Shown in pieces: positions 1 through 64,000 of a stretch of DNA of 64,000 nucleotides. Numbering within the stretch: position 1 is the first letter of the stretch; every line of letters begins with the position of its first letter. The notes under the pieces are model-generated. The model was not told the DNA's origin and ran no database searches. It saw only the letters and a list, made by a program, of their open reading frames with translations. Origin of the DNA: Nisaea sediminum (GTDB lineage: Bacteria; Pseudomonadota; Alphaproteobacteria; Thalassobaculales; Thalassobaculaceae); contig NZ_JACZCQ010000007.1 of assembly GCF_014904705.1 (NCBI RefSeq), positions 1 through 64,000 on the forward strand, given 5' to 3'. The translations under genes were made by a program, and so were the position numbers.

Positions 1-567
1 CCCTGGCCCCCGCCCTTGCCGGTCCTTTTTGGGGACCCCTTTGATGCCCCCGTCGCCCAAGGGGCCCCCGCCGACATAGCCGCAGGCGAAGCGGCGGATA
101 AGCGGAATGTCCATGCCGCCGACGAAGCTGATGGTGCCGGTCTTCGAGGCCTTGGCGGCGAGCACGCCGACCAGGAACGAGCCTTCATGCTCGTTGAAGA
201 CGATGGACTGCACGTTCGGCACGTCCACCACGCTGTCGATGATGGCGAAGCTGAGATCCGGAAATTCTTTCGCGACCTTCTCGATCGCCGGGCCTTGGGC
301 GAAGCCGACGCCGAGGATCGGATTGGCGCCCTTGCGCGCCATGCGGCGGATCGCCTGTTCGCGCTGGGTCTCGTTGGTGACCTCGAACTCGAGATAGCTG
401 GTGCCGGTTTCCTTCTTGAAGCGCTCTGCCCCTTCGTAGACGCCTTCGTTGAAGCTCTTGTCGAACTTGCCGCCCATGTCGAAGACGACGGCCGGCTTGA
501 ATTCCGCGGCATCGGCGGCGGCGCCGAGACCGATCGCGGCAATCGCCGCCAGTACCCACTGTTTCAT
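1..567 (-). CDS. BMP family ABC transporter substrate-binding protein (3' part missing)
   Basis: N-terminal 189 codons of a periplasmic binding protein of the BMP/Med (BmpA/PnrA) family, which delivers nucleosides or related small ligands to an ABC importer. A signal peptide is clear (MKQWVLAAIAAIGLGAAADA, then AEF). The family's early strand VVFDMGGKFDKSFNE, the central NETQREQAIRRMA and the segment GMDIPLIRRFACGY are all present. An AGGGAT ribosome-binding sequence lies about 9 bases before the ATG. After CGY (about residue 168) the translation stops resembling the family and becomes Gly/Pro/Lys-rich although the frame stays open to base 1. I attribute this to sequence errors at a contig end rather than to biology. 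Ligand specificity cannot be told. Confidence 0.85.
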   Translation of the reverse strand, partial: MKQWVLAAIAAIGLGAAADAAEFKPAVVFDMGGKFDKSFNEGVYEGAERFKKETGTSYLEFEVTNETQREQAIRRMARKGANPILGVGFAQGPAIEKVAKEFPDLSFAIIDSVVDVPNVQSIVFNEHEGSFLVGVLAAKASKTGTISFVGGMDIPLIRRFACGYVGGGPLGDGGIKGVPKKDRQGRGPG

Positions 568-722
568 TTTTTGCCATCCCTGTTTATTGAGGTCCGTCGG
601 ACCCGTTCACGGACTGCATTCCGCGGAAGCAGTCTAAGAAAGAAAGACAACGGAGTCCTCAGTCTTTTACCAATTGGTCGAAGCGCGCGCCGGTCTCTCG
701 CGTGCCCGCGGCGGAGTACCCG

Positions 723-1064
723 ATGAGCGCACCGCGCCTCAAGTCGAAATTGCTGGTTCAGGCCGGTCTCAGGCAGTGCATGGCCATGGGGATCATGGCG
801 ACCGTGGTCCGCTCCGGCGATGATGACGCGGGCGCGGTCTATCTCAAGATCAACCGCCTCGGCCCCGGCTTCACAATCCTGGCACTCGCTCGTGAGATAG
901 ACGGCAGTCTCGCCTGGCGGTCGCGCACCGGCGACGCGCCGGTCCCGGAACAAGAGGCCGACGCGGTGCTGGAGCGCGAGCGCCGGATCGATCCGGATAT
1001 CTGGGTTCTGGAGATCGAGGACCGGGAAGGGCGCAATCCGCTCGAAGGCGCGCTGTTCTTCTGA
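723..1064 (+). CDS. DUF1491 family protein
   Basis: Small soluble protein of 113 residues. The start RLKSKLLVQAGLRQC, the following VVRSGDDDAGAVYLKINR and the C-terminal DPDIWVLEIEDREGRNPLEG fit the alphaproteobacterial DUF1491 family as I remember it. No function is established for the family. The ATG at 723 is preferred; an in-frame GTG 21 bases upstream only adds a low-complexity heptapeptide. It stands alone between the divergent BMP-family gene and the cupin gene, with about 127 bases to the next start. No membrane segment or catalytic motif is seen. Confidence 0.7.
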   Translation: MSAPRLKSKLLVQAGLRQCMAMGIMATVVRSGDDDAGAVYLKINRLGPGFTILALAREIDGSLAWRSRTGDAPVPEQEADAVLERERRIDPDIWVLEIEDREGRNPLEGALFF

Positions 1065-1191
1065 CGCCGACCTTTAAGGCCTGTCCCCCGAACGGTACCC
1101 GTTCGGCTCCGGAACGGTCCCCGATATTGCAATTTCGGCGTCCGCCCATACCTCTGGTCGGTCTGAAACTTTGCCGAGAGAGCCCGCCCCG

Positions 1192-1869
1192 ATGGAGATC
1201 AACGCCGATTTCTCGCGCTTCGTCGCGACCGACAGCAACCAGTTGCCCTGGGTCCCGTCACCGATGCCCGGGGTTGACCGACGGATGCTGGACCGGATCG
1301 GGGAGGAAGTGGCGCGGGCGACGACCATCGTGCGCTACGCGGCGGACAGCGAATTTTCCGCCCACACCCATGGCGGCGGCGAGGAGTTCCTCGTACTCGA
1401 CGGCACCTTCTCCGACGAACACGGCGATTACGGGCCGGGCATGTATGTCCGCAATCCGGTCGGCTCCAGCCATTCGCCCTTCACCCGTGCCGGCTGCACC
1501 ATCTTCGTGAAGCTCTGGCAGATGCGGGAGGAGGACCAGGAGTTCGTGCGGGTCGACACGCGCGCGCCGGACGCGCGCTGGGAAGAGGGAGCCGTGGACG
1601 GAATCGCCGTGCTGCCGCTGTTCGATGCGGAGGATGAGCATGTGTATCTCACTCGCTACGAGGCGGGTGCGGCGCAACCGCCCTTCGAGATGGCGGGCGG
1701 TGGAGAGTTTCTCGTGCTGGAAGGTGCGGTCGAGAGCGGCGGAGTGCGCTACGGGACCGGGAGCTGGCTGCGCTTTCCGAAAGGCGCGCGGGCCGAGTTC
1801 GCCGCGCGGGAAAAGGCGCTGGTCTGGACCAAGACCGGCCACTTGGCCGGTCTTGGATCCGGGAAGTGA
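1192..1869 (+). CDS. Tandem cupin protein, ChrR-like
   Basis: 225-residue bicupin. The first cupin carries the metal-type pattern HTHGGGEEFLVLDG followed by a later histidine (SSHSPF), so it can plausibly bind a divalent metal. It resembles the cupin of ChrR/anti-ECF-sigma regulators and of stand-alone ChrR-like proteins. The second cupin (MAGGGEFLVLEGAVESGG) keeps the fold signature but has no histidines at the metal positions and is probably non-metallated. The N-terminal zinc-binding anti-sigma domain of ChrR is missing, so an anti-sigma role is not supported. ATG 1192 is preferred over TTG 1171. The stop abuts the stop of the convergent cyclophilin gene at 1870. Confidence 0.7.
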   Translation: MEINADFSRFVATDSNQLPWVPSPMPGVDRRMLDRIGEEVARATTIVRYAADSEFSAHTHGGGEEFLVLDGTFSDEHGDYGPGMYVRNPVGSSHSPFTRAGCTIFVKLWQMREEDQEFVRVDTRAPDARWEEGAVDGIAVLPLFDAEDEHVYLTRYEAGAAQPPFEMAGGGEFLVLEGAVESGGVRYGTGSWLRFPKGARAEFAAREKALVWTKTGHLAGLGSGK

Positions 1870-2334
1870 TTATTCGGCGTCGGCTGCGACCTGGACCTTG
1901 ACCATCTTGTCCGGGTCGACCGGCGGCTCGCCGCGCTTGATCATGTCGACATATTCCATGCCTTCGACGACCTCGCCCCAGACGGTGTACTGACCGTCGA
2001 GGAAGCGGGCGTCCTTGAAGCAGATGAAGAACTGGCTGTCGGCGCTGTTCGGATTCTGTGCCCGGGCCGCGCCCACGGTGCCGCGGCGGAACGGGGCGTC
2101 GGAGAATTCCGCGTCCAGCTTCTGGCCGGAGCCGCCCATGCCGGAGCCGGTCGGGTCGCCGGTCTGCGCCATGAAGCCGTCGATCACCCGGTGGAAGACG
2201 ATGCCGTCATAGAAGCCCTCGCGGGCGAGTTCCTTCACCCGCGTGACATGCTTCGGCGCCAGATCCGGCTTCAGTTCGACGACCACGCGGCCGTGGTCGA
2301 GGTCGATAAAGAGTTGGTTTTCCTGATCGCTCAC
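1870..2334 (-). CDS. ppiB: Peptidyl-prolyl cis-trans isomerase, cyclophilin type, cytosolic
   Basis: 154-residue single-domain cyclophilin that catalyses cis-trans isomerisation of X-Pro bonds during folding. The catalytic region FHRVIDGFMAQTGDPTG holds the essential Arg, followed by GGSGQKLDAEF, SQFFICF and QYTVWGEVVEGM, all in canonical order. There is no signal peptide, so the product should stay in the cytoplasm. A paralogue with a signal peptide lies immediately upstream on the same strand (2386-2916). The two are close over the cyclophilin core and probably arose by tandem duplication. Convergent with the cupin gene, with no spacer. Confidence 0.93.
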   Translation of the reverse strand: MSDQENQLFIDLDHGRVVVELKPDLAPKHVTRVKELAREGFYDGIVFHRVIDGFMAQTGDPTGSGMGGSGQKLDAEFSDAPFRRGTVGAARAQNPNSADSQFFICFKDARFLDGQYTVWGEVVEGMEYVDMIKRGEPPVDPDKMVKVQVAADAE

Positions 2335-2385
2335 GTTTCGATCCTTTTTCTTACTTGTGTTCGGGTCCTAGAGACTTGAGCCGGT

Positions 2386-2916
<531 letters not shown>

Positions 2917-2963
2917 GCAAGCCTCCGTGGTTGAGCACTCCGGCGCACCATAGACGACCGCGC

Positions 2964-4433
2964 TCAGCGGGCAAGCGAGAAGAGCCGCGCGGTGTCGATA
3001 TGCGTTTCCAGATGATCGGCGAGGCGGTCCAGTACACCGTCGATCACGGTCTCGAAGGAGGTCTCAGCAAGGCGCGTCGCGCCGAGTTCCGCGAGGAAGG
3101 CCCGGCGGAACCCGTCGGACGCGAACATGCCATGCACGTAGGAACCGGCGATACGGCCGTCCGGGGACGTGGCCCCGTCCTCGTGCGGGCCGCTGCCGTC
3201 ATCGATGACGGCGAATGGACGGGCTCGGTCGGGACCGTCCGTCCGTCCGATATGGATCTCGTAGCCCGCGATGGCGGCCCCTGCCGAGGTTTCTCCGGAG
3301 ATCCGGGTCAATGACTTTTCCGGCGTGAGCACAGTCTCGACATCGAGCAGGCCGAGACCGTCCGCAGACCCTGCGGGACCTTCCAGCCCGTCCGGATCGT
3401 GCACCCGGCGGCCGAGCATCTGATAGCCGCCGCAGATGCCGAGCGCCCGGCCGCCGCGGCGGACATGGGCCGCGATATCGATATCCCATCCCTGCGCGCG
3501 CAGGTCCTGCAGGTCGCCGATGGTCGATTTCGACCCGGGGATCAGGATGAGCGTCGCATCGCCCGGCAGGCATCGCCCGGGCTCGACGATTTCTACCGAC
3601 ACCTCCGGTTCGAGGCGCAGCGGGTCGAGGTCGTCGAAATTGGCGATCCGGGAAAGCCGGGGCACCGCGATCTTTAGCGGTCCGGACCCCTCTCGCGTTG
3701 CATGCTCCAGCGCGACGGCGTCCTCGGCCGGGAGCTTCCGCGCCTCCGGGAAATAGGGAACGACGCCGAGCGAGGGCCAGCCGGTATGCTCCGTCACGAT
3801 CCGGAGCCCCTCGTCGAACAGCGAGACGTCGCCGCGGAACTTGTTGATGAGGAAGGCCGCGATCCGTTCCCGGTCGCGGGGCGGGATGACGTTGTGGGTG
3901 CCGACCAGCGAGGCGATGACGCCGCCGCGGTCGATATCGCCGATCAGGACGACCGGACAATCGACGGTCTCGGCGAAGCCCATATTGGCGATGTCGCCGG
4001 CGCGCAGATTGACCTCCGCCGGGCTGCCGGCGCCTTCCACCAGGATGAGATCGGCGTCGGCCCTGAGGCGCTCGAAGCTGTCGCGGACCGCGCCCAGGAG
4101 CTCGGGCTTCATCGCCTGATAGGCGCGGGCCTTGGCATGTCCGCGGACCTTGCCCTGCACCACAACCTGGGCGCCGAGCTCGGATTCCGGCTTCAACAGC
4201 ACCGGATTCATGTCTGTATGCGGTTCGATCCCGGCGGCGCGGGCCTGTAGCGCCTGCGCCCGGCCGATCTCCCCGCCATCCACCGTGACGGCGGCATTGT
4301 TCGACATGTTTTGCGGCTTGAACGGCCGCACGCGGAGGCCATTCCGAGCGGCGAGGCGGCAGAGCCCGGCGACCAGAACGGATTTCCCGACATCGGAGCC
4401 GGTTCCCTGGAACATCAGCGTTTTCGCGGTCAT
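2964..4433 (-). CDS. cobQ: Cobyric acid synthase
   Basis: 489-residue CobQ, which amidates four side chains of adenosylcobyrinic acid a,c-diamide using glutamine and ATP in cobalamin synthesis. The N-terminal dethiobiotin-synthetase-like ATP site [18 protein letters not shown] and KPQNMSNNA are typical. The C-terminal class I glutaminase domain has the nucleophile in [13 protein letters not shown] and the histidine in GSYVHGMF. The start at 4433 is chosen because [10 protein letters not shown] matches known N-termini and AGAGG lies 8 bases upstream; an ATG two codons earlier is also possible. No B12-riboswitch core was recognised upstream. No other cob genes are in the window, although two B12-binding radical SAM enzymes further on would need cobalamin. 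Confidence 0.95.
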
Positions 4434-4609
4434 GACCATGGCCTCTTCGCACGCCCCGGCGAGACCCGCCACGCTTTTCGTATTTTGTGCGTTCTGTTTA
4501 CGAAATGTTCAGGTTTGACGCGTAAAAAGGGTATCAGGCCAGCAAGAATACGCTGGCAAAGTAAAGTTCGAGCCATCCGACTTCGCTCCCTCCCTCTCGG
4601 CTCGGACCA

Positions 4610-4631
4610 GGGCGGCCTCTCGGGGCCGCCC
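4610..4631. other. GC-rich hairpin in the cobQ-bfd divergent region
   Basis: Perfect 8-bp stem GGGCGGCC/GGCCGCCC with a six-base loop, in the 357-base gap between cobQ (start 4433, - strand) and bfd (start 4791, + strand). On the + strand it is followed by GCTTATTTTG, which is not a convincing U-tract, and no + strand gene lies upstream. It could be part of a cobQ leader or separate the two divergent promoters. The rest of the gap up to 4730 shows no gene. Confidence 0.4.
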
Positions 4632-4730
4632 GCTTATTTTGTCCCCTCTGAAAATCGATGAAAACCGGCAGAGTTCCAGGCGTTTTTGCGCCCGCATTGA
4701 TATAGAACAAATCCGGTCTGAATTTCCGTA

Positions 4731-4759
4731 TTGACAATCAGTCGCAAGAGACTTCATAT
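4731..4759 (+). promoter_or_regulatory. Predicted sigma-70 promoter of bfd
   Basis: Consensus -35 hexamer TTGACA at 4731-4736, a 17-base spacer and a -10-like TCATAT at 4754-4759. Transcription would begin about 7 bases later, inside the palindrome at 4760-4778. Seen by eye only; no transcript data. Confidence 0.6.
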
Positions 4760-4778
4760 GCGAATGACTCTCAATTGC
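4760..4778. promoter_or_regulatory. Fur-like iron operator upstream of bfd
   Basis: The 19-mer GCGAATGACTCTCAATTGC is an imperfect inverted repeat (13 of 19 positions match its own reverse complement). It has the AATGA-N3-TCA core seen in alphaproteobacterial Fur/Mur sites. It sits directly behind the -10 element and 12 bases before the bfd start, where a bound repressor would block initiation. Bfd is a known iron-starvation gene in other bacteria, so Fur control is sensible, though the binding protein is inferred. Confidence 0.6.
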
Positions 4779-4790
4779 GGAATTCGCACG

Positions 4791-4985
4791 ATGTATGTGT
4801 GTCTTTGCAACGGCTTTACAAATCGATGTGTGGACCGGGCGATCGATTCGGGCGCGCGGACCGTCGGGCAGGTCTATCAGAACGTCGGATGCCGTCCGCA
4901 ATGCGGCACCTGCCGGAACACCATCCGCGAGCAGCTCGCCGCCCGCACCGGCGAGGCCGAGCTTGCCGTGACGGATGCCGTCTAG
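4791..4985 (+). CDS. bfd: Bacterioferritin-associated ferredoxin
   Basis: 64-residue [2Fe-2S] protein of the Bfd / BFD-like domain family. Bfd passes electrons to bacterioferritin haem so that stored ferric iron can be released. The cluster ligands are visible as CLC near the N-terminus (residues 4 and 6) and CGTC around residues 40-43, the usual C-x-C...C-x2-C spacing. The start MYVCLCNGF at 4791 matches known family members; the frame extends upstream but those residues are not conserved. Its partner bfr begins 129 bases downstream. A promoter and Fur-like operator precede it, while bfr has its own Irr-like site. Confidence 0.93.
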   Translation: MYVCLCNGFTNRCVDRAIDSGARTVGQVYQNVGCRPQCGTCRNTIREQLAARTGEAELAVTDAV

Positions 4986-5052
4986 GTCAGCCAAACCTCC
5001 CTAAGTTACTGTAATATTGAGTGTTATTCGCAGTATAGATTTTGCGAAGCCC

Positions 5053-5069
5053 CTTGGAATTATTCTAAG
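5053..5069. promoter_or_regulatory. Irr-type (ICE-like) operator upstream of bacterioferritin
   Basis: CTTGGAATTATTCTAAG is a near-perfect palindrome very close to the alphaproteobacterial iron-control element TTTAGAA-N3-TTCTAAA bound by Irr. It lies 45 bases before the bfr ATG, just downstream of a possible -10 element TATAGA at about 5034-5039. Irr represses iron-storage genes when haem or iron is low in Rhizobiales and relatives. The same role is inferred here; an irr gene is not in the window. Confidence 0.7.
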
Positions 5070-5114
5070 GAGTGCTATGTTCGGCCTCAGGACATCCAAT
5101 CTGGAGCAAGGCCG

Positions 5115-5597
5115 ATGAAGGGCGACAAGAAGGTTCTCGAGTTTCTGAACGCTGGTCTGAAGGGCGAACTCACCGCCATCAACCAGTACTTCCTGCACGC
5201 CAAGATGCTGCAGGATTGGGGTTTTTCGAAGCTCGGCAAACACGAGTACGACGAATCCATCGACGAGATGAAGCATGCGGAGAAGCTGATCGCCCGCATC
5301 CTGTTCCTCGAAGGCCTCCCGAACCTGCAGTATCTCGAGAAGCTGCTGATCGGCGAGGATATCAAAGAAATCTTCGAGGGCGACCTCAAGCTCGAACATG
5401 ACGGCATTGCCAACTACAAGGCCGGCATAGCGCATTGCGAGACGGTGGGTGACTATGTCACCCGCGATCTCTTCCTGGAAATCCTCACCGACGAGGAAGG
5501 CCATGTCGATTACATCGAGACGCAGCTCGAGATGATCGAGAAGATGGGCATCCAGAACTACATGCTGCTGCAGTCCGAAGCGAACGAGATGGACTGA
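5115..5597 (+). CDS. bfr: Bacterioferritin
   Basis: 160-residue haem-containing ferritin that oxidises Fe(II) and stores it as ferric mineral in a 24-subunit shell. All six ferroxidase ligands are at canonical positions: Glu18, Glu51, His54, Glu94, Glu127 and His130. Met52, the axial haem ligand shared by subunit pairs, is also present, so this is a true Bfr rather than a haem-free ferritin. The length is typical. A GGAG sequence precedes the ATG by about 10 bases. A strong intrinsic terminator follows at 5628. bfd, encoding its electron donor, is immediately upstream. Confidence 0.96.
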
Positions 5598-5627
5598 TCC
5601 GGTACGCCGGAACACGAACAGATTGCG

Positions 5628-5663
5628 AAAGGCATCTCGCTCGCAGGAGCGGGGTGCCTTTTT
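5628..5663 (+). terminator. Rho-independent terminator of bfr
   Basis: AAAGGCATCTCGCTC (5628-5642) pairs with GAGCGGGGTGCCTTT (5647-5661), including two G-U wobbles, around a GCAG loop; the 3' side runs into TTTTT. It lies 31 bases after the bfr stop and is well formed. Confidence 0.85.
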
Positions 5664-5817
5664 CGTTTCCGCCTATGCCGAGATGGCGCGGGCCGGACGC
5701 GTTCATCGGCGCTGATCGGAGCCGCAGACGTGGTGGCGATGGCGAGTTCGCGCCGGCTTGCGAGGATGAGCAGGGGCATCATTCGATTGAGCGGGGCCGC
5801 GGCCAGGCCGGAGGACG

Positions 5818-7050
5818 TCACTCGCCGGAAGAGTTCGCCAGGGCCAGACCGGCTTTGAGAATGGTGCTTAGCGCAGCCGCGGTATCGCCGGAATCGACGG
5901 TACCCGCTGCCGCGATTGCGGTGGCCGCGAGCTGATTGTCGCGTGCCATCCGCAAGAAGAGCTTTGCCAGGGCCTTGCCCGGATATTCCTTCTCCGGATT
6001 ATTCACCACCTGGATTGCGCCGAGGGTCTCGATCCGGCGCGCGGTGACAAGATGTTCAAGATTCCACGGAACGATAGCTTGCGGGGTTCCGGCCATGGCG
6101 CCGGCAATGGCGGTGGAGAGACCTCCGTGATGCACCAGTAGCCGCGCCTTCGGCATGATCTCGTTGAAGGGCAGGGGGCTGGGGCTGACCTGAAAGGTCC
6201 CGGTGCTCTGCTGCGTCGCCTGCTCCGGTCCCAGACCGCTGATATAGGCCCGGACGTTGAGTTTGCTCTGCTTCAGCGCGTCCATCACCGTCCGAAGGCT
6301 CGGGTGGCTGCGCGGCATGTAGAAAAAGACGCCGTCCTCCGCGCGCTGCTCGAGCGGCAGCGGCTGGATCCCGGTCGGCATGTTGAAGGGAGGCAGGGTT
6401 TCCTCGCTCCGGCTGGCCGCGTAGGGATCGACGATCGGCAGGGTGAGCGGGAAGGAGCGGTCGCCGTGGAAGGCATCGCTCAGGAAGGCGAGCTTCTCCT
6501 CGCCGCGGAGGCGCAGCACCTTGTTGACCATTTCCAGCAGGCGGGTCTCGTGATCTACGGAGAAGGCCTCAAGCTTCGATTGCCAGGGCCGGATCGGCGG
6601 CATCTCGCGTCCGCCCGGCGGCATGGTGTAGCCGTTGCCGATGGTGAGCGAGGGTACGCGTCCCCGGGCGGCGATGTTCAGCGTCGGGCTGAAATCCCCG
6701 ATGACGAGATCCGGCTGCACGGCGGCGATAAGTCCGCACCAGGCCTCGAGCCGGGCGGCGAATCCCAATTCGTTGCCGTAGCCGATCAGGGTCAGCACGT
6801 CGGCGAAGGAATGGGTCGGTACCTGCCGTGCCTTCGGATCGGTCGGCATGCGCCAGTTCGGGATCGGCAGCAGATGATAGCCGTCCGGCAGGCGGGCCGT
6901 CGCCGGGTTCCAGAACGCATCCGCACGCTCGTTTTCCTGGAGCGCCAGAAAGATCTCCGCGCCCCGTTCCCGGAACGCCCGCGCGATCGGTTTGATCCGA
7001 TTGATATGGCCGAGACCGGCGCCGAATTCCCACCCGAATAGAATACGCAT
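5818..7050 (-). CDS. Glycosyltransferase, GT-B fold, UGT/MGT type
   Basis: 410-residue protein with the two-domain layout of family-1-like glycosyltransferases. The N-terminus MRILFGWEFGAGLGHINR is a glycine-rich acceptor-domain start with the GHINR turn. The C-terminal donor-site signature reads LLVHHGGLSTAIAGAMAGTP, then QAIVPWNLEHLVTARRIETLG, as in UGT/MGT enzymes that use nucleotide sugars. The donor and acceptor are unknown. The frame is open far upstream of 7050, but those residues are antisense to the VOC gene, so the ATG at 7050 is the real start. Divergent from the VOC gene with an 81-base promoter region between them. Confidence 0.82.
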   Translation of the reverse strand: MRILFGWEFGAGLGHINRIKPIARAFRERGAEIFLALQENERADAFWNPATARLPDGYHLLPIPNWRMPTDPKARQVPTHSFADVLTLIGYGNELGFAARLEAWCGLIAAVQPDLVIGDFSPTLNIAARGRVPSLTIGNGYTMPPGGREMPPIRPWQSKLEAFSVDHETRLLEMVNKVLRLRGEEKLAFLSDAFHGDRSFPLTLPIVDPYAASRSEETLPPFNMPTGIQPLPLEQRAEDGVFFYMPRSHPSLRTVMDALKQSKLNVRAYISGLGPEQATQQSTGTFQVSPSPLPFNEIMPKARLLVHHGGLSTAIAGAMAGTPQAIVPWNLEHLVTARRIETLGAIQVVNNPEKEYPGKALAKLFLRMARDNQLAATAIAAAGTVDSGDTAAALSTILKAGLALANSSGE

Positions 7051-7131
7051 GAACCCGTGACTTTTCAGTGCCTTGAATTCTTCGCATAGTGACGCCGCAG
7101 ATTCGGAAAGCAAGTCGGGAAAGACATCGAT

Positions 7132-8061
7132 ATGGAACAGGCGCGCCAATTGCCGGTCGGGGAGGAGATCTTTCTCGATCACGTTGCGCATTTCGTCCCG
7201 GACATGGCGGAAGCGCACCGTGACCTCAATCGGCTCGGGTTCGTGCAGACGCCCTATACGGAACACCGGCATCGTCTCGACGAGACCTCCGATCCGGTGC
7301 CGTCGGGCACGGCCAATCGCTGCATCATGCTGCCGGAAGGCTATATCGAGGTGATCGCTGTCTCGGATGCCTCTACCGAACTCGGCGAGCGCACGCAGGG
7401 GCAACTGGACCGCTATGTCGGCCTGCATCTGATCGCGTTCTCCTGCGTCGATCCCGAGAGTGTCCAGGGACGTCTCACCTTGACCGGGTTCCATCCGCAG
7501 CCGCTGGTACATCTGAAGCGGCCGGTCACCCTGCCGGACGGCGGCGAGGACGAAGCGTCCTTCACCTGCTGTCGTGTCCGTCCGCAGGACATGCCGGAGG
7601 GCCGCGTGCAGTACGTCACTCACCTCACCGAGGATATCGTCTGGCAGGAACGCTGGATGCGTCACGGCAACGGGATCGTCGCCCTGCGCGATGTGATCAT
7701 TGGTGCCGAGGTGCTCGACAAGACGGCGGCGCGCTACTGCTGGTTCCTGAATCGCGGCGGCCCGAAACCGGTGAGCCCGCACATCTGGCGCGTTCCGCTC
7801 GATCGCGGCGGGGTGGTGATCGCGGATGAGGAAGGCCTCGAGCAGCTGGTGCCGGGCACGGAACTGCCTGACGAAGGCCCAATCGTCGCCGGATACGGGC
7901 TTCTCTCCGCGGATCTGCAGCAAACGGAAAGCTTCTTCCGCGAGCGGGGTTTCGAGCCGGAGCGCGTCGGTAAATATCTTCGAATGGCGCTTCCCGAGAC
8001 ACTCGGGGGAACGCTTTTCATCGCCGAGCAGGATGACGATTTCCCCTGGGCGGTCAGATAG
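7132..8061 (+). CDS. VOC-superfamily (glyoxalase-like) protein
   Basis: 309-residue protein with two vicinal-oxygen-chelate modules. The N-terminal half starts FLDHVAHFVPDMAEAHRDL, the usual first strand and helix with a putative metal-binding His, and continues to ANRCIMLPEGYIEVIAV. The second half has a similar GYGLLSADLQQTESFFRERG unit. It resembles the Glyoxalase_3-like domain proteins of alphaproteobacteria. The reaction is not assignable: ring-cleaving dioxygenase, isomerase and glyoxalase activities all use this fold. Forms a likely transcription unit with the small gene at 8111, 49 bases downstream. Confidence 0.75.
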   Translation: MEQARQLPVGEEIFLDHVAHFVPDMAEAHRDLNRLGFVQTPYTEHRHRLDETSDPVPSGTANRCIMLPEGYIEVIAVSDASTELGERTQGQLDRYVGLHLIAFSCVDPESVQGRLTLTGFHPQPLVHLKRPVTLPDGGEDEASFTCCRVRPQDMPEGRVQYVTHLTEDIVWQERWMRHGNGIVALRDVIIGAEVLDKTAARYCWFLNRGGPKPVSPHIWRVPLDRGGVVIADEEGLEQLVPGTELPDEGPIVAGYGLLSADLQQTESFFRERGFEPERVGKYLRMALPETLGGTLFIAEQDDDFPWAVR

Positions 8062-8110
8062 GGGCACACTTCGGCCGGCAAGGGCGGGCCCGGACAAGGA
8101 GAATAGAGTG

Positions 8111-8404
8111 ATGTCGAGAACGTTGGTCGCGACGATGATGAGTGCCACGGGGGATAATCAGGAGGAGTACGTCTTCACGACCGAGGATGACGATATCTGG
8201 CAGAAGACACCGCTCAACATCATCCGTGCCTTTGCCGAGTATGTCGACGAGGAGGTGTTTCCGAAGGAAATGGTCGATTTCGAGATCAACGCGTCCTTCA
8301 AGAACGAGGAACACAAGTGTGTCACGGCGATGGGGCAGATGGTGTTCGAGCGTGGCCGCATCCCCTTCACGCTGATGATCGGCGAGCGCAAGGTCCCGAA
8401 ATAA
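8111..8404 (+). CDS. Conserved small hypothetical protein
   Basis: 97-residue acidic, soluble protein that I do not recognise. It has no transmembrane segment and no cysteine cluster; the body FKNEEHKCVTAMGQMVFERGRIPFTLMIGERK suggests a compact alpha/beta fold. ATG 8111 is used because GGAGAATAGAGTG gives a plausible ribosome-binding site just upstream. Located between the VOC gene and the phosphatase-like gene in the same orientation, which suggests but does not prove co-expression. Confidence 0.65.
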   Translation: MSRTLVATMMSATGDNQEEYVFTTEDDDIWQKTPLNIIRAFAEYVDEEVFPKEMVDFEINASFKNEEHKCVTAMGQMVFERGRIPFTLMIGERKVPK

Positions 8405-8432
8405 GCCGCGCTTCCGGCGCCCGGTGCGCTAT

Positions 8433-9131
8433 ATGGACCCGATGACAGACAGCCCGACCGAGAATGTTCCGGCGCTCCCGCCGCCGGAAGGCACCGAAAG
8501 ATTGCGTGCCTGGTGGCACCTGATGATGACGGACCATGGGTTCGTCCGCTCGATCTATCTCAACAAGCACCGGGTCAGCGACGAGCTCTGGCGCTCCGCG
8601 CAGCCGTCGCCCTGGCATCTGGAGCGTCTCGCGGAGCAGGGATTCAGGAGCGTCCTCAATCTGCGCGGAGCGGAGGAGGACAATTACCGCTACCGCCTTG
8701 AGCGCGAGGCCTGCGAGCGCTTGGGGCTACAGCTCGTCAGCCTGCCGATTCGTTCACGCAATCCGTTGAAACCGGAAATCCTGAAGCAGGCGATCGAGGT
8801 CTGGAACAAGCTGGAGGCGCCGACCCTGATGCACTGCAAGTCGGGCGCCGACCGTACAGGGCTGATGAGCACGCTCTACCTGCATCTGGTCAAGGGCGTT
8901 CCGATGCGCGAGGCGATGGACCAGCTTTCGCTGCGCTTCGGCCATCTCCGCCACGGCCGGACCGGCATCGTCGATCATGTCTTCGAACAGTTCGCGGCAC
9001 GGCACGACGAGACCGGGATCTCCTTCCGGGACTGGGCCGAAAGGGAATACGACCCGGACGCGCTCCAGGCAGGGTTCCGCGCGGACTGGTTCGAAACCCT
9101 GATCACCGACAAGATCCTGCGCCGCGAATAG
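8433..9131 (+). CDS. Tyrosine/dual-specificity phosphatase-like protein
   Basis: About 232 residues of the cysteine-dependent phosphatase superfamily. The P-loop is LMHCKSGADRTGLMS, a complete HC-x5-R signature with a following T/S. The N-terminal LWRSAQPSPWHLERL and SVLNLRGAEEDN match the bacterial DSP / beta-lactamase-adjacent phosphatase type, which acts on phosphoproteins, phosphoinositides or sugar phosphates. The general-acid aspartate is not obvious. Starts at GTG 8424, ATG 8433 or ATG 8442 are all possible, as none has a strong ribosome-binding site. Convergent with denD, 27 bases downstream. Confidence 0.78.
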   Translation: MDPMTDSPTENVPALPPPEGTERLRAWWHLMMTDHGFVRSIYLNKHRVSDELWRSAQPSPWHLERLAEQGFRSVLNLRGAEEDNYRYRLEREACERLGLQLVSLPIRSRNPLKPEILKQAIEVWNKLEAPTLMHCKSGADRTGLMSTLYLHLVKGVPMREAMDQLSLRFGHLRHGRTGIVDHVFEQFAARHDETGISFRDWAEREYDPDALQAGFRADWFETLITDKILRRE

Positions 9132-9158
9132 GCGCAGGCCCTGGTTTCCGGCCCCGAC

Positions 9159-10151
9159 TCAGGCCGCGATCTTGCCGCCGAGCTCGTCCTCGATGAAGGC
9201 GCGGATCACGCTTTCCATGCCCTCGTCCTGCACGAAACCGAGCGCGTTTGCCTTCTTCGTGTTGAAGGCCGGCGGCCAGCCACGGACGATTTTTTCGATG
9301 AAGGGATCCGGCGTCCAGTCGATCCGTCCGGCGACGGCCGGGCCGGCGACATTCTCCAGCGCCTTCGCCATTTCCGCCACCGAAATGGAGAAGCCGGGCA
9401 GGGAGACGGTGCGCGAGGCGCCCCAGGCGTCGGCGGCGAGGTTATGGGCATGCACCGAGTTCTCGATGATGCTGCGCGGCGAGGCGAGCCACATCTTGGC
9501 GTCGCCGGCGACCGGACAGACCGCCCGCTGACCCTGCAGGGGCTCGCGGAAGATCGAGCTGGCGAAAGTGGAGGCGGCCTTGTTCGGCTTGCCCGGACGG
9601 ACCACGACGGTCGGGAAACGCAGCGAGCGACCGTCGACGAAGCCCTTGCGGCTGTAGTCGGAGACCAGCAGCTCTCCGATCGCCTTCTGGGTGCCGTAGG
9701 AGGTCTGCGGTGTGGTTGCCGTCATATCCTCGACGATATGCGGCAGGTCGCCGCCGAACGCGGCGCAGGAGCTGGCGAAGACCATCTTGGGAACGCCGTC
9801 GGCGGCCCGGAGGATCTCGAGGATCTTGCGAGTCGCGTCCAGGTTGACCGCCATGCCGAGATCGAAATCCTCCTCGGCGCCGGCACTGACGATGGCCGCG
9901 AGGTGGAAGACGCTGTCGGTATCGCCGGGGATGGCCTCGGCCAGCAGCGCCGCGTCGGTGATGTCGCCGGCGAGGCTGCGTACCCGGGCGTCCGAGGTGA
10001 GCGCCTTCGGCGCTTCGACGACGTCGAGCAAAGTCAGTTCGGTGACGGGCTTGCGGCTGCCGTCGGAGGCGACGAGCGCGTTGCTGTCCAGCAGGCGGCG
10101 GGCCAGTTTCTGGCCGATGAAACCCGAGGCGCCGGTGATCGTGACCTTCAT
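9159..10151 (-). CDS. denD: D-erythronate dehydrogenase, SDR family
   Basis: 330-residue extended SDR with the NAD site TGASGFIGQKLARRL, FHLAAIVS and the catalytic SYGTQKAIGELL (Y-x3-K). Together with its neighbours the sequence fits DenD, which oxidises D-erythronate to 2-oxo-D-tetronate in four-carbon sugar-acid catabolism. The assignment to D-erythronate rather than another aldonate rests on context: otnI overlaps its start by 4 bases (ATGA) and otnK is divergent just beyond. Typical length for the family. Confidence 0.82.
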   Translation of the reverse strand: MKVTITGASGFIGQKLARRLLDSNALVASDGSRKPVTELTLLDVVEAPKALTSDARVRSLAGDITDAALLAEAIPGDTDSVFHLAAIVSAGAEEDFDLGMAVNLDATRKILEILRAADGVPKMVFASSCAAFGGDLPHIVEDMTATTPQTSYGTQKAIGELLVSDYSRKGFVDGRSLRFPTVVVRPGKPNKAASTFASSIFREPLQGQRAVCPVAGDAKMWLASPRSIIENSVHAHNLAADAWGASRTVSLPGFSISVAEMAKALENVAGPAVAGRIDWTPDPFIEKIVRGWPPAFNTKKANALGFVQDEGMESVIRAFIEDELGGKIAA

Positions 10152-10927
10152 CGAATCCACTCCTTGCTCCAGCCGAGTCCCGCGACGGTCTCGCCGCGCG
10201 GCTTGTACTCGCAACCGACCCAGCCCCCGTATCCGAGTTCGTCCATCAGGGCGAAGAGATAGGGATAATTGATCTCACCCACGTCCGGTTCGTGCCGGCC
10301 GGGCACGCCGGCGATCTGGATGTGCTCGATGATGCCGAGCTGCTCCCGCATGTGGATCGCGAGGTCGCCTTCCATGATCTGGCAGTGATAGAGGTCGAAC
10401 TGCAGGCGGACATTCGGAGCGCCGACGGCCTCGAGGATCGACAGCGCCTGCGTCTGGTAATTCAGGAAATAACCCGGAATGTCCCGCGTATTGATCGGCT
10501 CGATGATCAGCGTCTTTCCACGCTCGGCGGCCAGCGGCGCGGCGCGGCGGAGATTGCCGATCAGCGTCTCGGTACAGGCCTCCCGCGACGTGCCGTCGGG
10601 TACGATTCCGCTCATCACGTGCAGGCGCGGGCAGTTGAGCGCCTCGGCATAATCCAAAGCTTTCGCAAGGGCGGCGGAAAAAGCCTCCTCGCGCCCCGGC
10701 ATGGCGGCGAGGCCGCGCTCGCCATTCTCCCAGTCGCCGGGCGGCAGGTTGAACAGCGCCTGTGAGAGGCCAGCTTCGTCGAGCTTGGCGCGGATCGTCT
10801 CCGCCGGAAAGTCGTACGGGAACAGAAACTCGACGCCCCGGAAACCGGCATCCGCGGCCGCCTTGAAGCGGTCGAGAAACGGCAGTTCCTGGAACATCAT
10901 GGACAGATTTGCTGCCAGCCTTGGCAT
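10148..10927 (-). CDS. otnI: 2-oxo-tetronate isomerase (hydroxypyruvate isomerase family)
   Basis: 259-residue TIM-barrel isomerase of the Hyi/OtnI family. Signature elements are MPRLAANLSMMFQELPFLDR at the start, the catalytic-glutamate strands LIIEPINTRDIPGYFL and VGCEYKPRGET, and LQFDLYHCQ. OtnI interconverts 2-oxo-tetronate and 3-oxo-tetronate so that OtnK can phosphorylate the latter. ATG 10927 gives the family N-terminus. The stop overlaps the denD start in ATGA, so the two are translationally coupled. Hydroxypyruvate isomerase is the main alternative, but the neighbours favour OtnI. Confidence 0.85.
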   Translation of the reverse strand: MPRLAANLSMMFQELPFLDRFKAAADAGFRGVEFLFPYDFPAETIRAKLDEAGLSQALFNLPPGDWENGERGLAAMPGREEAFSAALAKALDYAEALNCPRLHVMSGIVPDGTSREACTETLIGNLRRAAPLAAERGKTLIIEPINTRDIPGYFLNYQTQALSILEAVGAPNVRLQFDLYHCQIMEGDLAIHMREQLGIIEHIQIAGVPGRHEPDVGEINYPYLFALMDELGYGGWVGCEYKPRGETVAGLGWSKEWIR

Positions 10928-11057
10928 GAAGCCTCCCCTGTCGCCATTCTTGATGGGCGCTGTATATCGCACGGACGTGTGCTTGCTTGAGGGCGCAGCC
11001 TACAGCAGACTGCCCGGCCCGATCCATAATCCGTTTCATTGAGGGAGGTAGGCCGCC
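10928..11057. promoter_or_regulatory. Divergent control region of otnI-denD and otnK
   Basis: 130 bases between the otnI and otnK starts must hold both promoters. No consensus -35/-10 pair or strong palindrome stands out by eye. No regulator gene is adjacent. GAGGGAGG just before the otnK ATG is its ribosome-binding site. Confidence 0.45.
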
Positions 11058-12326
11058 ATGGCGCCCATTCTCGGCTGCATCGCCGATGATTTCACCGGAG
11101 CCACGGACCTGGCGAATATGCTGGTGCGCGGTGGCATGCGGACGGTCCAGCTGATCGGCGTTCCGGCGACGGATACGCCGGTGCCGGACGTGGACGCGGT
11201 CGTCGTCGCCCTTAAATCGCGGACCAACCCGGCCGCGGAGGCGGTCGCGCAATCGCTCCAGTCGCTGCAATGGCTGAAGGGCGCGGGATGCCGGCAGTTT
11301 TTCTTCAAATACTGTTCCACGTTCGACTCGACGGACGACGGCAATATCGGCCCGGTCGCCGACGCCCTGATGGCGGATCTCGGAACCACCGTCACGATTG
11401 CCTGCCCGGCCTTTCCGGAGAACGGACGGACGATCTTCAACGGCCATCTCTTCGTCGGCACGCAACTCCTGTCGGACAGTCCGATGCGCAATCACCCGCT
11501 GACGCCCATGACGGACAGCAATCTCGTATCGGTGTTGCAACGACAAACTAAAAAGCCAGTTAAATTGATCCAATTCGCTACCGTCGATGCGGGTGGCGAG
11601 GCGGTTGCGGCCGAGCTCGCGGCACTCGAAGCTGAGGGAGGAGGTATCGCGATTGTCGATGCCGTCCTTGATAAGCATCTCGAATCAATCGGTTACGGAG
11701 TGAAAAATCTGCCGCTCGTCACCGGCGGGTCCGGGATAGCCATCGGTCTGCCCGAGAACTACCGGCGTGCGGCCTTGCTTGCGGATCAAGGCGCGGCGGA
11801 CACCTTGCCTGCCGTTTCGGGGAGTGCCGCAGTCCTCGCCGGAAGCTGTTCGGCGGCGACGCTCGGGCAGATTGCCCGTTTCGAGGCGGAACATCCTTCC
11901 TTCGCCGTGGATGCGCTGCGCCTCGCGCGCGGCGAGGATGTCGTGGCAGAGGCCCTCGGCTGGGCCGCCGCGCGGATCGCGGACGGTCCCGTGCTGATTT
12001 ATGCGAGCCAGCCGGCCGAGAAGGTGCGCGAGATCCAGAAGGAACTCGGCCGCGCCGAAGCCGGGGCGCTGATCGAGGAAGCGATGGCCGCGATCGCCCG
12101 CGGCCTTGTTGCCTCGGGGACCCGCAGGCTCGTCGTTGCCGGGGGCGAGACTTCAGGTGCGGTCGTCTCGGCGCTCGGAATCGAGGGATTGCAGATCGGC
12201 CCGCAGATAGATCCCGGAGTCCCTGCCACAGTCTCGCTCGGCGGTGAACCGCTGGCGCTCGCCCTCAAATCCGGCAATTTCGGCGGCCCGGATTTCTTCG
12301 CGAAGGCGCTTGCCTCCATGCCCTGA
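11058..12326 (+). CDS. otnK: 3-oxo-tetronate kinase (DUF1537 family)
   Basis: 422-residue four-carbon acid-sugar kinase. The start ILGCIADDFTGATDLANML is the DUF1537 hallmark, with the DDFTGA aspartates in the sugar-acid site. The C-terminal ATP domain shows RRLVVAGGETSGAVVSAL and LGGEPLALALKSGNFG, both characteristic. It phosphorylates 3-oxo-tetronate to the 4-phosphate, which OtnC then decarboxylates to dihydroxyacetone phosphate. OtnC is not found in the window. Strong ribosome-binding site GAGGGAGG before the ATG. Convergent with the histidine kinase gene, with 10 bases between stops. Confidence 0.9.
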   Translation: MAPILGCIADDFTGATDLANMLVRGGMRTVQLIGVPATDTPVPDVDAVVVALKSRTNPAAEAVAQSLQSLQWLKGAGCRQFFFKYCSTFDSTDDGNIGPVADALMADLGTTVTIACPAFPENGRTIFNGHLFVGTQLLSDSPMRNHPLTPMTDSNLVSVLQRQTKKPVKLIQFATVDAGGEAVAAELAALEAEGGGIAIVDAVLDKHLESIGYGVKNLPLVTGGSGIAIGLPENYRRAALLADQGAADTLPAVSGSAAVLAGSCSAATLGQIARFEAEHPSFAVDALRLARGEDVVAEALGWAAARIADGPVLIYASQPAEKVREIQKELGRAEAGALIEEAMAAIARGLVASGTRRLVVAGGETSGAVVSALGIEGLQIGPQIDPGVPATVSLGGEPLALALKSGNFGGPDFFAKALASMP

Positions 12327-12336
12327 AGACAGGCGA

Positions 12337-13098
12337 TCAGGCTTTCGGCGGCGGGAAAACCAGGGAAACCGAGGTGCCGAAATTCGGATTGCTGCGGATC
12401 TCGACAGCAACGCCGTACGGAGCAAGCTGCTTCTTGACGATGGAAAGGCCGCGACCGGTCCCCATCTCGCCTTGCAGACCCTCGACCGGTTTTACCGGGA
12501 GAAATTTCAGGACCTCGGAAAGTTTCTCCGCGGGCATCCCGATCCCGGTATCGCGGATCACCATGATCACCGCGCCGGTGACCGGGTCGCGCTTGCCGAT
12601 CACGGCGACCGTTCCACCCGCGGGCGTGAACTTGATCGCATTGACGACGAGATTACCCAGCACATCCTCGAGGACCGCGACCGGGATCGGAACCTTGGGG
12701 AACTCCCGGTCGAACCGCATGTCGAGCGTGATTTTCTTTTGCTCCGCCATGGCGCTGTAGCGGGCGATCATGCGTTTCGCGACAGCGCAAGAGTCCGTCT
12801 CGACGCCAGCGTCATCGCTGCCTGTCTCCTCGCCCAACAGCAGCCGGTCGCAGATTCGCACCAGAGCCTCGGCGGCATCGTGGGCGATGTCCGAATATTG
12901 CTTGTATTTCGGATGGCTGTGCCGACCGTGCCGCTCGGTCTTGAGCAACTCGGTATAGGCGAGAAGCGCGTTGAGCGGATTGCGCATCTCGTGCGCCACA
13001 TCGCTGACGAGATCGCCCCTGGCGCCGAGCGCATTCAGCTCTGTATCGTCGTCGGACGGGTTTTGACCGTTGGGCATACAGGATCTCGGTGTACCCAT
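12337..13098 (-). CDS. Sensor histidine kinase, soluble
   Basis: 253 residues: a HisKA dimerisation/phosphoacceptor domain (DVAHEMRNPLNALLAYTELL, the H-box His near residue 36) followed by a HATPase_c domain with the N-box NLVVNAIKFTPAGG, G1 box IRDTGIGMP and G2 box MGTGRGLSIVKK. There is no sensor domain and no transmembrane helix, so the input is either cytoplasmic or comes from a partner. The paired response regulator is not adjacent, so it is an orphan kinase here. ATG 13098 is used; ATG 13077 is an alternative that removes seven residues. Confidence 0.85.
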   Translation of the reverse strand: MGTPRSCMPNGQNPSDDDTELNALGARGDLVSDVAHEMRNPLNALLAYTELLKTERHGRHSHPKYKQYSDIAHDAAEALVRICDRLLLGEETGSDDAGVETDSCAVAKRMIARYSAMAEQKKITLDMRFDREFPKVPIPVAVLEDVLGNLVVNAIKFTPAGGTVAVIGKRDPVTGAVIMVIRDTGIGMPAEKLSEVLKFLPVKPVEGLQGEMGTGRGLSIVKKQLAPYGVAVEIRSNPNFGTSVSLVFPPPKA

Positions 13099-13279
13099 GC
13101 GGGTATCACTTCCGTCTATTGTTGCATCCGCTTCAGTCGACAGTAACCCTCAGTTAAGTCCGGATTTCATCGCGCGGTGCGGCCCGCCGAATAACCGGAT
13201 CCAGCGGACGGCACAAAGTGTCTCACAATTTGCGCGAAACCTGCAGTGCAGATTATCGCGCTAAATTGCCAACTTTTCC

Positions 13280-15028
13280 TTAATGAGACTCGCGCATCAG
13301 CGGGGTTCCGCTCTTTCCGACGAGGAAATCAAGATCCGCCCCTTTGTCGGCTTGCAGAACGTGCTCGACATAGAGTTTCGAATATCCCCGGTCATAAGGG
13401 GATTCGAAGCCCTGCCACGCGGCCCGGCGTTTCTCCATCTCCGCGTCGGAGACGTCGAGATGCATGCGCCGCGCTTCGACATCGACCTCGATCATGTCGC
13501 CGTTCTGAACGAAGGCCAGCGGACCGCCGGCAGCGGCCTCCGGTGCCGAATGCAGGATCACGGTGCCGTAGGCGGTGCCGCTCATGCGGGCGTCGGAGAT
13601 CCGGATCATGTCCTTGATGCCCTTCTTGAGCACCTTCGGAGGCAGGCCCATGTTGCCGACTTCGGCCATCCCCGGATAACCCATCGGACCGCAATTCTTA
13701 AGAACCATGATGCAGGTCTCGTCGATATCCAGCGCCGGATCGTCGATCTTCGCCTTGTAATCCTCGATATTCTCGAACACCACGGCGCGGCCGCGATGCT
13801 TCATCAGTTCGGGCGAGGCGGCGGACGGCTTGATGATGGCCCCGTCGGGTGCCAGGTTGCCGCGCAGCACTGCGATGCCGCCGTTCGGCTTGAACGGCTT
13901 GTCGATCGGGAAGATCACGTCCCGGTTCCAGCACTCGGCATCCTTGGAATTCTCCCATAGCGTCTTGCCGTTCACGGTCATCGCGTCCTTGTGGATGAAG
14001 TCCCCGAGTTCGCGGATGATCGCGGGCAGGCCGCCGGCATAGAAGAAGTCTTCCATGAGGTATTCGCCCGACGGCATCAGGTTCAGCAGGCAGGGAACGT
14101 CACGGCCGAGCCGGTCCCAGTCGTCCAGCGTGATGTCGATCCCCATACGCCCGGCGATCGCGAGCAGGTGCACGACCGCGTTGGTGGAGCCGCCGATGGC
14201 GCCGTTGACCATGATCGCGTTCTCGAAATTCTCCCGCTTCAGCACATCGGAGAGGCGGATGTCCTGACGGACCATCTCGACGATGCGGCGGCCCGCCATT
14301 TGGGCCAGCACGTTGCGCCGGGAATCGACCGCCGGAATGGCGGCGTTATGCGGCAGGCCGGCGCCAAGGGACTCCACCATCGAGGCCATGGTCGAGGCGG
14401 TCCCCATGGTCATGCAGTGGCCGGCGGAGCGGGCCCCGTCCTGCTCCGCGTCCATGAATTCCTGCAGCGTCATCTCGCCGGCGCGGACCATCTCGGAAAA
14501 CTTCCAGACATGGGTGCCGCTGCCGACCAGCTCACCGCGATAGTGGCCGTTCAGCATCGGTCCGCCGGAAACGGTGATCGTGGGCAGATCGCAACTCGCC
14601 GCGCCCATCATCAGCGAGGGTGTGGTCTTGTCGCAGCCGACCAGCAATACGACGCCGTCCATCGGCAGGCCGCGGATCGCCTCCTCGACATCCATCGAGG
14701 CGAGGTTGCGGTAGAGCATCGCGGTCGGACGGAGCTGGCTTTCCGAAGTCGAGAAGACCGGGAACTCGACCGGCATGCCGCCGGCCTCGTAGACGCCGCG
14801 CTTCACCCGCTCGGCGATGTCGCGGAAATGGGCGTTGCAGGGATTGAACTCGGACCAGGTGTTGCAGATGCCGATGATCGGGCGGCCGTCGAACATGTCG
14901 GCGGGGATGCCCCGGTTCTTCATCCAGGACCGGTGCGCCCACCCGTCCTTGTCCATCTTGCCATACCACTCGGACGAACGGCGCTTGCCCTTGTTCGGAT
15001 CCTTCGGGTTCGAATTGTCTTCGGCCAT
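13280..15028 (-). CDS. IlvD/Edd family dehydratase (L-arabinonate dehydratase-like)
   Basis: 582-residue Fe-S dehydratase. The cysteines expected to bind the [2Fe-2S] cluster appear in GICNTWSEFNPCNAHF, LLVGCDKTTPSLMMGAAS and SAGHCMTMGTASTMASM. The C-terminal SDARMSGTAYGT motif carries the catalytic serine. The N-terminal SSEWYGKMDKDGWAHRSWMK and overall length match the pentonate/hexonate dehydratase subgroup (for example L-arabinonate dehydratase) rather than dihydroxyacid dehydratase IlvD. Substrate is inferred only. It lies near a sugar-acid (tetronate) module but on a separate transcription unit. Confidence 0.85.
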   Translation of the reverse strand: MAEDNSNPKDPNKGKRRSSEWYGKMDKDGWAHRSWMKNRGIPADMFDGRPIIGICNTWSEFNPCNAHFRDIAERVKRGVYEAGGMPVEFPVFSTSESQLRPTAMLYRNLASMDVEEAIRGLPMDGVVLLVGCDKTTPSLMMGAASCDLPTITVSGGPMLNGHYRGELVGSGTHVWKFSEMVRAGEMTLQEFMDAEQDGARSAGHCMTMGTASTMASMVESLGAGLPHNAAIPAVDSRRNVLAQMAGRRIVEMVRQDIRLSDVLKRENFENAIMVNGAIGGSTNAVVHLLAIAGRMGIDITLDDWDRLGRDVPCLLNLMPSGEYLMEDFFYAGGLPAIIRELGDFIHKDAMTVNGKTLWENSKDAECWNRDVIFPIDKPFKPNGGIAVLRGNLAPDGAIIKPSAASPELMKHRGRAVVFENIEDYKAKIDDPALDIDETCIMVLKNCGPMGYPGMAEVGNMGLPPKVLKKGIKDMIRISDARMSGTAYGTVILHSAPEAAAGGPLAFVQNGDMIEVDVEARRMHLDVSDAEMEKRRAAWQGFESPYDRGYSKLYVEHVLQADKGADLDFLVGKSGTPLMRESH

Positions 15029-15144
15029 GCTGCCAGCTTCCCCCTGCTGCCGGTCCGGCTCCTGGGCCGGACCTCGTTATGATGTTTCGTTAACCGTCTC
15101 ACCGGTTCGGCGTACGGTCAAGACGGGGCAGCGTGGACGGCCGA

Positions 15145-16314
15145 TCAGCCGTTGTCGGCGGCCCAGTCCGTCAACTTGCTCATGAACTCGACGCATTCCT
15201 GAACCTGGGAACGCTCGATGAATTCGTCCGGCTGGTGCGCCTGCTGGATATAGCCCGGCCCGAAGATCACGCCCGGGACGCCGGCTTCCTGGAAAAAGCC
15301 AGCCTCCGTGCCGAAGGAGACCGCACCCGACTGGTTGAGGCCGGTCAGGTAGCGGACCAGTTCCTCGGCCGCGGATTCGGTGTCCGGAATCAGCGGCGGC
15401 ACGACATTGACCAGCTCCATGGTGATGCCGGCATCCGGCGAGAAGGCCTTCATCTCCGGATTGAGCTCGTTCTCGATATAGTCGCGGACGCGCTGCTCGA
15501 TCGCCTCGCCGTCGTCGCCCGGATGGATCCGCATGCCCCAGCGGAACTTGGTGAATTCCGGGATGATGTTGTGCGCGGTGCCGCCCTCGATGATGCCGAG
15601 ATCGATCGTGGTGTAGGGCGGATCGAACGGGCTGTCCTCATACGGGGCTTCGCGCAGCTCCTTCTGGATGGTTTCCAGCAGGTTGATGATGCGCGCGCCG
15701 TACATGATCGAGTTGACGCCGCGGTGCGGTTCGCTCGAATGGCCGGGGATCCCGCGGATCGTCGTCATCAGGCCACGGCTGCCCTTGTTCCCGCCGATGA
15801 TCTTCATGCCGGTCGGCTCGCCGACGATGACGGCGGTGGGCAGCGGCAGATTCTCCGCCATGTCCTTGATCAGGCCGCGCACGCCGATGCAGCCGACCTC
15901 CTCGTCATAGGAGAAGGCGAAATGGATCGGGGTCTTGAGCTTGCGCTTCTTCATCTCCGGCGCCATGGCGAGCGCGATGGCGCAGAAGCCCTTCATATCC
16001 GCCGTTCCACGGCCGAAATACTTGCCGTCCGCTTCCCACATCCTGAAGGGATCGCGGCTCCAGTCCTGGCCGTCGACCGGCACGACGTCGACATGGCCGG
16101 AAAGCACGACGCCGCCCTTGTCCTCGGGCCCGACGGTCGCCCAGAGATTGGCCTTGGTGCCGTCCTCGTTGAAGGTCGTCCGGGTCGGAATACCCAGATC
16201 CTCCAGATAGTCCCGCGCGTAATCGATGAGCTCCAGGTTGGAGAGCCGCGACGTGGTGTCGAAGGCCACAAGGCGTTCCAGCATCGAAACGGATTGGGAG
16301 AGCATATCGCTCAT
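15145..16314 (-). CDS. argE: Acetylornithine deacetylase, M20 family
   Basis: 389-residue zinc hydrolase that releases acetate from N2-acetylornithine in arginine synthesis. The metal sites are intact: LSGHVDVVPVDG (His and bridging context), FGRGTADMKGF (Asp) and SYDEEVGCIGVRG (catalytic Glu plus metal Glu), then GNKGSRGLMTTIRGIPGHSS for the dimerisation domain. ArgE is favoured over succinyl-diaminopimelate desuccinylase by GHSSEPHRGVNSI and the C-terminal IFGPGYIQQAHQPDEF. No other arginine genes are adjacent. Same strand as the dehydratase, 116 bases upstream of it. Confidence 0.88.
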   Translation of the reverse strand: MSDMLSQSVSMLERLVAFDTTSRLSNLELIDYARDYLEDLGIPTRTTFNEDGTKANLWATVGPEDKGGVVLSGHVDVVPVDGQDWSRDPFRMWEADGKYFGRGTADMKGFCAIALAMAPEMKKRKLKTPIHFAFSYDEEVGCIGVRGLIKDMAENLPLPTAVIVGEPTGMKIIGGNKGSRGLMTTIRGIPGHSSEPHRGVNSIMYGARIINLLETIQKELREAPYEDSPFDPPYTTIDLGIIEGGTAHNIIPEFTKFRWGMRIHPGDDGEAIEQRVRDYIENELNPEMKAFSPDAGITMELVNVVPPLIPDTESAAEELVRYLTGLNQSGAVSFGTEAGFFQEAGVPGVIFGPGYIQQAHQPDEFIERSQVQECVEFMSKLTDWAADNG

Positions 16315-16341
16315 GAGGATCGGCCTTTCAGGTTGGCGCGT

Positions 16342-17799
16342 TCAGCGGCGCCAGAAAGAGGGAGAGAGCATCACCAGAACAGTGAAGAGCTCCAACCTGC
16401 CCAGCAACATGCCGAATGACAATAACCATTTGGCGCTGTCGGGCAATGAATCGAAATTGCCGGCCGGCCCGATGATCGGTCCGAGCCCCGGTCCGACATT
16501 GCTGATCGCGGTGGCCGCGCCCGAGACCGCGGTGATGAAATCGAGGCCGATCGCGGCAAGCAGGGCGGCAAGGATGCCGAAACACAGCATGTAGAGAAAG
16601 AAGAAGCCCATGACCGATTCGGAGACCGTCTCCGGGATCGGTTTGTGATTGTAATAGGGAATGAAGACGCCGTGCGGCCGGAGCAGGCGTTCGATCTGCA
16701 CTTGTGCGGTCGCGTAGAGCACCTGGATGCGGAAGATCTTGATGCCGCAGGTCGTCGATCCGGCGCATCCGCCGACGAACATCAGACAGATGACGAGGGT
16801 GACGGGAAAGCCGCCCCAGATCCCGTAATCCGTCGTCGCATAACCGGTCCCGGTCATCACCGAGATGATGTTGAAGGCGGCGTAGCGGACCGCGTCGTGC
16901 AGCGGATAGTCGAGTTCCTGCCAGTTCCAGATCGTGACCGAACCGACCACGACAGCGACGATCGCAAAGAACCATTTTACCTGGCTGTCGCGGAAGATCG
17001 GCCGGATCGAGCCGCGCATCATGCGCAGGTAATAGACGAAGGGCAGGCTGCCGACGATCATGCCGGCGACCACGATCCAGTCAACCACGACATTGTCGAA
17101 ATGTCCGACCGAAGCGTCCTTGGTCGAGTACCCGCCGGTCGCAATGGTGGTCATCGCATGCGCGATGGCGTCGAAGCCGGGAAGGCCCGCCGCCCAAAGA
17201 CCCGCCGCCCAGGCCGCCGTCAGCGCGAGATAGATCCCGCTGATTCCGCCCGCCAGCTGTGCCGCGCGAGGTACCACCTTGTCCGGGGTGTCGAAGGCTT
17301 CGGTCTGGAAGAGCTGCATGCCGCCGACGCTCAACATCGGCAGCACGGCAAGCGCCATGACGATGATCCCGATGCCGCCGAGCCATTGCAGCAGCGCGCG
17401 CCAGAGCAGGATGCCGGGCGGCGCGTGATCGAGGCCGACGATTACGGTCGAGCCGGTGGTCGTGACGCCGGACATGCTCTCGAAGAAGGCATCGGCGACG
17501 GTCATGTCGAGCTGCGAGAAGGCGAAAGGCAGGGCCGCGACGGTCGCGATGGTGAACCAACTCAGCGTGGTCAGCAGAAAGGCTTGCCGCAGGCTCAGGG
17601 TCGAGACGGACGGGCTGTTCGTCGTCAGCATCAGCGACACGCCGATGAAGAGCGAAAGCGCTGCCGCGCCCGTGAAGACTTCCCAGTCGGGATTGCCGGC
17701 GACGAGATCCACGCCGGCCGGCAAGAGCATAGCGAGTGCCATGATCGACATCAGAAGGCCGACGATATGAAGGACCGGACCAAAGGCGACCAAGTCCAC
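16342..17799 (-). CDS. trkH: TrkH family potassium transport protein
   Basis: 485-residue inner-membrane protein of the Trk/Ktr/HKT superfamily, the ion-conducting subunit of TrkAH. Four pore loops with filter-type glycines can be seen in order: MSGVTTTGSTV, TTIATGGYSTKDASVG, MTGTGYATTDYGIWG and AISNVGPGLGPIIG. About ten hydrophobic helices surround them. The TrkA regulatory subunit is not in the window. It ends 27 bases before argE starts, in the same direction. Confidence 0.93.
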   Translation of the reverse strand: MDLVAFGPVLHIVGLLMSIMALAMLLPAGVDLVAGNPDWEVFTGAAALSLFIGVSLMLTTNSPSVSTLSLRQAFLLTTLSWFTIATVAALPFAFSQLDMTVADAFFESMSGVTTTGSTVIVGLDHAPPGILLWRALLQWLGGIGIIVMALAVLPMLSVGGMQLFQTEAFDTPDKVVPRAAQLAGGISGIYLALTAAWAAGLWAAGLPGFDAIAHAMTTIATGGYSTKDASVGHFDNVVVDWIVVAGMIVGSLPFVYYLRMMRGSIRPIFRDSQVKWFFAIVAVVVGSVTIWNWQELDYPLHDAVRYAAFNIISVMTGTGYATTDYGIWGGFPVTLVICLMFVGGCAGSTTCGIKIFRIQVLYATAQVQIERLLRPHGVFIPYYNHKPIPETVSESVMGFFFLYMLCFGILAALLAAIGLDFITAVSGAATAISNVGPGLGPIIGPAGNFDSLPDSAKWLLSFGMLLGRLELFTVLVMLSPSFWRR

Positions 17800-17924
17800 G
17801 CTCCCCTTGCGTTGCGCACAGAGCGTGGATCATTGGACCGCCATCGCCGCGATGTCCAGTCCGGAAAAGGCGGTGCGGGAGTCCGCGCCCTGCGAGGGCG
17901 CGGACCGATGCCCGCCGCCGGGGC

Positions 17925-18569
17925 CTAGTCCGCCCTGGTGACGAGGTCGAAGAATTCCTTACGGAGTTCCGCATCCTCCTTGAAGCAACCGGTCAGGGAT
18001 TTTGTGACCATGCTTGCACCGGGTTTGCAGACGCCGCGCGTGGTCATGCACTGATGGACCGCCTCGACCAGCACTGCTACCCCTTTGGGCTCCAGCACCT
18101 CCTGGATAGTGTTGGCGATCTGCGCGGTCATCGTTTCCTGGATTTGCAGGCGCTTGGAAAAAGTCTCCACGACGCGGGCAAGTTTGCTGACGCCGACCAC
18201 ACGGTTGTTCGGCATATAGGCGATCGAGACCTTGCCGATCACCGGGAGCATGTGATGCTCGCAGTGCGACTCCATACGGATGTTCTTCAGCAGGACCATC
18301 TCGTGATAATCGGCGGTCTCCTCGAAAACGCGCTCGAGATAGACCTGCGGGTCGCTCGAGTAGCCTTTGAAAAGCTCCTCGTAGGACCTGACGACGCGCT
18401 CAGGGGTCTCCGCCAGACCTTCGCGGTCGGGATCGTCGCCGGCCCATTCGATCAGGGTTCGAACGGCCGCTTCCGCTTCTTCGCGCGATGGGCGCTGCCG
18501 GACGACCTTGATCCCGGCGTCCTGACCGGCTGCGGCCTCCGCGCGCAGTGCGTTGTCGTATGGCGACAT
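17925..18569 (-). CDS. folE: GTP cyclohydrolase I
   Basis: 214-residue type IA enzyme that converts GTP to dihydroneopterin triphosphate, the first step of tetrahydrofolate synthesis. Zinc ligands are in MESHCEHHMLPVIGK (Cys, His) and HQCMTTRGVCKPG (second Cys). The substrate loop VVGVSKLARVVETFSKRLQ is canonical. The start MSPYDN at 18569 has GAGGAA at a good distance; an ATG seven codons upstream is in frame but would bury that ribosome-binding site inside the coding sequence. A 21-residue N-terminal extension precedes the conserved domain. Confidence 0.95.
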   Translation of the reverse strand: MSPYDNALRAEAAAGQDAGIKVVRQRPSREEAEAAVRTLIEWAGDDPDREGLAETPERVVRSYEELFKGYSSDPQVYLERVFEETADYHEMVLLKNIRMESHCEHHMLPVIGKVSIAYMPNNRVVGVSKLARVVETFSKRLQIQETMTAQIANTIQEVLEPKGVAVLVEAVHQCMTTRGVCKPGASMVTKSLTGCFKEDAELRKEFFDLVTRAD

Positions 18570-18650
18570 TTTCATTTCCTCTATGATCAAGGGCGCATGA
18601 ATTGTGATGGGGTTACGCCCTCAGTGTTCCCATGGATGTCCCGCATCCGC

Positions 18651-19043
18651 TCAGTGTGGCCGTCCGGCCGCTTCCGGAAGATCCAGTGCAAAACTGGGTA
18701 CCGAAACCGTGAAGATCTGCCCATCCGGACCTGTCATGTCATAGTGGCCGCTCATGAATCCGGATGGCGTTCCAAGCGGCGTACCGCTTGTATATTCGAA
18801 TGAAGAGCCGGGCTGGATCAATGGTTGCTCTCCGACGACGCCCGGTCCGTCGACGGTCTGTTCGCGTCCGAAAGCATCGGTGATGCGCCAGTGACGTGCG
18901 CGCAACTGGACCGCGTCAACGCCGAGATTCTCGATCTTGACACTGTAGGCCCAGACGAAACGGTGCTCTTCCGGGTCCGAGTGATCGGGAAGATAGCGCG
19001 GCTCGACCACGACTCTAATCGCGCCTGTAATCTCGCTGTACAC
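18651..19043 (-). CDS. apaG: ApaG/Co2+ and Mg2+ efflux-associated protein
   Basis: 130-residue ApaG with an immunoglobulin-like beta-sandwich: VVVEPRYLPDHSDPEEHRFVW, then LLQ-type core RARHWRITDAFG, VVGEQPLIQPGSSFEYTSG and MSGHYDMTGPDG. All are classic ApaG landmarks. Its biochemical function is not settled; effects on Co2+ resistance and Mg2+ efflux were reported in enterobacteria. Start is GTG at 19043 with GGGAG 8 bases upstream. The frame continues upstream without family similarity. Located 81 bases upstream of folE on the same strand. Confidence 0.9.
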   Translation of the reverse strand: MYSEITGAIRVVVEPRYLPDHSDPEEHRFVWAYSVKIENLGVDAVQLRARHWRITDAFGREQTVDGPGVVGEQPLIQPGSSFEYTSGTPLGTPSGFMSGHYDMTGPDGQIFTVSVPSFALDLPEAAGRPH

Positions 19044-19241
19044 CCGTTGAGCTCCCTGCCCGCATGCCCCGGGGCCGTTCCAATCCGGCGGCCCTGTTCT
19101 TCGGACGCTAAATGTGGCGCTCCGTAGCGAAGAGTCCAGACCTTCCTTACGGTGCCCCGCCACTCTTGATCCGGCAAGGGGCGGCGGGCGCACAAAGGCT
19201 CACCATGTCGTGACCGTATGGGGCTGCAAAATCGCAACGGA

Positions 19242-20552
19242 TCAGCCGTAAATGAACAGTCCGTCGCTCACGGAGCCCGGGGAGATGCCGACGAGGGTGA
19301 CGCTTCCGCCGCCGCTGAGCGTGATCAGCGTGTTGGCGCCCGATGCGGCGGTCGTATAGGTCGTCCCGGTATTGACCAGGATACGGTCCGATGCGACTTC
19401 GAAGTCGTTGAACACGTCGTTGCCGGGGTTGGAACCGATCATGGAGATCGTATCCGCGCCGCTGCCGCCGGCCACCGTGTCGTTGCCTCCGTTGCCCGCG
19501 AGCATGTCCGCGCCGAGGCCGCCGAAGAGCACATCGTCGCCGCCGCCGCCATAGAGCGTATCGGCATCGTCGCCCCCGTACATCGTGTCGTTCTCGAGAT
19601 TGCCGTAGATCAGATCGGTACCGGCATTGCCGTAGATGATATCGCTGCCCTTGTTCCCCGCCAATCTGTCGGCATTTTCTCCGCCGGCCAGGATGTCGTT
19701 CCCGGCGCCGCCCATGATCGTGTCGTCGCCCGCATCGCCGTAGAGCGTGTCTTCGCTTGTATTGCCGTAAATGGTGTCGTTTCCGTTGCCGCCATACGCC
19801 AGGTCGTTGTCTTTCCCGCCATACAGCAGATCGTTGCCGTCGCCACCGTTCAGCAGGTCGTTGCCGAAATTCCCGTAGAGGAAGTCACGTCCGTCGTTTC
19901 CGAACAGGGAATCGTCCCCGGTCCCGCCGATGATCGTATCGGAATCCGCGTCGCCGGAGACCTGATCGTTTCCGGCGCCGGCGATGATCGTGTCGTTCCC
20001 GGCTCCGCCAAATATGGAATCCTCACCCTGGCCGCCGAAGATCGTGTCCATGCCGGCATCGCCGTAAAGACTGTCCGACCCGGTGTTCCCGTAGACCAGA
20101 TCGTTAGAGGCGCCGCCGTAGAGCAGATCGGCGCCGAGCCCGGTGCCGCCATAGAGCACGTCATTGCCGTCTCCACCGGTGACGGTGTCGCCGTCCGGTC
20201 CGCCGGTGAACGTGTCGTCCGCTGCCGTCAGGCTGGCGGATATCTTGGTCTGTGTTCCGAGCAGTTTGACGCCCGAAACGGTCACGCCGAGCGTGCTGCT
20301 GAAACTGATCGTGATCGTTCCGGCGGAATTGAACAGATAGTCCTGCGCGAATGTAACGACATGCGCCGCGTTGCTGTTCACGGTGATCGTGGCATAGCCG
20401 CGCGCGGAATCGAGACTCGCAGCAAGGAGAGTTCCTGACGTGATGGTCAGGGTCCCGGTATCTGACGACAATGCCGTGAGGGCGGAAATACCGTCGACGG
20501 TTGAGGAGACCATTCTTACCTCCGCTTCAGCCGAGTTCTTCGGCCCTTCCAT
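19242..20552 (-). CDS. RTX calcium-binding repeat protein
   Basis: 436-residue secreted-type protein. Residues ~1-120 are Ser/Thr/Val-rich and may form a beta domain. Residues ~125-365 are a long run of RTX nonapeptides (GGxGxDxxx; for example GGAGNDTIIAGAGNDQVSG). The C-terminal 70 residues (NDFEVASDRILVNTGTTYT...) resemble the uncleaved type I secretion signal region seen after RTX arrays. RTX proteins leave by ABC-type secretion and fold on binding external Ca2+. No enzyme domain is recognised. No ABC/MFP/TolC exporter is in the window, so it must be served from elsewhere. Confidence 0.85.
   Translation of the reverse strand: MEGPKNSAEAEVRMVSSTVDGISALTALSSDTGTLTITSGTLLAASLDSARGYATITVNSNAAHVVTFAQDYLFNSAGTITISFSSTLGVTVSGVKLLGTQTKISASLTAADDTFTGGPDGDTVTGGDGNDVLYGGTGLGADLLYGGASNDLVYGNTGSDSLYGDAGMDTIFGGQGEDSIFGGAGNDTIIAGAGNDQVSGDADSDTIIGGTGDDSLFGNDGRDFLYGNFGNDLLNGGDGNDLLYGGKDNDLAYGGNGNDTIYGNTSEDTLYGDAGDDTIMGGAGNDILAGGENADRLAGNKGSDIIYGNAGTDLIYGNLENDTMYGGDDADTLYGGGGDDVLFGGLGADMLAGNGGNDTVAGGSGADTISMIGSNPGNDVFNDFEVASDRILVNTGTTYTTAASGANTLITLSGGGSVTLVGISPGSVSDGLFIYG
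19440..20180 (-). repeat. RTX nonapeptide repeat array
   Basis: Degenerate 27-base periodicity encoding pairs of GGxGxDxxx units in the RTX protein. It is coding and protein-level, not a DNA tandem repeat or CRISPR. Confidence 0.85.
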
Positions 20553-20679
20553 ATTGCCGGACGCATTTCACGCGCATCCCGGCCATATTCTCTAGCTTCG
20601 ACAAGTTTAATTAGAGTTAAATGCTTACCAGATGATTTCGCTTGTAAGCAAGACGACGCTTGCGCATGTTTGGATCGTC

Positions 20680-20753
20680 GCGGGTGTAGTTCAATGGTAG
20701 AACATCAGCTTCCCAAGCTGAATACGTGGGTTCGATTCCCATCACCCGCTCCA
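20680..20753 (+). tRNA. tRNA-Gly (anticodon CCC)
   Basis: Complete cloverleaf: acceptor arm GCGGGTG pairing with CACCCGC, D arm TAGTTCAATGGTAGA, anticodon stem TCAGC/GCTGA with loop TTCCCAA (anticodon CCC, reading GGG), and T arm GTGGGTTCGATTCCCAT. Discriminator T and an encoded CCA end at 20753. Short flanking gaps separate it from the upstream RTX gene (divergent) and the downstream DJ-1/PfpI gene. Confidence 0.95.
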
Positions 20754-21074
20754 ATTCGGACGCGCGATCCGGCGGATCTGAATTTTCCGTAAAGCTTCGG
20801 AAATCCTGCTGCAAAGCAGCCATGCGTATCACGCGACTTGAATTCCGCGGCAAATTTCGCTATCTCCCCCTCGCGAGCTAAGGCTCGTCGGTTTCACGTA
20901 ATTCGATCCTGCCGTCGGCTTTGACCGCATCGGTTGGGATCCTGCCCAAATTCGGCGTCTAAATGAGAACTGGCTTCCGGTGCCGACTCTTCGGCATGTC
21001 CCGGGAGTCGCTCACAGGACCGCATATGGCCGCGCCGCCCGACCGACGAGACGCTGACAAAAAAGGAGAACTAA
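20754..21074. other. Intergenic region, tRNA-Gly to DJ-1/PfpI gene
   Basis: 321 bases with no supported gene. A small CTGCT-GCAA-AGCAG hairpin lies about 60 bases after the tRNA but lacks a T-tract. AAGGAG before 21075 is the ribosome-binding site of the next gene. The promoter of that gene must be here but is not obvious. Confidence 0.5.
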
Positions 21075-21644
21075 ATGCAGGACAAGCCGCTTACCGGAAA
21101 AAATATTGCAATCATGGTCGCCAACGGGTTCGACGAGATTGAGTTTGTCGAGCCGCAAAAGCAGCTGCTGGCCAACGGCGCGACGGTTAAGGCCGTTTCC
21201 CGCGCTACCGGTCTGGTCAATGGCTGGTACGATGGTTCCTGGGGCCATTTCTTCCCGGTTGACGCGGACTTGGCCGATACCCTCGCCGTGGATTACGACG
21301 GTCTCGTCGTTCCGGGTGGCGTTCGCGGTGTTGAAAAGCTTGCGGAAGACCCGCATGCCCAGCGCATCCTGAAGGCTTTCCTGCGCGCCGGCATGCCGGT
21401 TGCGCTGATTGGTGATGCGGCTTCCCTGCTGGTCACCATCGAGGACGCCAAGGGCCGGACCGTCACCTCCTCCGCCGACACCCGCGAAACTCTCGAGGCC
21501 GCCGGTGCGAGCTGGGAAGAGACCCCGTCCGTCGCCGAAGGCAATCTCGTGACCGCAAGCGGCAGCGAAGGCATTGCCGACTTGGTGCAGAGCTTTGCCG
21601 CTCTGGTCGTGGCGTATGAAAGCGACGTGACCGAAGCCGCCTGA
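21075..21644 (+). CDS. DJ-1/PfpI family protein lacking the nucleophilic cysteine
   Basis: 189-residue protein with the class I glutamine-amidotransferase-like fold. It starts KNIAIMVANGFDEIEFVEPQ, where the conserved acidic residue of the active site (GFDEIE) is kept, and has the DYDGLVVPGGVRG strand-turn. The nucleophile elbow, normally (A)ICHGP, reads LIGDAAS at 111-117, so Cys is Gly113 and His is Asp114. It is therefore unlikely to act as a Cys-dependent deglycase, glyoxalase or protease and may be a binding or regulatory relative. Strong AAGGAG site; intrinsic terminator follows at 21673. Confidence 0.82.
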   Translation: MQDKPLTGKNIAIMVANGFDEIEFVEPQKQLLANGATVKAVSRATGLVNGWYDGSWGHFFPVDADLADTLAVDYDGLVVPGGVRGVEKLAEDPHAQRILKAFLRAGMPVALIGDAASLLVTIEDAKGRTVTSSADTRETLEAAGASWEETPSVAEGNLVTASGSEGIADLVQSFAALVVAYESDVTEAA

Positions 21645-21672
21645 GGCGATTTCCGGTCAATATCTGACGCTG

Positions 21673-21708
21673 ACGGCGTGGATTTTCGGATCCACGCCGT
21701 TTTTATTT
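21673..21708 (+). terminator. Rho-independent terminator after DJ-1/PfpI gene
   Basis: Perfect 11-bp stem ACGGCGTGGAT / ATCCACGCCGT with a six-base loop, followed by TTTTATTT. Begins 28 bases after the stop codon. Confidence 0.93.
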
Positions 21709-21756
21709 CTGTCATGCTCCGGGACCGCCGGAACCGGAGACGATAGCGAGCCGCGC

Positions 21757-21996
21757 ATGACCGACATTCCATCTCCCTGTGTCGCCGTTTGCCAGATCGA
21801 CCGCGAGAGCGGTTACTGCCTCGGTTGCTGGCGCACCATTCAGGAGATCGCCGGCTGGGCGCGTTTCGACAATGCCGAACGGCTCCGGATCGTCAGTGAG
21901 CTGCATGACCGCCGGGGAACGGCGGCACCGCGGCAGCGGCGGCGCAACAGGCGCCGGGGGGAAGCGCGGCGGGCGGATGCCGATCTGGGAGAATGA
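21757..21996 (+). CDS. DUF1289 family small cysteine-rich protein
   Basis: 79-residue protein whose first half carries the DUF1289 pattern: SPCVAVCQIDRESGYCLGCW, then RTIQEIAGW. The four cysteines (C-x3-C...C-x2-C) probably bind a metal or cluster. The C-terminal third is Arg-rich (RQRRRNRRRGEARR) and basic. Function is unknown. The stop overlaps the start of the RidA gene in ATGA, so the two are translationally coupled. Confidence 0.8.
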   Translation: MTDIPSPCVAVCQIDRESGYCLGCWRTIQEIAGWARFDNAERLRIVSELHDRRGTAAPRQRRRNRRRGEARRADADLGE

Positions 21997-22403
21997 AAAT
22001 GACAGTACCTGTGTTTCACCTGATGGACCGCGCGCCGGCGCCGGTCGCGCCCTACAGCCACGCGGTCGAGATCGACGGCTGGTGCCTGATCACCGGCCAG
22101 CTTGCGACCGATCCCGAGGATGATGCGAGGCCATTGCCGGAGGGGATCGAGGCGCAGACCCGGCGCACGATGGAGAATCTCCGCATCGTGCTGGAGGGGC
22201 TGGGGCTCGACTTCAGCCACGTGGTCACCGCCCGGGTTTTCCTGACGGAATTCGAACGCGACTACGAGGCGATGAACGCCGTCTATGCCGAATATTTCGG
22301 TGCCGAGACGCGCCCGGCGCGGACCTGCATCGGGGTCACGGGCATCGCCCGGAAAGCGCTTGTCGAGATCGACTGCATCGCATACCGGACACCGAAAAAA
22401 TAG
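21993..22403 (+). CDS. RidA family protein (enamine/imine deaminase-like)
   Basis: 136-residue member of the YjgF/YER057c/UK114 family, whose archetype hydrolyses reactive enamines and imines from PLP enzymes. PYSHAVEIDGWCLITGQLATD and QTRRTMENLRIVLEGLGLDFSHVV are standard. The arginine that binds the substrate carboxylate in archetypal RidA is expected near TRPARTCIGV and is present there. Length is typical. Begins inside the DUF1289 stop (ATGA); ATG 21999 is an alternative start. Confidence 0.88.
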   Translation: MKMTVPVFHLMDRAPAPVAPYSHAVEIDGWCLITGQLATDPEDDARPLPEGIEAQTRRTMENLRIVLEGLGLDFSHVVTARVFLTEFERDYEAMNAVYAEYFGAETRPARTCIGVTGIARKALVEIDCIAYRTPKK

Positions 22404-22443
22404 CCATACAAACCCCTTGACTCAGGCGCACATAATGCGCACG

Positions 22444-22539
22444 TTTCGAGCACGAAATCCGGCCGGGAAGGCGCTGCGAAATCGCGGAGCAAGCCCGGTC
22501 GAATTTTTTTACGCGGATTTTGAGATTTCGCTTGCGAAA
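22444..22539. promoter_or_regulatory. Twin TTTCG-N4-CGAAA palindromes upstream of speD
   Basis: Two inverted repeats with the same arms, at 22444-22457 and 22526-22539, start 82 bases apart in the 277-base leader of speD-speE. A regulator contacting both is a reasonable reading, but the protein is unknown. The remainder of the leader is AT-richer than the coding flanks. Confidence 0.4.
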
Positions 22540-22680
22540 CAAGGGAAAAAGCCTCAGAACCCCGCGCCTATATCCGCATCGTGCGGAAACGAAAGGAACG
22601 CCAGACCATTCCGCCCAACGGTGTTGCGGCAAGCGGGATGCGACGGGGTAACTGGGACATCTACTGGATAGGAGGGGTTG

Positions 22681-23193
22681 ATGGATCGAAACATCGCCTT
22701 CGCTGATTTGGGGATGGACTCGGATACTCAGCCGAGCAGAACCAATTCCGACATCACCGGCACGGCCAAAGGTCACGATGGCACGGTCATTCCGCTTTCT
22801 CCGAGCTACTCGGATTCGTCTCTCGACCATTTCGTGAAGAAGGACGGTCTGGTCTTCGCCGGCACGCACCTGATCATCGATCTGGTCGGCGCCTCGCGGC
22901 TCGACGAGCTCGAGCATATCGAGGAGACGCTGAAGGAAGCCGTGGAGGTTTCCGGCGCCACCCTGCTGCACATTCACCTGCACCATTTCACGCCCAACGG
23001 CGGCGTGTCCGGTGTCGCGGTGCTCGCGGAGTCGCATATCAGCATCCACACATGGCCGGAGCGGGGCTATGCCGCGCTCGACGTGTTCATGTGCGGCGAT
23101 GCCGAACCGCACAAGGCCATCGCCGTGCTGCGCCGGGCGTTCCGTCCCGACGCCGTGCAGCTCAATGACCTGAAGCGGGGCCTGACCGTATGA
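22681..23193 (+). CDS. speD: S-adenosylmethionine decarboxylase proenzyme
   Basis: 170-residue prokaryotic SpeD; it decarboxylates AdoMet to supply aminopropyl groups for spermidine. The self-cleavage site is LAESHISIHTWPERGY, with Ser118 becoming the pyruvoyl group, followed by ALDVFMCG. Upstream, GTHLIIDLVGAS is the conserved beginning of the domain. About 45 extra N-terminal residues, rich in Asp/Ser/Thr, precede it, while typical class 1B enzymes are 120-130 residues long. A GGAGGGG ribosome-binding sequence precedes ATG 22681. It overlaps speE by 4 bases. Confidence 0.94.
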   Translation: MDRNIAFADLGMDSDTQPSRTNSDITGTAKGHDGTVIPLSPSYSDSSLDHFVKKDGLVFAGTHLIIDLVGASRLDELEHIEETLKEAVEVSGATLLHIHLHHFTPNGGVSGVAVLAESHISIHTWPERGYAALDVFMCGDAEPHKAIAVLRRAFRPDAVQLNDLKRGLTV

Positions 23194-24041
23194 GTGAGTG
23201 GTTCAACGAAACCCTTCACAACGGATACGGACAGCGGCTGACGATGGACAAGGTGCTCTTCCGGGAACGGACGGAGCATCAGGATCTCGTGATCTTCGAG
23301 AACAATGTCTTCGGGCGCGTCATGGCGCTCGACGGCATCGTGCAGACCACCGAGGGTGACGAATACGTCTATCACGAGATGCTGACGCACGTGCCGATCC
23401 TGGCCCATGGCCGGGCGAAGCGCGTGCTGATCATCGGCGGCGGCGACGGTGGCATGGCGCGGGAAGCGCTGCGCCACACGTCCGTCGAGCAGGTAACGAT
23501 GGTCGAGATCGACCGCGGCGTCGTCGACATGTGCGTGAAGCATCTGCCGTCGATCAGCGACGGTGCCTTCGACAATCCGCGGCTCGACCTGCAGATCGCC
23601 GACGGCGCCAGGTTCGTCGAGGAAACGGACGGCAGGTGGGACGTCATCATCGTCGATTCCACCGATCCGATCGGTCCCGGCGAGGTCCTGTTCCGCGAAA
23701 GCTTCTACAAGGCCTGCAAGCGTTGCCTGACAGAGGGCGGGATTCTCGTCACCCAGAACGGCGTGCCTTTCGTGCAGGGCAGCGAGGTCACGAATTCCTT
23801 CGACAGGCTTGGGCCGCATTTCGCCGATGTCTGGTTCTATACGGCGGCGGTGCCGACCTACCAGGGCGGTCTCATGGCGTTCGGCTGGGCGACGGATGAT
23901 ACCGCCCTGCGCCAGACACCGGTCCCCGAGATCGCGGCGCGTTTCGGAAATGCCGGGCTCGACTGCCGCTATTACACGCCGGAAGCCCACGCGGGCGCCT
24001 TCGGCCTGCCCGGATTCATCCGCAAGCTGATGCGGTCATAA
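23190..24041 (+). CDS. speE: Spermidine synthase
   Basis: 283-residue aminopropyltransferase that joins decarboxylated AdoMet to putrescine. Landmarks are QTTEGDEYVYHEMLTHVP (polyamine site), VLIIGGGDGGMAREALRH (nucleoside site), VEIDRGVVDMC and the catalytic-loop IIVDSTDPIGPG. Length is typical of the bacterial enzyme. Translationally coupled to speD (ATGA), and an intrinsic terminator follows at 24194, so speD-speE form a two-gene operon. Confidence 0.95.
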   Translation: MSEWFNETLHNGYGQRLTMDKVLFRERTEHQDLVIFENNVFGRVMALDGIVQTTEGDEYVYHEMLTHVPILAHGRAKRVLIIGGGDGGMAREALRHTSVEQVTMVEIDRGVVDMCVKHLPSISDGAFDNPRLDLQIADGARFVEETDGRWDVIIVDSTDPIGPGEVLFRESFYKACKRCLTEGGILVTQNGVPFVQGSEVTNSFDRLGPHFADVWFYTAAVPTYQGGLMAFGWATDDTALRQTPVPEIAARFGNAGLDCRYYTPEAHAGAFGLPGFIRKLMRS

Positions 24042-24193
24042 CCGCAGAAAAATTGCGCTTCCAGCTTAAGTCTTTTTTTACATCCACGCGCTAAAGTGGT
24101 GTTCAAGGAAGCGCCGTTTTCCCCCGACGGCATCTGGTCGCGCCGGACGCAATCCCCCTAACCTGGCGCGAGCTCCTTCCTGAACTTCCCCTC

Positions 24194-24224
24194 GGGGCTC
24201 GTCACTGGCGAGCCCCTTTTGTTT
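24194..24224 (+). terminator. Rho-independent terminator of speD-speE
   Basis: Stem GGGGCTCG / CGAGCCCC with a seven-base loop followed by TTTTGTTT, about 150 bases after the speE stop. Confidence 0.85.
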
Positions 24225-24301
24225 GTGCCGTCGTCTCCGGTCTCGAAAGCCCCGAGGCGGGCATGCTATGGTCCGGCCGAATCAAACACTTGCAGGCATG
24301 C

Positions 24302-25351
24302 ATGGCCGCCAGTACACCGATTTTCTCCGTCCTCGTCGTCGCCTATAACTCGGGCGCGCACCTGCCGCGATGCCTTGCCGCCGTTGAGGCGCAGACCTGC
24401 CGTGATTTCGAGGTGATCGTGCTCGACAACGGGTCGGCGGACGGTGCCACGATCGACCTCTCCCTCCTCTCCGTGCCCGCCAGACTGGAACGGAGCCCGG
24501 ACAATCTCGGTTTCGCCGCCGGGAACAATTTCCTGGCACGCAAGGCCGAGGGGACGTGGCTCGCGCTGCTCAATCCCGACGCCTTTCCCGAGCCGGACTG
24601 GCTCGCGGAGGTCCTCGCGGCGACCCGGCGCTATCGTGGCGTCCGTGTCTTCGGCTCGACCCAGCTGCTCGACGGGAGTCCGGATCTGCTCGACGGAGCC
24701 GGAGATCACTACAGCCCGCTTGGTCTTGCCTGGCGCGGCGACCGGATGCGCCCGGCCGGCACGATCGACGCGGACGGCGAGGTGATGGGGCCGTGCGCCG
24801 CGGCCGGGATCTACCGGCGCGACGCGTTCCTGGAAGTCGGCGGCTTTGCCGAGCGTTTCTTCTGCTATTACGAGGATGTCGATCTCGGCCTCCGGCTCCG
24901 GCTGAACGGCGAGCGCTGCATCCAGCTTGCGCACGCACGGGTCCGGCATGTCGCCTCGGCCATCGCCGGACAGAATTCCGACTTCTCGCGTTATCACATC
25001 ACCCGCAACCGGATCTGGACCTTTCTGCGCTGCATGCCGGCGCCGGTGTTCCAGCTCGTGCTGCCGCTGCTGCTGGCACAGCTCGCGCTGATTGTCCTGC
25101 TCGGCCCGGTGCGCGGCGACGGTCCGGTCCGGCGCCGGGCGATCCGTGACGCTTTCGTGAACTTCCGCACTGTCATGAAGGAGCGGTCGGAGATACAAGG
25201 GAAGCGAAAGGCCGGCCTTGCCGATTTCCTCGGTGCGCTGAGCTGGAACCCCGCGAAGCTGCGCGGGGCAAAGGGGGACCGGAGAGAGATCCGGTCGGAA
25301 AACAGGGCGGACGATCGTCCGCCATCCGGGGTGGAGCATGCAGCAGACTAG
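24302..25351 (+). CDS. Family 2 glycosyltransferase
   Basis: 349-residue GT-A enzyme. The nucleotide-sugar site appears as FSVLVVAYNSGAHLPRCL and FEVIVLDNGSADG, and the metal-site variant as ALLNPDAFPEPDW (NPDA in place of DxD, common in rhamnosyltransferase-like GT2). CYYEDVDLGLRL is the conserved acceptor-side motif. One hydrophobic helix near residues 265-285 (VFQLVLPLLLAQLALIVLL) suggests membrane attachment. The ATG 24302 start is preferred over one 39 bases upstream. It overlaps the next GT gene by 14 bases. The dTDP-rhamnose genes at 30.5-33.9 kb make rhamnose a plausible donor. Confidence 0.86.
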   Translation: MAASTPIFSVLVVAYNSGAHLPRCLAAVEAQTCRDFEVIVLDNGSADGATIDLSLLSVPARLERSPDNLGFAAGNNFLARKAEGTWLALLNPDAFPEPDWLAEVLAATRRYRGVRVFGSTQLLDGSPDLLDGAGDHYSPLGLAWRGDRMRPAGTIDADGEVMGPCAAAGIYRRDAFLEVGGFAERFFCYYEDVDLGLRLRLNGERCIQLAHARVRHVASAIAGQNSDFSRYHITRNRIWTFLRCMPAPVFQLVLPLLLAQLALIVLLGPVRGDGPVRRRAIRDAFVNFRTVMKERSEIQGKRKAGLADFLGALSWNPAKLRGAKGDRREIRSENRADDRPPSGVEHAAD

Positions 25352-26261
25352 CGTCGTCGCGGTCGTCGTTTCCTATCGGCCAGACGAGCGTCTCTATCGC
25401 GCGCTGGACGCGCTGGCACCGCAGGTCGGCCGGATCGTCGTTGTCGATAACGGTTCGGACACGGAGGTCATCGGGCGCCTGGAAGCGGTCGCGGAAGCGT
25501 CTGGTGGCAAGACCACGCTGATCCGGAACGATGAGAATATGGGGCTCGCGGCAGCGCAGAATCAGGGCATCCGTTGCGCGCTGGAGGACGGCGCGGACTG
25601 GGTTCTGCTGATGGATGACGACAGCATCCCGGAAGCGGGCATGGTCGCCTCCATGCTGTCGGCCCATTCCGCCCATCCGGCGGGCGAGCGGGTCGGACTG
25701 GTGGCGCCGCTGCTCGGGGACGCGGAGGGCACGCTGAAGGCGCGCGCCTATGTCTCCCGCCACGCCTTCGATTTTCGCCCGGTGCGCTTCGGGTCGGGCG
25801 ACGTGCTGGACGACGTCGCCTTCGCCATGGCCTCGGGCAGCCTGGTCAGGGCCGAGGTGTTCCGCGATGTCGGGCTGATGCGAGAGGATTTCTTCGTCGA
25901 CTACATCGATTTCGAGTTCGCCTTCCGCATGCGCCGCGCCGACTGGAAGCTGATCGCGGTCGGCGATGCGAGGCTGCAGCACCGGCTCGGCGAGTATGAG
26001 CAGAAGACGCTCTTCGGGCGAAAGTTCTGCTTCAACAGCCATTCGAGCTTCCGGCGCTACCACATCTACCGCAACCGGCTGCGCGTCTGGCGGGCACACG
26101 GTCTGCGTCTTCCGGCCTTCTTCGCCTTCGAGTTCGCCTCGATCGGCATCGATCTCGCCAAGCTGATCCTGTTGGAGGACGACAAGCTGGAAAAGCTCGG
26201 CGCGATCGGCCGCGGAGTAATGCACGCGCTGCTCGGGCGCGGTGGGGCGAGGGTGGGTTAG
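25338..26261 (+). CDS. Family 2 glycosyltransferase, rhamnosyltransferase-like
   Basis: 307 residues. SVVAVVVSYRPDERLYRAL, RIVVVDNGSDTEV, and WVLLMDDDSIPE supply the GT-A donor site with a DDD metal motif. The C-terminal YIDFEFAFRMRR and QHRLGEYEQKT are seen in RfbN/WbbL-type rhamnosyltransferases. The start lies inside the preceding GT gene (14-base overlap), so they are probably made in a fixed ratio. The stop overlaps the stop of the convergent membrane-protein gene by 4 bases. Confidence 0.85.
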   Translation: MQQTSVVAVVVSYRPDERLYRALDALAPQVGRIVVVDNGSDTEVIGRLEAVAEASGGKTTLIRNDENMGLAAAQNQGIRCALEDGADWVLLMDDDSIPEAGMVASMLSAHSAHPAGERVGLVAPLLGDAEGTLKARAYVSRHAFDFRPVRFGSGDVLDDVAFAMASGSLVRAEVFRDVGLMREDFFVDYIDFEFAFRMRRADWKLIAVGDARLQHRLGEYEQKTLFGRKFCFNSHSSFRRYHIYRNRLRVWRAHGLRLPAFFAFEFASIGIDLAKLILLEDDKLEKLGAIGRGVMHALLGRGGARVG

Positions 26262-26701
26262 AAAGCTCCCGCCGCCCACGCCACGATGAGATAGCGCCCC
26301 GTCTTCGCGACTGCGACCAGAACCAGAAACATCCAGAACGGCTCGCGCAGGATGCCCGCGGCGAAAGTGAGCGGGTCGCCGATGAAGGGGGCCCAGCTGA
26401 GCAGCAGGCTCCATTGTCCGTATTTGCGGTACCAGCCGCAGGCGCGGTCCATCTGTTTCTGTGAGATCGGGAACCATTTGCGGTCGCTGAAGCGGTCGAC
26501 GAAACGGCCGAGCACCCAGTTCACCACGGAGCCGAGCGTGTTGCCGGCCGAGGCGACGGCGAGCAGCAGGGGCAGGGAATAGTCACCGGTCAGGATCAGG
26601 CCGGCGAGGCCGATCTCCGACTGTGCCGGAAAGAAGGTGGCGGCGGCGAAGCAGAGCAGGAACAGCCCGCCATAGACGCCCAGTTCTGAAAACACGCTCA
26701 C
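26258..26701 (-). CDS. YqaA family membrane protein
   Basis: 147-residue inner-membrane protein with three or four hydrophobic helices. The start LGLFLL-type segment GGLFLLCFAAATFFPAQSEI and AGNTLGSVVNWVLGRF match YqaA, a short relative of the SNARE-associated/DedA family. The central FPISQKQMDRACGWYRKYG and LLSWAPFIGDPLTFAAG are also typical. The function in the family is not established; DedA proteins are linked to lipid flipping and membrane homeostasis. It shares 4 bases at its stop with the convergent GT gene. Confidence 0.85.
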   Translation of the reverse strand: MSVFSELGVYGGLFLLCFAAATFFPAQSEIGLAGLILTGDYSLPLLLAVASAGNTLGSVVNWVLGRFVDRFSDRKWFPISQKQMDRACGWYRKYGQWSLLLSWAPFIGDPLTFAAGILREPFWMFLVLVAVAKTGRYLIVAWAAGAF

Positions 26702-26717
26702 GGCCCCCGGCGAAGGA

Positions 26718-26746
26718 GGAGCCCGGCACGGGGGGTGCCGGGCTCC
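26718..26746 (-). terminator. Strong hairpin downstream of DUF4347-RTX gene
   Basis: GGAGCCCGGCAC / GTGCCGGGCTCC, a 12-bp perfect stem with a five-G loop, 50 bases after the stop of the - strand RTX gene. No U-tract follows on that strand, so it may act with Rho or stabilise the mRNA end. Confidence 0.55.
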
Positions 26747-26795
26747 GGTTGCTCAGGGCTGCACTCTACCGGCTCGAGGGACCGGTTGTCCCGCC

Positions 26796-29324
26796 CTAGG
26801 CAAGATCCCATCCGGCGGTCGCGGCGAGACCGAGTTGAGACTTGGAGACGCCGAGGAGCGTCACCGTCCCGCCGTCGGAAAGGTTCAGCAGGGCGTTGCC
26901 GCTGCTGTCTTCGGATGTCGTGAAGCTCAGCCCGCTTGCGAATTGCAGCGTGTCCTCGCCGACAATGAAGTCCGCGACCGTGTCGTTGCCTCCGCCGAAT
27001 TCGAAGGCGAAGGTGTCCGCTCCGCCGCCGCCGCCCAGCTGATCGTCGCCGCTACCGCCGAAGAGCAGATCGTTCCCCAGATTCCCCGACAGGGTGTCGT
27101 CGCCGATCCCGCCATAGAGAAGATCGTTGTCCTGGCCGCCATAGAGGATGTCTCTGGCCTCGCCACCGTTGATCGTGTCGTCGCCCTTGTTGCCGTAGAG
27201 AAGGTCGGCATCGTTTCCGCCGTCCACATCGTCTTGGCCCTGGCCGCCATAGAGCGTGTCGAGACCGCCGCCGCCAACGACGATGTCCAGGTCCTGGTTG
27301 CCGTAAACCAGATCGTCGCCCCATCCGGTATCGATCGTATCGGCGCCCCCGCCGCTCGCGACGGTGTCGTTCAGGATACCGAGGGAGAAGTTCTGCAGGT
27401 TGTCGTCGCCGACCACATAGGCCGCGCCTTCCGACCCGGTAACGGTGGCGTTGCCGATGATCGCGGTGAAACCGATATGGTCGAGTTTGATGGTCGAACC
27501 CGTGGGCAGTCCGCCGGTATCGATGATCAATGCCTCGTTGTTCGTCGTTCCGGAAGACGAGCCGGTAATCTCGATGGTTCTGGCGCCGGTACCAGTCGAC
27601 GTGAAGCTGACAGTCCGGACATCGACCCCTGATCCGCCAAGCGAGTTCACGTAGGTCGTCGCATGCCCGTCCATGAAGGTCTGCGTCCCGGCGGAGGTTC
27701 CGGTCGAGCCGATCTTCTGCTCCAGTTCCGTGGTCGCTCCGCTTCCGCTCATGGACGTCGTGCTGCCGTTGCTGTTGAGCGTCACGCCGCTCGGCAATGT
27801 GGCGTTGACGGTATTGTTGCCGCCGTTTTCGATGACGGGCCCCGTGGCCGTGCCGCCTGACGTGTTGGAGAGTGTGCGGGTCGTCTGGGCTCCCGTTCCC
27901 GTGCCGCTGGTCGTCGTGGTCACCGTCACGGTGGGAGACGAGGAGCCGCTCGACGAAGTCGGCACGCTGAAAGTCAGTACGGTGTTGCCGCCGGAGGCGG
28001 CCCCGGAGATGGTCAGGTTGGCCGCGGCGGCGGAGAAGTTCAGGGTCTCGGAGCCAAGGCTGAGCGTGCTTCCGAGGGTTTGGCCGTTCAGGCTGTTCGC
28101 GAGTGCGGTATTGCCGGTAATGACGATGCTGTCGCCCGCTTCGAGCCCGGAGATGGTGTCGCCGTTGAACTCGGCGGCGCTGCCCGAATAGGTGTCGTTC
28201 CCGGCACCTCCGACCAGAGTGTCGGCATCGTCGCCGCCGACCAGGATGTCGTTCCCGGCCCCGCCGTAGAGTTGGTCGGTACCGGCATTGCCGCTGAGGG
28301 AATCGTCGCCGCCCGCGCCGGAGAGCAGGTCGCCGGCGGCGGCGCCGCTGATATTGTCCGCGCTGCTCGTGCCGGTGATGGAATCGGCGGAACTGGACCC
28401 GATGATATGCTCGACGCCGACGATCGTCGTGTTCGAGAGGTCGAGGTTTCCGCCGCCGACGAAAGTGATGGAATCGTTTCCGGCGCCGCCGTCGATGCTC
28501 TCCGGACGTCCGCTCATCTCGGAGGTATTGCCGAGGATATTGTCGTCGCCCGCCCCGCCGAAGACCGTGTCGTTGAACGCGCCGCCGAAGAGCGAATCGT
28601 TTCCGTCGCCGCCACTTAGAATGTCGTTGTGAGAGCCGCCGTCGAGAGTGTCGTTTCCGGCTCCGCCTGTCAGCGTGTCGTTGCCGGCTCCGCCCTGGAT
28701 GTTGTCGTTACCGCCGAGCCCGTCGATATTATCGTCGGCCGCATCGCCGCTCAGCGTTTCAGCGTTGTTGGTTGCGGGGCCTCCGGTGAAGGCGAGCCGA
28801 TGCGGATAGAGCGCGAGTGCCGCGGAGCTGATGTGGTTCTGGGCCGCGGGCAAGGCTTTCCAGCCGGCTGCGCCGCCGACCTCGTCATGGGCGCCATGCA
28901 CCGTGGCATCGAGCGCATCTTCTAAAGTCCTGAGAAAGGCGCGGCCGATGGCGCCGGCGCCGGTGGCGCAGGCCAGCAGCGTAACCTCGGCGTCTTTCGC
29001 CAGCGCTTCGCGGATCCGCGCCAAGCGCCGAACGTCGCGCCGGAGCGCGCGGATGTCGATCTTCCGTCCGGAGAGCCTCAGTGTGCCGGCCGAACCATGT
29101 GCCAGGATGACGAGATGCCGTGCGCTTTCTTCGTGCGCTTCCAGCGCGACCGCCATCGCGTCCAGCGCGTTGCCGACGCGCGGCAAGTAATGAACGGCGG
29201 TTCCCGAAGCGAGTCCGGAAAGCAGGATTTCCGGGTCGAGAATTTCGCAGTCTACGAAGAAGACCGTCTGCGCGGCACGGGAAGCGGGAGCGGTTTCGGG
29301 GGAAACGAGCTGGGCATCGAGCAT
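26796..29324 (-). CDS. DUF4347 and RTX repeat protein, secreted
   Basis: 842 residues. The N-terminal ~160 residues ([46 protein letters not shown]) form a DUF4347 domain, usually found at the start of large secreted or surface RTX and cadherin-type proteins. Two RTX arrays follow, about 185-375 and 660-770, separated by a Ser/Thr/Gly-rich beta region with [19 protein letters not shown]. The C-terminus [24 protein letters not shown] is the usual cap of RTX arrays before the secretion signal. Most likely a Ca2+-dependent extracellular or adhesive protein exported by type I secretion. No exporter is nearby. Confidence 0.85.
27030..28760 (-). repeat. Two RTX nonapeptide arrays
   Basis: Degenerate 27-base coding repeats of GGxGxDxxx in two blocks (about 27030-27330 and 28180-28760) separated by ~850 bases without repeats. 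Confidence 0.8.
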
Positions 29325-29489
29325 GGTCTGTACCAGTCCTTTCTGGGGTGCAAACCGACGGGAGATAGCGTTGCCTTTATGGCAATGATTAGAAATTTAC
29401 ATAAAATTAACAATAAAACAAGCGGCAATAGAGTCCTTTTTGACTATGCGTATATTGCCGCAATCGGAAGATGTTCCAGAACGGGGAGA

Positions 29490-30368
29490 TCAGAGTTTCT
29501 TGGCGCGTAACTTCATGAAAATAAGAGCATATCGTGCCCAGAGCGCAAGATTGACAAAAGCAACCAATGGATTGTGCCATCCGCCGAAATGCTTTGCAAA
29601 GTAGAGAGCGCCGCCCAGCGTTTTCTGTTTTTCGATAAAAATTCCGCTCGTGTCGCTGGTTCCCTGGACGTGGGTCGCGGAGAGGGTCGGGTCGAACCAG
29701 ATATGCCCTCCGGCCTTGCGCACGCGGTAGCAGACATCGACGTCTTCCATATGCAGGAAGTAATCCTCGTCCATCCCGCCGACCTCCTCGAAGACGCGCC
29801 TCGGGAACAGCAGGAACGAGCCGGAGATGCATTCGACCTCCGTCAGTTCGCTTGGCGGTGGCGTTCCGTGCAGGTTGATCCGCTTGAACCCGAGACTATA
29901 CAGGCCGGAGACCTCGACGAGGCAGGTCCAGGGTGTCATCAGGTTGCGCCGGCAGCCGCGCTGCTCGCTGCCGTCCGGATTCTCGATGCGGACCGTGTAG
30001 AGGGAGATGTTCGGCCGTGCTTCGAGTTTTTGCAGGGCGCTGTCCAGCGTGCCGGGCTTCAGCACGGAGTCCGGATTGAACAGCAGGAGATAGGGGCTCG
30101 TCGTTGCCCGCGCACCCATATTGCAGGCCCGTCCGAAGCCGACATTGCCGTGCCCGGTGAGCAGCGTGACGCGCTCGTCCCGGTCGGCGAGCGCGCGGAG
30201 GTCCGTGACGGTCTCCTCCGGATTGCCATTATCGACGACGACGATCTCGCGCGCGGAAGCCTCGTCCAGCACGGAGCGGATACAATCCATCAGGCACGGG
30301 CCGGTATGGTAGCTGACGATGACGACGGCACAGGCGGGCCCGTCGGTCGGGGGCGTGGGATCACTCAT
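29490..30368 (-). CDS. Family 2 glycosyltransferase
   Basis: 292-residue GT-A enzyme: ACAVVIVSYHTGPCLMDCI and EIVVVDNGNPEETV at the donor site, LLLFNPDSVLKPG as the metal-site variant, and HMEDVDVCYRVRKAGG as the acceptor-side motif. Closely related in type to the GT2 at 24302 (both NPD-type). It is divergent from rfbC with about 120 bases between starts. The C-terminal LALWARYALIFMKLRAKKL is a hydrophobic and basic tail, probably membrane-associating. Possibly adds a deoxyhexose to a surface glycan. Confidence 0.87.
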   Translation of the reverse strand: MSDPTPPTDGPACAVVIVSYHTGPCLMDCIRSVLDEASAREIVVVDNGNPEETVTDLRALADRDERVTLLTGHGNVGFGRACNMGARATTSPYLLLFNPDSVLKPGTLDSALQKLEARPNISLYTVRIENPDGSEQRGCRRNLMTPWTCLVEVSGLYSLGFKRINLHGTPPPSELTEVECISGSFLLFPRRVFEEVGGMDEDYFLHMEDVDVCYRVRKAGGHIWFDPTLSATHVQGTSDTSGIFIEKQKTLGGALYFAKHFGGWHNPLVAFVNLALWARYALIFMKLRAKKL

Positions 30369-30489
30369 CGCTCTGATGTGCCACGATTCGAGGCAAGCGC
30401 CAAGGGCTCGCCGCTTGCCGCCGTTGCGGGCCGCATGCTATAGCCCCGCAGGCCCTGAAGGCCGCGTGAATCCAAGGGGAGACAGGGCC

Positions 30490-31050
30490 TTGCAGGTCGA
30501 GCCGCTAGAGATCTCGGACGTCAAGATCATCACGCCGAAAAAGTTCGGCGACCATCGTGGATTTTTCTCCGAGACCTACAACCAGGGCGCCTTCGAGGCA
30601 GCCGGTCTCGACTATACTTTCATCCAGGACAATCACTCTTACTCGGCGCCGAAAGGAACGCTGCGCGGGCTGCATTTTCAGACCCCGCCGCACGGCCAGG
30701 ACAAGCTGCTGCGGGTGATCCGCGGCGCGATCTTCGATGTCGCGGTCGATATCCGCAAGGGCTCGCCGAGCTACGGCAAATGGGTCGGGCGGGTGATCAG
30801 CGCCGAGGAATGGAACCAGATCCTGGTGCCGGTCGGCTTCGCGCACGGCTTCTGCACCATCGAGGAAAATACCGAAGTGCTCTACAAGGTGACCGGCAAA
30901 TACGCGCCGGACTGCGAGGGCGGCCTGACCTGGAACGACCCGGATATCGGCATCGACTGGCCGCTCGACGGCGCGCCGATCCTCTCGGCGAAGGACGAGG
31001 CCTATCAGCCCTTCTCCGAATTCGACAGCCCGTTCACTTACGAAGCCTGA
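30490..31050 (+). CDS. rfbC: dTDP-4-dehydrorhamnose 3,5-epimerase
   Basis: 186-residue cupin-fold epimerase, third enzyme in dTDP-L-rhamnose synthesis. GTLRGLHFQTPPHGQDKLLRV contains the catalytic His; VPVGFAHGFCTIEENTEVLYKV supplies the conserved Tyr, and WNDPDIGIDWPL follows. The start is TTG at 30490, with AAGGGGAG placed about 9 bases upstream, and this gives the usual family length. First of four collinear genes rfbC-rfbB-rfbD-rfbA. A second, divergent RfbC-like gene at 57529 probably serves a different nucleotide sugar. Confidence 0.93.
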   Translation: MQVEPLEISDVKIITPKKFGDHRGFFSETYNQGAFEAAGLDYTFIQDNHSYSAPKGTLRGLHFQTPPHGQDKLLRVIRGAIFDVAVDIRKGSPSYGKWVGRVISAEEWNQILVPVGFAHGFCTIEENTEVLYKVTGKYAPDCEGGLTWNDPDIGIDWPLDGAPILSAKDEAYQPFSEFDSPFTYEA

Positions 31051-31062
31051 GGGATCACGAGC

Positions 31063-32136
31063 GTGAGCGACATCAAGACAGTCATCGTCACCGGCGGCGC
31101 CGGCTTCATCGGTTCCGCCGTGGTCCGCCACGTGATCGCCGACACCGGCGTGAAAGTGGTCAATCTCGACAAGCTGACCTATGCCGCGAACCTCGCCTCG
31201 CTCGACGAGGTCAGTGCCTCCGACCGTTACGTCTTCGAGCAGGCGGATATCTGCGACGGTGCGGCGCTCGACCGGATCTTCGCCAGGCACAAGCCGGACG
31301 CGGTGATGCATCTCGCCGCCGAGAGCCATGTCGACCGTTCGATCGACGGGCCGGCGGACTTCATCCAGACCAATATCGTCGGCACCTACACGATGTTGGA
31401 AGCGGCCCGGAAATATTGGAACGCGGCGCCGGACGCGGTGAAGGCGAAGTTCCGCTTCCACCATATCTCGACCGACGAGGTCTTCGGCTCGCTCGGCGAC
31501 GAGGGGCTCTTCACCGAGGAGACCGCCTACGATCCGCGCTCGCCCTATTCCGCGAGCAAGGCCTCTTCCGACCATCTGGTGCGCGCCTGGATGGAGACCT
31601 ATGGCCTGCCGACCGTGCTCTCCAACTGCTCGAACAATTACGGGCCCTACCATTTCCCGGAAAAGCTCATTCCGCTGATGATCATCAAGGGGCTCGCGGG
31701 CGAGCCGCTCCCGGTCTACGGCAAGGGCGAGAATGTGCGCGACTGGCTCTATGTCGACGACCATGCGCGTGCGCTCTGGACCGTCTGCTCGAAGGGCGTG
31801 CCGGGCGAGAGCTACAATATCGGCGGCAATGAGGAGCGGAAGAACATCGATGTCGTGACCGGCATCTGTTCGCTGCTCGACGAGCTTGTGCCGCAGCAGG
31901 GCGGGAAGAAATATTCCGAGCAGATCACCTATGTGACGGACCGCCCGGGGCACGATTTCCGCTATGCGATCGACGCCTCCAAGATCAAGGCGGAGCTCGG
32001 CTGGGAGCCGTCCGAGAGCTTCGAGAGCGGGCTGCGCAAGACCGTCGAATGGTATCTCGAGCGCAAGGACTGGTGGCAGCCGATCCTCGACCGCAAATAT
32101 TCCGGCCAGCGTCTCGGCACCGGTTCCAAGGGGTAA
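31063..32136 (+). CDS. rfbB: dTDP-glucose 4,6-dehydratase
   Basis: 357-residue extended SDR that makes dTDP-4-keto-6-deoxyglucose. NAD site [46 protein letters not shown] (catalytic Asp-Glu in TDE) and [12 protein letters not shown] (YxxxK) are all diagnostic. Starts at GTG 31063, 12 bases after the rfbC stop. Typical length. Confidence 0.96.
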
Positions 32137-32140
32137 GGCC

Positions 32141-33019
32141 ATGATCCTCGTCACCGGCGCCGGCGGACAGGTCGGGACCGAAATGCTCGCGCGCGCCGCG
32201 AGGCACGGGCACGAGGCGACGGGGCTGGTCCGCGCCGATCTCGACATTTCCGACGGGGCGGCGGTAAGGGCGGCGGTGCAGGCGGTGAAACCGTCGCTGA
32301 TCGTGAACGCTGCGGCCTACACGGCGGTCGACAAGGCGGAAGAGGACCGGGACGCGGCCTATGCGATCAACCGCGACGGCCCGGCCAATCTCGCCGCGGC
32401 GGCGAAGGACGCGGGCATCCCGCTGATCCATATCTCGACCGACTATGTCTTCGACGGAACCAAGGACGGGCCGTGGCTCGAAAGCGATCCGGTGGCGCCA
32501 CTCGGTGTCTACGGCGCCTCCAAGGAAGCGGGCGAGCAGGCGGTGCGCGCGGCGCTCCCCGAGCATGTCATCATGCGCACCTCCTGGGTCTATGCGTCTC
32601 ATGGGGGCAATTTCGTCAAGACCATGCTGCGCGTCGGCAAGGAGCGCGACGAGCTGCGCGTGGTCGCCGACCAGTTCGGCGCTCCGACTTCGGCGGGTGA
32701 CATCGCGGACGCCATCCTGGCCATCGCGACCCGCATCCGGGACGGCCAGACCGACGGCTGGGGTACCTATCACTTCACGGCGGAGGGCCGGACCAGCTGG
32801 TACGGCTTCGCCGAGGCGATCTTCGCCCGCGCGGAAAAGGTCTGGGGACGGCGCCCGTCGGTCGCGGCGATCCCGTCGAGCGACTATCCGACTCCGGCGA
32901 AACGGCCGGCAAATTCGGTGATGGATTGTGCGAAGATCATCGCGGCCTTCAACGTGCCGCGGCGGCCCTGGCAGGACGGCCTCGACGAGGTGCTCGACGT
33001 TCTGCTGGCCGCGGAATGA
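32141..33019 (+). CDS. rfbD: dTDP-4-dehydrorhamnose reductase
   Basis: 292-residue SDR that reduces dTDP-4-keto-L-rhamnose to dTDP-L-rhamnose with NAD(P)H. ILVTGAGGQVGTEML, NAAAYTAVDKAEEDRDAAYA, HISTDYVFDGTKDG and YGASKEAGEQAV are standard RfbD/RmlD motifs. Begins 4 bases after the rfbB stop; ends 21 bases before rfbA. Confidence 0.95.
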   Translation: MILVTGAGGQVGTEMLARAARHGHEATGLVRADLDISDGAAVRAAVQAVKPSLIVNAAAYTAVDKAEEDRDAAYAINRDGPANLAAAAKDAGIPLIHISTDYVFDGTKDGPWLESDPVAPLGVYGASKEAGEQAVRAALPEHVIMRTSWVYASHGGNFVKTMLRVGKERDELRVVADQFGAPTSAGDIADAILAIATRIRDGQTDGWGTYHFTAEGRTSWYGFAEAIFARAEKVWGRRPSVAAIPSSDYPTPAKRPANSVMDCAKIIAAFNVPRRPWQDGLDEVLDVLLAAE

Positions 33020-33040
33020 GTGACTAGGAAAGGGAGAGGG

Positions 33041-33907
33041 ATGAAAGGGATCATCCTCGCCGGCGGGTCCGGCACACGGCTGTATCCGCTGACCGTCAGT
33101 GTCAGCAAGCAGATCCTGCCGGTCTACGACAAGCCGATGATCTACTACCCGTTGAGCACCCTGATGCTGGCCGGGATCAAGGAAATCCTGATCATCACCA
33201 CGCCTGCCGACCAGGAAGGCTTCCAGCGTCTGCTCGGGGACGGCAGCCAGTGGGGCATCAGCCTCGAATACCGCGTGCAGCCCTCGCCCGACGGGCTGGC
33301 GCAGGCCTTCATCATCGGCGAGAGCTTCATCGGCGATGACCGTTCCGCTCTGATCCTCGGCGACAACATCTTCTACGGCCACGGTCTGACCGAGATGCTT
33401 CAGCGCTCGGCCGACCGCGAGACCGGCGCCACGGTCTACGGATATTACGTCAGCGATCCGGAGCGCTACGGCGTCGTCTCCTTCGACGGCGAGGGCAGGG
33501 CGAACGAGATCGTCGAGAAGCCGGCCAACCCGAAATCCAACTGGGCGGTCACCGGGCTCTATTTCTACGACCGGGACGTGGTCGAGATCGCCAAGTCGAT
33601 CAAGCCGTCGCCGCGCGGCGAGCTCGAGATCACCGACGTCAACAAGGTCTATCTCGAGCGCGGCGATCTGCATGTCGAACGCATGGGCCGCGGCTATGCC
33701 TGGCTCGATACCGGCACGCACGATTCCCTCCTGCAGGCTTCCGAGTTCGTGCGCACGGTCGAGGAACGTCAGGGTCTGAAAATTGCGTGCGTCGAGGAAA
33801 TCGCCCACCATATGGGCTATATCGACGACGCGCAGCTGCTGAAGCTGGCCGATCCGCTGGCGAAGAGCGGTTACGGTCTCTATCTGCGCTCGTTGCTGAA
33901 GGGATAA
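33041..33907 (+). CDS. rfbA: Glucose-1-phosphate thymidylyltransferase
   Basis: 288-residue nucleotidyltransferase that makes dTDP-glucose, the entry step of the rhamnose pathway. [19 protein letters not shown] is the dTTP-binding loop; [50 protein letters not shown] and [13 protein letters not shown] complete the family set. ATG 33041 follows a good AAGGGAGAGG site. Last of the rfbCBDA run. Confidence 0.96.
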
Positions 33908-33928
33908 CGCACCGGAACGGAGCCTGCA

Positions 33929-35047
33929 TTGGGCCGACTGATCGCACTCTATGTCGCTTTCGTCTTTCTCATCGGCGGGGCCTTTTCCTGGCTGATTGTC
34001 GACCTGCTCGGTCCGCAAGAAGGTCCCGCGCCGACCGAGGCCTCGGCCGGCACATTGGTCTTTGCGCAAGCGAAGGCGCCGGAGCCTCCCGTTCTCGATG
34101 GCCTTGCTCCATCGCCCCTCCCGCTCTCCCTGCCGATCGCTTGCACTCCGGGCAAGGACTGCTGGGTCGTAAATTATGTCGACCGGGACCCGGGCAAGGA
34201 CTTCCGTGACTATGCCTGCGGGGACATGGGATATGACGGCCACAAGGGAACCGATATCGCTATCGCGCATGCCGGTCGGCTGGAGGAGAATGTGCCCGTT
34301 CTGGCGGCTGCGTCCGGCAGCGTCGTCGGCGTGCGGGATGGTATGGCGGACGTGTTCAACCGCGGTGCCAGCCGGGACGACCTTGACGGCAAGGATTGCG
34401 GCAACGGCGTGCGCATCGATCATGGCGGCGGTTGGGCCACCCAATATTGCCACCTGAAGAAAGGCAGCGTTGCCGTGAAGGCGGGCGAAACCGTCGTCGC
34501 CGGCGACCAGCTCGGCAGCGTCGGGCTGTCCGGGGCGACGCAGTTTCCGCATATCCACATCACGGTAAACAAGGACAACGCCGTGATCGATCCCTTTACC
34601 GGCCTCGGCGCATCGGCGGAGAGTTGCGGTCTTGGCAAGGCACCGCTCTGGGACAAGCCGGTCCTGCGCCAGCTCGCCTATTATTCACCCTTCGCCCCCA
34701 ATGCCGGTTTCGCAGATCATGTGCCTGACGCTGCCGACGCCAAATCCGGCAAGCTGGGTGGTTGGAGGCCTGCGGCAGACAGTCCGGCTCTCGTCTTCTG
34801 GACGGAACTCTACGGTTCGCGCGCCGGTGACCGGCTGGAGCTGAAGCTGGTCGGCCCGGACGGAGAAAAGATCGCGGACAAGTCCGAGACCCTCGACCGG
34901 AACCGGAACTGGCTCTACCGGGCGATCGGACGCAAGCTCCGGGGGAGCTGGGCGCCGGGAACCTATGTCGGGACGGTTAGCGTCACGCGGCCGGACGGCC
35001 CCGGCCAAAGGCAGTTCGAACAAAGCTTCACGACCACCCTCAGATAG
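33929..35047 (+). CDS. M23 family metallopeptidase, membrane-anchored
   Basis: 372 residues with an N-terminal signal anchor (LIALYVAFVFLIGGAFSWLIV) and a LytM/M23 domain about residues 85-220. Zinc ligands can be seen in YDGHKGTDIAIAH (H-x3-D) and FPHIHITVNKD (H-x-H). M23 enzymes cleave peptidoglycan cross-links or act as amidase activators. The C-terminal ~130 residues (LVFWTELYGSRAGDRLELKL...) look like a beta-sandwich and are not usual in the family. Starts at TTG 33929 with GGAG 7 bases upstream. Its stop overlaps the stop of the convergent TPR-GT gene by 8 bases. Confidence 0.85.
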   Translation: MGRLIALYVAFVFLIGGAFSWLIVDLLGPQEGPAPTEASAGTLVFAQAKAPEPPVLDGLAPSPLPLSLPIACTPGKDCWVVNYVDRDPGKDFRDYACGDMGYDGHKGTDIAIAHAGRLEENVPVLAAASGSVVGVRDGMADVFNRGASRDDLDGKDCGNGVRIDHGGGWATQYCHLKKGSVAVKAGETVVAGDQLGSVGLSGATQFPHIHITVNKDNAVIDPFTGLGASAESCGLGKAPLWDKPVLRQLAYYSPFAPNAGFADHVPDAADAKSGKLGGWRPAADSPALVFWTELYGSRAGDRLELKLVGPDGEKIADKSETLDRNRNWLYRAIGRKLRGSWAPGTYVGTVSVTRPDGPGQRQFEQSFTTTLR

Positions 35048-37727
35048 TCCCGAGGCGCACGCCGGTCTTGATCGCGCGCGGTTCTTCCGGAAGCGCAAAG
35101 GCTGGCCGTTCCGGTGTGATGGAAAGATTGGGGTTGTAGGCCGGATCGTCTTCCAGCAGGGCGCCCCAGCGCTCGACCATGAAGGCGCGTTCCTTGTCGT
35201 AGAGCGCGGCCTTCTCCGGCGTGATCACGGTTCCCCTCGAGGCGGACTCGTGGTGCACCAGCACCGCATGCGGAGTCCAGAGCACCCGGTATCCGGCCCG
35301 GCGGACGCGCAGGCAGAGGTCGATATCGCCGAAATCGACCGCCAGTGCCTCGTCAAATCCGCCAATCTTCTCAAAGATCTCACGGCGCATGACCATGCAG
35401 GCGCCGGTGACCGCGGAGAGGTTCTGTGCCTGCGTGGCACGGCCCCAGTAGCCGCCGTCATTCTCCGCGATCTTCAGGTTGGTATGCCGTGCGACATGGG
35501 CGCCTGCGAGAGCGATCCCCGCATGTTGAACGCTCCGGTCGGGATAGAGCAGCTTGGCACCGACAAGGCCGATCTCCGGGCGTGCCGACTCCGCGACCAT
35601 TTCCCTCAGCCAGTCCGGGTTGGCAGGCTCGATGTCGTTGTTGAGAAAACAGATATAGGCGCCCGTCGCTCCGGCCGCGCCGAGATTGCTGAGGCGGGAG
35701 AAGTTGAACGCACCCGCATCCTTCAGCACGGTGACGTTGGCCCGGCGTTCCAGCCCGTCGAGATAGCGCAGGGTGGCGCCGTCGTCGCTGCCATTGTCGA
35801 CGATGCGGATCTCCAGATCCGGATAGTCGGTCTGGTCGAGCAGCCCGTCGATGCAGGTACGCAGCAGGCCGAGCCGGTTCTTCGTCGGGATGACGACGGA
35901 AACGCGCGCATCGGCGGGCAGGGGACGGACGAGGCGCCAGCGGCCGCCTCTGAGCTCGGCGCGCGCGTCCGAACCGCGCCGTTCCAGCGCATCGCGGATG
36001 ACCCGGCCGGTGGCGGCCAGCGCGTAGGGCTTGGTTTCGACCGAGGCGGCGGTGGAATTCGCCGTCGCCCGCCAGTGATAGAGGATGCGCGGGACATGCC
36101 CGATCCGCTCCGGTGCGCTCCGTTCCGCCACGCGCTGCACGAGATCGTGGTCCTGGCTGCCTTCGAGGCCGAGGCGGAAGCCGCCGACCTCTTCCGCCAA
36201 TGACCGGCGGATCACACTGAGATGGCAGATGTAATTGGAGACGAGGGACAGGTCCGGGTCCCAGGCCGGCTTGAAATGGGGCGAGAAGCGGGTGCCCTGA
36301 TCGTCGATCTTGTCCTCGTCCGAATAGATGAGATCGAGCTCGGGATGCGCCGCCAGCGCCCGTGCCATTTCAGCCAACGCATCCGGCGCCAGACAATCGT
36401 CATGGTCCAGGAGGCCGATAAAGGTTCCGCGCGCGATTTCGAGCGCCGAATTCGACGCGGCCGAGATATGTCCGTTCTCCGGTCGCAAGACCAGTTTCAC
36501 GCGGGGCTCCTGCGCGGCAGCCTCCTTCAGGACCCGGATGACGTCCGCATCCGTCGAGGCGTCGTCGGCAAGGCAGAGCTCCCAGTCATCGAAGCTCTGC
36601 TCCAGAACGGAGGCGATGGCATCGCGCAGATGACCGGGTTCTGGATTGTAGACTGGCAGCAGCACGGAAAAGAGCGGGGTGTCGCTGGCGGCTGCGGTCA
36701 CCGGCGCGCGCGTCTCTTCGAGCGCGGCGCGTTTTCCTAGCCATTCCTGATACTGCGTTTTCGGCAGCGCGGCGCCGTCTGAACCACAGCGTCGATGTGC
36801 CTCGGCTGCGAGCAGGAGCAGTTCGTCGGGCGGCGTCGCGTCGGCATTGATTTCGCCCAGCACCTCCAGCGCCCGCTCCGGCCGACCCGCGCCGAGCAGC
36901 GCCCGCATGTAGAGCATCGCCGGTTCGAGATCCCGGCGGCTGACGCACCACCAGCGGGCGGCCGCGGCCGCATCACCGGTTCGCGCGGAGCCGACGAGCC
37001 CGCGCGCCGCTTTCGGATCGACGAGCTGCGATTTCCGCGTGCTGGTCTCCGCACCCGGTTTGCCGAGGCGTCGGCGGAGCTGCGCCTGGCGGGCTAGCGC
37101 GGGCCCGTTCAGCGGGCGGACCGCGAGGCTGCGGGCGAGATGGGCAAGACCTTCCTCGCGGTCACCAAGCGCCGGCTCGAGTACGGAGAGATTGAACCAT
37201 GCATCCGCGGCTTCCGGCCGCAGCAGCGCCTCGCGACGGAAGGCACGAACGGACTCGGAGAGCCGGCCGGCACCGTGCAGCGCCGCCGCGTGGCGCGCGT
37301 GGGCCGCCGGGTTCAGGCCATCGAGACGGGCTGCCTCGCCATAGCGCCGGAGGCTTTTGCCCGGTTGCTTCGTCTCGGCATAGATCCAGCCGAGCAGTTC
37401 GGCCGTTCCTGGGTGATAGGGCAGGATAGTGCGTAGCCGCTCGTACTGCCGCGCCGCCTTGAGGGACGGGCCGGGGGCACCCTCGAGATCGGCAAAGAGG
37501 GCGAGCGCTGTCGGGTTGGCGGGTTGACGCAACAGTGCGCGTTGCCAAGCTTTCTGCGCCCCGTCCGGGCGGCCGCTACGGGCTTCGATCTGGCCGAGAT
37601 GGATCAGCGCGGCCGCATCGTCCTTTGCGGTGCGCGCGACACGCCGGAACAGCTCGGCCGCATCCTCAGCACGCCCGTCTGCGAGCGCCGCCTGCGCCTG
37701 TCGGAAGGCTTCGGCGGCACCCAGCAT
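35040..37727 (-). CDS. TPR protein with two family 2 glycosyltransferase domains
   Basis: 895-residue multidomain protein. Residues ~1-330 are TPR-type helical repeats (AEDAAELFRRVARTAKDDAAALIHLGQ and similar). Two GT-A domains follow. The first (~345-580) has FSVLLPVYNPEPGHLRDAI, LADDASTDADV and IGLLDHDDCLAPDA. The second (~605-860) has VSVVIPTKNRLGLLRTCIDG, IRIVDNGSDDG and ICFLNNDIEPANPDW. Both metal motifs (DHDD, NND) are present, so both may be active. Tandem GT2 enzymes often add alternating residues to O-antigen or rhamnan-type chains; the TPR part may dock to a partner. Upstream of it on the same strand, 6 bases away, is aspS. Confidence 0.88.
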   Translation of the reverse strand: MLGAAEAFRQAQAALADGRAEDAAELFRRVARTAKDDAAALIHLGQIEARSGRPDGAQKAWQRALLRQPANPTALALFADLEGAPGPSLKAARQYERLRTILPYHPGTAELLGWIYAETKQPGKSLRRYGEAARLDGLNPAAHARHAAALHGAGRLSESVRAFRREALLRPEAADAWFNLSVLEPALGDREEGLAHLARSLAVRPLNGPALARQAQLRRRLGKPGAETSTRKSQLVDPKAARGLVGSARTGDAAAAARWWCVSRRDLEPAMLYMRALLGAGRPERALEVLGEINADATPPDELLLLAAEAHRRCGSDGAALPKTQYQEWLGKRAALEETRAPVTAAASDTPLFSVLLPVYNPEPGHLRDAIASVLEQSFDDWELCLADDASTDADVIRVLKEAAAQEPRVKLVLRPENGHISAASNSALEIARGTFIGLLDHDDCLAPDALAEMARALAAHPELDLIYSDEDKIDDQGTRFSPHFKPAWDPDLSLVSNYICHLSVIRRSLAEEVGGFRLGLEGSQDHDLVQRVAERSAPERIGHVPRILYHWRATANSTAASVETKPYALAATGRVIRDALERRGSDARAELRGGRWRLVRPLPADARVSVVIPTKNRLGLLRTCIDGLLDQTDYPDLEIRIVDNGSDDGATLRYLDGLERRANVTVLKDAGAFNFSRLSNLGAAGATGAYICFLNNDIEPANPDWLREMVAESARPEIGLVGAKLLYPDRSVQHAGIALAGAHVARHTNLKIAENDGGYWGRATQAQNLSAVTGACMVMRREIFEKIGGFDEALAVDFGDIDLCLRVRRAGYRVLWTPHAVLVHHESASRGTVITPEKAALYDKERAFMVERWGALLEDDPAYNPNLSITPERPAFALPEEPRAIKTGVRLGTI

Positions 37728-37733
37728 CGGTCC

Positions 37734-39509
37734 TTATCCGGCGGCCGGTTTCGGCGGCAGCGCGAGGCGGATGTTCAGTTCCTTCAGATGCTCCGGCGTC
37801 GCCTCGCTCGGCGCGCCCATCATCAGGTCCTCGGCCCGCTGGTTCAGCGGGAAGAGGATGACCTCGCGGATGTTCGGCTCCTTTGCCAGCAGCATAACGA
37901 TCCGGTCGATGCCCGGCGCGATGCCGCCGTGCGGCGGGGCACCGTACTTGAAGGCGTTCAACATGCCGCGGAACTTGTCTTCCAGCACCTCGGCCGAATA
38001 GCCGGCGATCGCGAAGGCCTTGTACATGACCTCCGGCAGATGGTTCCGGATCGCGCCCGAGCTGAGCTCAAGACCGTTGCAGACGATGTCGTACTGGTAG
38101 GCGAGGATATCGAGCGGGTTCTCGTTTTCCAGCGCCGCGAGGCCGCCCTGCGGCATGGAGAACGGGTTGTGCGAGAAGTCGATCTTCCCGGTTGCCTCGT
38201 CCAGCTCGTACATCGGGTAGTCGACGATCCAGCAGAGCCGGAAGGTGTCCTTCTCGACGATGTCGAGATCGTTGCCGAGCTTCACGCGGGCCGTGCCTGC
38301 GAGCTTGGCGGCTTCGCTTTCCTTGCCGGCGGAGAAGAAGATGGCGTCGCCGTCTCCCATGCCGGTCTGTTCCTTGAGGGCGGCGATCTTCTCCGGCGTC
38401 AGGCGGTTCGCGATCGGGCCGCGGGCCTCGCCCTCGCCGAAGATGATGTAGCCCATGCCCGGCGCGCCTTCGCCCTGCGCCCAGCTGTTCATCCGGTCGC
38501 AGATCGCCCGGCTGCCGCATTTCGGACCCGGCACCGCGCGGACCACACCGCCGCCGGCGATGACCTTGGCGAAGACGGCGAAATCGCTGTCGCGGAAGAT
38601 CTCGGTGACGTCGGAGATCTCTATCGGAATGCGCAGGTCCGGCTTGTCGTTACCGTATTTGAGCATCGACTCCTTGTAGGGGATGCGCGGGAACGGGCCC
38701 GGCACCTTCCAGTCGGAGAATTCCTCGAACACCCCCGCCATGACCGGCTCGATCGCCTGGAAGACGTCTTCCTGCTCGACGAAGCTCATCTCGACATCGA
38801 GCTGGTAGAATTCGCCCGGCGAGCGGTCTGCCCGGCTGTCCTCGTCGCGGAAGCAGGGCGCGATCTGGAAGTAGCGGTCGAAGCCGGAGACCATGATCAG
38901 CTGTTTGAACTGCTGCGGCGCCTGCGGCAGGGCGTAGAACTTGCCCGGATGCTGGCGGGCCGGCACCAGGAAGTCGCGCGCGCCTTCCGGCGAGGAGGCG
39001 GTCAGGATCGGCGTCTGGAACTCGAAGAATCCCTGCTCGACCATGCGGCGGCGGATCGAGGAGACGACCTTGCTACGCAGCATGATGTTGTTGTGGATGC
39101 GCTCGCGGCGCAGGTCCAGGAAGCGGTAGCGCAGGCGGGTCTCCTCGCCGGCATCCTCGTCCGCGTTGACCTGCAGCGGCAGCACTTCGGCGGTGGACTG
39201 GACCTCGATCTCGTCGATACGGAGCTCGATATGGCCGGTCGGCAGCTTCTCGTTGACCGTCTCGTCGGTCCGCTTCACGACCCGTCCGGTGATCGTCACC
39301 ACGCTCTCGACGCGGAGCTTCTCGACGGTCTTGAAGGTCTCGTCCTCGATATCGACCACGCACTGCGTCAGGCCGTAATGGTCGCGCAGGTCGATGAAGA
39401 CCAGCTGGCCGTGATCGCGACGGCGGTGGATCCAGCCGGAAAGGCGGACGGTTTCGCCGACATGGTCTTGGCGGAGATCGTTACAGGTATGGCTGCGATA
39501 GCGATGCAT
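37734..39509 (-). CDS. aspS: Aspartyl-tRNA synthetase
   Basis: 591-residue class IIb synthetase of bacterial type. N-terminal anticodon-binding OB fold ([18 protein letters not shown]), class II motif 2 [19 protein letters not shown], the bacterial GAD insertion, and motif 3 [12 protein letters not shown]. His33 in RRRDHG is the residue found in non-discriminating enzymes that also charge tRNA-Asn, rather than the Leu of E. coli; whether this one is non-discriminating is an inference. Starts at ATG 39509. It is unexpected to find it embedded among surface-glycan genes, and it ends 6 bases before the TPR-GT gene begins. Confidence 0.96.
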
Positions 39510-39606
39510 GACAGATCAATCTTTTCGGAAATTCGCGCGCGGCATCTCCTAACGCGCGGCGCCGCGCCCGGCAAAGGAAAAATGACGGAAACGGCCTGCT
39601 CTCGGG

Positions 39607-40848
39607 TCAGACGACCTCGAAAGTCACGCTGCTCGAATCGGAATAGCCGATCAGGTCGATCCGCGTGCCGCTGCTCAGCCGGATCACCGTATCGCCGAAG
39701 CTGTCGACTGTGACGCTCGTCGTGGTGACGCCGCTGGCGAGCTGTATCGCGTCCTCGGCCTGATAGCCGTGGATATAGTCCCAGCCTTCGTTGCTGTTGG
39801 CATAGCTGAACTTGTCTGCACCGAGATTGCCGTAAAGGTCGTCGTATCCGGCGCCGCCGGAGATCGTGTCCGCGTCCTGGCCGCCGAAGATCGTGTCGGC
39901 GCCGGCATCGCCGTTGATGATGTCGCTGCCGTGATTGCCGTAGAGGATGTCGTTGCCGTCGCCGCCGGAAATCGTGTCCGAGCCTTCCCGTTGGGCGAGC
40001 GGGCTGCCGCTGGTCGGGCCGTTGTTCTGGCCGCCGAAGATGGTGTCGTTGCCGCTGCCACCGAAGAGCAGGTCGGTTTCCTTGTTGCCGTAGATCAGGT
40101 CGTTGCCGCTGCCGCCCGAGATCGTGTCGCTGCCGCCCGCGCCGCTCAGGATGTCGTCCGCCGAGCTGCCGAACAGGCTGTCGGCGCTTTCGGAGCCAAC
40201 GGTTCCGGTCGTGGTCGTGCCAGATCCGGCGGCGCCGTAGAGCGACTGGATGACCTCGATGTCGTAGCTCGTGACGGTCGAGAGCGAGGTGTCGAGGAAG
40301 GTCGACATGATCGAGGGGGTATGATTGATGTGATCGAGGCCCAGCCCGTGCCCGGCTTCGTGGATCGCGGTCGAGAGGAAGTACTCGGTGTCCGCCTGGT
40401 CCATGAAGATGACGACGGAGTCCGTGCCGGAGACCATCCGGCCGTCCTGTCCGACATCGATGTAGTAGGCGGTCCCGAGCACGCCGCCGGAGCCGTCGGA
40501 GTTCGGTTCCCAGGCGATCACCCAGTCCGCGTTGGCGGCGCTGGTTTCGCTGAAGGTGATGTTGGCGACATTGCTCCAGGTCGCCATCGCGCTCTCGAAA
40601 CGGGCCTGATAGGTACTGTCGAAACTGCTGTAGCCGAGAGACGAGCCGTCGAACGAGTAATTGATCGTGGTCGTCCAGGTGAAACCGAGCACGTCGGAGG
40701 AGCGGACGGCGAGCCCGCCCTCGCTCGCGCGCTGCAGATCGATCGAACGGGCCTCGGAGAGCCCGTGGTCGTGGCTGTACTGCCCTTCGAGGCCGACGCT
40801 GTGCCCTTCGGATGCTCCTGTGAGACCGGTACCGTTGTCGCTTGTCAT
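39607..40848 (-). CDS. M10-type metalloprotease with RTX repeats
   Basis: 413-residue secreted zinc protease. The catalytic motif HEAGHGLGLDH occupies residues 163-173 and the Met-turn SIMS is at about 179-182, as in metzincins of the serralysin/matrixin type. Residues ~225-350 are RTX nonapeptides (GGSGNDTIFGG and similar), and the tail SVTFEVV resembles the short hydrophobic ends of type I secretion substrates. No signal peptide is seen, in keeping with ABC-type export. The N-terminal ~45 residues could be a propeptide. No T1SS or inhibitor gene is adjacent. ATG 40848. Confidence 0.88.
   Translation of the reverse strand: MTSDNGTGLTGASEGHSVGLEGQYSHDHGLSEARSIDLQRASEGGLAVRSSDVLGFTWTTTINYSFDGSSLGYSSFDSTYQARFESAMATWSNVANITFSETSAANADWVIAWEPNSDGSGGVLGTAYYIDVGQDGRMVSGTDSVVIFMDQADTEYFLSTAIHEAGHGLGLDHINHTPSIMSTFLDTSLSTVTSYDIEVIQSLYGAAGSGTTTTGTVGSESADSLFGSSADDILSGAGGSDTISGGSGNDLIYGNKETDLLFGGSGNDTIFGGQNNGPTSGSPLAQREGSDTISGGDGNDILYGNHGSDIINGDAGADTIFGGQDADTISGGAGYDDLYGNLGADKFSYANSNEGWDYIHGYQAEDAIQLASGVTTTSVTVDSFGDTVIRLSSGTRIDLIGYSDSSSVTFEVV
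39790..40140 (-). repeat. RTX nonapeptide array of the M10 protease
   Basis: Degenerate 27-base coding periodicity encoding GGxGxDxxx pairs, with one interruption of about 12 residues (QNNGPTSGSPLAQREG). Confidence 0.75.
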
Positions 40849-40973
40849 TTGCTGACCCTACGCCTCTCCGTGCGCAGATTGACCGCAGATTTCCTTAAAA
40901 TTCATTAAGGTAATGTGCGGCAGAGGGCCCGATCTTCCAGTGGCCGATCCCACATCGCGATGCGCGCGATCGA

Positions 40974-42035
40974 TCAGAAGGCGGGCGTCGGTCGGATGAA
41001 GCCCACCAGCGTGCCGGCCCAGTTGCGGACCTCCTGCGAACAGGCCGCTTCGATGCGGGCTTTCTGGGCCTCGTCGATCACGCCGAGCCGGACCAGAACG
41101 GCGAGCACGGCCGCATGGGACGCCCGGCCCGCGCCGTCGTCGATCTTGATCGCGACACCGAGGCCTTTTTCCGGAATGGCGGCGGTGTAGTAGCCCTCCG
41201 CTCCGCCCTTCAGGATGCAGCTCTCGCCGGTCTCCGCCAGCACCACGGAATTGAACTGTCCGGTGCCGGAGAGCATCAGCGGATTGGCCGCGCAGGCCTT
41301 GGCGACGCGGCGGCAGGCGGCGGCGCGCTCGGGGGAGAGGCCGTCCGGCGCTGCGAAACGGGCCATGGCATAGGCGATGCCGCGCAGCGGCGCCCCGAAG
41401 ACCGGGATGCCGCAGCCGTCGACACCGCGCGCCGTGCGGGAGAGATCCATCCCGCCCATCTCGCCGATCAGCTCGATCAGCCGGGTCTGCACCGGATGGT
41501 CCGCCGCCGTATAGCCTTTGGTCGGCTCGCCCAGATGTACCGCCGTGGTCAGCATGCCGGAATGCTTGCCGGAACAGTTGTTATGCGCCCGGGTCGGCTC
41601 CGTGCCTGCCCTGATCAGGGCATGGGCGGCCTTCTCGCTGTAGGGCAATTGCGGGCCGCATTCGAGATCGTCGACCGAGAGTCCGAGCCGGGCGAGCCAG
41701 GGGACGACTTTATCCGTGTGGATCGGTTCGCCCGCATGGGAGGCGCAGCAGAGCGCGATCTCGGCTTCGGAGAGATTGAAGGCGTCGGCCGCCCCGCTCT
41801 CGATCACCGGCAGGGTCTGCAGCGGCTTGATCGCTGAGCGCGGATAGGTCGGGCGCTCGACGTCGCCGAGGCGGAGCACGTCCTTGCCGCTCGCGTCGAC
41901 CACGGAGACGATGCCGCGATGCACGGACTCGACCATGTCGCCGCGCGTGACCTCGATCAGCAGGGGGGCGGCATCGACGTCCGAAATGTGCGTGCGCACG
42001 ATGCGATCGTCAGCGGCGAGGCTGTCGGGGCTCAT
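40974..42035 (-). CDS. L-asparaginase, ReAV (asparaginase II, plant-independent) type
   Basis: 353-residue member of the asparaginase family typified by Rhizobium etli AnsA/ReAV, unrelated to the E. coli type I/II enzymes. YPRSAIKPLQTLPV holds the Ser-x2-Lys pair and AHNNCSGKHSGMLTTAVHLG the Cys/Lys site characteristic of the family; GVDGCGIPVFGAPL and NPLMLSGTGQFNSVVL follow. It should hydrolyse asparagine to aspartate and ammonia in the cytosol. Divergent from the SpoU methyltransferase gene. Other asparaginase genes are not in the window. Confidence 0.88.
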   Translation of the reverse strand: MSPDSLAADDRIVRTHISDVDAAPLLIEVTRGDMVESVHRGIVSVVDASGKDVLRLGDVERPTYPRSAIKPLQTLPVIESGAADAFNLSEAEIALCCASHAGEPIHTDKVVPWLARLGLSVDDLECGPQLPYSEKAAHALIRAGTEPTRAHNNCSGKHSGMLTTAVHLGEPTKGYTAADHPVQTRLIELIGEMGGMDLSRTARGVDGCGIPVFGAPLRGIAYAMARFAAPDGLSPERAAACRRVAKACAANPLMLSGTGQFNSVVLAETGESCILKGGAEGYYTAAIPEKGLGVAIKIDDGAGRASHAAVLAVLVRLGVIDEAQKARIEAACSQEVRNWAGTLVGFIRPTPAF

Positions 42036-42138
42036 GGGGCGTCTCCTGATATGTCATGGTTTTGTCCGGCTCTGCGGCCGGTCTCCGTGCAGTCATGGCA
42101 ACTTGCCTTGGAGCAGGGGTTTGTGCAACACCGTCGCG

Positions 42139-42726
42139 ATGCGAGGATATTTCGGAGTGGGCGTCGAGGGGATCAGCAAATCCCGGAACGCCGGTGCGAT
42201 CTACAGGACGGCGCATGCCTTCGGCGCCAGCTTTGCGTTCAGCGTGCAGGCGGCGATCTCGCTGCAGGAGCTGAACCAGGTGGACACGTCGGGAACGGCG
42301 GACTCCCTGCCCTTCTATCATTTCGACACGGTCGAGGAGATGCTGCTGCCGCGGGGCTGCGCCCTGGTCGGTATCGAGATCACCGACGATGCGGTGGTTC
42401 TGCCGAGCTTCCAGCATCCGAAGAACGCGGCCTATGTGCTCGGTTCCGAGCGCGGTGGTTTGACGGAAGAGATGATCGCGCGCTGCGATCACATCGTGAA
42501 GATCCCGACCAAGTTCTCGCTCAATGTCGGTCTCGCCGCCGCGCTGGTGATGTACGACCGCCAGACCTCGCTCGGCAATTTCGCCCGCCGTCCGGTCATG
42601 CCGGGCGGGCCGACCGAGCCGCAGCCGGGCAAGGTGCCCGGTTTCGGGCCACCGCTCTGGGTGCGCAAGAAGCGCAAGCGGGACGCGGTTTCCAAGGCGG
42701 AAAGCGGCGGATCGTACAGTACCTGA
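42139..42726 (+). CDS. RNA 2'-O-methyltransferase, SpoU/TrmH family
   Basis: 195-residue SPOUT enzyme. NAGAIYRTAHAFGASF is motif 1 (with the catalytic Arg), YVLGSERGGLTEEMIARCD motif 2 and LNVGLAAALVMYDR motif 3 of the AdoMet-binding knot. It methylates the 2'-O of a tRNA or rRNA nucleotide; which one cannot be told. There is no N-terminal substrate-binding domain beyond the core. The C-terminal ~45 residues are Pro/Lys/Arg-rich. ATG 42139 gives the family start MRGYFGVG, although the ribosome-binding site is weak. Confidence 0.87.
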   Translation: MRGYFGVGVEGISKSRNAGAIYRTAHAFGASFAFSVQAAISLQELNQVDTSGTADSLPFYHFDTVEEMLLPRGCALVGIEITDDAVVLPSFQHPKNAAYVLGSERGGLTEEMIARCDHIVKIPTKFSLNVGLAAALVMYDRQTSLGNFARRPVMPGGPTEPQPGKVPGFGPPLWVRKKRKRDAVSKAESGGSYST

Positions 42727-42786
42727 GATTGTATTTGGATTTACGCGCGTGCTAGATAGCTCGTCTTTTTGGATCTGGGAGTACCA

Positions 42787-43599
42787 ATGCGCGTCTCGAT
42801 CTCAAATATCGCTTGGAATAGAGAAGAATTTGACCGGATGCTAGACGTTGTCTCCGAAGCAGGAGGCGATGCGATCGAACTGGCGCCCAACTCGATCTGG
42901 CAGGAGCCGATCAAGTCAAGCCCTAAGGAACGAAAAGAGTTCATGAACCGGGTTTCCCGGGCAGGCCTTGATGTTTCCGGGTTCCACGCCTTGCTTTTCA
43001 CCCGCCCGGATCTTGCTCTGTTCCGGGACAAAGCCTCCAGCCGGGAGTATGCGGACTACCTGATCGCGCTCGGTAATCTCGCCGTTGATCTCGAGGCCGG
43101 CGCAATGGTTCTCGGTTCACCCAGAAACCGTGCTCGCGGTTCGCTGGGCCTGGACGAAGCCTGGTCATGGGCAGTCGAGAGCTTCAGGTATGTCGCCGAG
43201 GAACTTGAAAAGGCCGGTGAGGTCGATCTGTGTATCGAACCGCTCGCACCTTCGGAAACGGACTTCATTTCCTCCGTCGCAGAGGGATGGGATCTCGCCG
43301 CAGCCGTGGACCATAAGAGATTCGGTCTGCTCATCGACACCAAGGCCGTGTTCGAGAGTGAGGCGGATCCGCTCGGCACGATCTCCGGTTTCGGGGCCAG
43401 GGCGCGCCATTTTCATATCTCGAACCCGGGGCTCGGACCGGTTTACAACGGCGAGATCGATCATGCGGCTGTCGGTAAAGCGCTTCGAGGCGCAGGGTAC
43501 AAGCGCTATGTTACGATCGAGATGAGGCGCCTCGAGGCGCCGAACGAAGCGCATGTTCGGAAAGCCCTTCAGTATGCGAAAAGCAGTTACCTGTCGTAA
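42787..43599 (+). CDS. Sugar phosphate isomerase/epimerase-like TIM barrel
   Basis: 270-residue AP-endonuclease-2/xylose-isomerase-like barrel. MRVSISNIAWNREEFDRML, GGDAIELAPNSIW, LDVSGFHALLF and the metal-binding glutamate/histidine strands VDLCIEPLAPSET, LLIDTKA and HISNPGLGP..YVTIEMRR are in the expected order. Such enzymes isomerise keto-/aldo-sugars or act as dehydratases. The start has GGGAG just upstream. It is the first gene of the + strand cluster that includes two B12-type radical SAM enzymes, so it probably supplies or remodels a sugar precursor; substrate unknown. Confidence 0.8.
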   Translation: MRVSISNIAWNREEFDRMLDVVSEAGGDAIELAPNSIWQEPIKSSPKERKEFMNRVSRAGLDVSGFHALLFTRPDLALFRDKASSREYADYLIALGNLAVDLEAGAMVLGSPRNRARGSLGLDEAWSWAVESFRYVAEELEKAGEVDLCIEPLAPSETDFISSVAEGWDLAAAVDHKRFGLLIDTKAVFESEADPLGTISGFGARARHFHISNPGLGPVYNGEIDHAAVGKALRGAGYKRYVTIEMRRLEAPNEAHVRKALQYAKSSYLS

Positions 43600-43672
43600 C
43601 GGCAATTGAAGTAGACAGGGGTCCGGGTTCCGACGCTTCGGCGTTTCCGGGCAGCAAGCAGTAGGGAATGTA

Positions 43673-45307
43673 ATGGCGAACGCAATAAGACGGAAAAAAT
43701 ATTCAGATTTCAAAGTTCTCTTTGTTTATCCGAATATCCAGATGTCGTCGCTCGCTCCTCAGGGCATCGGCTATCTGTCGGCGATGCTGAAGCAGGAAGG
43801 CATGCAGGTCGAGCTGTTCGACAGCACGTTCTATCTGAATCAGCTGACCGGCGACGCGAACAACGAGAAGGTCTACCTCTCGATGGTGCGCCCGTTCAGC
43901 TGGGAAGAGCGCGGTATCCGGCCGAAGACAACCAACATGCTCGACGACTTCAACAAGATGGTCGAGGAGTTCGAGCCGGATCTGCTCGCTTTCTCCGTCG
44001 TCGAGAACACATGGTATCTCGCCGACGAGATGATGCGCGGCCTGCGGACACGCGTCCCGACCGTTGTCGGAGGGGTGTTCCCGACCTATGCGCCGGAAAT
44101 CGTTATTTCCCACCCGAAGGTGGACTACATCTGCCGCGGCGAGGGTGAGGTCGCCCTGAGCGAGCTTTGCCGAGCGCTCGCTGACGGCGAGGACACGACC
44201 CGGATTCAGAATCTCTGGGTCAAGGAGGATGGGACGGTTCACAAGAACCGGGTTGGACTCGGCATCAAGCTAGACGACCTGCCGTTCCCGGACTGGACCA
44301 TCTTCGAGGAGCAGAGCCTGTTCCGTCCGATGCAGGGCCGTGTCTACAAGACCATCGGGGTCGAGACCCAGCGTGGGTGTCCCTACAAGTGCACCTTCTG
44401 CAATTCCCCGGCGAACAACGACATCTATAAGGAAGAAAGCGGCTCGGTCTTCTATCGCAAGAAGTCGGTCGAACGTGTCCACGCCGAGCTCGAATACATG
44501 CGCAAGACGCAAAACCCCGAATTCATCTATTTCGTGGTTGATACCTTCCTCGCCCTGGGCGATCGCGAATTCGCCGAATTTTCGGAGATGTACCAGGACT
44601 TCAAGGTTCCGTTCTGGATGAATACCCGCGCCGAGACGATGAACGATTGGCGCTCTGATGAACTCGAGAAAATGAACTGTCTGCGTATCAATATCGGCGT
44701 CGAGCACGGGAACCCCGATTATCGCGCCAATATGCTGAAGCGACCGGTGAGCAACGAGCGGATGCTGACGGCGTTCGAGAGTGCGGCGGGACGGAGCTTC
44801 ACCACGGTTGCGAACTCGATTATCGGTATGCCGGACGAGACGCGCGACCTGGTTTTCGACACAGTCGAGTTCAATCGCCAGCTGCCCTCCGACATTGAAG
44901 CTTCCGGCGCGTTCATCTTCACGCCCTATCATGGCACCACGTTGCGCAATATCGCGGTGCAGAAGGGGTATGTCGAAGACGGTGTGGTCTGTTCCCTCGG
45001 CACGACGCGAGGCAGCATCATTAATATGCCGTGGCTCTCGACCGAGGAGATTCAGGGGCTCTGCCGGGTCTTCAGCTTCTACGTCAAGTTCCCGAAGGAG
45101 CGTTGGCCGGAGATCAAGGAAGCCGAGAAACTGACCGACAAGGGCAACGCCAAGTTCGAGGCTTTGAGGGACGAGTTCGTCGCGACGTATCGTCGGTCCG
45201 ACGTCAATCCCAAGGACGTCAGCAGCTATGACCTAGTCCTGAATGGTGAGGACGATTGGAAAAAGGCGGAAAGAAAATCCGGCGATATGTACGCGGACCT
45301 GCATTGA
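43673..45307 (+). CDS. B12-binding domain radical SAM protein
   Basis: 544 residues. The N-terminal ~160 residues match the cobalamin-binding domain (VLFVYPNIQMSSLAPQGIGYLS; VVGGVFPTYAPE; YICRGEGE), though without the DxHxxG lower-ligand motif of methionine synthase. The radical SAM core begins at ETQRGCPYKCTFC, with Cys236, Cys240 and Cys243 binding the 4Fe-4S cluster. Similar proteins methylate unreactive carbon or phosphorus centres or close rings (BchE/HpnR type). The C-terminal ~170 residues are not assigned. Lies 73 bases after the TIM-barrel gene. Substrate unknown. Confidence 0.88.
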   Translation: MANAIRRKKYSDFKVLFVYPNIQMSSLAPQGIGYLSAMLKQEGMQVELFDSTFYLNQLTGDANNEKVYLSMVRPFSWEERGIRPKTTNMLDDFNKMVEEFEPDLLAFSVVENTWYLADEMMRGLRTRVPTVVGGVFPTYAPEIVISHPKVDYICRGEGEVALSELCRALADGEDTTRIQNLWVKEDGTVHKNRVGLGIKLDDLPFPDWTIFEEQSLFRPMQGRVYKTIGVETQRGCPYKCTFCNSPANNDIYKEESGSVFYRKKSVERVHAELEYMRKTQNPEFIYFVVDTFLALGDREFAEFSEMYQDFKVPFWMNTRAETMNDWRSDELEKMNCLRINIGVEHGNPDYRANMLKRPVSNERMLTAFESAAGRSFTTVANSIIGMPDETRDLVFDTVEFNRQLPSDIEASGAFIFTPYHGTTLRNIAVQKGYVEDGVVCSLGTTRGSIINMPWLSTEEIQGLCRVFSFYVKFPKERWPEIKEAEKLTDKGNAKFEALRDEFVATYRRSDVNPKDVSSYDLVLNGEDDWKKAERKSGDMYADLH

Positions 45308-45366
45308 GGTCACGTATATCGTCTCTCGCGATCTCCTGATGGACCCTTTCGATTGCAGGTGAACTG

Positions 45367-46077
45367 ATGCGGTACGGAATTCTGGCGGAATTCTCGGGTG
45401 AACTGAGTCTCGAATACATTGCGGAGAGCCTCGACCGGAACCTCGTTCCCGATTTTATAGTGTTTTGCGGCTCGGAGAGCGATCCGGAACGCGAGCGGCT
45501 CGTCGCGGAACGAACGGAGGGACGGTACCGGCGCAAGGTGCTCTCGAAGATCGAGGGTATCGAGAAAATCCCCGCCTACTTCGTTCCGGAATTGAATTCC
45601 GAGGTTACCCTTGATGTTATCAAGGGCCTGTCTCCGGACCTGCTCGTCTCGGGCGCGACCAAGATCATCAAGATTCCGATCTGGGATCACGTGCGGCTCG
45701 GGGCCCTCAATTGTCACTCCGGGTACATCCAGGAATTCCGCGGATGTTCCTGCGTCGAATGGGCCATTCTTAAGCAGCGCCCGGTCGGTGCGACAGTGCA
45801 TCTACTGAATCAGCGGATCGATGCAGGGCCGGTCGTTGTCCAGAAGGTCATGGAGATCAAGAAGGGCGAAACCTATCCCGCCGTCCGCACGAACATGATC
45901 TATCACCAGGCCCGGCTGATGATCGATGCCGTCGAGATGGCGATGAGAAACCCGGAAGACTTCCACCAGGACGTTGAACTCGGGGACTATTACAAGCCGA
46001 TGCGGGATCTCGAACTCGTCCGGGACGTCGAGGGTATCCTGAAGGAAGAGAAGTACCAGCATTACGCTGCGGTCTGA
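45367..46077 (+). CDS. Formyltransferase-fold protein
   Basis: 236 residues containing the catalytic set of 10-formyltetrahydrofolate-dependent transferases: Asn115 and His117 in LNCHSGYIQEFRG and Asp152 in QRIDAGPVV. This is the Fmt/PurN/ArnA-type core. The N-terminal ~90 residues are shorter and divergent. It is too short for methionyl-tRNA formyltransferase and lacks its C-terminal tRNA domain. Next to an aminotransferase gene, the likely role is N-formylation of a new amino group on a sugar or small molecule. Starts at ATG 45367, 59 bases after the radical SAM gene. Confidence 0.82.
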   Translation: MRYGILAEFSGELSLEYIAESLDRNLVPDFIVFCGSESDPERERLVAERTEGRYRRKVLSKIEGIEKIPAYFVPELNSEVTLDVIKGLSPDLLVSGATKIIKIPIWDHVRLGALNCHSGYIQEFRGCSCVEWAILKQRPVGATVHLLNQRIDAGPVVVQKVMEIKKGETYPAVRTNMIYHQARLMIDAVEMAMRNPEDFHQDVELGDYYKPMRDLELVRDVEGILKEEKYQHYAAV

Positions 46078-46208
46078 GGCCGAGGTGCGCGCCGCCTCCG
46101 GCTCAACCCTGCGGAAACAAATTGTCGTGAATTTTGCCGTCTCCGGGTGAAGCTATTGTGCTCGGGCCGGAACCTGGCCGGACACCGGTTAAGTTGGGAG
46201 ACCATAGA

Positions 46209-47279
46209 GTGAAGATCGCTCCGAAACCCTCAGTCGCATCCCTGGTGCGCTTCCCGCATGAGAAGAGCGACCGTCACGGCATGGTCCGGCTCGACCGGAA
46301 CGAACGCGCTGTGCCCTTCCCCGAAAAGGTGTGGTCGCGCTTTCAGGAGCTGCTCACCCAGGAAATGGTCCTGGCCTATCCGCAGACGGCCGAGCTTTTC
46401 CAGGCGATCGCGAACTATGTCGGCGTCGACGAGGATCGGATCGGACTGGCCAGCGGTTCGGACATCGCGATCCGGTCTGTCTATGAAGCCTACATTTCCA
46501 AAGGCGACCGCGTGGTCGTTCCCGATCCCTGCTATGCGATGTACAAGGTTTACGGCGAGCTTTTCGAGGCTGAAACCGTCGAGGTCCCGATCGAGGACGA
46601 TCTCGAGCTCGATCCCGAGCGGGTCCTCGATGCGCTGACTCCCGGGACACGGGCCGTCGTGATCGAGTTTCCGGGCGGGTTCGCGGGCACTAGCATGGCG
46701 ATCGAGGATGTCCTGCGGGTCGTTGCGCAGGCGCGCGAGATCGGCGCACTCGCCATCGTGGACGAGGCATACAGCGCCTTCAACGGGTACACGCTCGTGC
46801 CCTATGTCGATGAGTACGAGAACCTGATCGTTACCCGTTCCTGTTCCAAGGATCTCGGTGCGGCGGGGCTTCGCGTCGGATACACCGTGGCGTGCAGGGA
46901 AGTCACCGACATCCTGCGCCGTGTCCGGCCAATGCACGAGGTGACGAGTGCTTCTGCCTGCTTCATTCGCGCGGCGCTCGAATCCCCGGAACTGATCGAC
47001 GATTATGTCGAAACCATCCGGGCGAACATCCGCTACACACGAGACGCGCTTGCCCAGCTCGGCTACAGGACAGCCGGCGGCACCGGGAACTTCATCGTGG
47101 TGAAGTTCGACGACAACGAGTCGGTCAAGACGGTCATCGCCAGGCTCCAGGAGAAATCCATCCTCGTCCGGCGGCCGTTCGAGAGCGGCCGCATGAAGGG
47201 CTGGATGAGGGTCGGCATCGGCACGAAGCAGCAGATGTCGGAGTTTGTCGACGCACTGGCGACGGTGGTCTCGGGCTAA
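46209..47279 (+). CDS. PLP-dependent aminotransferase, HisC-like (class I/II)
   Basis: 356 residues of fold-type I. The PLP-lysine is in TRSCSKDLGAAGLRVGY (residue 214), the Asp binding the pyridine nitrogen in LAIVDEAYSAF (~185), and the C-terminal carboxylate-binding Arg in GWMRVGIG. Overall layout follows histidinol-phosphate aminotransferase, but no his genes are around. It may aminate a keto-sugar, a keto acid or a phosphonate; substrate unknown. The GTG start at 46209 has GGGAG 9 bases upstream and yields a family-like N-terminus; the frame runs further upstream to 46134. Follows the formyltransferase by 131 bases. Confidence 0.82.
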   Translation: MKIAPKPSVASLVRFPHEKSDRHGMVRLDRNERAVPFPEKVWSRFQELLTQEMVLAYPQTAELFQAIANYVGVDEDRIGLASGSDIAIRSVYEAYISKGDRVVVPDPCYAMYKVYGELFEAETVEVPIEDDLELDPERVLDALTPGTRAVVIEFPGGFAGTSMAIEDVLRVVAQAREIGALAIVDEAYSAFNGYTLVPYVDEYENLIVTRSCSKDLGAAGLRVGYTVACREVTDILRRVRPMHEVTSASACFIRAALESPELIDDYVETIRANIRYTRDALAQLGYRTAGGTGNFIVVKFDDNESVKTVIARLQEKSILVRRPFESGRMKGWMRVGIGTKQQMSEFVDALATVVSG

Positions 47280-47309
47280 CCCCCCGCGGACCAGCCTTTC
47301 GGAGCAGCC

Positions 47310-48521
47310 ATGATATTCCTATTTGTGCGGCACTTGGTCGACCTCGATCATTTTACTCCGCTGGCATACGCTCTCGGCAAATCGGGCCGAAGAGCGGCGC
47401 TTGTCACCTATACTGCGAATATTCCCACCGATGATTTCCGGCTTAGCTTTCTGGAAACACAGGCTGGTGTCGAGGTCGTCCATTTGGCAGCTGACGAGGC
47501 TGGCCTGAACCCCAATCTCACCATAGACGAAATTTTTCAGATCTTCTCTAAGAGCGTCTTCGAGGAACTTTTCAACCCAGTCGAAGGGGCGGTTTTTGTC
47601 CATGAGCGGGAATGGAATGCGTTCACCGAGAGGCTGGAGCAGATCTCCCGTGAGCGTGGCGTCCCGATGATCTGCGCGCCCGCCTATGCGGAGACTTTTA
47701 TAAATTTCCTTCAGAGGTTCGACGTATTCGATCAGGGGCCGCTGAAGCGGGGCTATGCCGGCGTTGAGAACTTCCGGGCGGTGATATCGCCTGGCGGACC
47801 TATTGATGAGCGCTTGGAGAGATCATTCTGGCCGGGAAAGCGGGTGGTGTTAGGGTCGCCGCGCTTCAGTCTGGAGTGGATCGATGTGCTTCGAGACATC
47901 GCTCCGCCCGCAGTGATCGGCGGCAGGGAAGGTAACCTCCGGCTTGCGATTTTTATGCGAAACCGATTCTATCCCGTTTTCTGGAGCGAATTGTTCGCGG
48001 CGTTAAAACTGATGCTGCGGTTCCCCAATGTGTCGATAGCGATCGTGGGTCACATTCGGAAAGGGGACCGCAGCGCTTATTGGGATCCCCTCTTTGGAGA
48101 TGTCGAATTCCCTTTTCCCAGGGAGAAGTTTCAATTCGGCAAGAACAGCGAGATATTCGAGGTCGCCGAGGGTACGGCAGCGACGAGAGTTATGGAGTGG
48201 GCGGACTGTGTTCTGAACATGGGGACGAGTGTCGTGATGGAAGCTGTTGCGCTCAGGAAACCCGTTTTCTCACTCGATAACCTGCACAGCAACGTCACCG
48301 TCACGGCCCGTTATCTTCCGAGTACGCATATTGGCTGCCGCGACGATCTTCTGAAGGTCATGTTGGCGCTTGTGCGAAACCGGGAAAGCGCGATCGAACA
48401 ATTCTATGACACTGACCGTTGGACAAGCTTCGTGCGTGTCTTTCTCGGCGAGGGTGACGTTCTTGCGAGGTATTCAGATTACTTTGACGAAGCCCGGGTT
48501 GCCGCCATCGGCAAGGACTGA
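47310..48521 (+). CDS. GT-B-like protein of unknown function
   Basis: 403 residues. The N-terminal MIFLFVRHLVDLDHFTPLAYALG starts like a GT-B acceptor domain. The C-terminal VLNMGTSVVMEAVALRKPVFSL has the nucleotide-binding helix pattern of UDP-GlcNAc-epimerase/glycosyltransferase GT-B proteins. No family name is certain. GGAG lies 5 bases before the ATG. Context suggests a surface-glycan transferase. Its last third is slightly more AT-rich than the genes before it. A 505-base gap with a strong palindrome follows. Confidence 0.6.
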   Translation: MIFLFVRHLVDLDHFTPLAYALGKSGRRAALVTYTANIPTDDFRLSFLETQAGVEVVHLAADEAGLNPNLTIDEIFQIFSKSVFEELFNPVEGAVFVHEREWNAFTERLEQISRERGVPMICAPAYAETFINFLQRFDVFDQGPLKRGYAGVENFRAVISPGGPIDERLERSFWPGKRVVLGSPRFSLEWIDVLRDIAPPAVIGGREGNLRLAIFMRNRFYPVFWSELFAALKLMLRFPNVSIAIVGHIRKGDRSAYWDPLFGDVEFPFPREKFQFGKNSEIFEVAEGTAATRVMEWADCVLNMGTSVVMEAVALRKPVFSLDNLHSNVTVTARYLPSTHIGCRDDLLKVMLALVRNRESAIEQFYDTDRWTSFVRVFLGEGDVLARYSDYFDEARVAAIGKD

Positions 48522-49026
48522 CATTCCTCCAGCTACATCCGGTCTGGAGTACGGGACGCGCAGACTGGAGAGGTCGAGGATTTGCTGTTGCGGCAGTTCA
48601 CGAGGAGGTTGCTCAACAAGCTATCGCTTTTTTCAGGCTGGACACGCACAATAACAAGCCTGTTTGAGCTACGCTCCCAACACCCTGCCAAGCAATACGG
48701 GCGGCCAGCTACGCTATGCCGCCCGTATTGCTTGGACGAGGACCCGGCCATGTACCGACATGCAAATCGAATCAGGCAGATCAGGTTGCTCAAGAGGCGG
48801 CTGGAATAGGTCCGCAGATCGTTCGGGGCCGTTTCACCAGCCGTCATCTCCAATCGCTCGAAAAGCCACCGCCACGTTGATTTTTATAGCGGAATCGGAG
48901 ATGAGTGTTGCGGAATGGCTAGGCAATCCTGGAAATACAGGTTGATGGTCAGATAATTGGCTGTTGCGACCAAACAGGCTTCGACACCCGCATCAAGTCG
49001 TTCGGAAATAGAGGAAAAAAGGTCAA
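48522..49026. other. 505-base gap with a perfect inverted repeat
   Basis: No supported gene on either strand; the short frames have no family resemblance. It contains the palindrome at 48688-48735. The 3' part (about 48860-49026) is AT-rich and should contain the promoter of the next gene. Confidence 0.5.
48688..48735. repeat. Perfect 18-bp inverted repeat with 12-base loop
   Basis: CCAAGCAATACGGGCGGC at 48688-48705 is exactly complementary to 48718-48735. The loop contains AGCTACGCT (48707-48715), which is repeated directly at 48667-48675. There is no T-tract on either side, so it is not a standard terminator. It could be a mobile-element end, a REP-like element or an RNA attenuator. Confidence 0.8.
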
Positions 49027-50241
49027 ATGGATAATTCGAACAAATCTAGTGTCAATATATACGAATTTTTGTCTGAAGCCGCGGCCAAAAAAAACTACGG
49101 CAACATAGTTTCCGTAATTTTCTACAATCTCCAGAAATCCTTGAGCTTTATTGATAGGGTGCGCGAATTTCCGGGATCTCCATTGAAAGAGATCGCGCTC
49201 TCGATGTGCCTTATCGCCCAGGGAAAAATCGATTCCAGTCGTTCTCGGCTTCTTAGGGTCAAGGAAAAAGAATGGGAGCTACTTGTCAGCTACCTCATGA
49301 TCAAATGCTCGATCATCGACCATCGTTATGCAGACGCGGAGCTGATCTGCGATCGAATGATCGAACGTTATCCCTTGCATGACGACATCGATTTTGCGCT
49401 GGTCTTTTACCTGATCAAATCAACGCTTGCCACAATCCGGGGCGATGTGGACGGGGCGAATGCCTTGGCCCGCGAGTGGAGTGCCGTCAGGAACGGTCAT
49501 TGGTTCCGCTCAGCCAAGTCGGCCTTGGTCGAGAAGACCGGTGGCGACATTTATCAGGATAAGGGTATCGAGAGAGGCGCGTGGCTGGAGTATCAGAGAG
49601 ATATTTCCTCAAAGCACACAAAGACTCAGAATCCGTCAGTGTGGCTGCAGCATCTTTTCATCTACAACGTAGAAATGGAAATCAGGCAGGTCGAGAACGC
49701 CGACTGCTTCATCAATTATGGCGCCCTCTATGGCTGGATGGACCACCAGATCGCATCACGGTATCCGGAGATTCATGTCATCGGGTATGATCGTTCACTC
49801 GACGTGAAACAATGGAATGACAGGGTTTTTTCGGCTCCCAATCTGGAATATGCCTATGGCGATTTCGAAAAAATCCTCAAAGAGGCTTCCGAGAAATACA
49901 AGCGTATCGTTCTGGGGCATTGCCGAACCGTCACCTATCTTTCGGAATCAGAGTTGCTTTCCTTCTATCGTATGTGCGCAAGCAACAATGTAAAAGGTGT
50001 CGTCGCGATCGAAGGGTTGGGTTTCAGCTCTCTCACCAAAGAGTATTTCGACATCTCAAAAGATCGTTCTGTCTTCAAGCTCGACTCGAAAGCAAACTAC
50101 CTGCACAATTGCGGAACTTATCTTGAGGAGTGCGGATACAGAGTCTCTTATACGGACTCTGAGATCACACCGACGATCAATCGTTTTAAACCTACAGAAG
50201 GTAATATCTACAATATTACCTGGCGCGGGGAACTTTCGTAA
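49027..50241 (+). CDS. Unknown protein, helical repeats plus methyltransferase-like C-terminus
   Basis: 404 residues not assigned to a family. The N-terminal ~160 residues are helical and repeat-like (LMIKCSIIDHRYADAELICDRM, DGANALAREWSAVR), as in TPR-type scaffolds. The C-terminal half (FINYGALYGWMDHQIASR; EIHVIGYDRSLD; YAYGDFEKIL; IVLGHCRTVTYL) has alternating strands and helices compatible with a Rossmann-like AdoMet methyltransferase, but no glycine-rich motif I is evident. Visibly more AT-rich, with more ATA and AAA codons than the neighbours, suggesting recent acquisition. AGAGGAAAAAAGG precedes the ATG. Confidence 0.55.
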   Translation: MDNSNKSSVNIYEFLSEAAAKKNYGNIVSVIFYNLQKSLSFIDRVREFPGSPLKEIALSMCLIAQGKIDSSRSRLLRVKEKEWELLVSYLMIKCSIIDHRYADAELICDRMIERYPLHDDIDFALVFYLIKSTLATIRGDVDGANALAREWSAVRNGHWFRSAKSALVEKTGGDIYQDKGIERGAWLEYQRDISSKHTKTQNPSVWLQHLFIYNVEMEIRQVENADCFINYGALYGWMDHQIASRYPEIHVIGYDRSLDVKQWNDRVFSAPNLEYAYGDFEKILKEASEKYKRIVLGHCRTVTYLSESELLSFYRMCASNNVKGVVAIEGLGFSSLTKEYFDISKDRSVFKLDSKANYLHNCGTYLEECGYRVSYTDSEITPTINRFKPTEGNIYNITWRGELS

Positions 50242-50472
50242 ACCTCAAGCCAAGTGGAGCAGGCAGCCGGCAGGAACCGCTGGCCGCATCTGGTGACTGC
50301 GCCACTGCATGCTCTCGCGGCCGTCCCGATCCTTATCCCGGAAGCCTGACTCCATCATCTGATAGGCGTTCGTCCGGCATCTGGTAAATGGCTTATCCGG
50401 CTGGAAAAGCCGCATGCGTTCGTGATAACAGGTGCATTCGCAGATCGCAGCAGGCGGAAAGAAAATATCGCG

Positions 50473-51516
50473 ATGAAAGTGCTGGTGCTTGGGAACTTGG
50501 GATACATCGGGCCCGTTGTCGTCGATGAGCTCGGCTCCAGGCATCCTGATATGGAGATCGTTGGGTTCGATACGGGATTGTTCAAGGAGTGTGTGGTCGA
50601 TCCTGAGCACGATTTTGGGGCCAGGCTTGATCACCAGATCTTTGGAGACGTTCGCGATCTGACGGCGGAATTGTTCTCTGGTGTCGATGCCGCGATCTAC
50701 CTGTCCGCGCTCTCCAATGATCCGATCGGCAACGCATTCGAAGCCCTGACTGACGAGATCAATGCGGGCAGCGCGGTGCGCGCGGCCGAAGCCGCCAAAG
50801 CGGCAGGCGTGAAACATTTCGTCTTCGCCTCGAGTTGTTCCGTCTATGGAGCCGGTGGTGAGGAAGCGAAGACGGAGGAGTCCTCGCTCGCGCCGCAAAC
50901 GGCTTATGCGCGCTCCAAGATCGCGGCGGAAAAGGCCCTGGCTTCCATGGCGGACGACAGTTTCGTCATCACCTGCCTGCGTTTTGCGACGGCGTGCGGT
51001 TTCAGCCCGCACCTGCGTCTGGATCTCGTGCTGAACGATTTTGTCGCCACTGCGTTGAGCCACAGGAAGATCGACGTGCTTTCGGACGGTAGACCCTGGC
51101 GCCCTCTAATTCACGTCAAGGACATGGCGCGCGCCATGGAATGGGCATTGCAACGCTCTAGCGCGCAAGGCGGAGCTTTCCTGGCGATGAACACCGGAGC
51201 GGATACGGCGAACTATCAGATCCGGGATCTGGCGGCAGCTGTGGCCCGTAACCTTGGTGACGTCGCGGTGGCCATCAATGAAAACGCGTCGCCGGATACG
51301 CGATCCTATCGCGTCGATTTTGGCCTGTTCCGGAAACTGGCTCCCGCACACCAGCCCCGTATGATGCTGCAGGACATGGTTGGCGATCTGGTGGGCAATC
51401 TCAATCGAATCGGCTTCAAGGATCCGGATTTCCGCTCGGGCAACCTGATTCGTCTGAACTACATCAAGGATCTGGTCGCGAAGGGCGCTCTCGACGGCAC
51501 CCTTCGCTGGCAGTAG
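50473..51516 (+). CDS. NAD-dependent epimerase/dehydratase, SDR family
   Basis: 347-residue extended SDR: VLVLGNLGYIGPVVVDEL (G-x2-G-x2-G), AIYLSALSNDPIG, FASSCSVYGAGG and YARSKIAAEKAL (Y-x3-K) are intact. It resembles the nucleoside-diphosphate-sugar epimerase group, with a C-terminal substrate domain (RPWRPLIHVKDMARAM). Exact sugar unknown. ATG 50473 is chosen by family alignment; GGAAAGAAAA upstream is a weak site. It follows a 231-base gap with no gene. The next gene, a methyltransferase, starts 42 bases on. Confidence 0.85.
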   Translation: MKVLVLGNLGYIGPVVVDELGSRHPDMEIVGFDTGLFKECVVDPEHDFGARLDHQIFGDVRDLTAELFSGVDAAIYLSALSNDPIGNAFEALTDEINAGSAVRAAEAAKAAGVKHFVFASSCSVYGAGGEEAKTEESSLAPQTAYARSKIAAEKALASMADDSFVITCLRFATACGFSPHLRLDLVLNDFVATALSHRKIDVLSDGRPWRPLIHVKDMARAMEWALQRSSAQGGAFLAMNTGADTANYQIRDLAAAVARNLGDVAVAINENASPDTRSYRVDFGLFRKLAPAHQPRMMLQDMVGDLVGNLNRIGFKDPDFRSGNLIRLNYIKDLVAKGALDGTLRWQ

Positions 51517-51558
51517 TCCTGACAAACCACAATAGAATTTTATCCGCAGAGAGGAAGC

Positions 51559-52509
51559 ATGGTCGATTTTGATGATGAAGCGAAAGCCTTCGATCAGAGA
51601 ATCATGGATCGAACGGAACACGGGTTCATCGCTGACCTGCGGCGCGTCCAGCCAAACGAATATTTCTACAAGAGCTTCTGGCGACACCCGCACTATACGG
51701 ACCTTTTTCTCGGCGAGATGTTCCGGAACTATGTGAAGGTCCTGGAAGAGCATGTTGCGCAGGGCGCCCGCGTGCTCGATCTTGGCTGTGGGGCAGGGTA
51801 CTTCTCCCTTGAGCTCGCCCGGCTCGGATACCATGTTGTCGGAGTCGATATTTCCGCTAAATGTATAGAGACTGCCCGCCAGATACTGGAGCAAAACCCC
51901 TACAAGGACGGCTTCGGCAGTGTGGAATATGCCGAGGGATCCTATACTCTCGTCAGAGATCTCGGTCAGTTCGATGCGGTCCTCTGTTCCGGGTTCCTGC
52001 ATCATATCCCCGACCTCGATGAAGTTATCTCCATCATCGACGCGGCGCTCGTGTCGGGCGGGATGCTGATCTGGCACGAACCGTCTCACAAGAGCTGGAC
52101 GCCCGCAGACGCCGCGTTCGTTGCCGCTATCCGGCTCATACTCGCTGAGGCCGGTTTGTGGTATGACGAAACTATTCTGAGAGACCTCGACAGCGCGAAG
52201 CTCATGGAACTGGTCGCTGGAACCCAGGAAGAATATGTCCTTGAACGCGATCCTCATGAAGCTGGGGGGCAATCGCCGAACGATCTGTCTTGGGATGGTA
52301 ACGAGATTACCCAGAGAGTGGCGGGGAAACTCGAATTGTTGATGACGAAACCTAGTGTTTCCTTTATCTACAGGGTTCTTGGGGGCATGCGCGGCGACCA
52401 GGAAAAACTTAACAGAATCGCATCTCTGTTGACCCTGATCGACAGGACCTACCTGGATGAGGGGATATTGAACGCCAATTACTTCTATGGCGTTGCGCGC
52501 AAAACTTGA
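51559..52509 (+). CDS. Class I SAM-dependent methyltransferase
   Basis: 316 residues with a classic Rossmann-fold AdoMet site: GARVLDLGCGAGYFSLELAR (motif I), HVVGVDIS (acidic residue of motif II) and FDAVLCSGFLHHIPDLDEVI (motif IV). The N-terminal ~70 and C-terminal ~110 residues are probably substrate-specific. Likely methylates O or N of a sugar or small molecule. Strong GAGAGGAAGC site; 32 bases before the probable start of the MiaB-like gene. Confidence 0.85.
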   Translation: MVDFDDEAKAFDQRIMDRTEHGFIADLRRVQPNEYFYKSFWRHPHYTDLFLGEMFRNYVKVLEEHVAQGARVLDLGCGAGYFSLELARLGYHVVGVDISAKCIETARQILEQNPYKDGFGSVEYAEGSYTLVRDLGQFDAVLCSGFLHHIPDLDEVISIIDAALVSGGMLIWHEPSHKSWTPADAAFVAAIRLILAEAGLWYDETILRDLDSAKLMELVAGTQEEYVLERDPHEAGGQSPNDLSWDGNEITQRVAGKLELLMTKPSVSFIYRVLGGMRGDQEKLNRIASLLTLIDRTYLDEGILNANYFYGVARKT

Positions 52510-52541
52510 GTGTGTCTTGCCTAGCACTGCCGGAGAGACCA

Positions 52542-53732
52542 TTGAAGATCTACATCACCGAAGACGACATGTGCACGACTCAGAAGCTCAACCTGGCACG
52601 GGTCCAGCGATGGCTTGAAGCGAACGGTGCAACGATTGTCGATGAAGAGGCTGAGGCTGATCGGCTGATCTGCATGACCTGCAATGGCTGGTCCCTGCTT
52701 GAGCAGGCGTCCTACGACCGGATCAATAAATACAAGGACGACTTCAAGGATCGGATGATTGTGCTGGGATGCGTTGTCGACGCGCATCCCAGGAACGTTG
52801 CCGAGCTGTATAACGGGCCGGCAGTCGGAACGAAGGGTACCAGACCGCTATCGTTTGGTGGCATCGAGGAGCTGTTTCCGGAGTTTGCTATTCCTCTGGA
52901 AGACATTCCCGCGCAATCGATCTTCAGGAGGAAGGAAGACTACCGCGACTACAATCTTTCGAAGCGCTTCATCAACATCGCAGAGGGCTGCGCCTTCAAC
53001 TGTTCTTTCTGCACACACAAGCCCGGCCTCGGCAATCGCCGCAGCCGGCCGCTCGACGACATCATGAAACAGATCGAGCAATGCGTGAAGGAAGACGTCA
53101 GGGTGGTGAACCTGATGGGCATGGAAACCGCGCTCTACGGCATGGACGTCGGCTCGTCCTATCCCGAAATGCTGCGCGCCGTTCTCGAGTACGATGAATC
53201 CTATGAGGTTCATGTCGCCCAGTTCCAGCCGCAGGGCATCTTCCGCTACTACGACGAGTTGCTGGAGCTGTTCTCGAACAGGCGCGTTACCGATATCCAG
53301 GTGCCGATCCAGTCCGTTTCCGCGCGGATCATGAAGATGATGAACCGGCGCGAGCACTCCGATCGCGTCGGCCCCTTCATGAAGAAGCTGCGTGCTGCGA
53401 ATCCACGCGTCGTGCTGCGCACGGACCTTATTATCGGCTGGCCGACCGAGACAGTCGAAGAGCGCATGGCTTCACTTGATTTTGCCGGCGCACATTTCGA
53501 TGAGATCTCCCTCTACACCATCGAACTGAGCCCCGATCTGCCCGCGTGGAAATACCAGCCCGATGCCTTCGGTACAGCTGAACTCGACGAGATCCGGAGA
53601 ACGTCGCGCGATTACCTCAACGCGAACTACAATGTCGTCGTCTCGACGGGCCAGCAGGAAGATTCCTCGATGAAGGACGCCGAACTGAAGCGCATCCAGT
53701 TGCGTGAGCGGCGCATGAAGGAAGCGGTCTGA
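52542..53732 (+). CDS. MiaB/RimO-like radical SAM protein without TRAM domain
   Basis: 396 residues. The N-terminal UPF0004-type domain retains three cysteines for an auxiliary 4Fe-4S cluster: DDMCTTQKLN (Cys11), ICMTCNGW (Cys47, with Cys44 next to it) and IVLGCVVD (Cys77). The radical SAM core is EGCAFNCSFCTHKPG (Cys150, 154, 157). This is methylthiotransferase architecture, but the C-terminal TRAM RNA-binding domain of MiaB is missing. The substrate is therefore probably not tRNA and may be a sugar or small molecule. Start is TTG 52542 with GGAGAG upstream; TTG 52506, overlapping the preceding stop, is an alternative. Confidence 0.82.
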   Translation: MKIYITEDDMCTTQKLNLARVQRWLEANGATIVDEEAEADRLICMTCNGWSLLEQASYDRINKYKDDFKDRMIVLGCVVDAHPRNVAELYNGPAVGTKGTRPLSFGGIEELFPEFAIPLEDIPAQSIFRRKEDYRDYNLSKRFINIAEGCAFNCSFCTHKPGLGNRRSRPLDDIMKQIEQCVKEDVRVVNLMGMETALYGMDVGSSYPEMLRAVLEYDESYEVHVAQFQPQGIFRYYDELLELFSNRRVTDIQVPIQSVSARIMKMMNRREHSDRVGPFMKKLRAANPRVVLRTDLIIGWPTETVEERMASLDFAGAHFDEISLYTIELSPDLPAWKYQPDAFGTAELDEIRRTSRDYLNANYNVVVSTGQQEDSSMKDAELKRIQLRERRMKEAV

Positions 53733-53803
53733 TGATCTAGATATCCCACTCGAACTGATTTGAGCGATCAACCTGATTTACGAATGCGAGTGGAATATCT
53801 GAA

Positions 53804-54808
53804 ATGACTGCCGACCGCGAAATCACTGCCGGTGACTATTCGGTATTGATCGTCAATTCTCATCCGAGAGAGACGCTCCTGAAGCAGATACGGTCGCTGC
53901 GGTCGCAGGGATTCGAAGGACAGATCGTCGTGACAGACGGCCGCAACGAGCCTTTTGACGATAGCTCCGAGCTCTACACGAATGTCGTCGTCGTCCACAT
54001 TCCCCTTGTGAGTCAGGATCTCGAATCCCGGGCCGGGAACTTCTTCGAGAGAATTTACAAGGGCGTTCTGGCGCTGGAATCAGAGCGGATAGTTCTATGT
54101 CCGTCCGACGACCTGATGGATCTTGAAGCTGTACGTATGGCCTTTGCTTTTCTCGATCGCGACAGTTCCTTTGCCACGTGCGCGATGAACTCCATCCGGG
54201 TCCAAGGGGCCGCGGCACGCCGCTACCGGCAGATCCCCGTTACTCAGGAACACTGGACTGATCGCATTTCATTCCACGCAATCGGCGGCAGCTCTTTTTT
54301 CTGGGCCGCCCACAGAAAGAGCATCCTGAGCCGGACCCTCAGATTCATCACCGAGCTGAATTTTCCGGCACACGCTCACTGCGAGCACCTTTTTCACTTC
54401 CTCATTCTGCTGCAGGGGAAAGTCAACGTCATAGACAAGCTTGGCATCGTCAAAGATTTCTTCGACGACAGCCTGCCGCAAACCGGACAGGAGGGTATCC
54501 ACGACATTTACTCAAAGGTCTATTGGGAAATCCTGCTTTCCGGAAGCGAAAGAACCGCGCAATCCATCGGCCGCTTCCTGCCTGAAATCGGCCTGGGCTC
54601 GGAGACCGACCGGGTTATCGACTTTGTGCTCAAATACCACATTGGATTTGGCGCTCTGCGTATCGACCGCTTCGACACGCACCACATCAATGACAAGAGA
54701 GCGCGCTTTCAGTATTTCGAAAGCATGGTAAAAAGCCCGAGTATTGAAGATCTTATGAAACAGTTCAGATCACTGGTTCCGAAGGTCTCGCAGATGCGTT
54801 CTCACTGA
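53804..54808 (+). CDS. Glycosyltransferase-like protein (TIGR00180 type)
   Basis: 334 residues. The start YSVLIVNSHPRETLLKQIRSL with IVVTDGRNEP and LCPSDDLMDLEAVRMAF looks like a GT-A-type fold with a putative metal motif (SDDL). The second half (GSSFFWAAHRKSILSRTLRF; HAHCEHLFHFLILLQGKVNVID) fits proteins of the TIGR00180 family, found in polysaccharide loci with no confirmed activity. No membrane helix. ATG 53804 has a poor ribosome-binding site. A 371-base gap follows. Confidence 0.6.
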   Translation: MTADREITAGDYSVLIVNSHPRETLLKQIRSLRSQGFEGQIVVTDGRNEPFDDSSELYTNVVVVHIPLVSQDLESRAGNFFERIYKGVLALESERIVLCPSDDLMDLEAVRMAFAFLDRDSSFATCAMNSIRVQGAAARRYRQIPVTQEHWTDRISFHAIGGSSFFWAAHRKSILSRTLRFITELNFPAHAHCEHLFHFLILLQGKVNVIDKLGIVKDFFDDSLPQTGQEGIHDIYSKVYWEILLSGSERTAQSIGRFLPEIGLGSETDRVIDFVLKYHIGFGALRIDRFDTHHINDKRARFQYFESMVKSPSIEDLMKQFRSLVPKVSQMRSH

Positions 54809-55179
54809 CCGAGCGACGCCGAGTCTAACTCATCGTATCCAATGGGGAAATTAGAGGTCGCGCCCCGGACGTCCACGGTCGCAGGTTTTTTGCATCCTTG
54901 AAACAGGCGAGCCGCCCGGAACAGATCTGACACGGCGCCTGTTCGGTCAGCTTCGGCCTCGGGTGGAGGCTGGTCGTGCCCTTGACTCGGATCATAACAG
55001 CGCGATCAAACTTCCACACCGGCCCAATACACTGTACGGTAGTACAGTCATGGTGAGATATTGGGCTCGGAAATTCTATTTTCCTCTTAATTTGTGTGTG
55101 AACTTCGGAAAATAGACTGGTTTTCTGTGTCCTTCTATTTACTGTCAGGCATCCGACCAGGGGCTGAAGGAACCAGCGC
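54809..55179. other. 371-base gap before the second B12-type radical SAM gene
   Basis: No supported gene. Contains the CTGT-N8-ACAG palindrome at 55031-55048 and a few short frames without family resemblance. AAGGA about 8 bases before 55180 is the ribosome-binding site of the next gene. Confidence 0.5.
55031..55048. promoter_or_regulatory. Palindromic operator candidate ACTGTACGGTAGTACAGT
   Basis: Perfect 7-bp arms with a four-base centre. It matches the enterobacterial LexA pattern CTGT-N8-ACAG exactly, but alphaproteobacterial LexA uses GTTC-N7-GTTC, so another regulator is likely. Located 131 bases before the radical SAM start. Confidence 0.45.
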
Positions 55180-57294
55180 ATGCGAAGTGACCGGAAACCA
55201 GTACTCATTTATCTGGCTGATCCCATCCACACATATATCCAGACGAAGAGCTCATGGTTTATCCCGCTGAGCGTCTTGAATATTCAAGCCTATCTGGAAT
55301 CGAAGTTCGGAAGTTCTGTCGAAGTTCACAGCTTCAAATATCCCGAAAGAATAATCGACGCCATTGACAGGCGGGCGCCTGATTTTGTTGGTGTATCCAA
55401 CTATATTTGGAACCGTCACGTAGGCGCCGGCATTTTACGTCATGCCCGGTCACGGAATTCGCAGGTCGTCACTGTAATGGGCGGCCCCAATGTGACTCTT
55501 ACCCGGGGTTACATGCAGCAGTTCCTCCAGACAGAAGACGTGGACTTCTATGTTCCGGACAATGTGATCGGTGGCGAGCAGCCTTTCGCCAGTCTGATTG
55601 CGGCCCATCTTGCCGGTTTCCCTCGTCTGCAGGATTGCGACGACGTTCATGGAGTTTGGTACCTTGACCCCGCGACAAACGGCGCTGTCGAGGTTCCGGC
55701 GCGCATCTCCGAGAAAACCCTGGACTGGCTGCCATCGCCATTTCAGGCGGGACTCGCCGATCCCTTCCTTGAGGAGGGGTTGGGAGCGATGATCGAAACC
55801 AACAGGGGCTGTCCGTTCCATTGTACATTCTGCGTATGGGGCAACGGATCGAAAGTGGTCCAGTTCAGTACGGAACGCGTTAAGAAAGACCTCGAACGTT
55901 GTGCCGCGAAAGCCACGCGCGAACTTCTGATGATCAACGACGCCAATTTCGGACTGTTCAAGAATCGCGATCTCGAGGTTGCGCGAGAGATCAGGAGACT
56001 CAAAGAGACGGTCGGCTGGCCCATGTCAGTGTTCGTGAACTGGGGGCAGGTCCGTTCAGAAAGCGCGATCAAGGTTGCCGAGGAACTGAAAGGCATTACG
56101 CTGCTGCGACAATCATCGCAATCCATGAACACCACTGTACTGGAAACCATCAAGCGTGACAGCGTGCCCGATTTCCAGTGGCGCTATGTCGTCGACGAAT
56201 GCAAGAAGGCCGGGATCGAATCCTACTCCGAGGTCATTGTCATGCTGCCCGGCGAGGACCTGACCTCATATCTCGATGGACTCCGCTTCTTCTTCGATAT
56301 CGGGATCGACTGCATCAGCACCAACCAGTGCCAGCTGCTGCACGGTGCCGAACTCAACACGCCCCAGTCCCGGGAAAAGTTTGAAATGAGGACTGCTTGG
56401 CGTCTCCTTGAGGGCGCCTACGGCGAATATGCCGGCGAACGCTATCTGGAGGCAGAAGAAATCGTCATCGGCAATTCAACATTCTCGGAGGCCGAGAATC
56501 TGAAAGTCAGGAAGATGAACTGGCTGATCCAGATGAGTTGGACGCTCAAACGGCATGATGTCATTTTCAAAATCTTCCAGGAACATGACGTCAACCCGGT
56601 CGATTTGTTCTTCAAATGCGCCCAGCATCGTGCGGATGGCGTGGCAGCTTTGGCGAACGAGAAGATCACGGAGCTTTTTGACAGATTCGATCGAGATGCC
56701 GAAAGTGAGCTCTTCGATTCGTACGAAGACCTGTGTAATTTCTATACGTCCGACAAGGAATTCAAAGATCTCTCGGAAAATGGTTTCAAAAAACTGAACA
56801 CCTTCTATTCCGGCTTGGCCTTGGCAATCAATGAAGATTTGATTGACTATTATATCGCGGCGGGAAAAAGCCTTCTCAAGGAAACCGTCAATATCGACGA
56901 AGTCAATGAGATGCTTTCAGAGGGCAAGCGCTTCCTGATGAACCGATGCATTGCACCGGAGGACCTGCTGAATATGGAGAAATTCGAGAATTCAGACAGG
57001 ACCGGGCAATTTCAGTATGATTTCACCGGTTGGCTTGAATCTCCTGAGAGCCGAAAATTGACGAATTTCCGACTCGGGAATAGCGAAACATTAATTTTCT
57101 ACGCAGATCCGGAGCAGAGTGAGGCAATCGGGCGTTTTGTCGGCAATATGTCTCACAAATCGAAAGACTATATCCTCAAGAAGCTTTGCGAACCCTTCTA
57201 TGGCGTAAAAAAAGAGTATCTGAATTTTCGCGTTTCCAAGCTATTGGAGGCAGGAATTCGGAAAGCAGAGCTCGAGAACGCGACAGCTCTATGA
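55180..57294 (+). CDS. B12-binding domain radical SAM protein, long form
   Basis: 704 residues. The N-terminal ~200 residues are B12-binding-like (VLIYLADPIHTYIQTKS; GVSNYIWNRHVGAGIL; VTVMGGPNVTLTRGY). The radical SAM cluster is in NRGCPFHCTFCVWGNG (Cys211, 215, 218), followed by a full barrel to about residue 420. The remaining ~280 residues are predicted helical and unassigned, with clusters of acidic and aromatic residues (FDSYEDLCNFYTSDKEFKDL). Probably catalyses a radical methylation, cyclisation or C-C rearrangement of the cluster's product. AT-richer than the flanks, especially in the last third. Confidence 0.85.
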   Translation: MRSDRKPVLIYLADPIHTYIQTKSSWFIPLSVLNIQAYLESKFGSSVEVHSFKYPERIIDAIDRRAPDFVGVSNYIWNRHVGAGILRHARSRNSQVVTVMGGPNVTLTRGYMQQFLQTEDVDFYVPDNVIGGEQPFASLIAAHLAGFPRLQDCDDVHGVWYLDPATNGAVEVPARISEKTLDWLPSPFQAGLADPFLEEGLGAMIETNRGCPFHCTFCVWGNGSKVVQFSTERVKKDLERCAAKATRELLMINDANFGLFKNRDLEVAREIRRLKETVGWPMSVFVNWGQVRSESAIKVAEELKGITLLRQSSQSMNTTVLETIKRDSVPDFQWRYVVDECKKAGIESYSEVIVMLPGEDLTSYLDGLRFFFDIGIDCISTNQCQLLHGAELNTPQSREKFEMRTAWRLLEGAYGEYAGERYLEAEEIVIGNSTFSEAENLKVRKMNWLIQMSWTLKRHDVIFKIFQEHDVNPVDLFFKCAQHRADGVAALANEKITELFDRFDRDAESELFDSYEDLCNFYTSDKEFKDLSENGFKKLNTFYSGLALAINEDLIDYYIAAGKSLLKETVNIDEVNEMLSEGKRFLMNRCIAPEDLLNMEKFENSDRTGQFQYDFTGWLESPESRKLTNFRLGNSETLIFYADPEQSEAIGRFVGNMSHKSKDYILKKLCEPFYGVKKEYLNFRVSKLLEAGIRKAELENATAL

Positions 57295-57431
57295 TCGCTT
57301 GCGGAGAACGAATCGTGCGTCTGGACATCATGCGGTTTGCGCCGGACACGATTTTGACCGAGCGGCCTCAGCGGCGTCAGCTCTTGCCGATAGAGCCAAT
57401 GGGCACCTGATTGACGTTATCTTCGAGACCT

Positions 57432-57530
57432 GGGGTCTGGTTCGGATACCGGTGGGTTCGCGTGTTCTTGTTCCGGGAGGGCCGGGAGGCGAACCGCGAG
57501 CGGGTGCGCCGCCTTTGGATGGGGCGGGTC
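57432..57530 (+). pseudogene. Decayed IS3-family transposase (OrfB) fragment
   Basis: A + strand frame encodes a run beginning at about 57432 in which GYR, V-x-V, REG, NR-x-RV and RRLW line up with the start of the catalytic region of IS3/IS407 OrfB (typical GYRRVHVLLRREGW then NRKRVRRLY). About 17 of 26 positions agree. The rest of the element, its ends and the DDE residues are absent, so it is a relic. It sits exactly between the + strand radical SAM cluster and the - strand CDP-sugar operon. Confidence 0.65.
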
Positions 57531-58104
57531 AAAAGGCGGGAAGCATATCCGCGGCGCCCAGTTTGCGAAGCTCTGCGAAGCGAGGCAGGTTTCGGTCCTT
57601 CTCGGAAATCATGATCGGAGGAAAGGGCCATTCGATGCCGATCTCCTCGTCGCACCAGAGGACACCGCTGGATGCATCCGGGTTGAAATCAGCGGATATG
57701 TGATAGTTGATTGTGCTGTCGTCTTCGAGTGTCATGAAGCCGTGGGCGCAGCCCCTCGGGGCATAGACAGACAGCCTGTTGTCGACAGAAAGCTCGATCG
57801 CAAAATGTGCTCCGAATGCCGGAGACGTCGTCCGCAGGTCTACGACGACGTCGAATATTCGACCGCGTTCGCACCGTACCAGCTTGGTTTCCGAAAAAGT
57901 GCCCCTCTGGAAATGCGGCCCGCGTAGGGTACCCCTGTTGCGATTGCTGGAGCTGCTGATCTGGCGCCAACATGTCTCAAGGCCCTGTTCGGCAAATTCG
58001 GCGTGACTGAAGGTCCGCGAGAAAGCCCCTCTCTCGTCGACAAAGGCCGTTGTGTCGACGATCCACGCGCCGGGGATATTCGTCGCTTCGAAGGTCACGC
58101 TCAC
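57529..58104 (-). CDS. dTDP-4-dehydrorhamnose 3,5-epimerase family protein
   Basis: 191-residue RfbC-like cupin epimerase. The catalytic His is in GTLRGPHFQRGTFSETKLVR (Pro replaces the usual Leu before the His), and the Tyr lies in CAHGFMTLEDDSTINYHISA. WCDEEIGIEWPFPPIMIS closes the domain. The gene starts at GTG 58104 and overlaps the preceding methyltransferase stop in GTGA. Placed with rfbF and a C-methyltransferase, it more likely epimerises a CDP-linked keto-sugar than dTDP-rhamnose, which has its own RfbC at 30490. Confidence 0.85.
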   Translation of the reverse strand: MSVTFEATNIPGAWIVDTTAFVDERGAFSRTFSHAEFAEQGLETCWRQISSSSNRNRGTLRGPHFQRGTFSETKLVRCERGRIFDVVVDLRTTSPAFGAHFAIELSVDNRLSVYAPRGCAHGFMTLEDDSTINYHISADFNPDASSGVLWCDEEIGIEWPFPPIMISEKDRNLPRFAELRKLGAADMLPAF

Positions 58105-59327
58105 GTAATAATCTCCAATCGCGGCACTGCGACGACGAACCGGCCGCCCCACGAACGGATCTCGGAAAGCTGACCGGCGATCTCATCTTTCAGGTTCCAG
58201 GGGAGGATAACGACATAGTCGGGCTTCTCGTCGAAGATCCGTTGCGGATCGGAGACCTCAATCAGGGATCCAGGGAGCAGCAGGCCCTGCTTGTGAGGAC
58301 TCTTGTCGGCGACGAAAGCCATCAAATCCGGCCGTACGCCACAGCAGTTCAGGAAAGTGTTCCCCTTGGCTGCCGCGCCGTAGCCGGCAACGCGCTTGCC
58401 CGCGTCGGCGGCATCGACAAGGAAGCGGATAAAATCCCGTTTCACTCTGTAGACCCTCTCCTGGAACGCGCCATATGCTCTGCCGTCGGCCATCCCGAAT
58501 TCCGCTTCTTCGGAGCGCAGATCCTTCAGTGCATTGCTTTCTTCCCTGTCGCTCTCACCATGGCAGACGAACAGTCTGAGAGAGCCGCCATGGGTCGTAA
58601 CCTTCGCAACATCGAAAGCACGCAGGCCACGCGCCTTCATCAGTCGCTCGGCAGCGAGCAGCGAGAAATAGCTGAAATGCTCATGGTAGATCGTGTCGAA
58701 TTGGACATCCTCTATCAGACGGCGGAGGTGAGGGAACTCGAAGCTGATAACACCATCCGGTCCAAGGAGCGTTTTCATCCCGGAAACGAAGTCAACGAGG
58801 TTGGGTACGTGGGCTAGCACGTTATTCGCAATTATCAGGTCTGCGGCGCCGTGCTTGGCCTTGACCTCTTCGGCGCAATCGTTTCCGAAAAACGCACATA
58901 CAGTCGGGATGCCGGCCGCATTCGCTGCCTTGACGATATTCGCCGCCGGGTCGATCCCCAGGCATGGGATGTCCTGCGCGACAAAATTCTTGAGGAGATA
59001 ACCGTCGTTGCTGGCTACTTCATAGACCATTGAGCCGGTGTGGATTCCGAAGCGTTCGGTGAGGTCTGCAACCAGCTTCCGGGCGTGCTCGAGCCAGCTC
59101 GCGGAGAACGACGAGAAATACGGGTAGTCCGAGAATATGTCGGTCCGCGACACGAAGGACTCAAGCTGGACGAGGCGGCAATCGTCGCACACCCATGCAA
59201 ACAGGGGATAGTGGACTTCCCCGAATTTTAGTTTATCCGGTGCCAAAAGCGCGTTTGCGAGCGGAGTCGCCCCGAGGTCGCAGAAAGGGGTCTTGAGCGG
59301 CGCGTTGCAGCTGCGGCAGTGGGACAT
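58101..59327 (-). CDS. C-methyltransferase, SAM-dependent, zinc-binding
   Basis: 408 residues in three parts: an N-terminal zinc module (SHCRSCNAPLKTPFCDLG ... WVCDDCRLVQLE), a Rossmann methyltransferase (VYEVASNDGYLLKNF; IIANNVLAHVPNL; THGGSLRLFVCH) and a C-terminal NAD-like domain (VAGYGAAAKGNTFLNCCG). This is the layout of sugar 3-C-methyltransferases such as TylC3, which act on 4-keto-deoxy sugars. In an rfbF operon the substrate is probably a CDP-4-keto-6-deoxyhexose, yielding a branched sugar. ATG 59327; 36 bases after the rfbF stop. Confidence 0.88.
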   Translation of the reverse strand: MSHCRSCNAPLKTPFCDLGATPLANALLAPDKLKFGEVHYPLFAWVCDDCRLVQLESFVSRTDIFSDYPYFSSFSASWLEHARKLVADLTERFGIHTGSMVYEVASNDGYLLKNFVAQDIPCLGIDPAANIVKAANAAGIPTVCAFFGNDCAEEVKAKHGAADLIIANNVLAHVPNLVDFVSGMKTLLGPDGVISFEFPHLRRLIEDVQFDTIYHEHFSYFSLLAAERLMKARGLRAFDVAKVTTHGGSLRLFVCHGESDREESNALKDLRSEEAEFGMADGRAYGAFQERVYRVKRDFIRFLVDAADAGKRVAGYGAAAKGNTFLNCCGVRPDLMAFVADKSPHKQGLLLPGSLIEVSDPQRIFDEKPDYVVILPWNLKDEIAGQLSEIRSWGGRFVVAVPRLEIIT

Positions 59328-59363
59328 GAATCAGAGCCTTCGTCGGAAAACGAGAGAGAAGGA

Positions 59364-60140
59364 TTACCACGTCTTCCAAGGAACATTGTCGGATGCCCAC
59401 AGGGAACGCAGCCAGTCCACGTCCCTTTGCGTATCCATGCATCCCCAAAAATCGTCGTGGCGGTAGATCATCATTTCGCCGATGCGCGCAAGTTCTTCAA
59501 ACGCGCCCATCTCCAGATCGCAATCCTCGTCTGCTGTCAGATAGTCGAATATCCGCCTGTCGAAGACGAAAAAGCCACCATTGATATAGTCCCGGGGCTT
59601 GTCCGGCTTCTCGGCAAAACGAAGAACGCGGTCGCCGTCGATCTTCAATTCTCCGAAGCGCGCAGCAGGATTAACGCCGGTCACGGTGGCGATCTTTCCG
59701 TGCGCCTTGTGGAAAGCGATCAGCTTTGTGACGTCGACATTCGATAGACCATCTCCGTATGTTGCAACGAAGCAATCGCCTTCGATGTATTTCTCAATCC
59801 TCTTGATCCGGCCGCCCTTCAGGGTCGTCGCTCCGGTATTTGCAAGGGTAATTAACCAATCCGACTCGTCATGCTGATCGTGCTTGGTGATGATGCCGCC
59901 TTTTCCCAGTTCGAGCGTCACATCACAGTTCTGGAGTTCGTAATCCAGAAAATAATGTTTGATTACGTCGCCTTTGTACCCAAGGACCAAAATGAAGTCC
60001 TTGATGCCGTGTACGCTGTAATGCTTCATGATGTGCCAGAGGACCGGGTGCTCACCGATCGACACCATAGGTTTCGGACGGAATTCTGTTTCCTCACGCA
60101 TCCGGGTGCCCAGTCCGCCGCACAGTATGACTGCCTGCAT
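59364..60140 (-). CDS. rfbF: Glucose-1-phosphate cytidylyltransferase
   Basis: 258-residue nucleotidyltransferase that makes CDP-glucose, the entry to CDP-deoxyhexoses. LCGGLGTRMREETEFRPKPM is the CTP loop; VLWHIMKHYSVHGIKDFI, VATYGDGLSNVDV, INGGFFVFDRRIFDYL and FWGCMDTQRDVDWL are diagnostic of RfbF. First gene of the - strand CDP-sugar set. The usual partner, CDP-glucose 4,6-dehydratase (rfbG), is not seen. Confidence 0.95.
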   Translation of the reverse strand: MQAVILCGGLGTRMREETEFRPKPMVSIGEHPVLWHIMKHYSVHGIKDFILVLGYKGDVIKHYFLDYELQNCDVTLELGKGGIITKHDQHDESDWLITLANTGATTLKGGRIKRIEKYIEGDCFVATYGDGLSNVDVTKLIAFHKAHGKIATVTGVNPAARFGELKIDGDRVLRFAEKPDKPRDYINGGFFVFDRRIFDYLTADEDCDLEMGAFEELARIGEMMIYRHDDFWGCMDTQRDVDWLRSLWASDNVPWKTW

Positions 60141-60461
60141 AACGCTATTGATCCCTACTCAAAGAGGCTGATTCCGCACGATTCGAGCCGCCAACCGGCA
60201 GAGTCGAACTATCACCTACGTGTCGCTCTCGCAAGCCTCTCTGAGCCTGCAAAAAGGCACGGCGCGAGAATTCGCAACAGAAAGACTGATTTTGAGGAAA
60301 AATGATCTAAGGAAACCCTGACAACGCGGGATTCTCTGTGTGTGGGCATTTTGGTTGTTGTACAGCAAGAATTATCGTGGAAGCAATGAAGGCCAATTTT
60401 TCAACGAATATAATTCGGGGTTTTTATTTGATTTTCACAATTAAATGAAGATTTCTCAGGT
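60141..60461. promoter_or_regulatory. AT-rich region upstream of rfbF
   Basis: 321 bases with no gene, between the rfbF start and the stop of the 6-phosphogluconolactonase-like gene, both on the - strand. It is markedly AT-rich from about 60300 and should hold the promoter of the rfbF operon; no hexamer pair is convincing by eye. Confidence 0.45.
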
Positions 60462-61139
60462 TCAATATTCTGATGATTCGGATATCCAGAGATTTATATT
60501 TCGGTCCGATAAGTTGACTAACTGTTTCAGAGGGTGAGAATCTTGACGCAAAGCGACCTGATACAGGAGATCTTGTTTCTGTCCACCGACAATAATGACA
60601 TGGATATTCTTTGCTCTCGCAAGGGAGCTAAGGGTCAAGGTGCAACGCTGGAATGGTGCTATCGGTGAGGTAGACGCGCAGACAATATTGCGAGCGGAAA
60701 GTTCCGGTCCTCCGGGAAACAGCGATGCTATGTGTCCGTCATCGCCGATTGCGAGAACGGCAACCGAAAAGTCATTGAGCCACGGAGATATCGAGGTTTC
60801 GAACCGTGCGACCGCCGTGCTCAGGTCGGGCGTCTGATCCAGCGCGATCAGTCTGCTTCTAATTGAAGGGCCGAATTCCGACCTGAGCATCCTCGCATTT
60901 GTCTGTGCGAAATCTTCCGGTGACCAGCGTTCATCGACAGTCGAAATCGCTCCGAACAGACTTGCAGCTCCTGTTCTCGCAAGGATTCGAATGAGGCGCA
61001 GCGGCGACCGGCCGCCTGGAAGCGAGAGAAGGCCGGGCTTCCCGGTTTGACGGGATGCTTCGGCGATAGAGGTCGCGAGTGTGCTAGAAAGCGCTTCAAG
61101 GTCGGGGAAACGGTGCGTCCTGTAATCAGACAAGAACAA
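60462..61139 (-). CDS. 6-phosphogluconolactonase-like protein
   Basis: 225 residues of the 6PGL/GlcN6P-deaminase superfamily. LLSLPGGRSPLRLIRIL binds the phosphate and AISTVDERWSPEDFAQTN and VLAIGDDGHIASLFPGG are the two 6PGL signatures; the NagB form of the second motif (GHIAFNEP) is not present. Since it overlaps the HAD gene start region by 14 bases and lies in a nucleotide-sugar operon, it may hydrolyse a sugar lactone in that pathway rather than in the pentose phosphate route. The promoter for the operon lies upstream of the window's last gene. Confidence 0.82.
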   Translation of the reverse strand: MFLSDYRTHRFPDLEALSSTLATSIAEASRQTGKPGLLSLPGGRSPLRLIRILARTGAASLFGAISTVDERWSPEDFAQTNARMLRSEFGPSIRSRLIALDQTPDLSTAVARFETSISPWLNDFSVAVLAIGDDGHIASLFPGGPELSARNIVCASTSPIAPFQRCTLTLSSLARAKNIHVIIVGGQKQDLLYQVALRQDSHPLKQLVNLSDRNINLWISESSEY

Positions 61140-61794
61140 GTCCTTCCAGCGACGCCACCGTCACCGTTTCCGCAGGGAATGGTGATCCCTCTCCGTTGAT
61201 CAGGCGTCCGACGAAGCGGCAGCCAGCACCTGTTGCCGCTTCAAAGTCAGCCCGTGCGTCACCGATAAACAAGACTCTTTCTGGGGAGAAGTCGTAGCGG
61301 GAAATGATTTCCCCGGCAGCGTTCAGTTTTGTCGTCGGGCTGCCATAAACGTCTTTGAAATGGTCGGACATTCCCCGTCGTTCGAGGATACGGACAAGCT
61401 CCGCATGGGGCGTAGCCGAAGCAACAAATGCCGGTTTTGCCTGGTTTCGAAGAGAACTCAGCAGCGAGGTCGCTCCGGCGACTTCCGGCGCACCAACGAC
61501 GAGATCCTCCACGATGGCTCCGAACCGATCCGCTTCGGCGTTCACTTCATCCGACGTGATCGGACTGCCGATAAGCATGGCGTGGTAGTGCGCGATCTTC
61601 TCGTAGCGCGAGACTCCGGAATTCTCGAGATGGTGCCGGACGACGCGGGACACGATCTCGCTTCCGTAGGATTCGAATAGCTTTGCGAAAGCATCCGTCT
61701 TGATCGAGGTCGACTCAACCAGTACTCCGTCGAAATCGAAGATGACGGCGTCTAGATCCTCTGACGCGATTTCCAATTGCGCGTTATCAGTCAT
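61126..61794 (-). CDS. HAD family phosphatase
   Basis: 222 residues. Motif I VIFDFDGVLVESTSIK (catalytic Asp pair), motif II FVASATPHAELV and motif IV VLFIGDARADFEA, plus an alpha-helical cap between I and II, place it in the beta-phosphoglucomutase-like branch. It probably removes or moves a phosphate on a sugar intermediate. ATG 61794 lies within the end of the upstream SDR (8-base overlap); its own end overlaps the 6PGL-like gene by 14 bases, so all three are translationally coupled. Confidence 0.87.
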   Translation of the reverse strand: MTDNAQLEIASEDLDAVIFDFDGVLVESTSIKTDAFAKLFESYGSEIVSRVVRHHLENSGVSRYEKIAHYHAMLIGSPITSDEVNAEADRFGAIVEDLVVGAPEVAGATSLLSSLRNQAKPAFVASATPHAELVRILERRGMSDHFKDVYGSPTTKLNAAGEIISRYDFSPERVLFIGDARADFEAATGAGCRFVGRLINGEGSPFPAETVTVASLEGLVLV

Positions 61795-62710
61795 CGTCGT
61801 GCGGTTGAACGCTGAGCTCTGCTTCGGTTCCGCCATGCAGCTCGCCATAGGCTTCGTTGAGGCAGTCGAGGATGCCTTGGCCGATATCGACATAGTGATG
61901 CGAAGTCAGCTTGCGTCCGACCTTCGGACTGAAGTTGAAAGGCGTCACAACGTAGTGGCCTTCGACGGTCTCGAACTTGAGCTCGACATCCAATGACGGC
62001 GCGAGCATTTCCTTGATCATGGTCATCACGTCGCGGATCGGCATCCGTTCGTGCCCCGCCATGACGACGTGCTGATTGCGGTACGCATCGGACAGGATCT
62101 CGATCGTCAGCCGCGCGGCATCCGAAACATGGATATATTCGCGGACCGCGTTCTCCGAGCCGCGATAGACAATCTGTTGTTCCTGCAATGCCTGCCGCAC
62201 CATGCGGCGGATAGAATTGTTCTTGTCGGCGCGACGGCCGTAGAGCGATCCGTACCGCAGGATCGAAAAATCGAGTCCGTAATGTTCCTGATAGGTCTCG
62301 ACGAGTTTCTCCGACGCGAGCTTGGTCGCCCGGTAGATACCGCCGCTTTCCGAGAACACATAGACGCTCGATGCCTGGACGAAACGCTTGATGCCAGCGC
62401 GCCGGCTGGCTTCCAGGGCATTGACGGTGCCCATAATATTGACTGACGCGGCGTCGACCGGTCGCGCCAGGGCGTCTCCGATGTCGGCGATGGCCGCAAA
62501 ATTGAAGACATAATCGGCGTCGCTCACGGCATCGCAGAGCGCACTCAGATCGGTAATGTCTCCGATTACGGTCTCCAAACCCGGAAGGGCGGTCTCGGGC
62601 GCCCGGCGGTCAAAAACCGTGACGGCGTGGTCGTTCAGGCAGAGATGCTCGGCGACGTGGCTGCCGAGAAAGCCGCTGCCACCGAGAACGACGCTCTTGA
62701 TCTTGCTCAT
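61787..62710 (-). CDS. NAD-dependent epimerase/dehydratase, SDR family
   Basis: 307-residue extended SDR: VVLGGSGFLGSHVAEHL, YVFNFAAIADIGDAL, FVQASSVYVFSESGG and IYRATKLASEK (Y-x3-K). The C-terminal VREYIHVSDAARLTIEI is typical of UDP/NDP-sugar 4-epimerases. Could also supply the missing 4,6-dehydratase step, although the TDE motif of dehydratases is not present (SSV instead). Overlaps the hydroxyacid dehydrogenase gene by 4 bases and the HAD gene by 8. Confidence 0.86.
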   Translation of the reverse strand: MSKIKSVVLGGSGFLGSHVAEHLCLNDHAVTVFDRRAPETALPGLETVIGDITDLSALCDAVSDADYVFNFAAIADIGDALARPVDAASVNIMGTVNALEASRRAGIKRFVQASSVYVFSESGGIYRATKLASEKLVETYQEHYGLDFSILRYGSLYGRRADKNNSIRRMVRQALQEQQIVYRGSENAVREYIHVSDAARLTIEILSDAYRNQHVVMAGHERMPIRDVMTMIKEMLAPSLDVELKFETVEGHYVVTPFNFSPKVGRKLTSHHYVDIGQGILDCLNEAYGELHGGTEAELSVQPHDDD

Positions 62711-63645
62711 GGTGCGACAATCTGAACGGCGGTCAGCGCATTGGCAAGGTTCTCCGCCGCCTCGCATTCCATGCGCCCGCGCGTCTCGGCCGCTGAGGAC
62801 GCAACGTGCGGAGTCAGAACCACCGAGTCCAGTTCTGCGAGGGGGCCGCGATAGGGCTCGTCGCAGAAGACGTCGAGCGCTGCCCCCCGGATACTCTTCT
62901 GCTGCAGGGCCTCGAGCAGCGCCGCCTCGTCGACCAGCGCGCCGCGCGCGGTGTTGACCAGATAGGCGCTTTTCCGCATGCGGGAGAGAAACTCGACATC
63001 GATCACGGGCTTTCCCGCTCCTGCATCGGCATGCAGGCTGACGATATCGGCGCTCGCGGCGAGTTCAAGGAGCGTGACCGCCCGCACGGTGTCGTCTCCG
63101 GCCACCGGGCGCGGGTCCGTCACGATCACGGAGGCGCCGAATGCCTGGACCAGCCTGGCGACCGCCCGTCCGATGCGGCCATAGCCGACGAGGCCGACCA
63201 CTTTGCCAGAAAGGAGGGCGCCGCTGAGCCGTGGCCATTCCCCATTTTTTACCGCGGAATCGAGCGCCGGCACCTGGCGAAGCAGGCCAAGCATGAGGGC
63301 AAGTGTCAGCTCGGCAACCGCCTGCGTCGGTGCATCCGGCGTGTTGGATATCCCGATATTTCTCGCGGCCGCTGCATCTAGATCGACGCTGTCCATCCCC
63401 GTTCCGCACCGGGACAGCGCGCGGAGCGAGGGAAAGGCATCGAATGTCGCCGCGCTCCATTCCTCGACACCGGCAATGACCCCGACAATCGTGGGATCGC
63501 CGAGCCCGATGATCTCCGCGGCGCTGAGGCGCCGCCCGAACGGGTTGAGCCTGATCTTAAGGCCGCTGTCGCGGAGCCGGTCGAGCGGCGGGCAATTCTC
63601 CGTGCCGAAGCTGCTCGTAGTGACGAGGACGGTCTGTTGGGACAT
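62707..63645 (-). CDS. D-isomer-specific 2-hydroxyacid dehydrogenase
   Basis: 312 residues. NAD site VVGLVGYGRIGRAVARLVQ; catalytic Arg in VNTARGALVDEAALL, Glu in DVFCDEPY and His in VLTPHVASSA, all intact. It is of the phosphoglycerate/glyoxylate reductase type and oxidises or reduces a 2-hydroxy or 2-keto acid. In this operon a 2-keto (ulosonic) sugar acid is a possible substrate. It overlaps the SDR gene by 4 bases (ATGA) and lies 22 bases after the cytidylyltransferase-like gene. Confidence 0.9.
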   Translation of the reverse strand: MSQQTVLVTTSSFGTENCPPLDRLRDSGLKIRLNPFGRRLSAAEIIGLGDPTIVGVIAGVEEWSAATFDAFPSLRALSRCGTGMDSVDLDAAAARNIGISNTPDAPTQAVAELTLALMLGLLRQVPALDSAVKNGEWPRLSGALLSGKVVGLVGYGRIGRAVARLVQAFGASVIVTDPRPVAGDDTVRAVTLLELAASADIVSLHADAGAGKPVIDVEFLSRMRKSAYLVNTARGALVDEAALLEALQQKSIRGAALDVFCDEPYRGPLAELDSVVLTPHVASSAAETRGRMECEAAENLANALTAVQIVAP

Positions 63646-63667
63646 CAGGGAGAGCCAGTACTTCCGT

Positions 63668-64000
63668 TCAGTCGGCGGCGGTCCAGCCGTGTTTCTTCAG
63701 CCACCATTCGACCTGGCCGATCTGCCACTCATAGTCGAGATCGAAGCCTGCCTCGTTGTGGATCGGATGAATCCGGTTGCCCATCCACCGCTGTGGGAGC
63801 ACGCCATGTTCCAGGTCGAGCAGGTTGCGGGGCCGGGCGACGACGAGAGCCACGTCAGCGAACCAGACATCTCCTTGGCTGTCGCGGTCGCAGTTCATCT
63901 GTTCCGGATCGCCGATCGCCTCGAAGGGGACGAAGGGATAGACCCTGCCGTCCTCGGCGATGCGGCGCGCGCGCAGCGGACTCCACATGTTGTAGCGGGA
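63668..64000 (-). CDS. Cytidylyltransferase-like protein (5' part beyond window)
   Basis: At least 110 C-terminal residues, open to the window's edge. MWSPLRARRIAEDGRVY, MNCDRDSQGDVWFADVALVV and EAGFDLDYEWQIGQVEWWL resemble the end of proteins annotated as acylneuraminate/CMP-sugar cytidylyltransferases (NTP_transf family); the nucleotide-binding N-terminus is outside the window. This identification depends on memory of related tails. It should be the first visible gene of the operon that ends with the 6PGL-like gene. Confidence 0.55.
   Translation of the reverse strand, partial: SRYNMWSPLRARRIAEDGRVYPFVPFEAIGDPEQMNCDRDSQGDVWFADVALVVARPRNLLDLEHGVLPQRWMGNRIHPIHNEAGFDLDYEWQIGQVEWWLKKHGWTAAD

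Follow-up and report, generated by a model that had tools for sequence, protein, structure and literature searches.

What does a run of plus-strand genes with three radical SAM proteins make in Nisaea sediminum, and which of its neighbours belong with it? The window that we analysed (64,000 nucleotides, positions 1 to 64,000 of contig NZ_JACZCQ010000007.1) had been annotated as carrying a single collinear cluster at 42,787-57,294, either for a highly modified sugar (C-methyl, N-formyl and possibly thio) of a surface glycan or for a separate small molecule. All eleven plus-strand open reading frames of that initial annotation are present at or near the positions it assigned to them:

g01, 42787..43599, plus strand: TIM-barrel sugar isomerase/epimerase-like protein (AP_endonuc_2, 95 bits)
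g02, 43673..45307, plus strand: B12-type radical SAM protein (Radical_SAM 65 bits, B12-binding 54 bits)
g03, 45367..46077, plus strand: formyltransferase-like protein (Formyl_trans_N, 47 bits)
g04, 46134..47279, plus strand: HisC-like PLP enzyme, class I/II aminotransferase (Aminotran_1_2 156 bits; hisC 223 bits, cut-off 277)
g05, 47310..48521, plus strand: no Pfam match at E <= 0.01
g06, 49027..50241, plus strand: no Pfam match at E <= 0.01; G+C 0.477
g07, 50473..51516, plus strand: extended SDR, proposed CDP-sugar C4 oxidoreductase (Epimerase 127 bits; YxxxK at 162-166; start placed from homologues)
g08, 51559..52509, plus strand: class I methyltransferase, partner of g09 (from Pfam, alignments and the pairing with g09)
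g09, 52542..53732, plus strand: TRAM-less methylthiotransferase-like radical SAM protein (UPF0004 33.6 bits and Radical_SAM 71.4 bits, both over cut-off; TTG start placed from homologues)
g10, 53804..54808, plus strand: probable glycosyltransferase (TIGR04440, a weak 45.6 bits, cut-off 70)
g11, 55180..57294, plus strand: B12 radical SAM protein related to TokK and CysS (B12-binding and Radical_SAM)

The genes do share a strand, but they do not form one tight run: intergenic gaps are 30-73 bp across g01-g05 and 32-71 bp across g07-g10, and wider gaps (505, 231 and 371 bp) lie around g06 and ahead of g11. Promoter-like and terminator-like sites were not above those of shuffled sequences. The range of 42,787-57,294 also proved too short: g01-g11 occupy the leftmost two thirds of an island of 23.1 kb (contig bases 42,689-65,782, with the right border past the window). 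Both marks of a genomic island were found, an empty site among relatives and a deviating composition: the island flanks are only 29 bp apart in another Nisaea genome (G019), the genes on either side of it stand next to each other in each of the four other Nisaea genomes examined, and the island has a G+C content of 0.565 (versus 0.656 and 0.653). The insertion also takes in the minus-strand genes lying between 57,529 and contig base about 65,782:

Genomic island, 42689..64000 within the window and on to contig base about 65,782, no strand: defined by flank adjacency and G+C
m0, 57529..58152, minus strand: RfbC-type 3,5-epimerase (dTDP_sugar_isom, 187 bits; true start probably slightly inside)
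m1, 58101..59327, minus strand: nucleotide-sugar 3-C-methyltransferase (Methyltransf_13 + 23 + 14 architecture)
m2, 59364..60140, minus strand: glucose-1-phosphate cytidylyltransferase, i.e. CDP-glucose synthase (TIGR02623, 318.7 bits, curated cut-off 300.25)
m3, 60462..61139, minus strand: Glucosamine_iso family, 6-phosphogluconolactonase/deaminase (108 bits)
m4, 61126..61893, minus strand: HAD phosphatase-like protein (the frame overlaps m5; true start probably inside)
m5, 61787..62767, minus strand: second extended SDR (Epimerase, 155 bits)
m6, 62707..63645, minus strand: 2-hydroxyacid dehydrogenase (2-Hacid_dh_C, 170 bits)

Given the common strand, the short gaps within g01-g05 and g07-g10 and the common insertion, g01-g11 could be read as one pathway to a single small molecule or sugar, with the minus-strand genes unrelated. 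We consider this improbable, as no second genome with the eleven genes was found among the sampled genomes, which were searched with g02, g04, g09 and g11 under strict limits. For g02, only its own genome was found among 36 family genomes (E <= 1e-60), and its own plus three among 385 class genomes (E <= 1e-50). Counting the own genome each time, g11 was found in 18 of 289 class genomes (E <= 1e-40), and g09 in two of 289 class genomes, in three of 36 family genomes and, as a profile, in two of 398 phylum genomes; g04 was found only in its own genome among 61 relatives (E <= 1e-40). The relatives of g02 and g11 have different neighbours. The exception is the g02 relative of one genome (G368), which lies near weak matches to a formyltransferase (28.7% over 87 aa), a HAD protein and a 2-hydroxyacid dehydrogenase. 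In the collection genome_contigs no relative of g02 was found, and the g09 profile gave at least three loci, a lower bound because the patterns were only two exact short peptides; viral_contigs held no g09. Plasmids were searched with g02, g09, g11, g03, g04, g06 and g07: the best 15 of 99 records matching g09 share at most 26.6% identity with it and, where annotated, are MiaB or RimO, and g06 had no plasmid match at E <= 1e-3.

What recurs instead of the proposed eleven-gene pathway is a six-gene sugar module, m2-m1-m0-g07-g08-g09, which uses both strands here. All six genes lie in one run in the G019 island (62-87% identity), five are found in a second genus of the family (genome G014; 42-63% identity), and in A. 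cavernae m0-m2 partly accompany g07-g09. Azospirillum griseum also carries g07-g09. It is somewhat probable that the region is an island for a surface glycan, gained by horizontal transfer, with a core making a CDP-linked branched (3-C-methyl) hexose. In such a core m2 would synthesize CDP-glucose, g07 (or m5) would produce a 4-keto sugar without 4,6-dehydration and/or carry out the final reduction, m0 would epimerise next to the keto group, and m1 would place a methyl group onto C3. The m1 protein matches D-mycarose 3-C-methyltransferase end to end (2.6e-84 over 3-407). The classical CDP-6-deoxy pathway was dropped as a candidate, since none of six genomes has a CDP-glucose 4,6-dehydratase (TIGR02622) match over the cut-off of 278 (one of 14 controls does); all six have weak matches (77-91 bits), including a gene at 31,075-32,058 of the window.

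The pair g08-g09 may methylthiolate a sugar. Three auxiliary-cluster cysteines and the CxxxCxxC motif are present in all 16 aligned rows (six of them g09 proteins), and CxxxCxxC is kept by g02 and g11 as well as by g09. MtaB, MiaB and RimO are the closest solved relatives of g09 by both sequence and fold; the structure model is middling (pLDDT 68.7), so the fold matches merely support the sequence result. Against TIGR00089 g09 scores 168 bits (cut-off 251). No TRAM domain was found at E <= 1 in any of four g09 proteins, whereas six out of six other UPF0004 proteins gave a match (five over cut-off). The g09 proteins of six genomes form a clade of their own with 100/100 support, in a tree that holds 10 other UPF0004 proteins from four genomes without named-clade assignment and from which e-MtaB is absent; the tree program warned that the grouping of g09 and other long branches could be spurious.

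The enzymes that modify tRNA and S12 consist of the same two domains, UPF0004 and Radical_SAM, and tRNA and S12 are the only substrates given for the known methylthiotransferase clades in PMC10702137, so that g09 could be thought a stray or third tRNA/ribosome methylthiotransferase riding on the island. This is very improbable, and we dropped it: two other UPF0004 proteins are encoded in the same genome, g09 is TRAM-less and in a separate clade, and it recurs with g08 and sugar genes over six genomes. In four of the six g08 adjoins g09, and likewise in four of six a CmcI/TylF-type (sugar-type) O-methyltransferase adjoins the g08-g09 pair. One genome (G426) has g09 without any m1, m2 or g07 match on its 27.8-kb contig; the substrate of g09 therefore need not be a CDP-sugar.

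Our tentative proposal, which falls somewhat short of probable, is that g08-g09 would be a dedicated pair that attaches SCH3 to an unactivated carbon, the substrate being a nucleotide sugar or a glycan, for which no activity of the methylthiotransferase family has been reported, and that with m1 and g11 the product would be a sugar both C-methylated and S-methylated. The pair would act as a later decoration of the CDP-sugar, or of the glycan bearing it. A first SAM would methylate a sulfide of the auxiliary iron-sulfur cluster of g09, a second would be the source of the 5'-deoxyadenosyl radical, the methylthio group would pass to the carbon, and g08 would contribute one further methyl group. 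The suggestion of a highly modified surface-glycan sugar gains support here: its C-methyl group most clearly from m1, a minus-strand gene that had gone uncounted, and its possible thio group from g09, in which all six cluster cysteines are conserved.

Alternatively, g09 might insert sulfur (as a thiol or thioether bridge, compare lipoyl or biotin synthase) and leave S-methylation to g08, or might perform C-H activation only. A steady methyltransferase partner would suit this alternative, and the auxiliary-cluster cysteines indicate no more than a likely second cluster; but the closest relatives MtaB, MiaB and RimO methylate on the cluster themselves (PMC10702137), and we regard the alternative as unlikely. 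Among the matches listed in a full-text search of open-access journal papers, none dealt with a methylthiotransferase whose substrate is a sugar, or with this set of genes.

Of the remaining plus-strand genes, g01-g04 (with a formyltransferase, a HisC-like aminotransferase and a B12 radical SAM protein) and g11 look like separate add-ons to the proposed branched-hexose core. The best solved relative of g02 is AprD4, and g03 has the N-H-D formyltransferase residues (N-x-H and D, at N115, H117 and D152). Nucleotide-sugar aminotransferases are usually of the DegT type; g04 is not (DegT 26.7 bits versus 156 and 223 bits for Aminotran_1_2 and HisC). An amino or N-formylamino group might be added by g01-g04, and an additional C-methyl group by g11. 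The genes g05 and g10 could encode transferases. Inside the G019 island g05 has two distant relatives (28% and 29%) and g10 has one relative (30%). In a PDB sequence search neither g05 nor g06 gave anything below E 0.2, and the g05 structure model (pLDDT 39.6) is of no use.

If the proposal for g08-g09 is true, radical methylthiolation extends past the translation machinery, and direct C-H chemistry supplies the surface glycans of some alphaproteobacteria with methylthio sugars. The pair is small and comes from environmental genera (Azospirillum, Nisaea), and the mass prediction is precise, which makes the proposal directly testable; a TRAM-less methylthiotransferase is also a handle for locating similar loci elsewhere.

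Several known systems resemble parts of the island. The D-mycarose 3-C-methyltransferases of the MtmC/TylC3 type and TcaB9 are like m1 in their full-length match and in the YHEH motif found in m1. They act on dTDP-deoxysugars of antibiotics, whereas for m1 a CDP-sugar substrate is likely; CDP-vinelose of Azotobacter is a CDP-linked 3-C-methyl sugar. CDP-sugar gene groups on Rhodobacterales plasmids share rfbF (m2), rfbC (m0) and a g07-type SDR (51-53% identity for those of Paracoccus and Paroceanicella plasmids), with a class I methyltransferase in two of three annotated regions, but the g08-g09 pair is not annotated there. The B12 radical SAM methylases TokK and CysS both match g11 at about 1e-31, though the match is partial (about residues 44-408 of 704) and the NCBIfam KedN5 model NF033712 is far under its cut-off (147 bits, cut-off 700). 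Among solved structures g07 is closest to 6vo6, which we take to be Cj1427. In the Campylobacter heptose pathways Cj1427 oxidises a nucleotide sugar at C4 and does so without dehydration (PMC10680097), as proposed for g07; its substrate, however, is a GDP-heptose, and g07 is only a distant relative (1.4e-19). MiaB, MtaB/e-MtaB and RimO share with g09 an N-terminal UPF0004 domain with three cysteines and a CxxxCxxC radical SAM domain; g09 differs from them in having no TRAM domain, apparently a clade of its own, and a glycan-island setting beside a methyltransferase. Mycobacterial lipoarabinomannan bears 5-methylthioxylose, for which no tie to a radical SAM methylthiotransferase was seen; this sugar of a surface glycan carries a methylthio group (PMC11233589), as proposed for the product of g08-g09.

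Contig bases 42,689–65,782, which run past the right end of the window, are an island of acquired DNA. The distance between the asparaginase II gene (40,974–42,035) and rlmN (contig bases 67,830–69,044) is 25.8 kb here versus 2.7 to 3.9 kb in four other genomes of the genus, and in all four the SpoU-type methylase region of the left flank adjoins the ChrR-cupin gene of the right flank. Alignment with G019, a genome of the same genus, stops at 42,688 and restarts at contig base 65,783, the two sides being 29 bp apart in G019; the G+C content is 0.565 within the island, and 0.656 and 0.653 outside it. The genes concerned are:

42,787–57,294, + strand: eleven genes, g01–g11, including an SDR (g07), a methyltransferase (g08) and a MiaB-like protein (g09)
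57,529–63,645, − strand: genes m0–m6, including an epimerase (m0), a 3-C-methyltransferase (m1) and a cytidylyltransferase (m2)

G019 has a different island (∼20 kb) on the opposite side of rlmN, so that both sides of this gene take different glycan islands within one genus (G019, C7:21,700–41,200; window's contig, C7:42,689–65,782). Another genome of the genus, G016, has ∼5.4 kb without backbone matches immediately past rlmN, and its rlmN match (C1:2,786,713–2,787,912) is reported with one internal TGA, which may be the gene's end. Two minus-strand genes lie to the left of the island: one beside aspS (35,040–37,727), whose protein has repeat matches and two glycosyltransferase stretches and is matched in the other four genus genomes save G018 (none over half its length), and one encoding a serralysin/RTX-like calcium-binding repeat protein (39,607–40,848), matched in three of these four.

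The initial annotation treated the eleven + strand genes as one collinear cluster for a highly modified sugar or a small molecule. All eleven are present, in the families it named (Radical_SAM matches in the whole genome number 20), but a single pathway made of them is not upheld: the recurring core draws on both strands. The modified-sugar reading is largely retained, provided that the minus-strand genes are counted in. Genes g01–g05 are closely spaced and may form one unit. The g03 product retains N-x-H and D, and g04 is HisC-like, which would suit a nucleotide sugar less well than a small phosphorylated amino precursor. Sequence searches gave no family assignment for g05 or g06. The latter (49,027–50,241) is an orphan with the lowest G+C content among the island genes (0.477), and no relatives were found in plasmids; the 505 bp that separate g05 from g06 (48,522–49,026) contain a long imperfect inverted repeat (core GGGCGGC...GCCGCCC), perhaps a mobile-element remnant.

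Relatives of all six core genes form a single run on one strand in the G019 island (m2 87%, m1 80%, m0 65%, g07 65%, g08 62% and g09 76%), which also contains a distant relative of g10 (30%) and two of g05 (28% and 29%). This island has in addition a 3-dehydroquinate synthase-like gene (L058:13,685–14,761, minus strand) accompanied by genes of the 2-hydroxyacid dehydrogenase and Gfo/Idh types, a combination that may point to a further unusual sugar or cyclitol. In G014, from another genus of the family, one 18.5-kb contig encodes relatives of g09 (63%), g07 (47%), g08 (45%), m1 (43%) and m2 (42%), and integrase and transposase genes adjoin these core genes. A 4.9-kb contig of Azospirillum griseum has g09 (71%), g08 (43%) and g07 (40%). 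In A. cavernae (G086), m2 (42%) adjoins g09 (73%), and the g08 relative, ∼30 kb from g09 (L055:1,636–2,546), consists of two matching pieces in different frames; transposase-like ORFs lie within a few kb of it. The g08–g09 pair is not always accompanied by the CDP module: in G426, which belongs to a different class of the phylum, g08 (43%) and g09 (39%) are adjacent, and its 27.8-kb contig has no matches to m1, m2 or g07. A B12-binding radical SAM gene is found three genes from the G426 pair (L082:918–2,369; compare g11 near the pair in the window). Among the six known g09 genomes, an uninterrupted g08 relative is on the same contig in five and adjacent in four. An O-methyltransferase gene stands beside g08 or g09 in four of the six (CmcI-type in G019, A. 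griseum and G426, TylF-type in G014); none does so in the window.

The three N-terminal cysteines and the CxxxCxxC motif are kept in all 16 aligned proteins (six g09 and ten further UPF0004 proteins from four genomes). In the tree of these proteins g09 forms one side of a 100/100 branch, at which, the tree program warns, long branches meet. The genome of the window encodes two further UPF0004 proteins. One account divides methylthiotransferases into four clades with TRAM as the third domain, and gives tRNA and S12 as their sole known substrates (PMC10702137). A TRAM-type match (E ≤ 1) was found in none of four g09 proteins versus all six other UPF0004 proteins tested (the second one of this genome at just 13 bits). 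Foldseek with a middling g09 model ranked MtaB, MiaB and RimO at the top, with TM-scores of ∼0.5. That g08–g09 recurs next to glycan-type genes in genomes of two classes speaks against a role on tRNA and favours a sugar or a glycan as the substrate. We consider this pair, with its putative methylthio transfer, the part worth following.

Of the two B12 radical SAM proteins, g11 most resembles TokK and CysS, and its family is present in 18 of 289 genomes of the class, this one included. Among 21 stretches around g11 relatives (one of them an A. oryzae plasmid), at least six have a further radical SAM match, and two have an m2 relative (46–50%). The plasmid stretch (L031; NZ_CP054615.1, 215,000–252,000) is another polysaccharide-type island, annotated with four radical SAM proteins, two carbamoyltransferases and three class I methyltransferases. 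The g02 protein is closest to AprD4 (by phmmer), and its nearest NCBIfam models, all far under cut-off, are PhpK, HpnJ and BchE, so that both methylation and diol dehydration would be possible. Its relatives occur in three further genomes out of 385, with neighbours that differ from those in the window, partly excepting G368 (weak formyltransferase, HAD and 2-hydroxyacid dehydrogenase matches).

As for the core product, m2 scores above the curated cut-off for glucose-1-phosphate cytidylyltransferase, residues 3–407 of m1 align with D-mycarose 3-C-methyltransferase (2.6e-84) and also with TcaB9, and m0 is RfbC-type. The natural reading of these similarities is that the core would make a CDP-linked 3-C-methyl sugar. 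Gene groups combining rfbF-like, rfbC and g07-like members are annotated on plasmids of Paracoccus, Paroceanicella and Qingshengfaniella; two of these three groups also include a class I methyltransferase. The g07 protein has SSCSVYG and YxxxK motifs. In 4,6-dehydratases an acid pair follows the serine or threonine at the SSCSVYG site; g07 is without it, and so, by eye, is the minus-strand gene product m5. The CDP-glucose 4,6-dehydratase cut-off was passed in none of six genomes (m1 and m2 present in this genome, G019 and G014; m2 only in G086; neither found in G016 and G018), and in one of 14 control genomes. All six have weak dehydratase matches (77–91 bits), the one in the window (31,075–32,058) lying outside the island. 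Our best guess, by analogy, is that the 4-keto group would arise by oxidation without dehydration, as described in one report on Cj1427 (PMC10680097).
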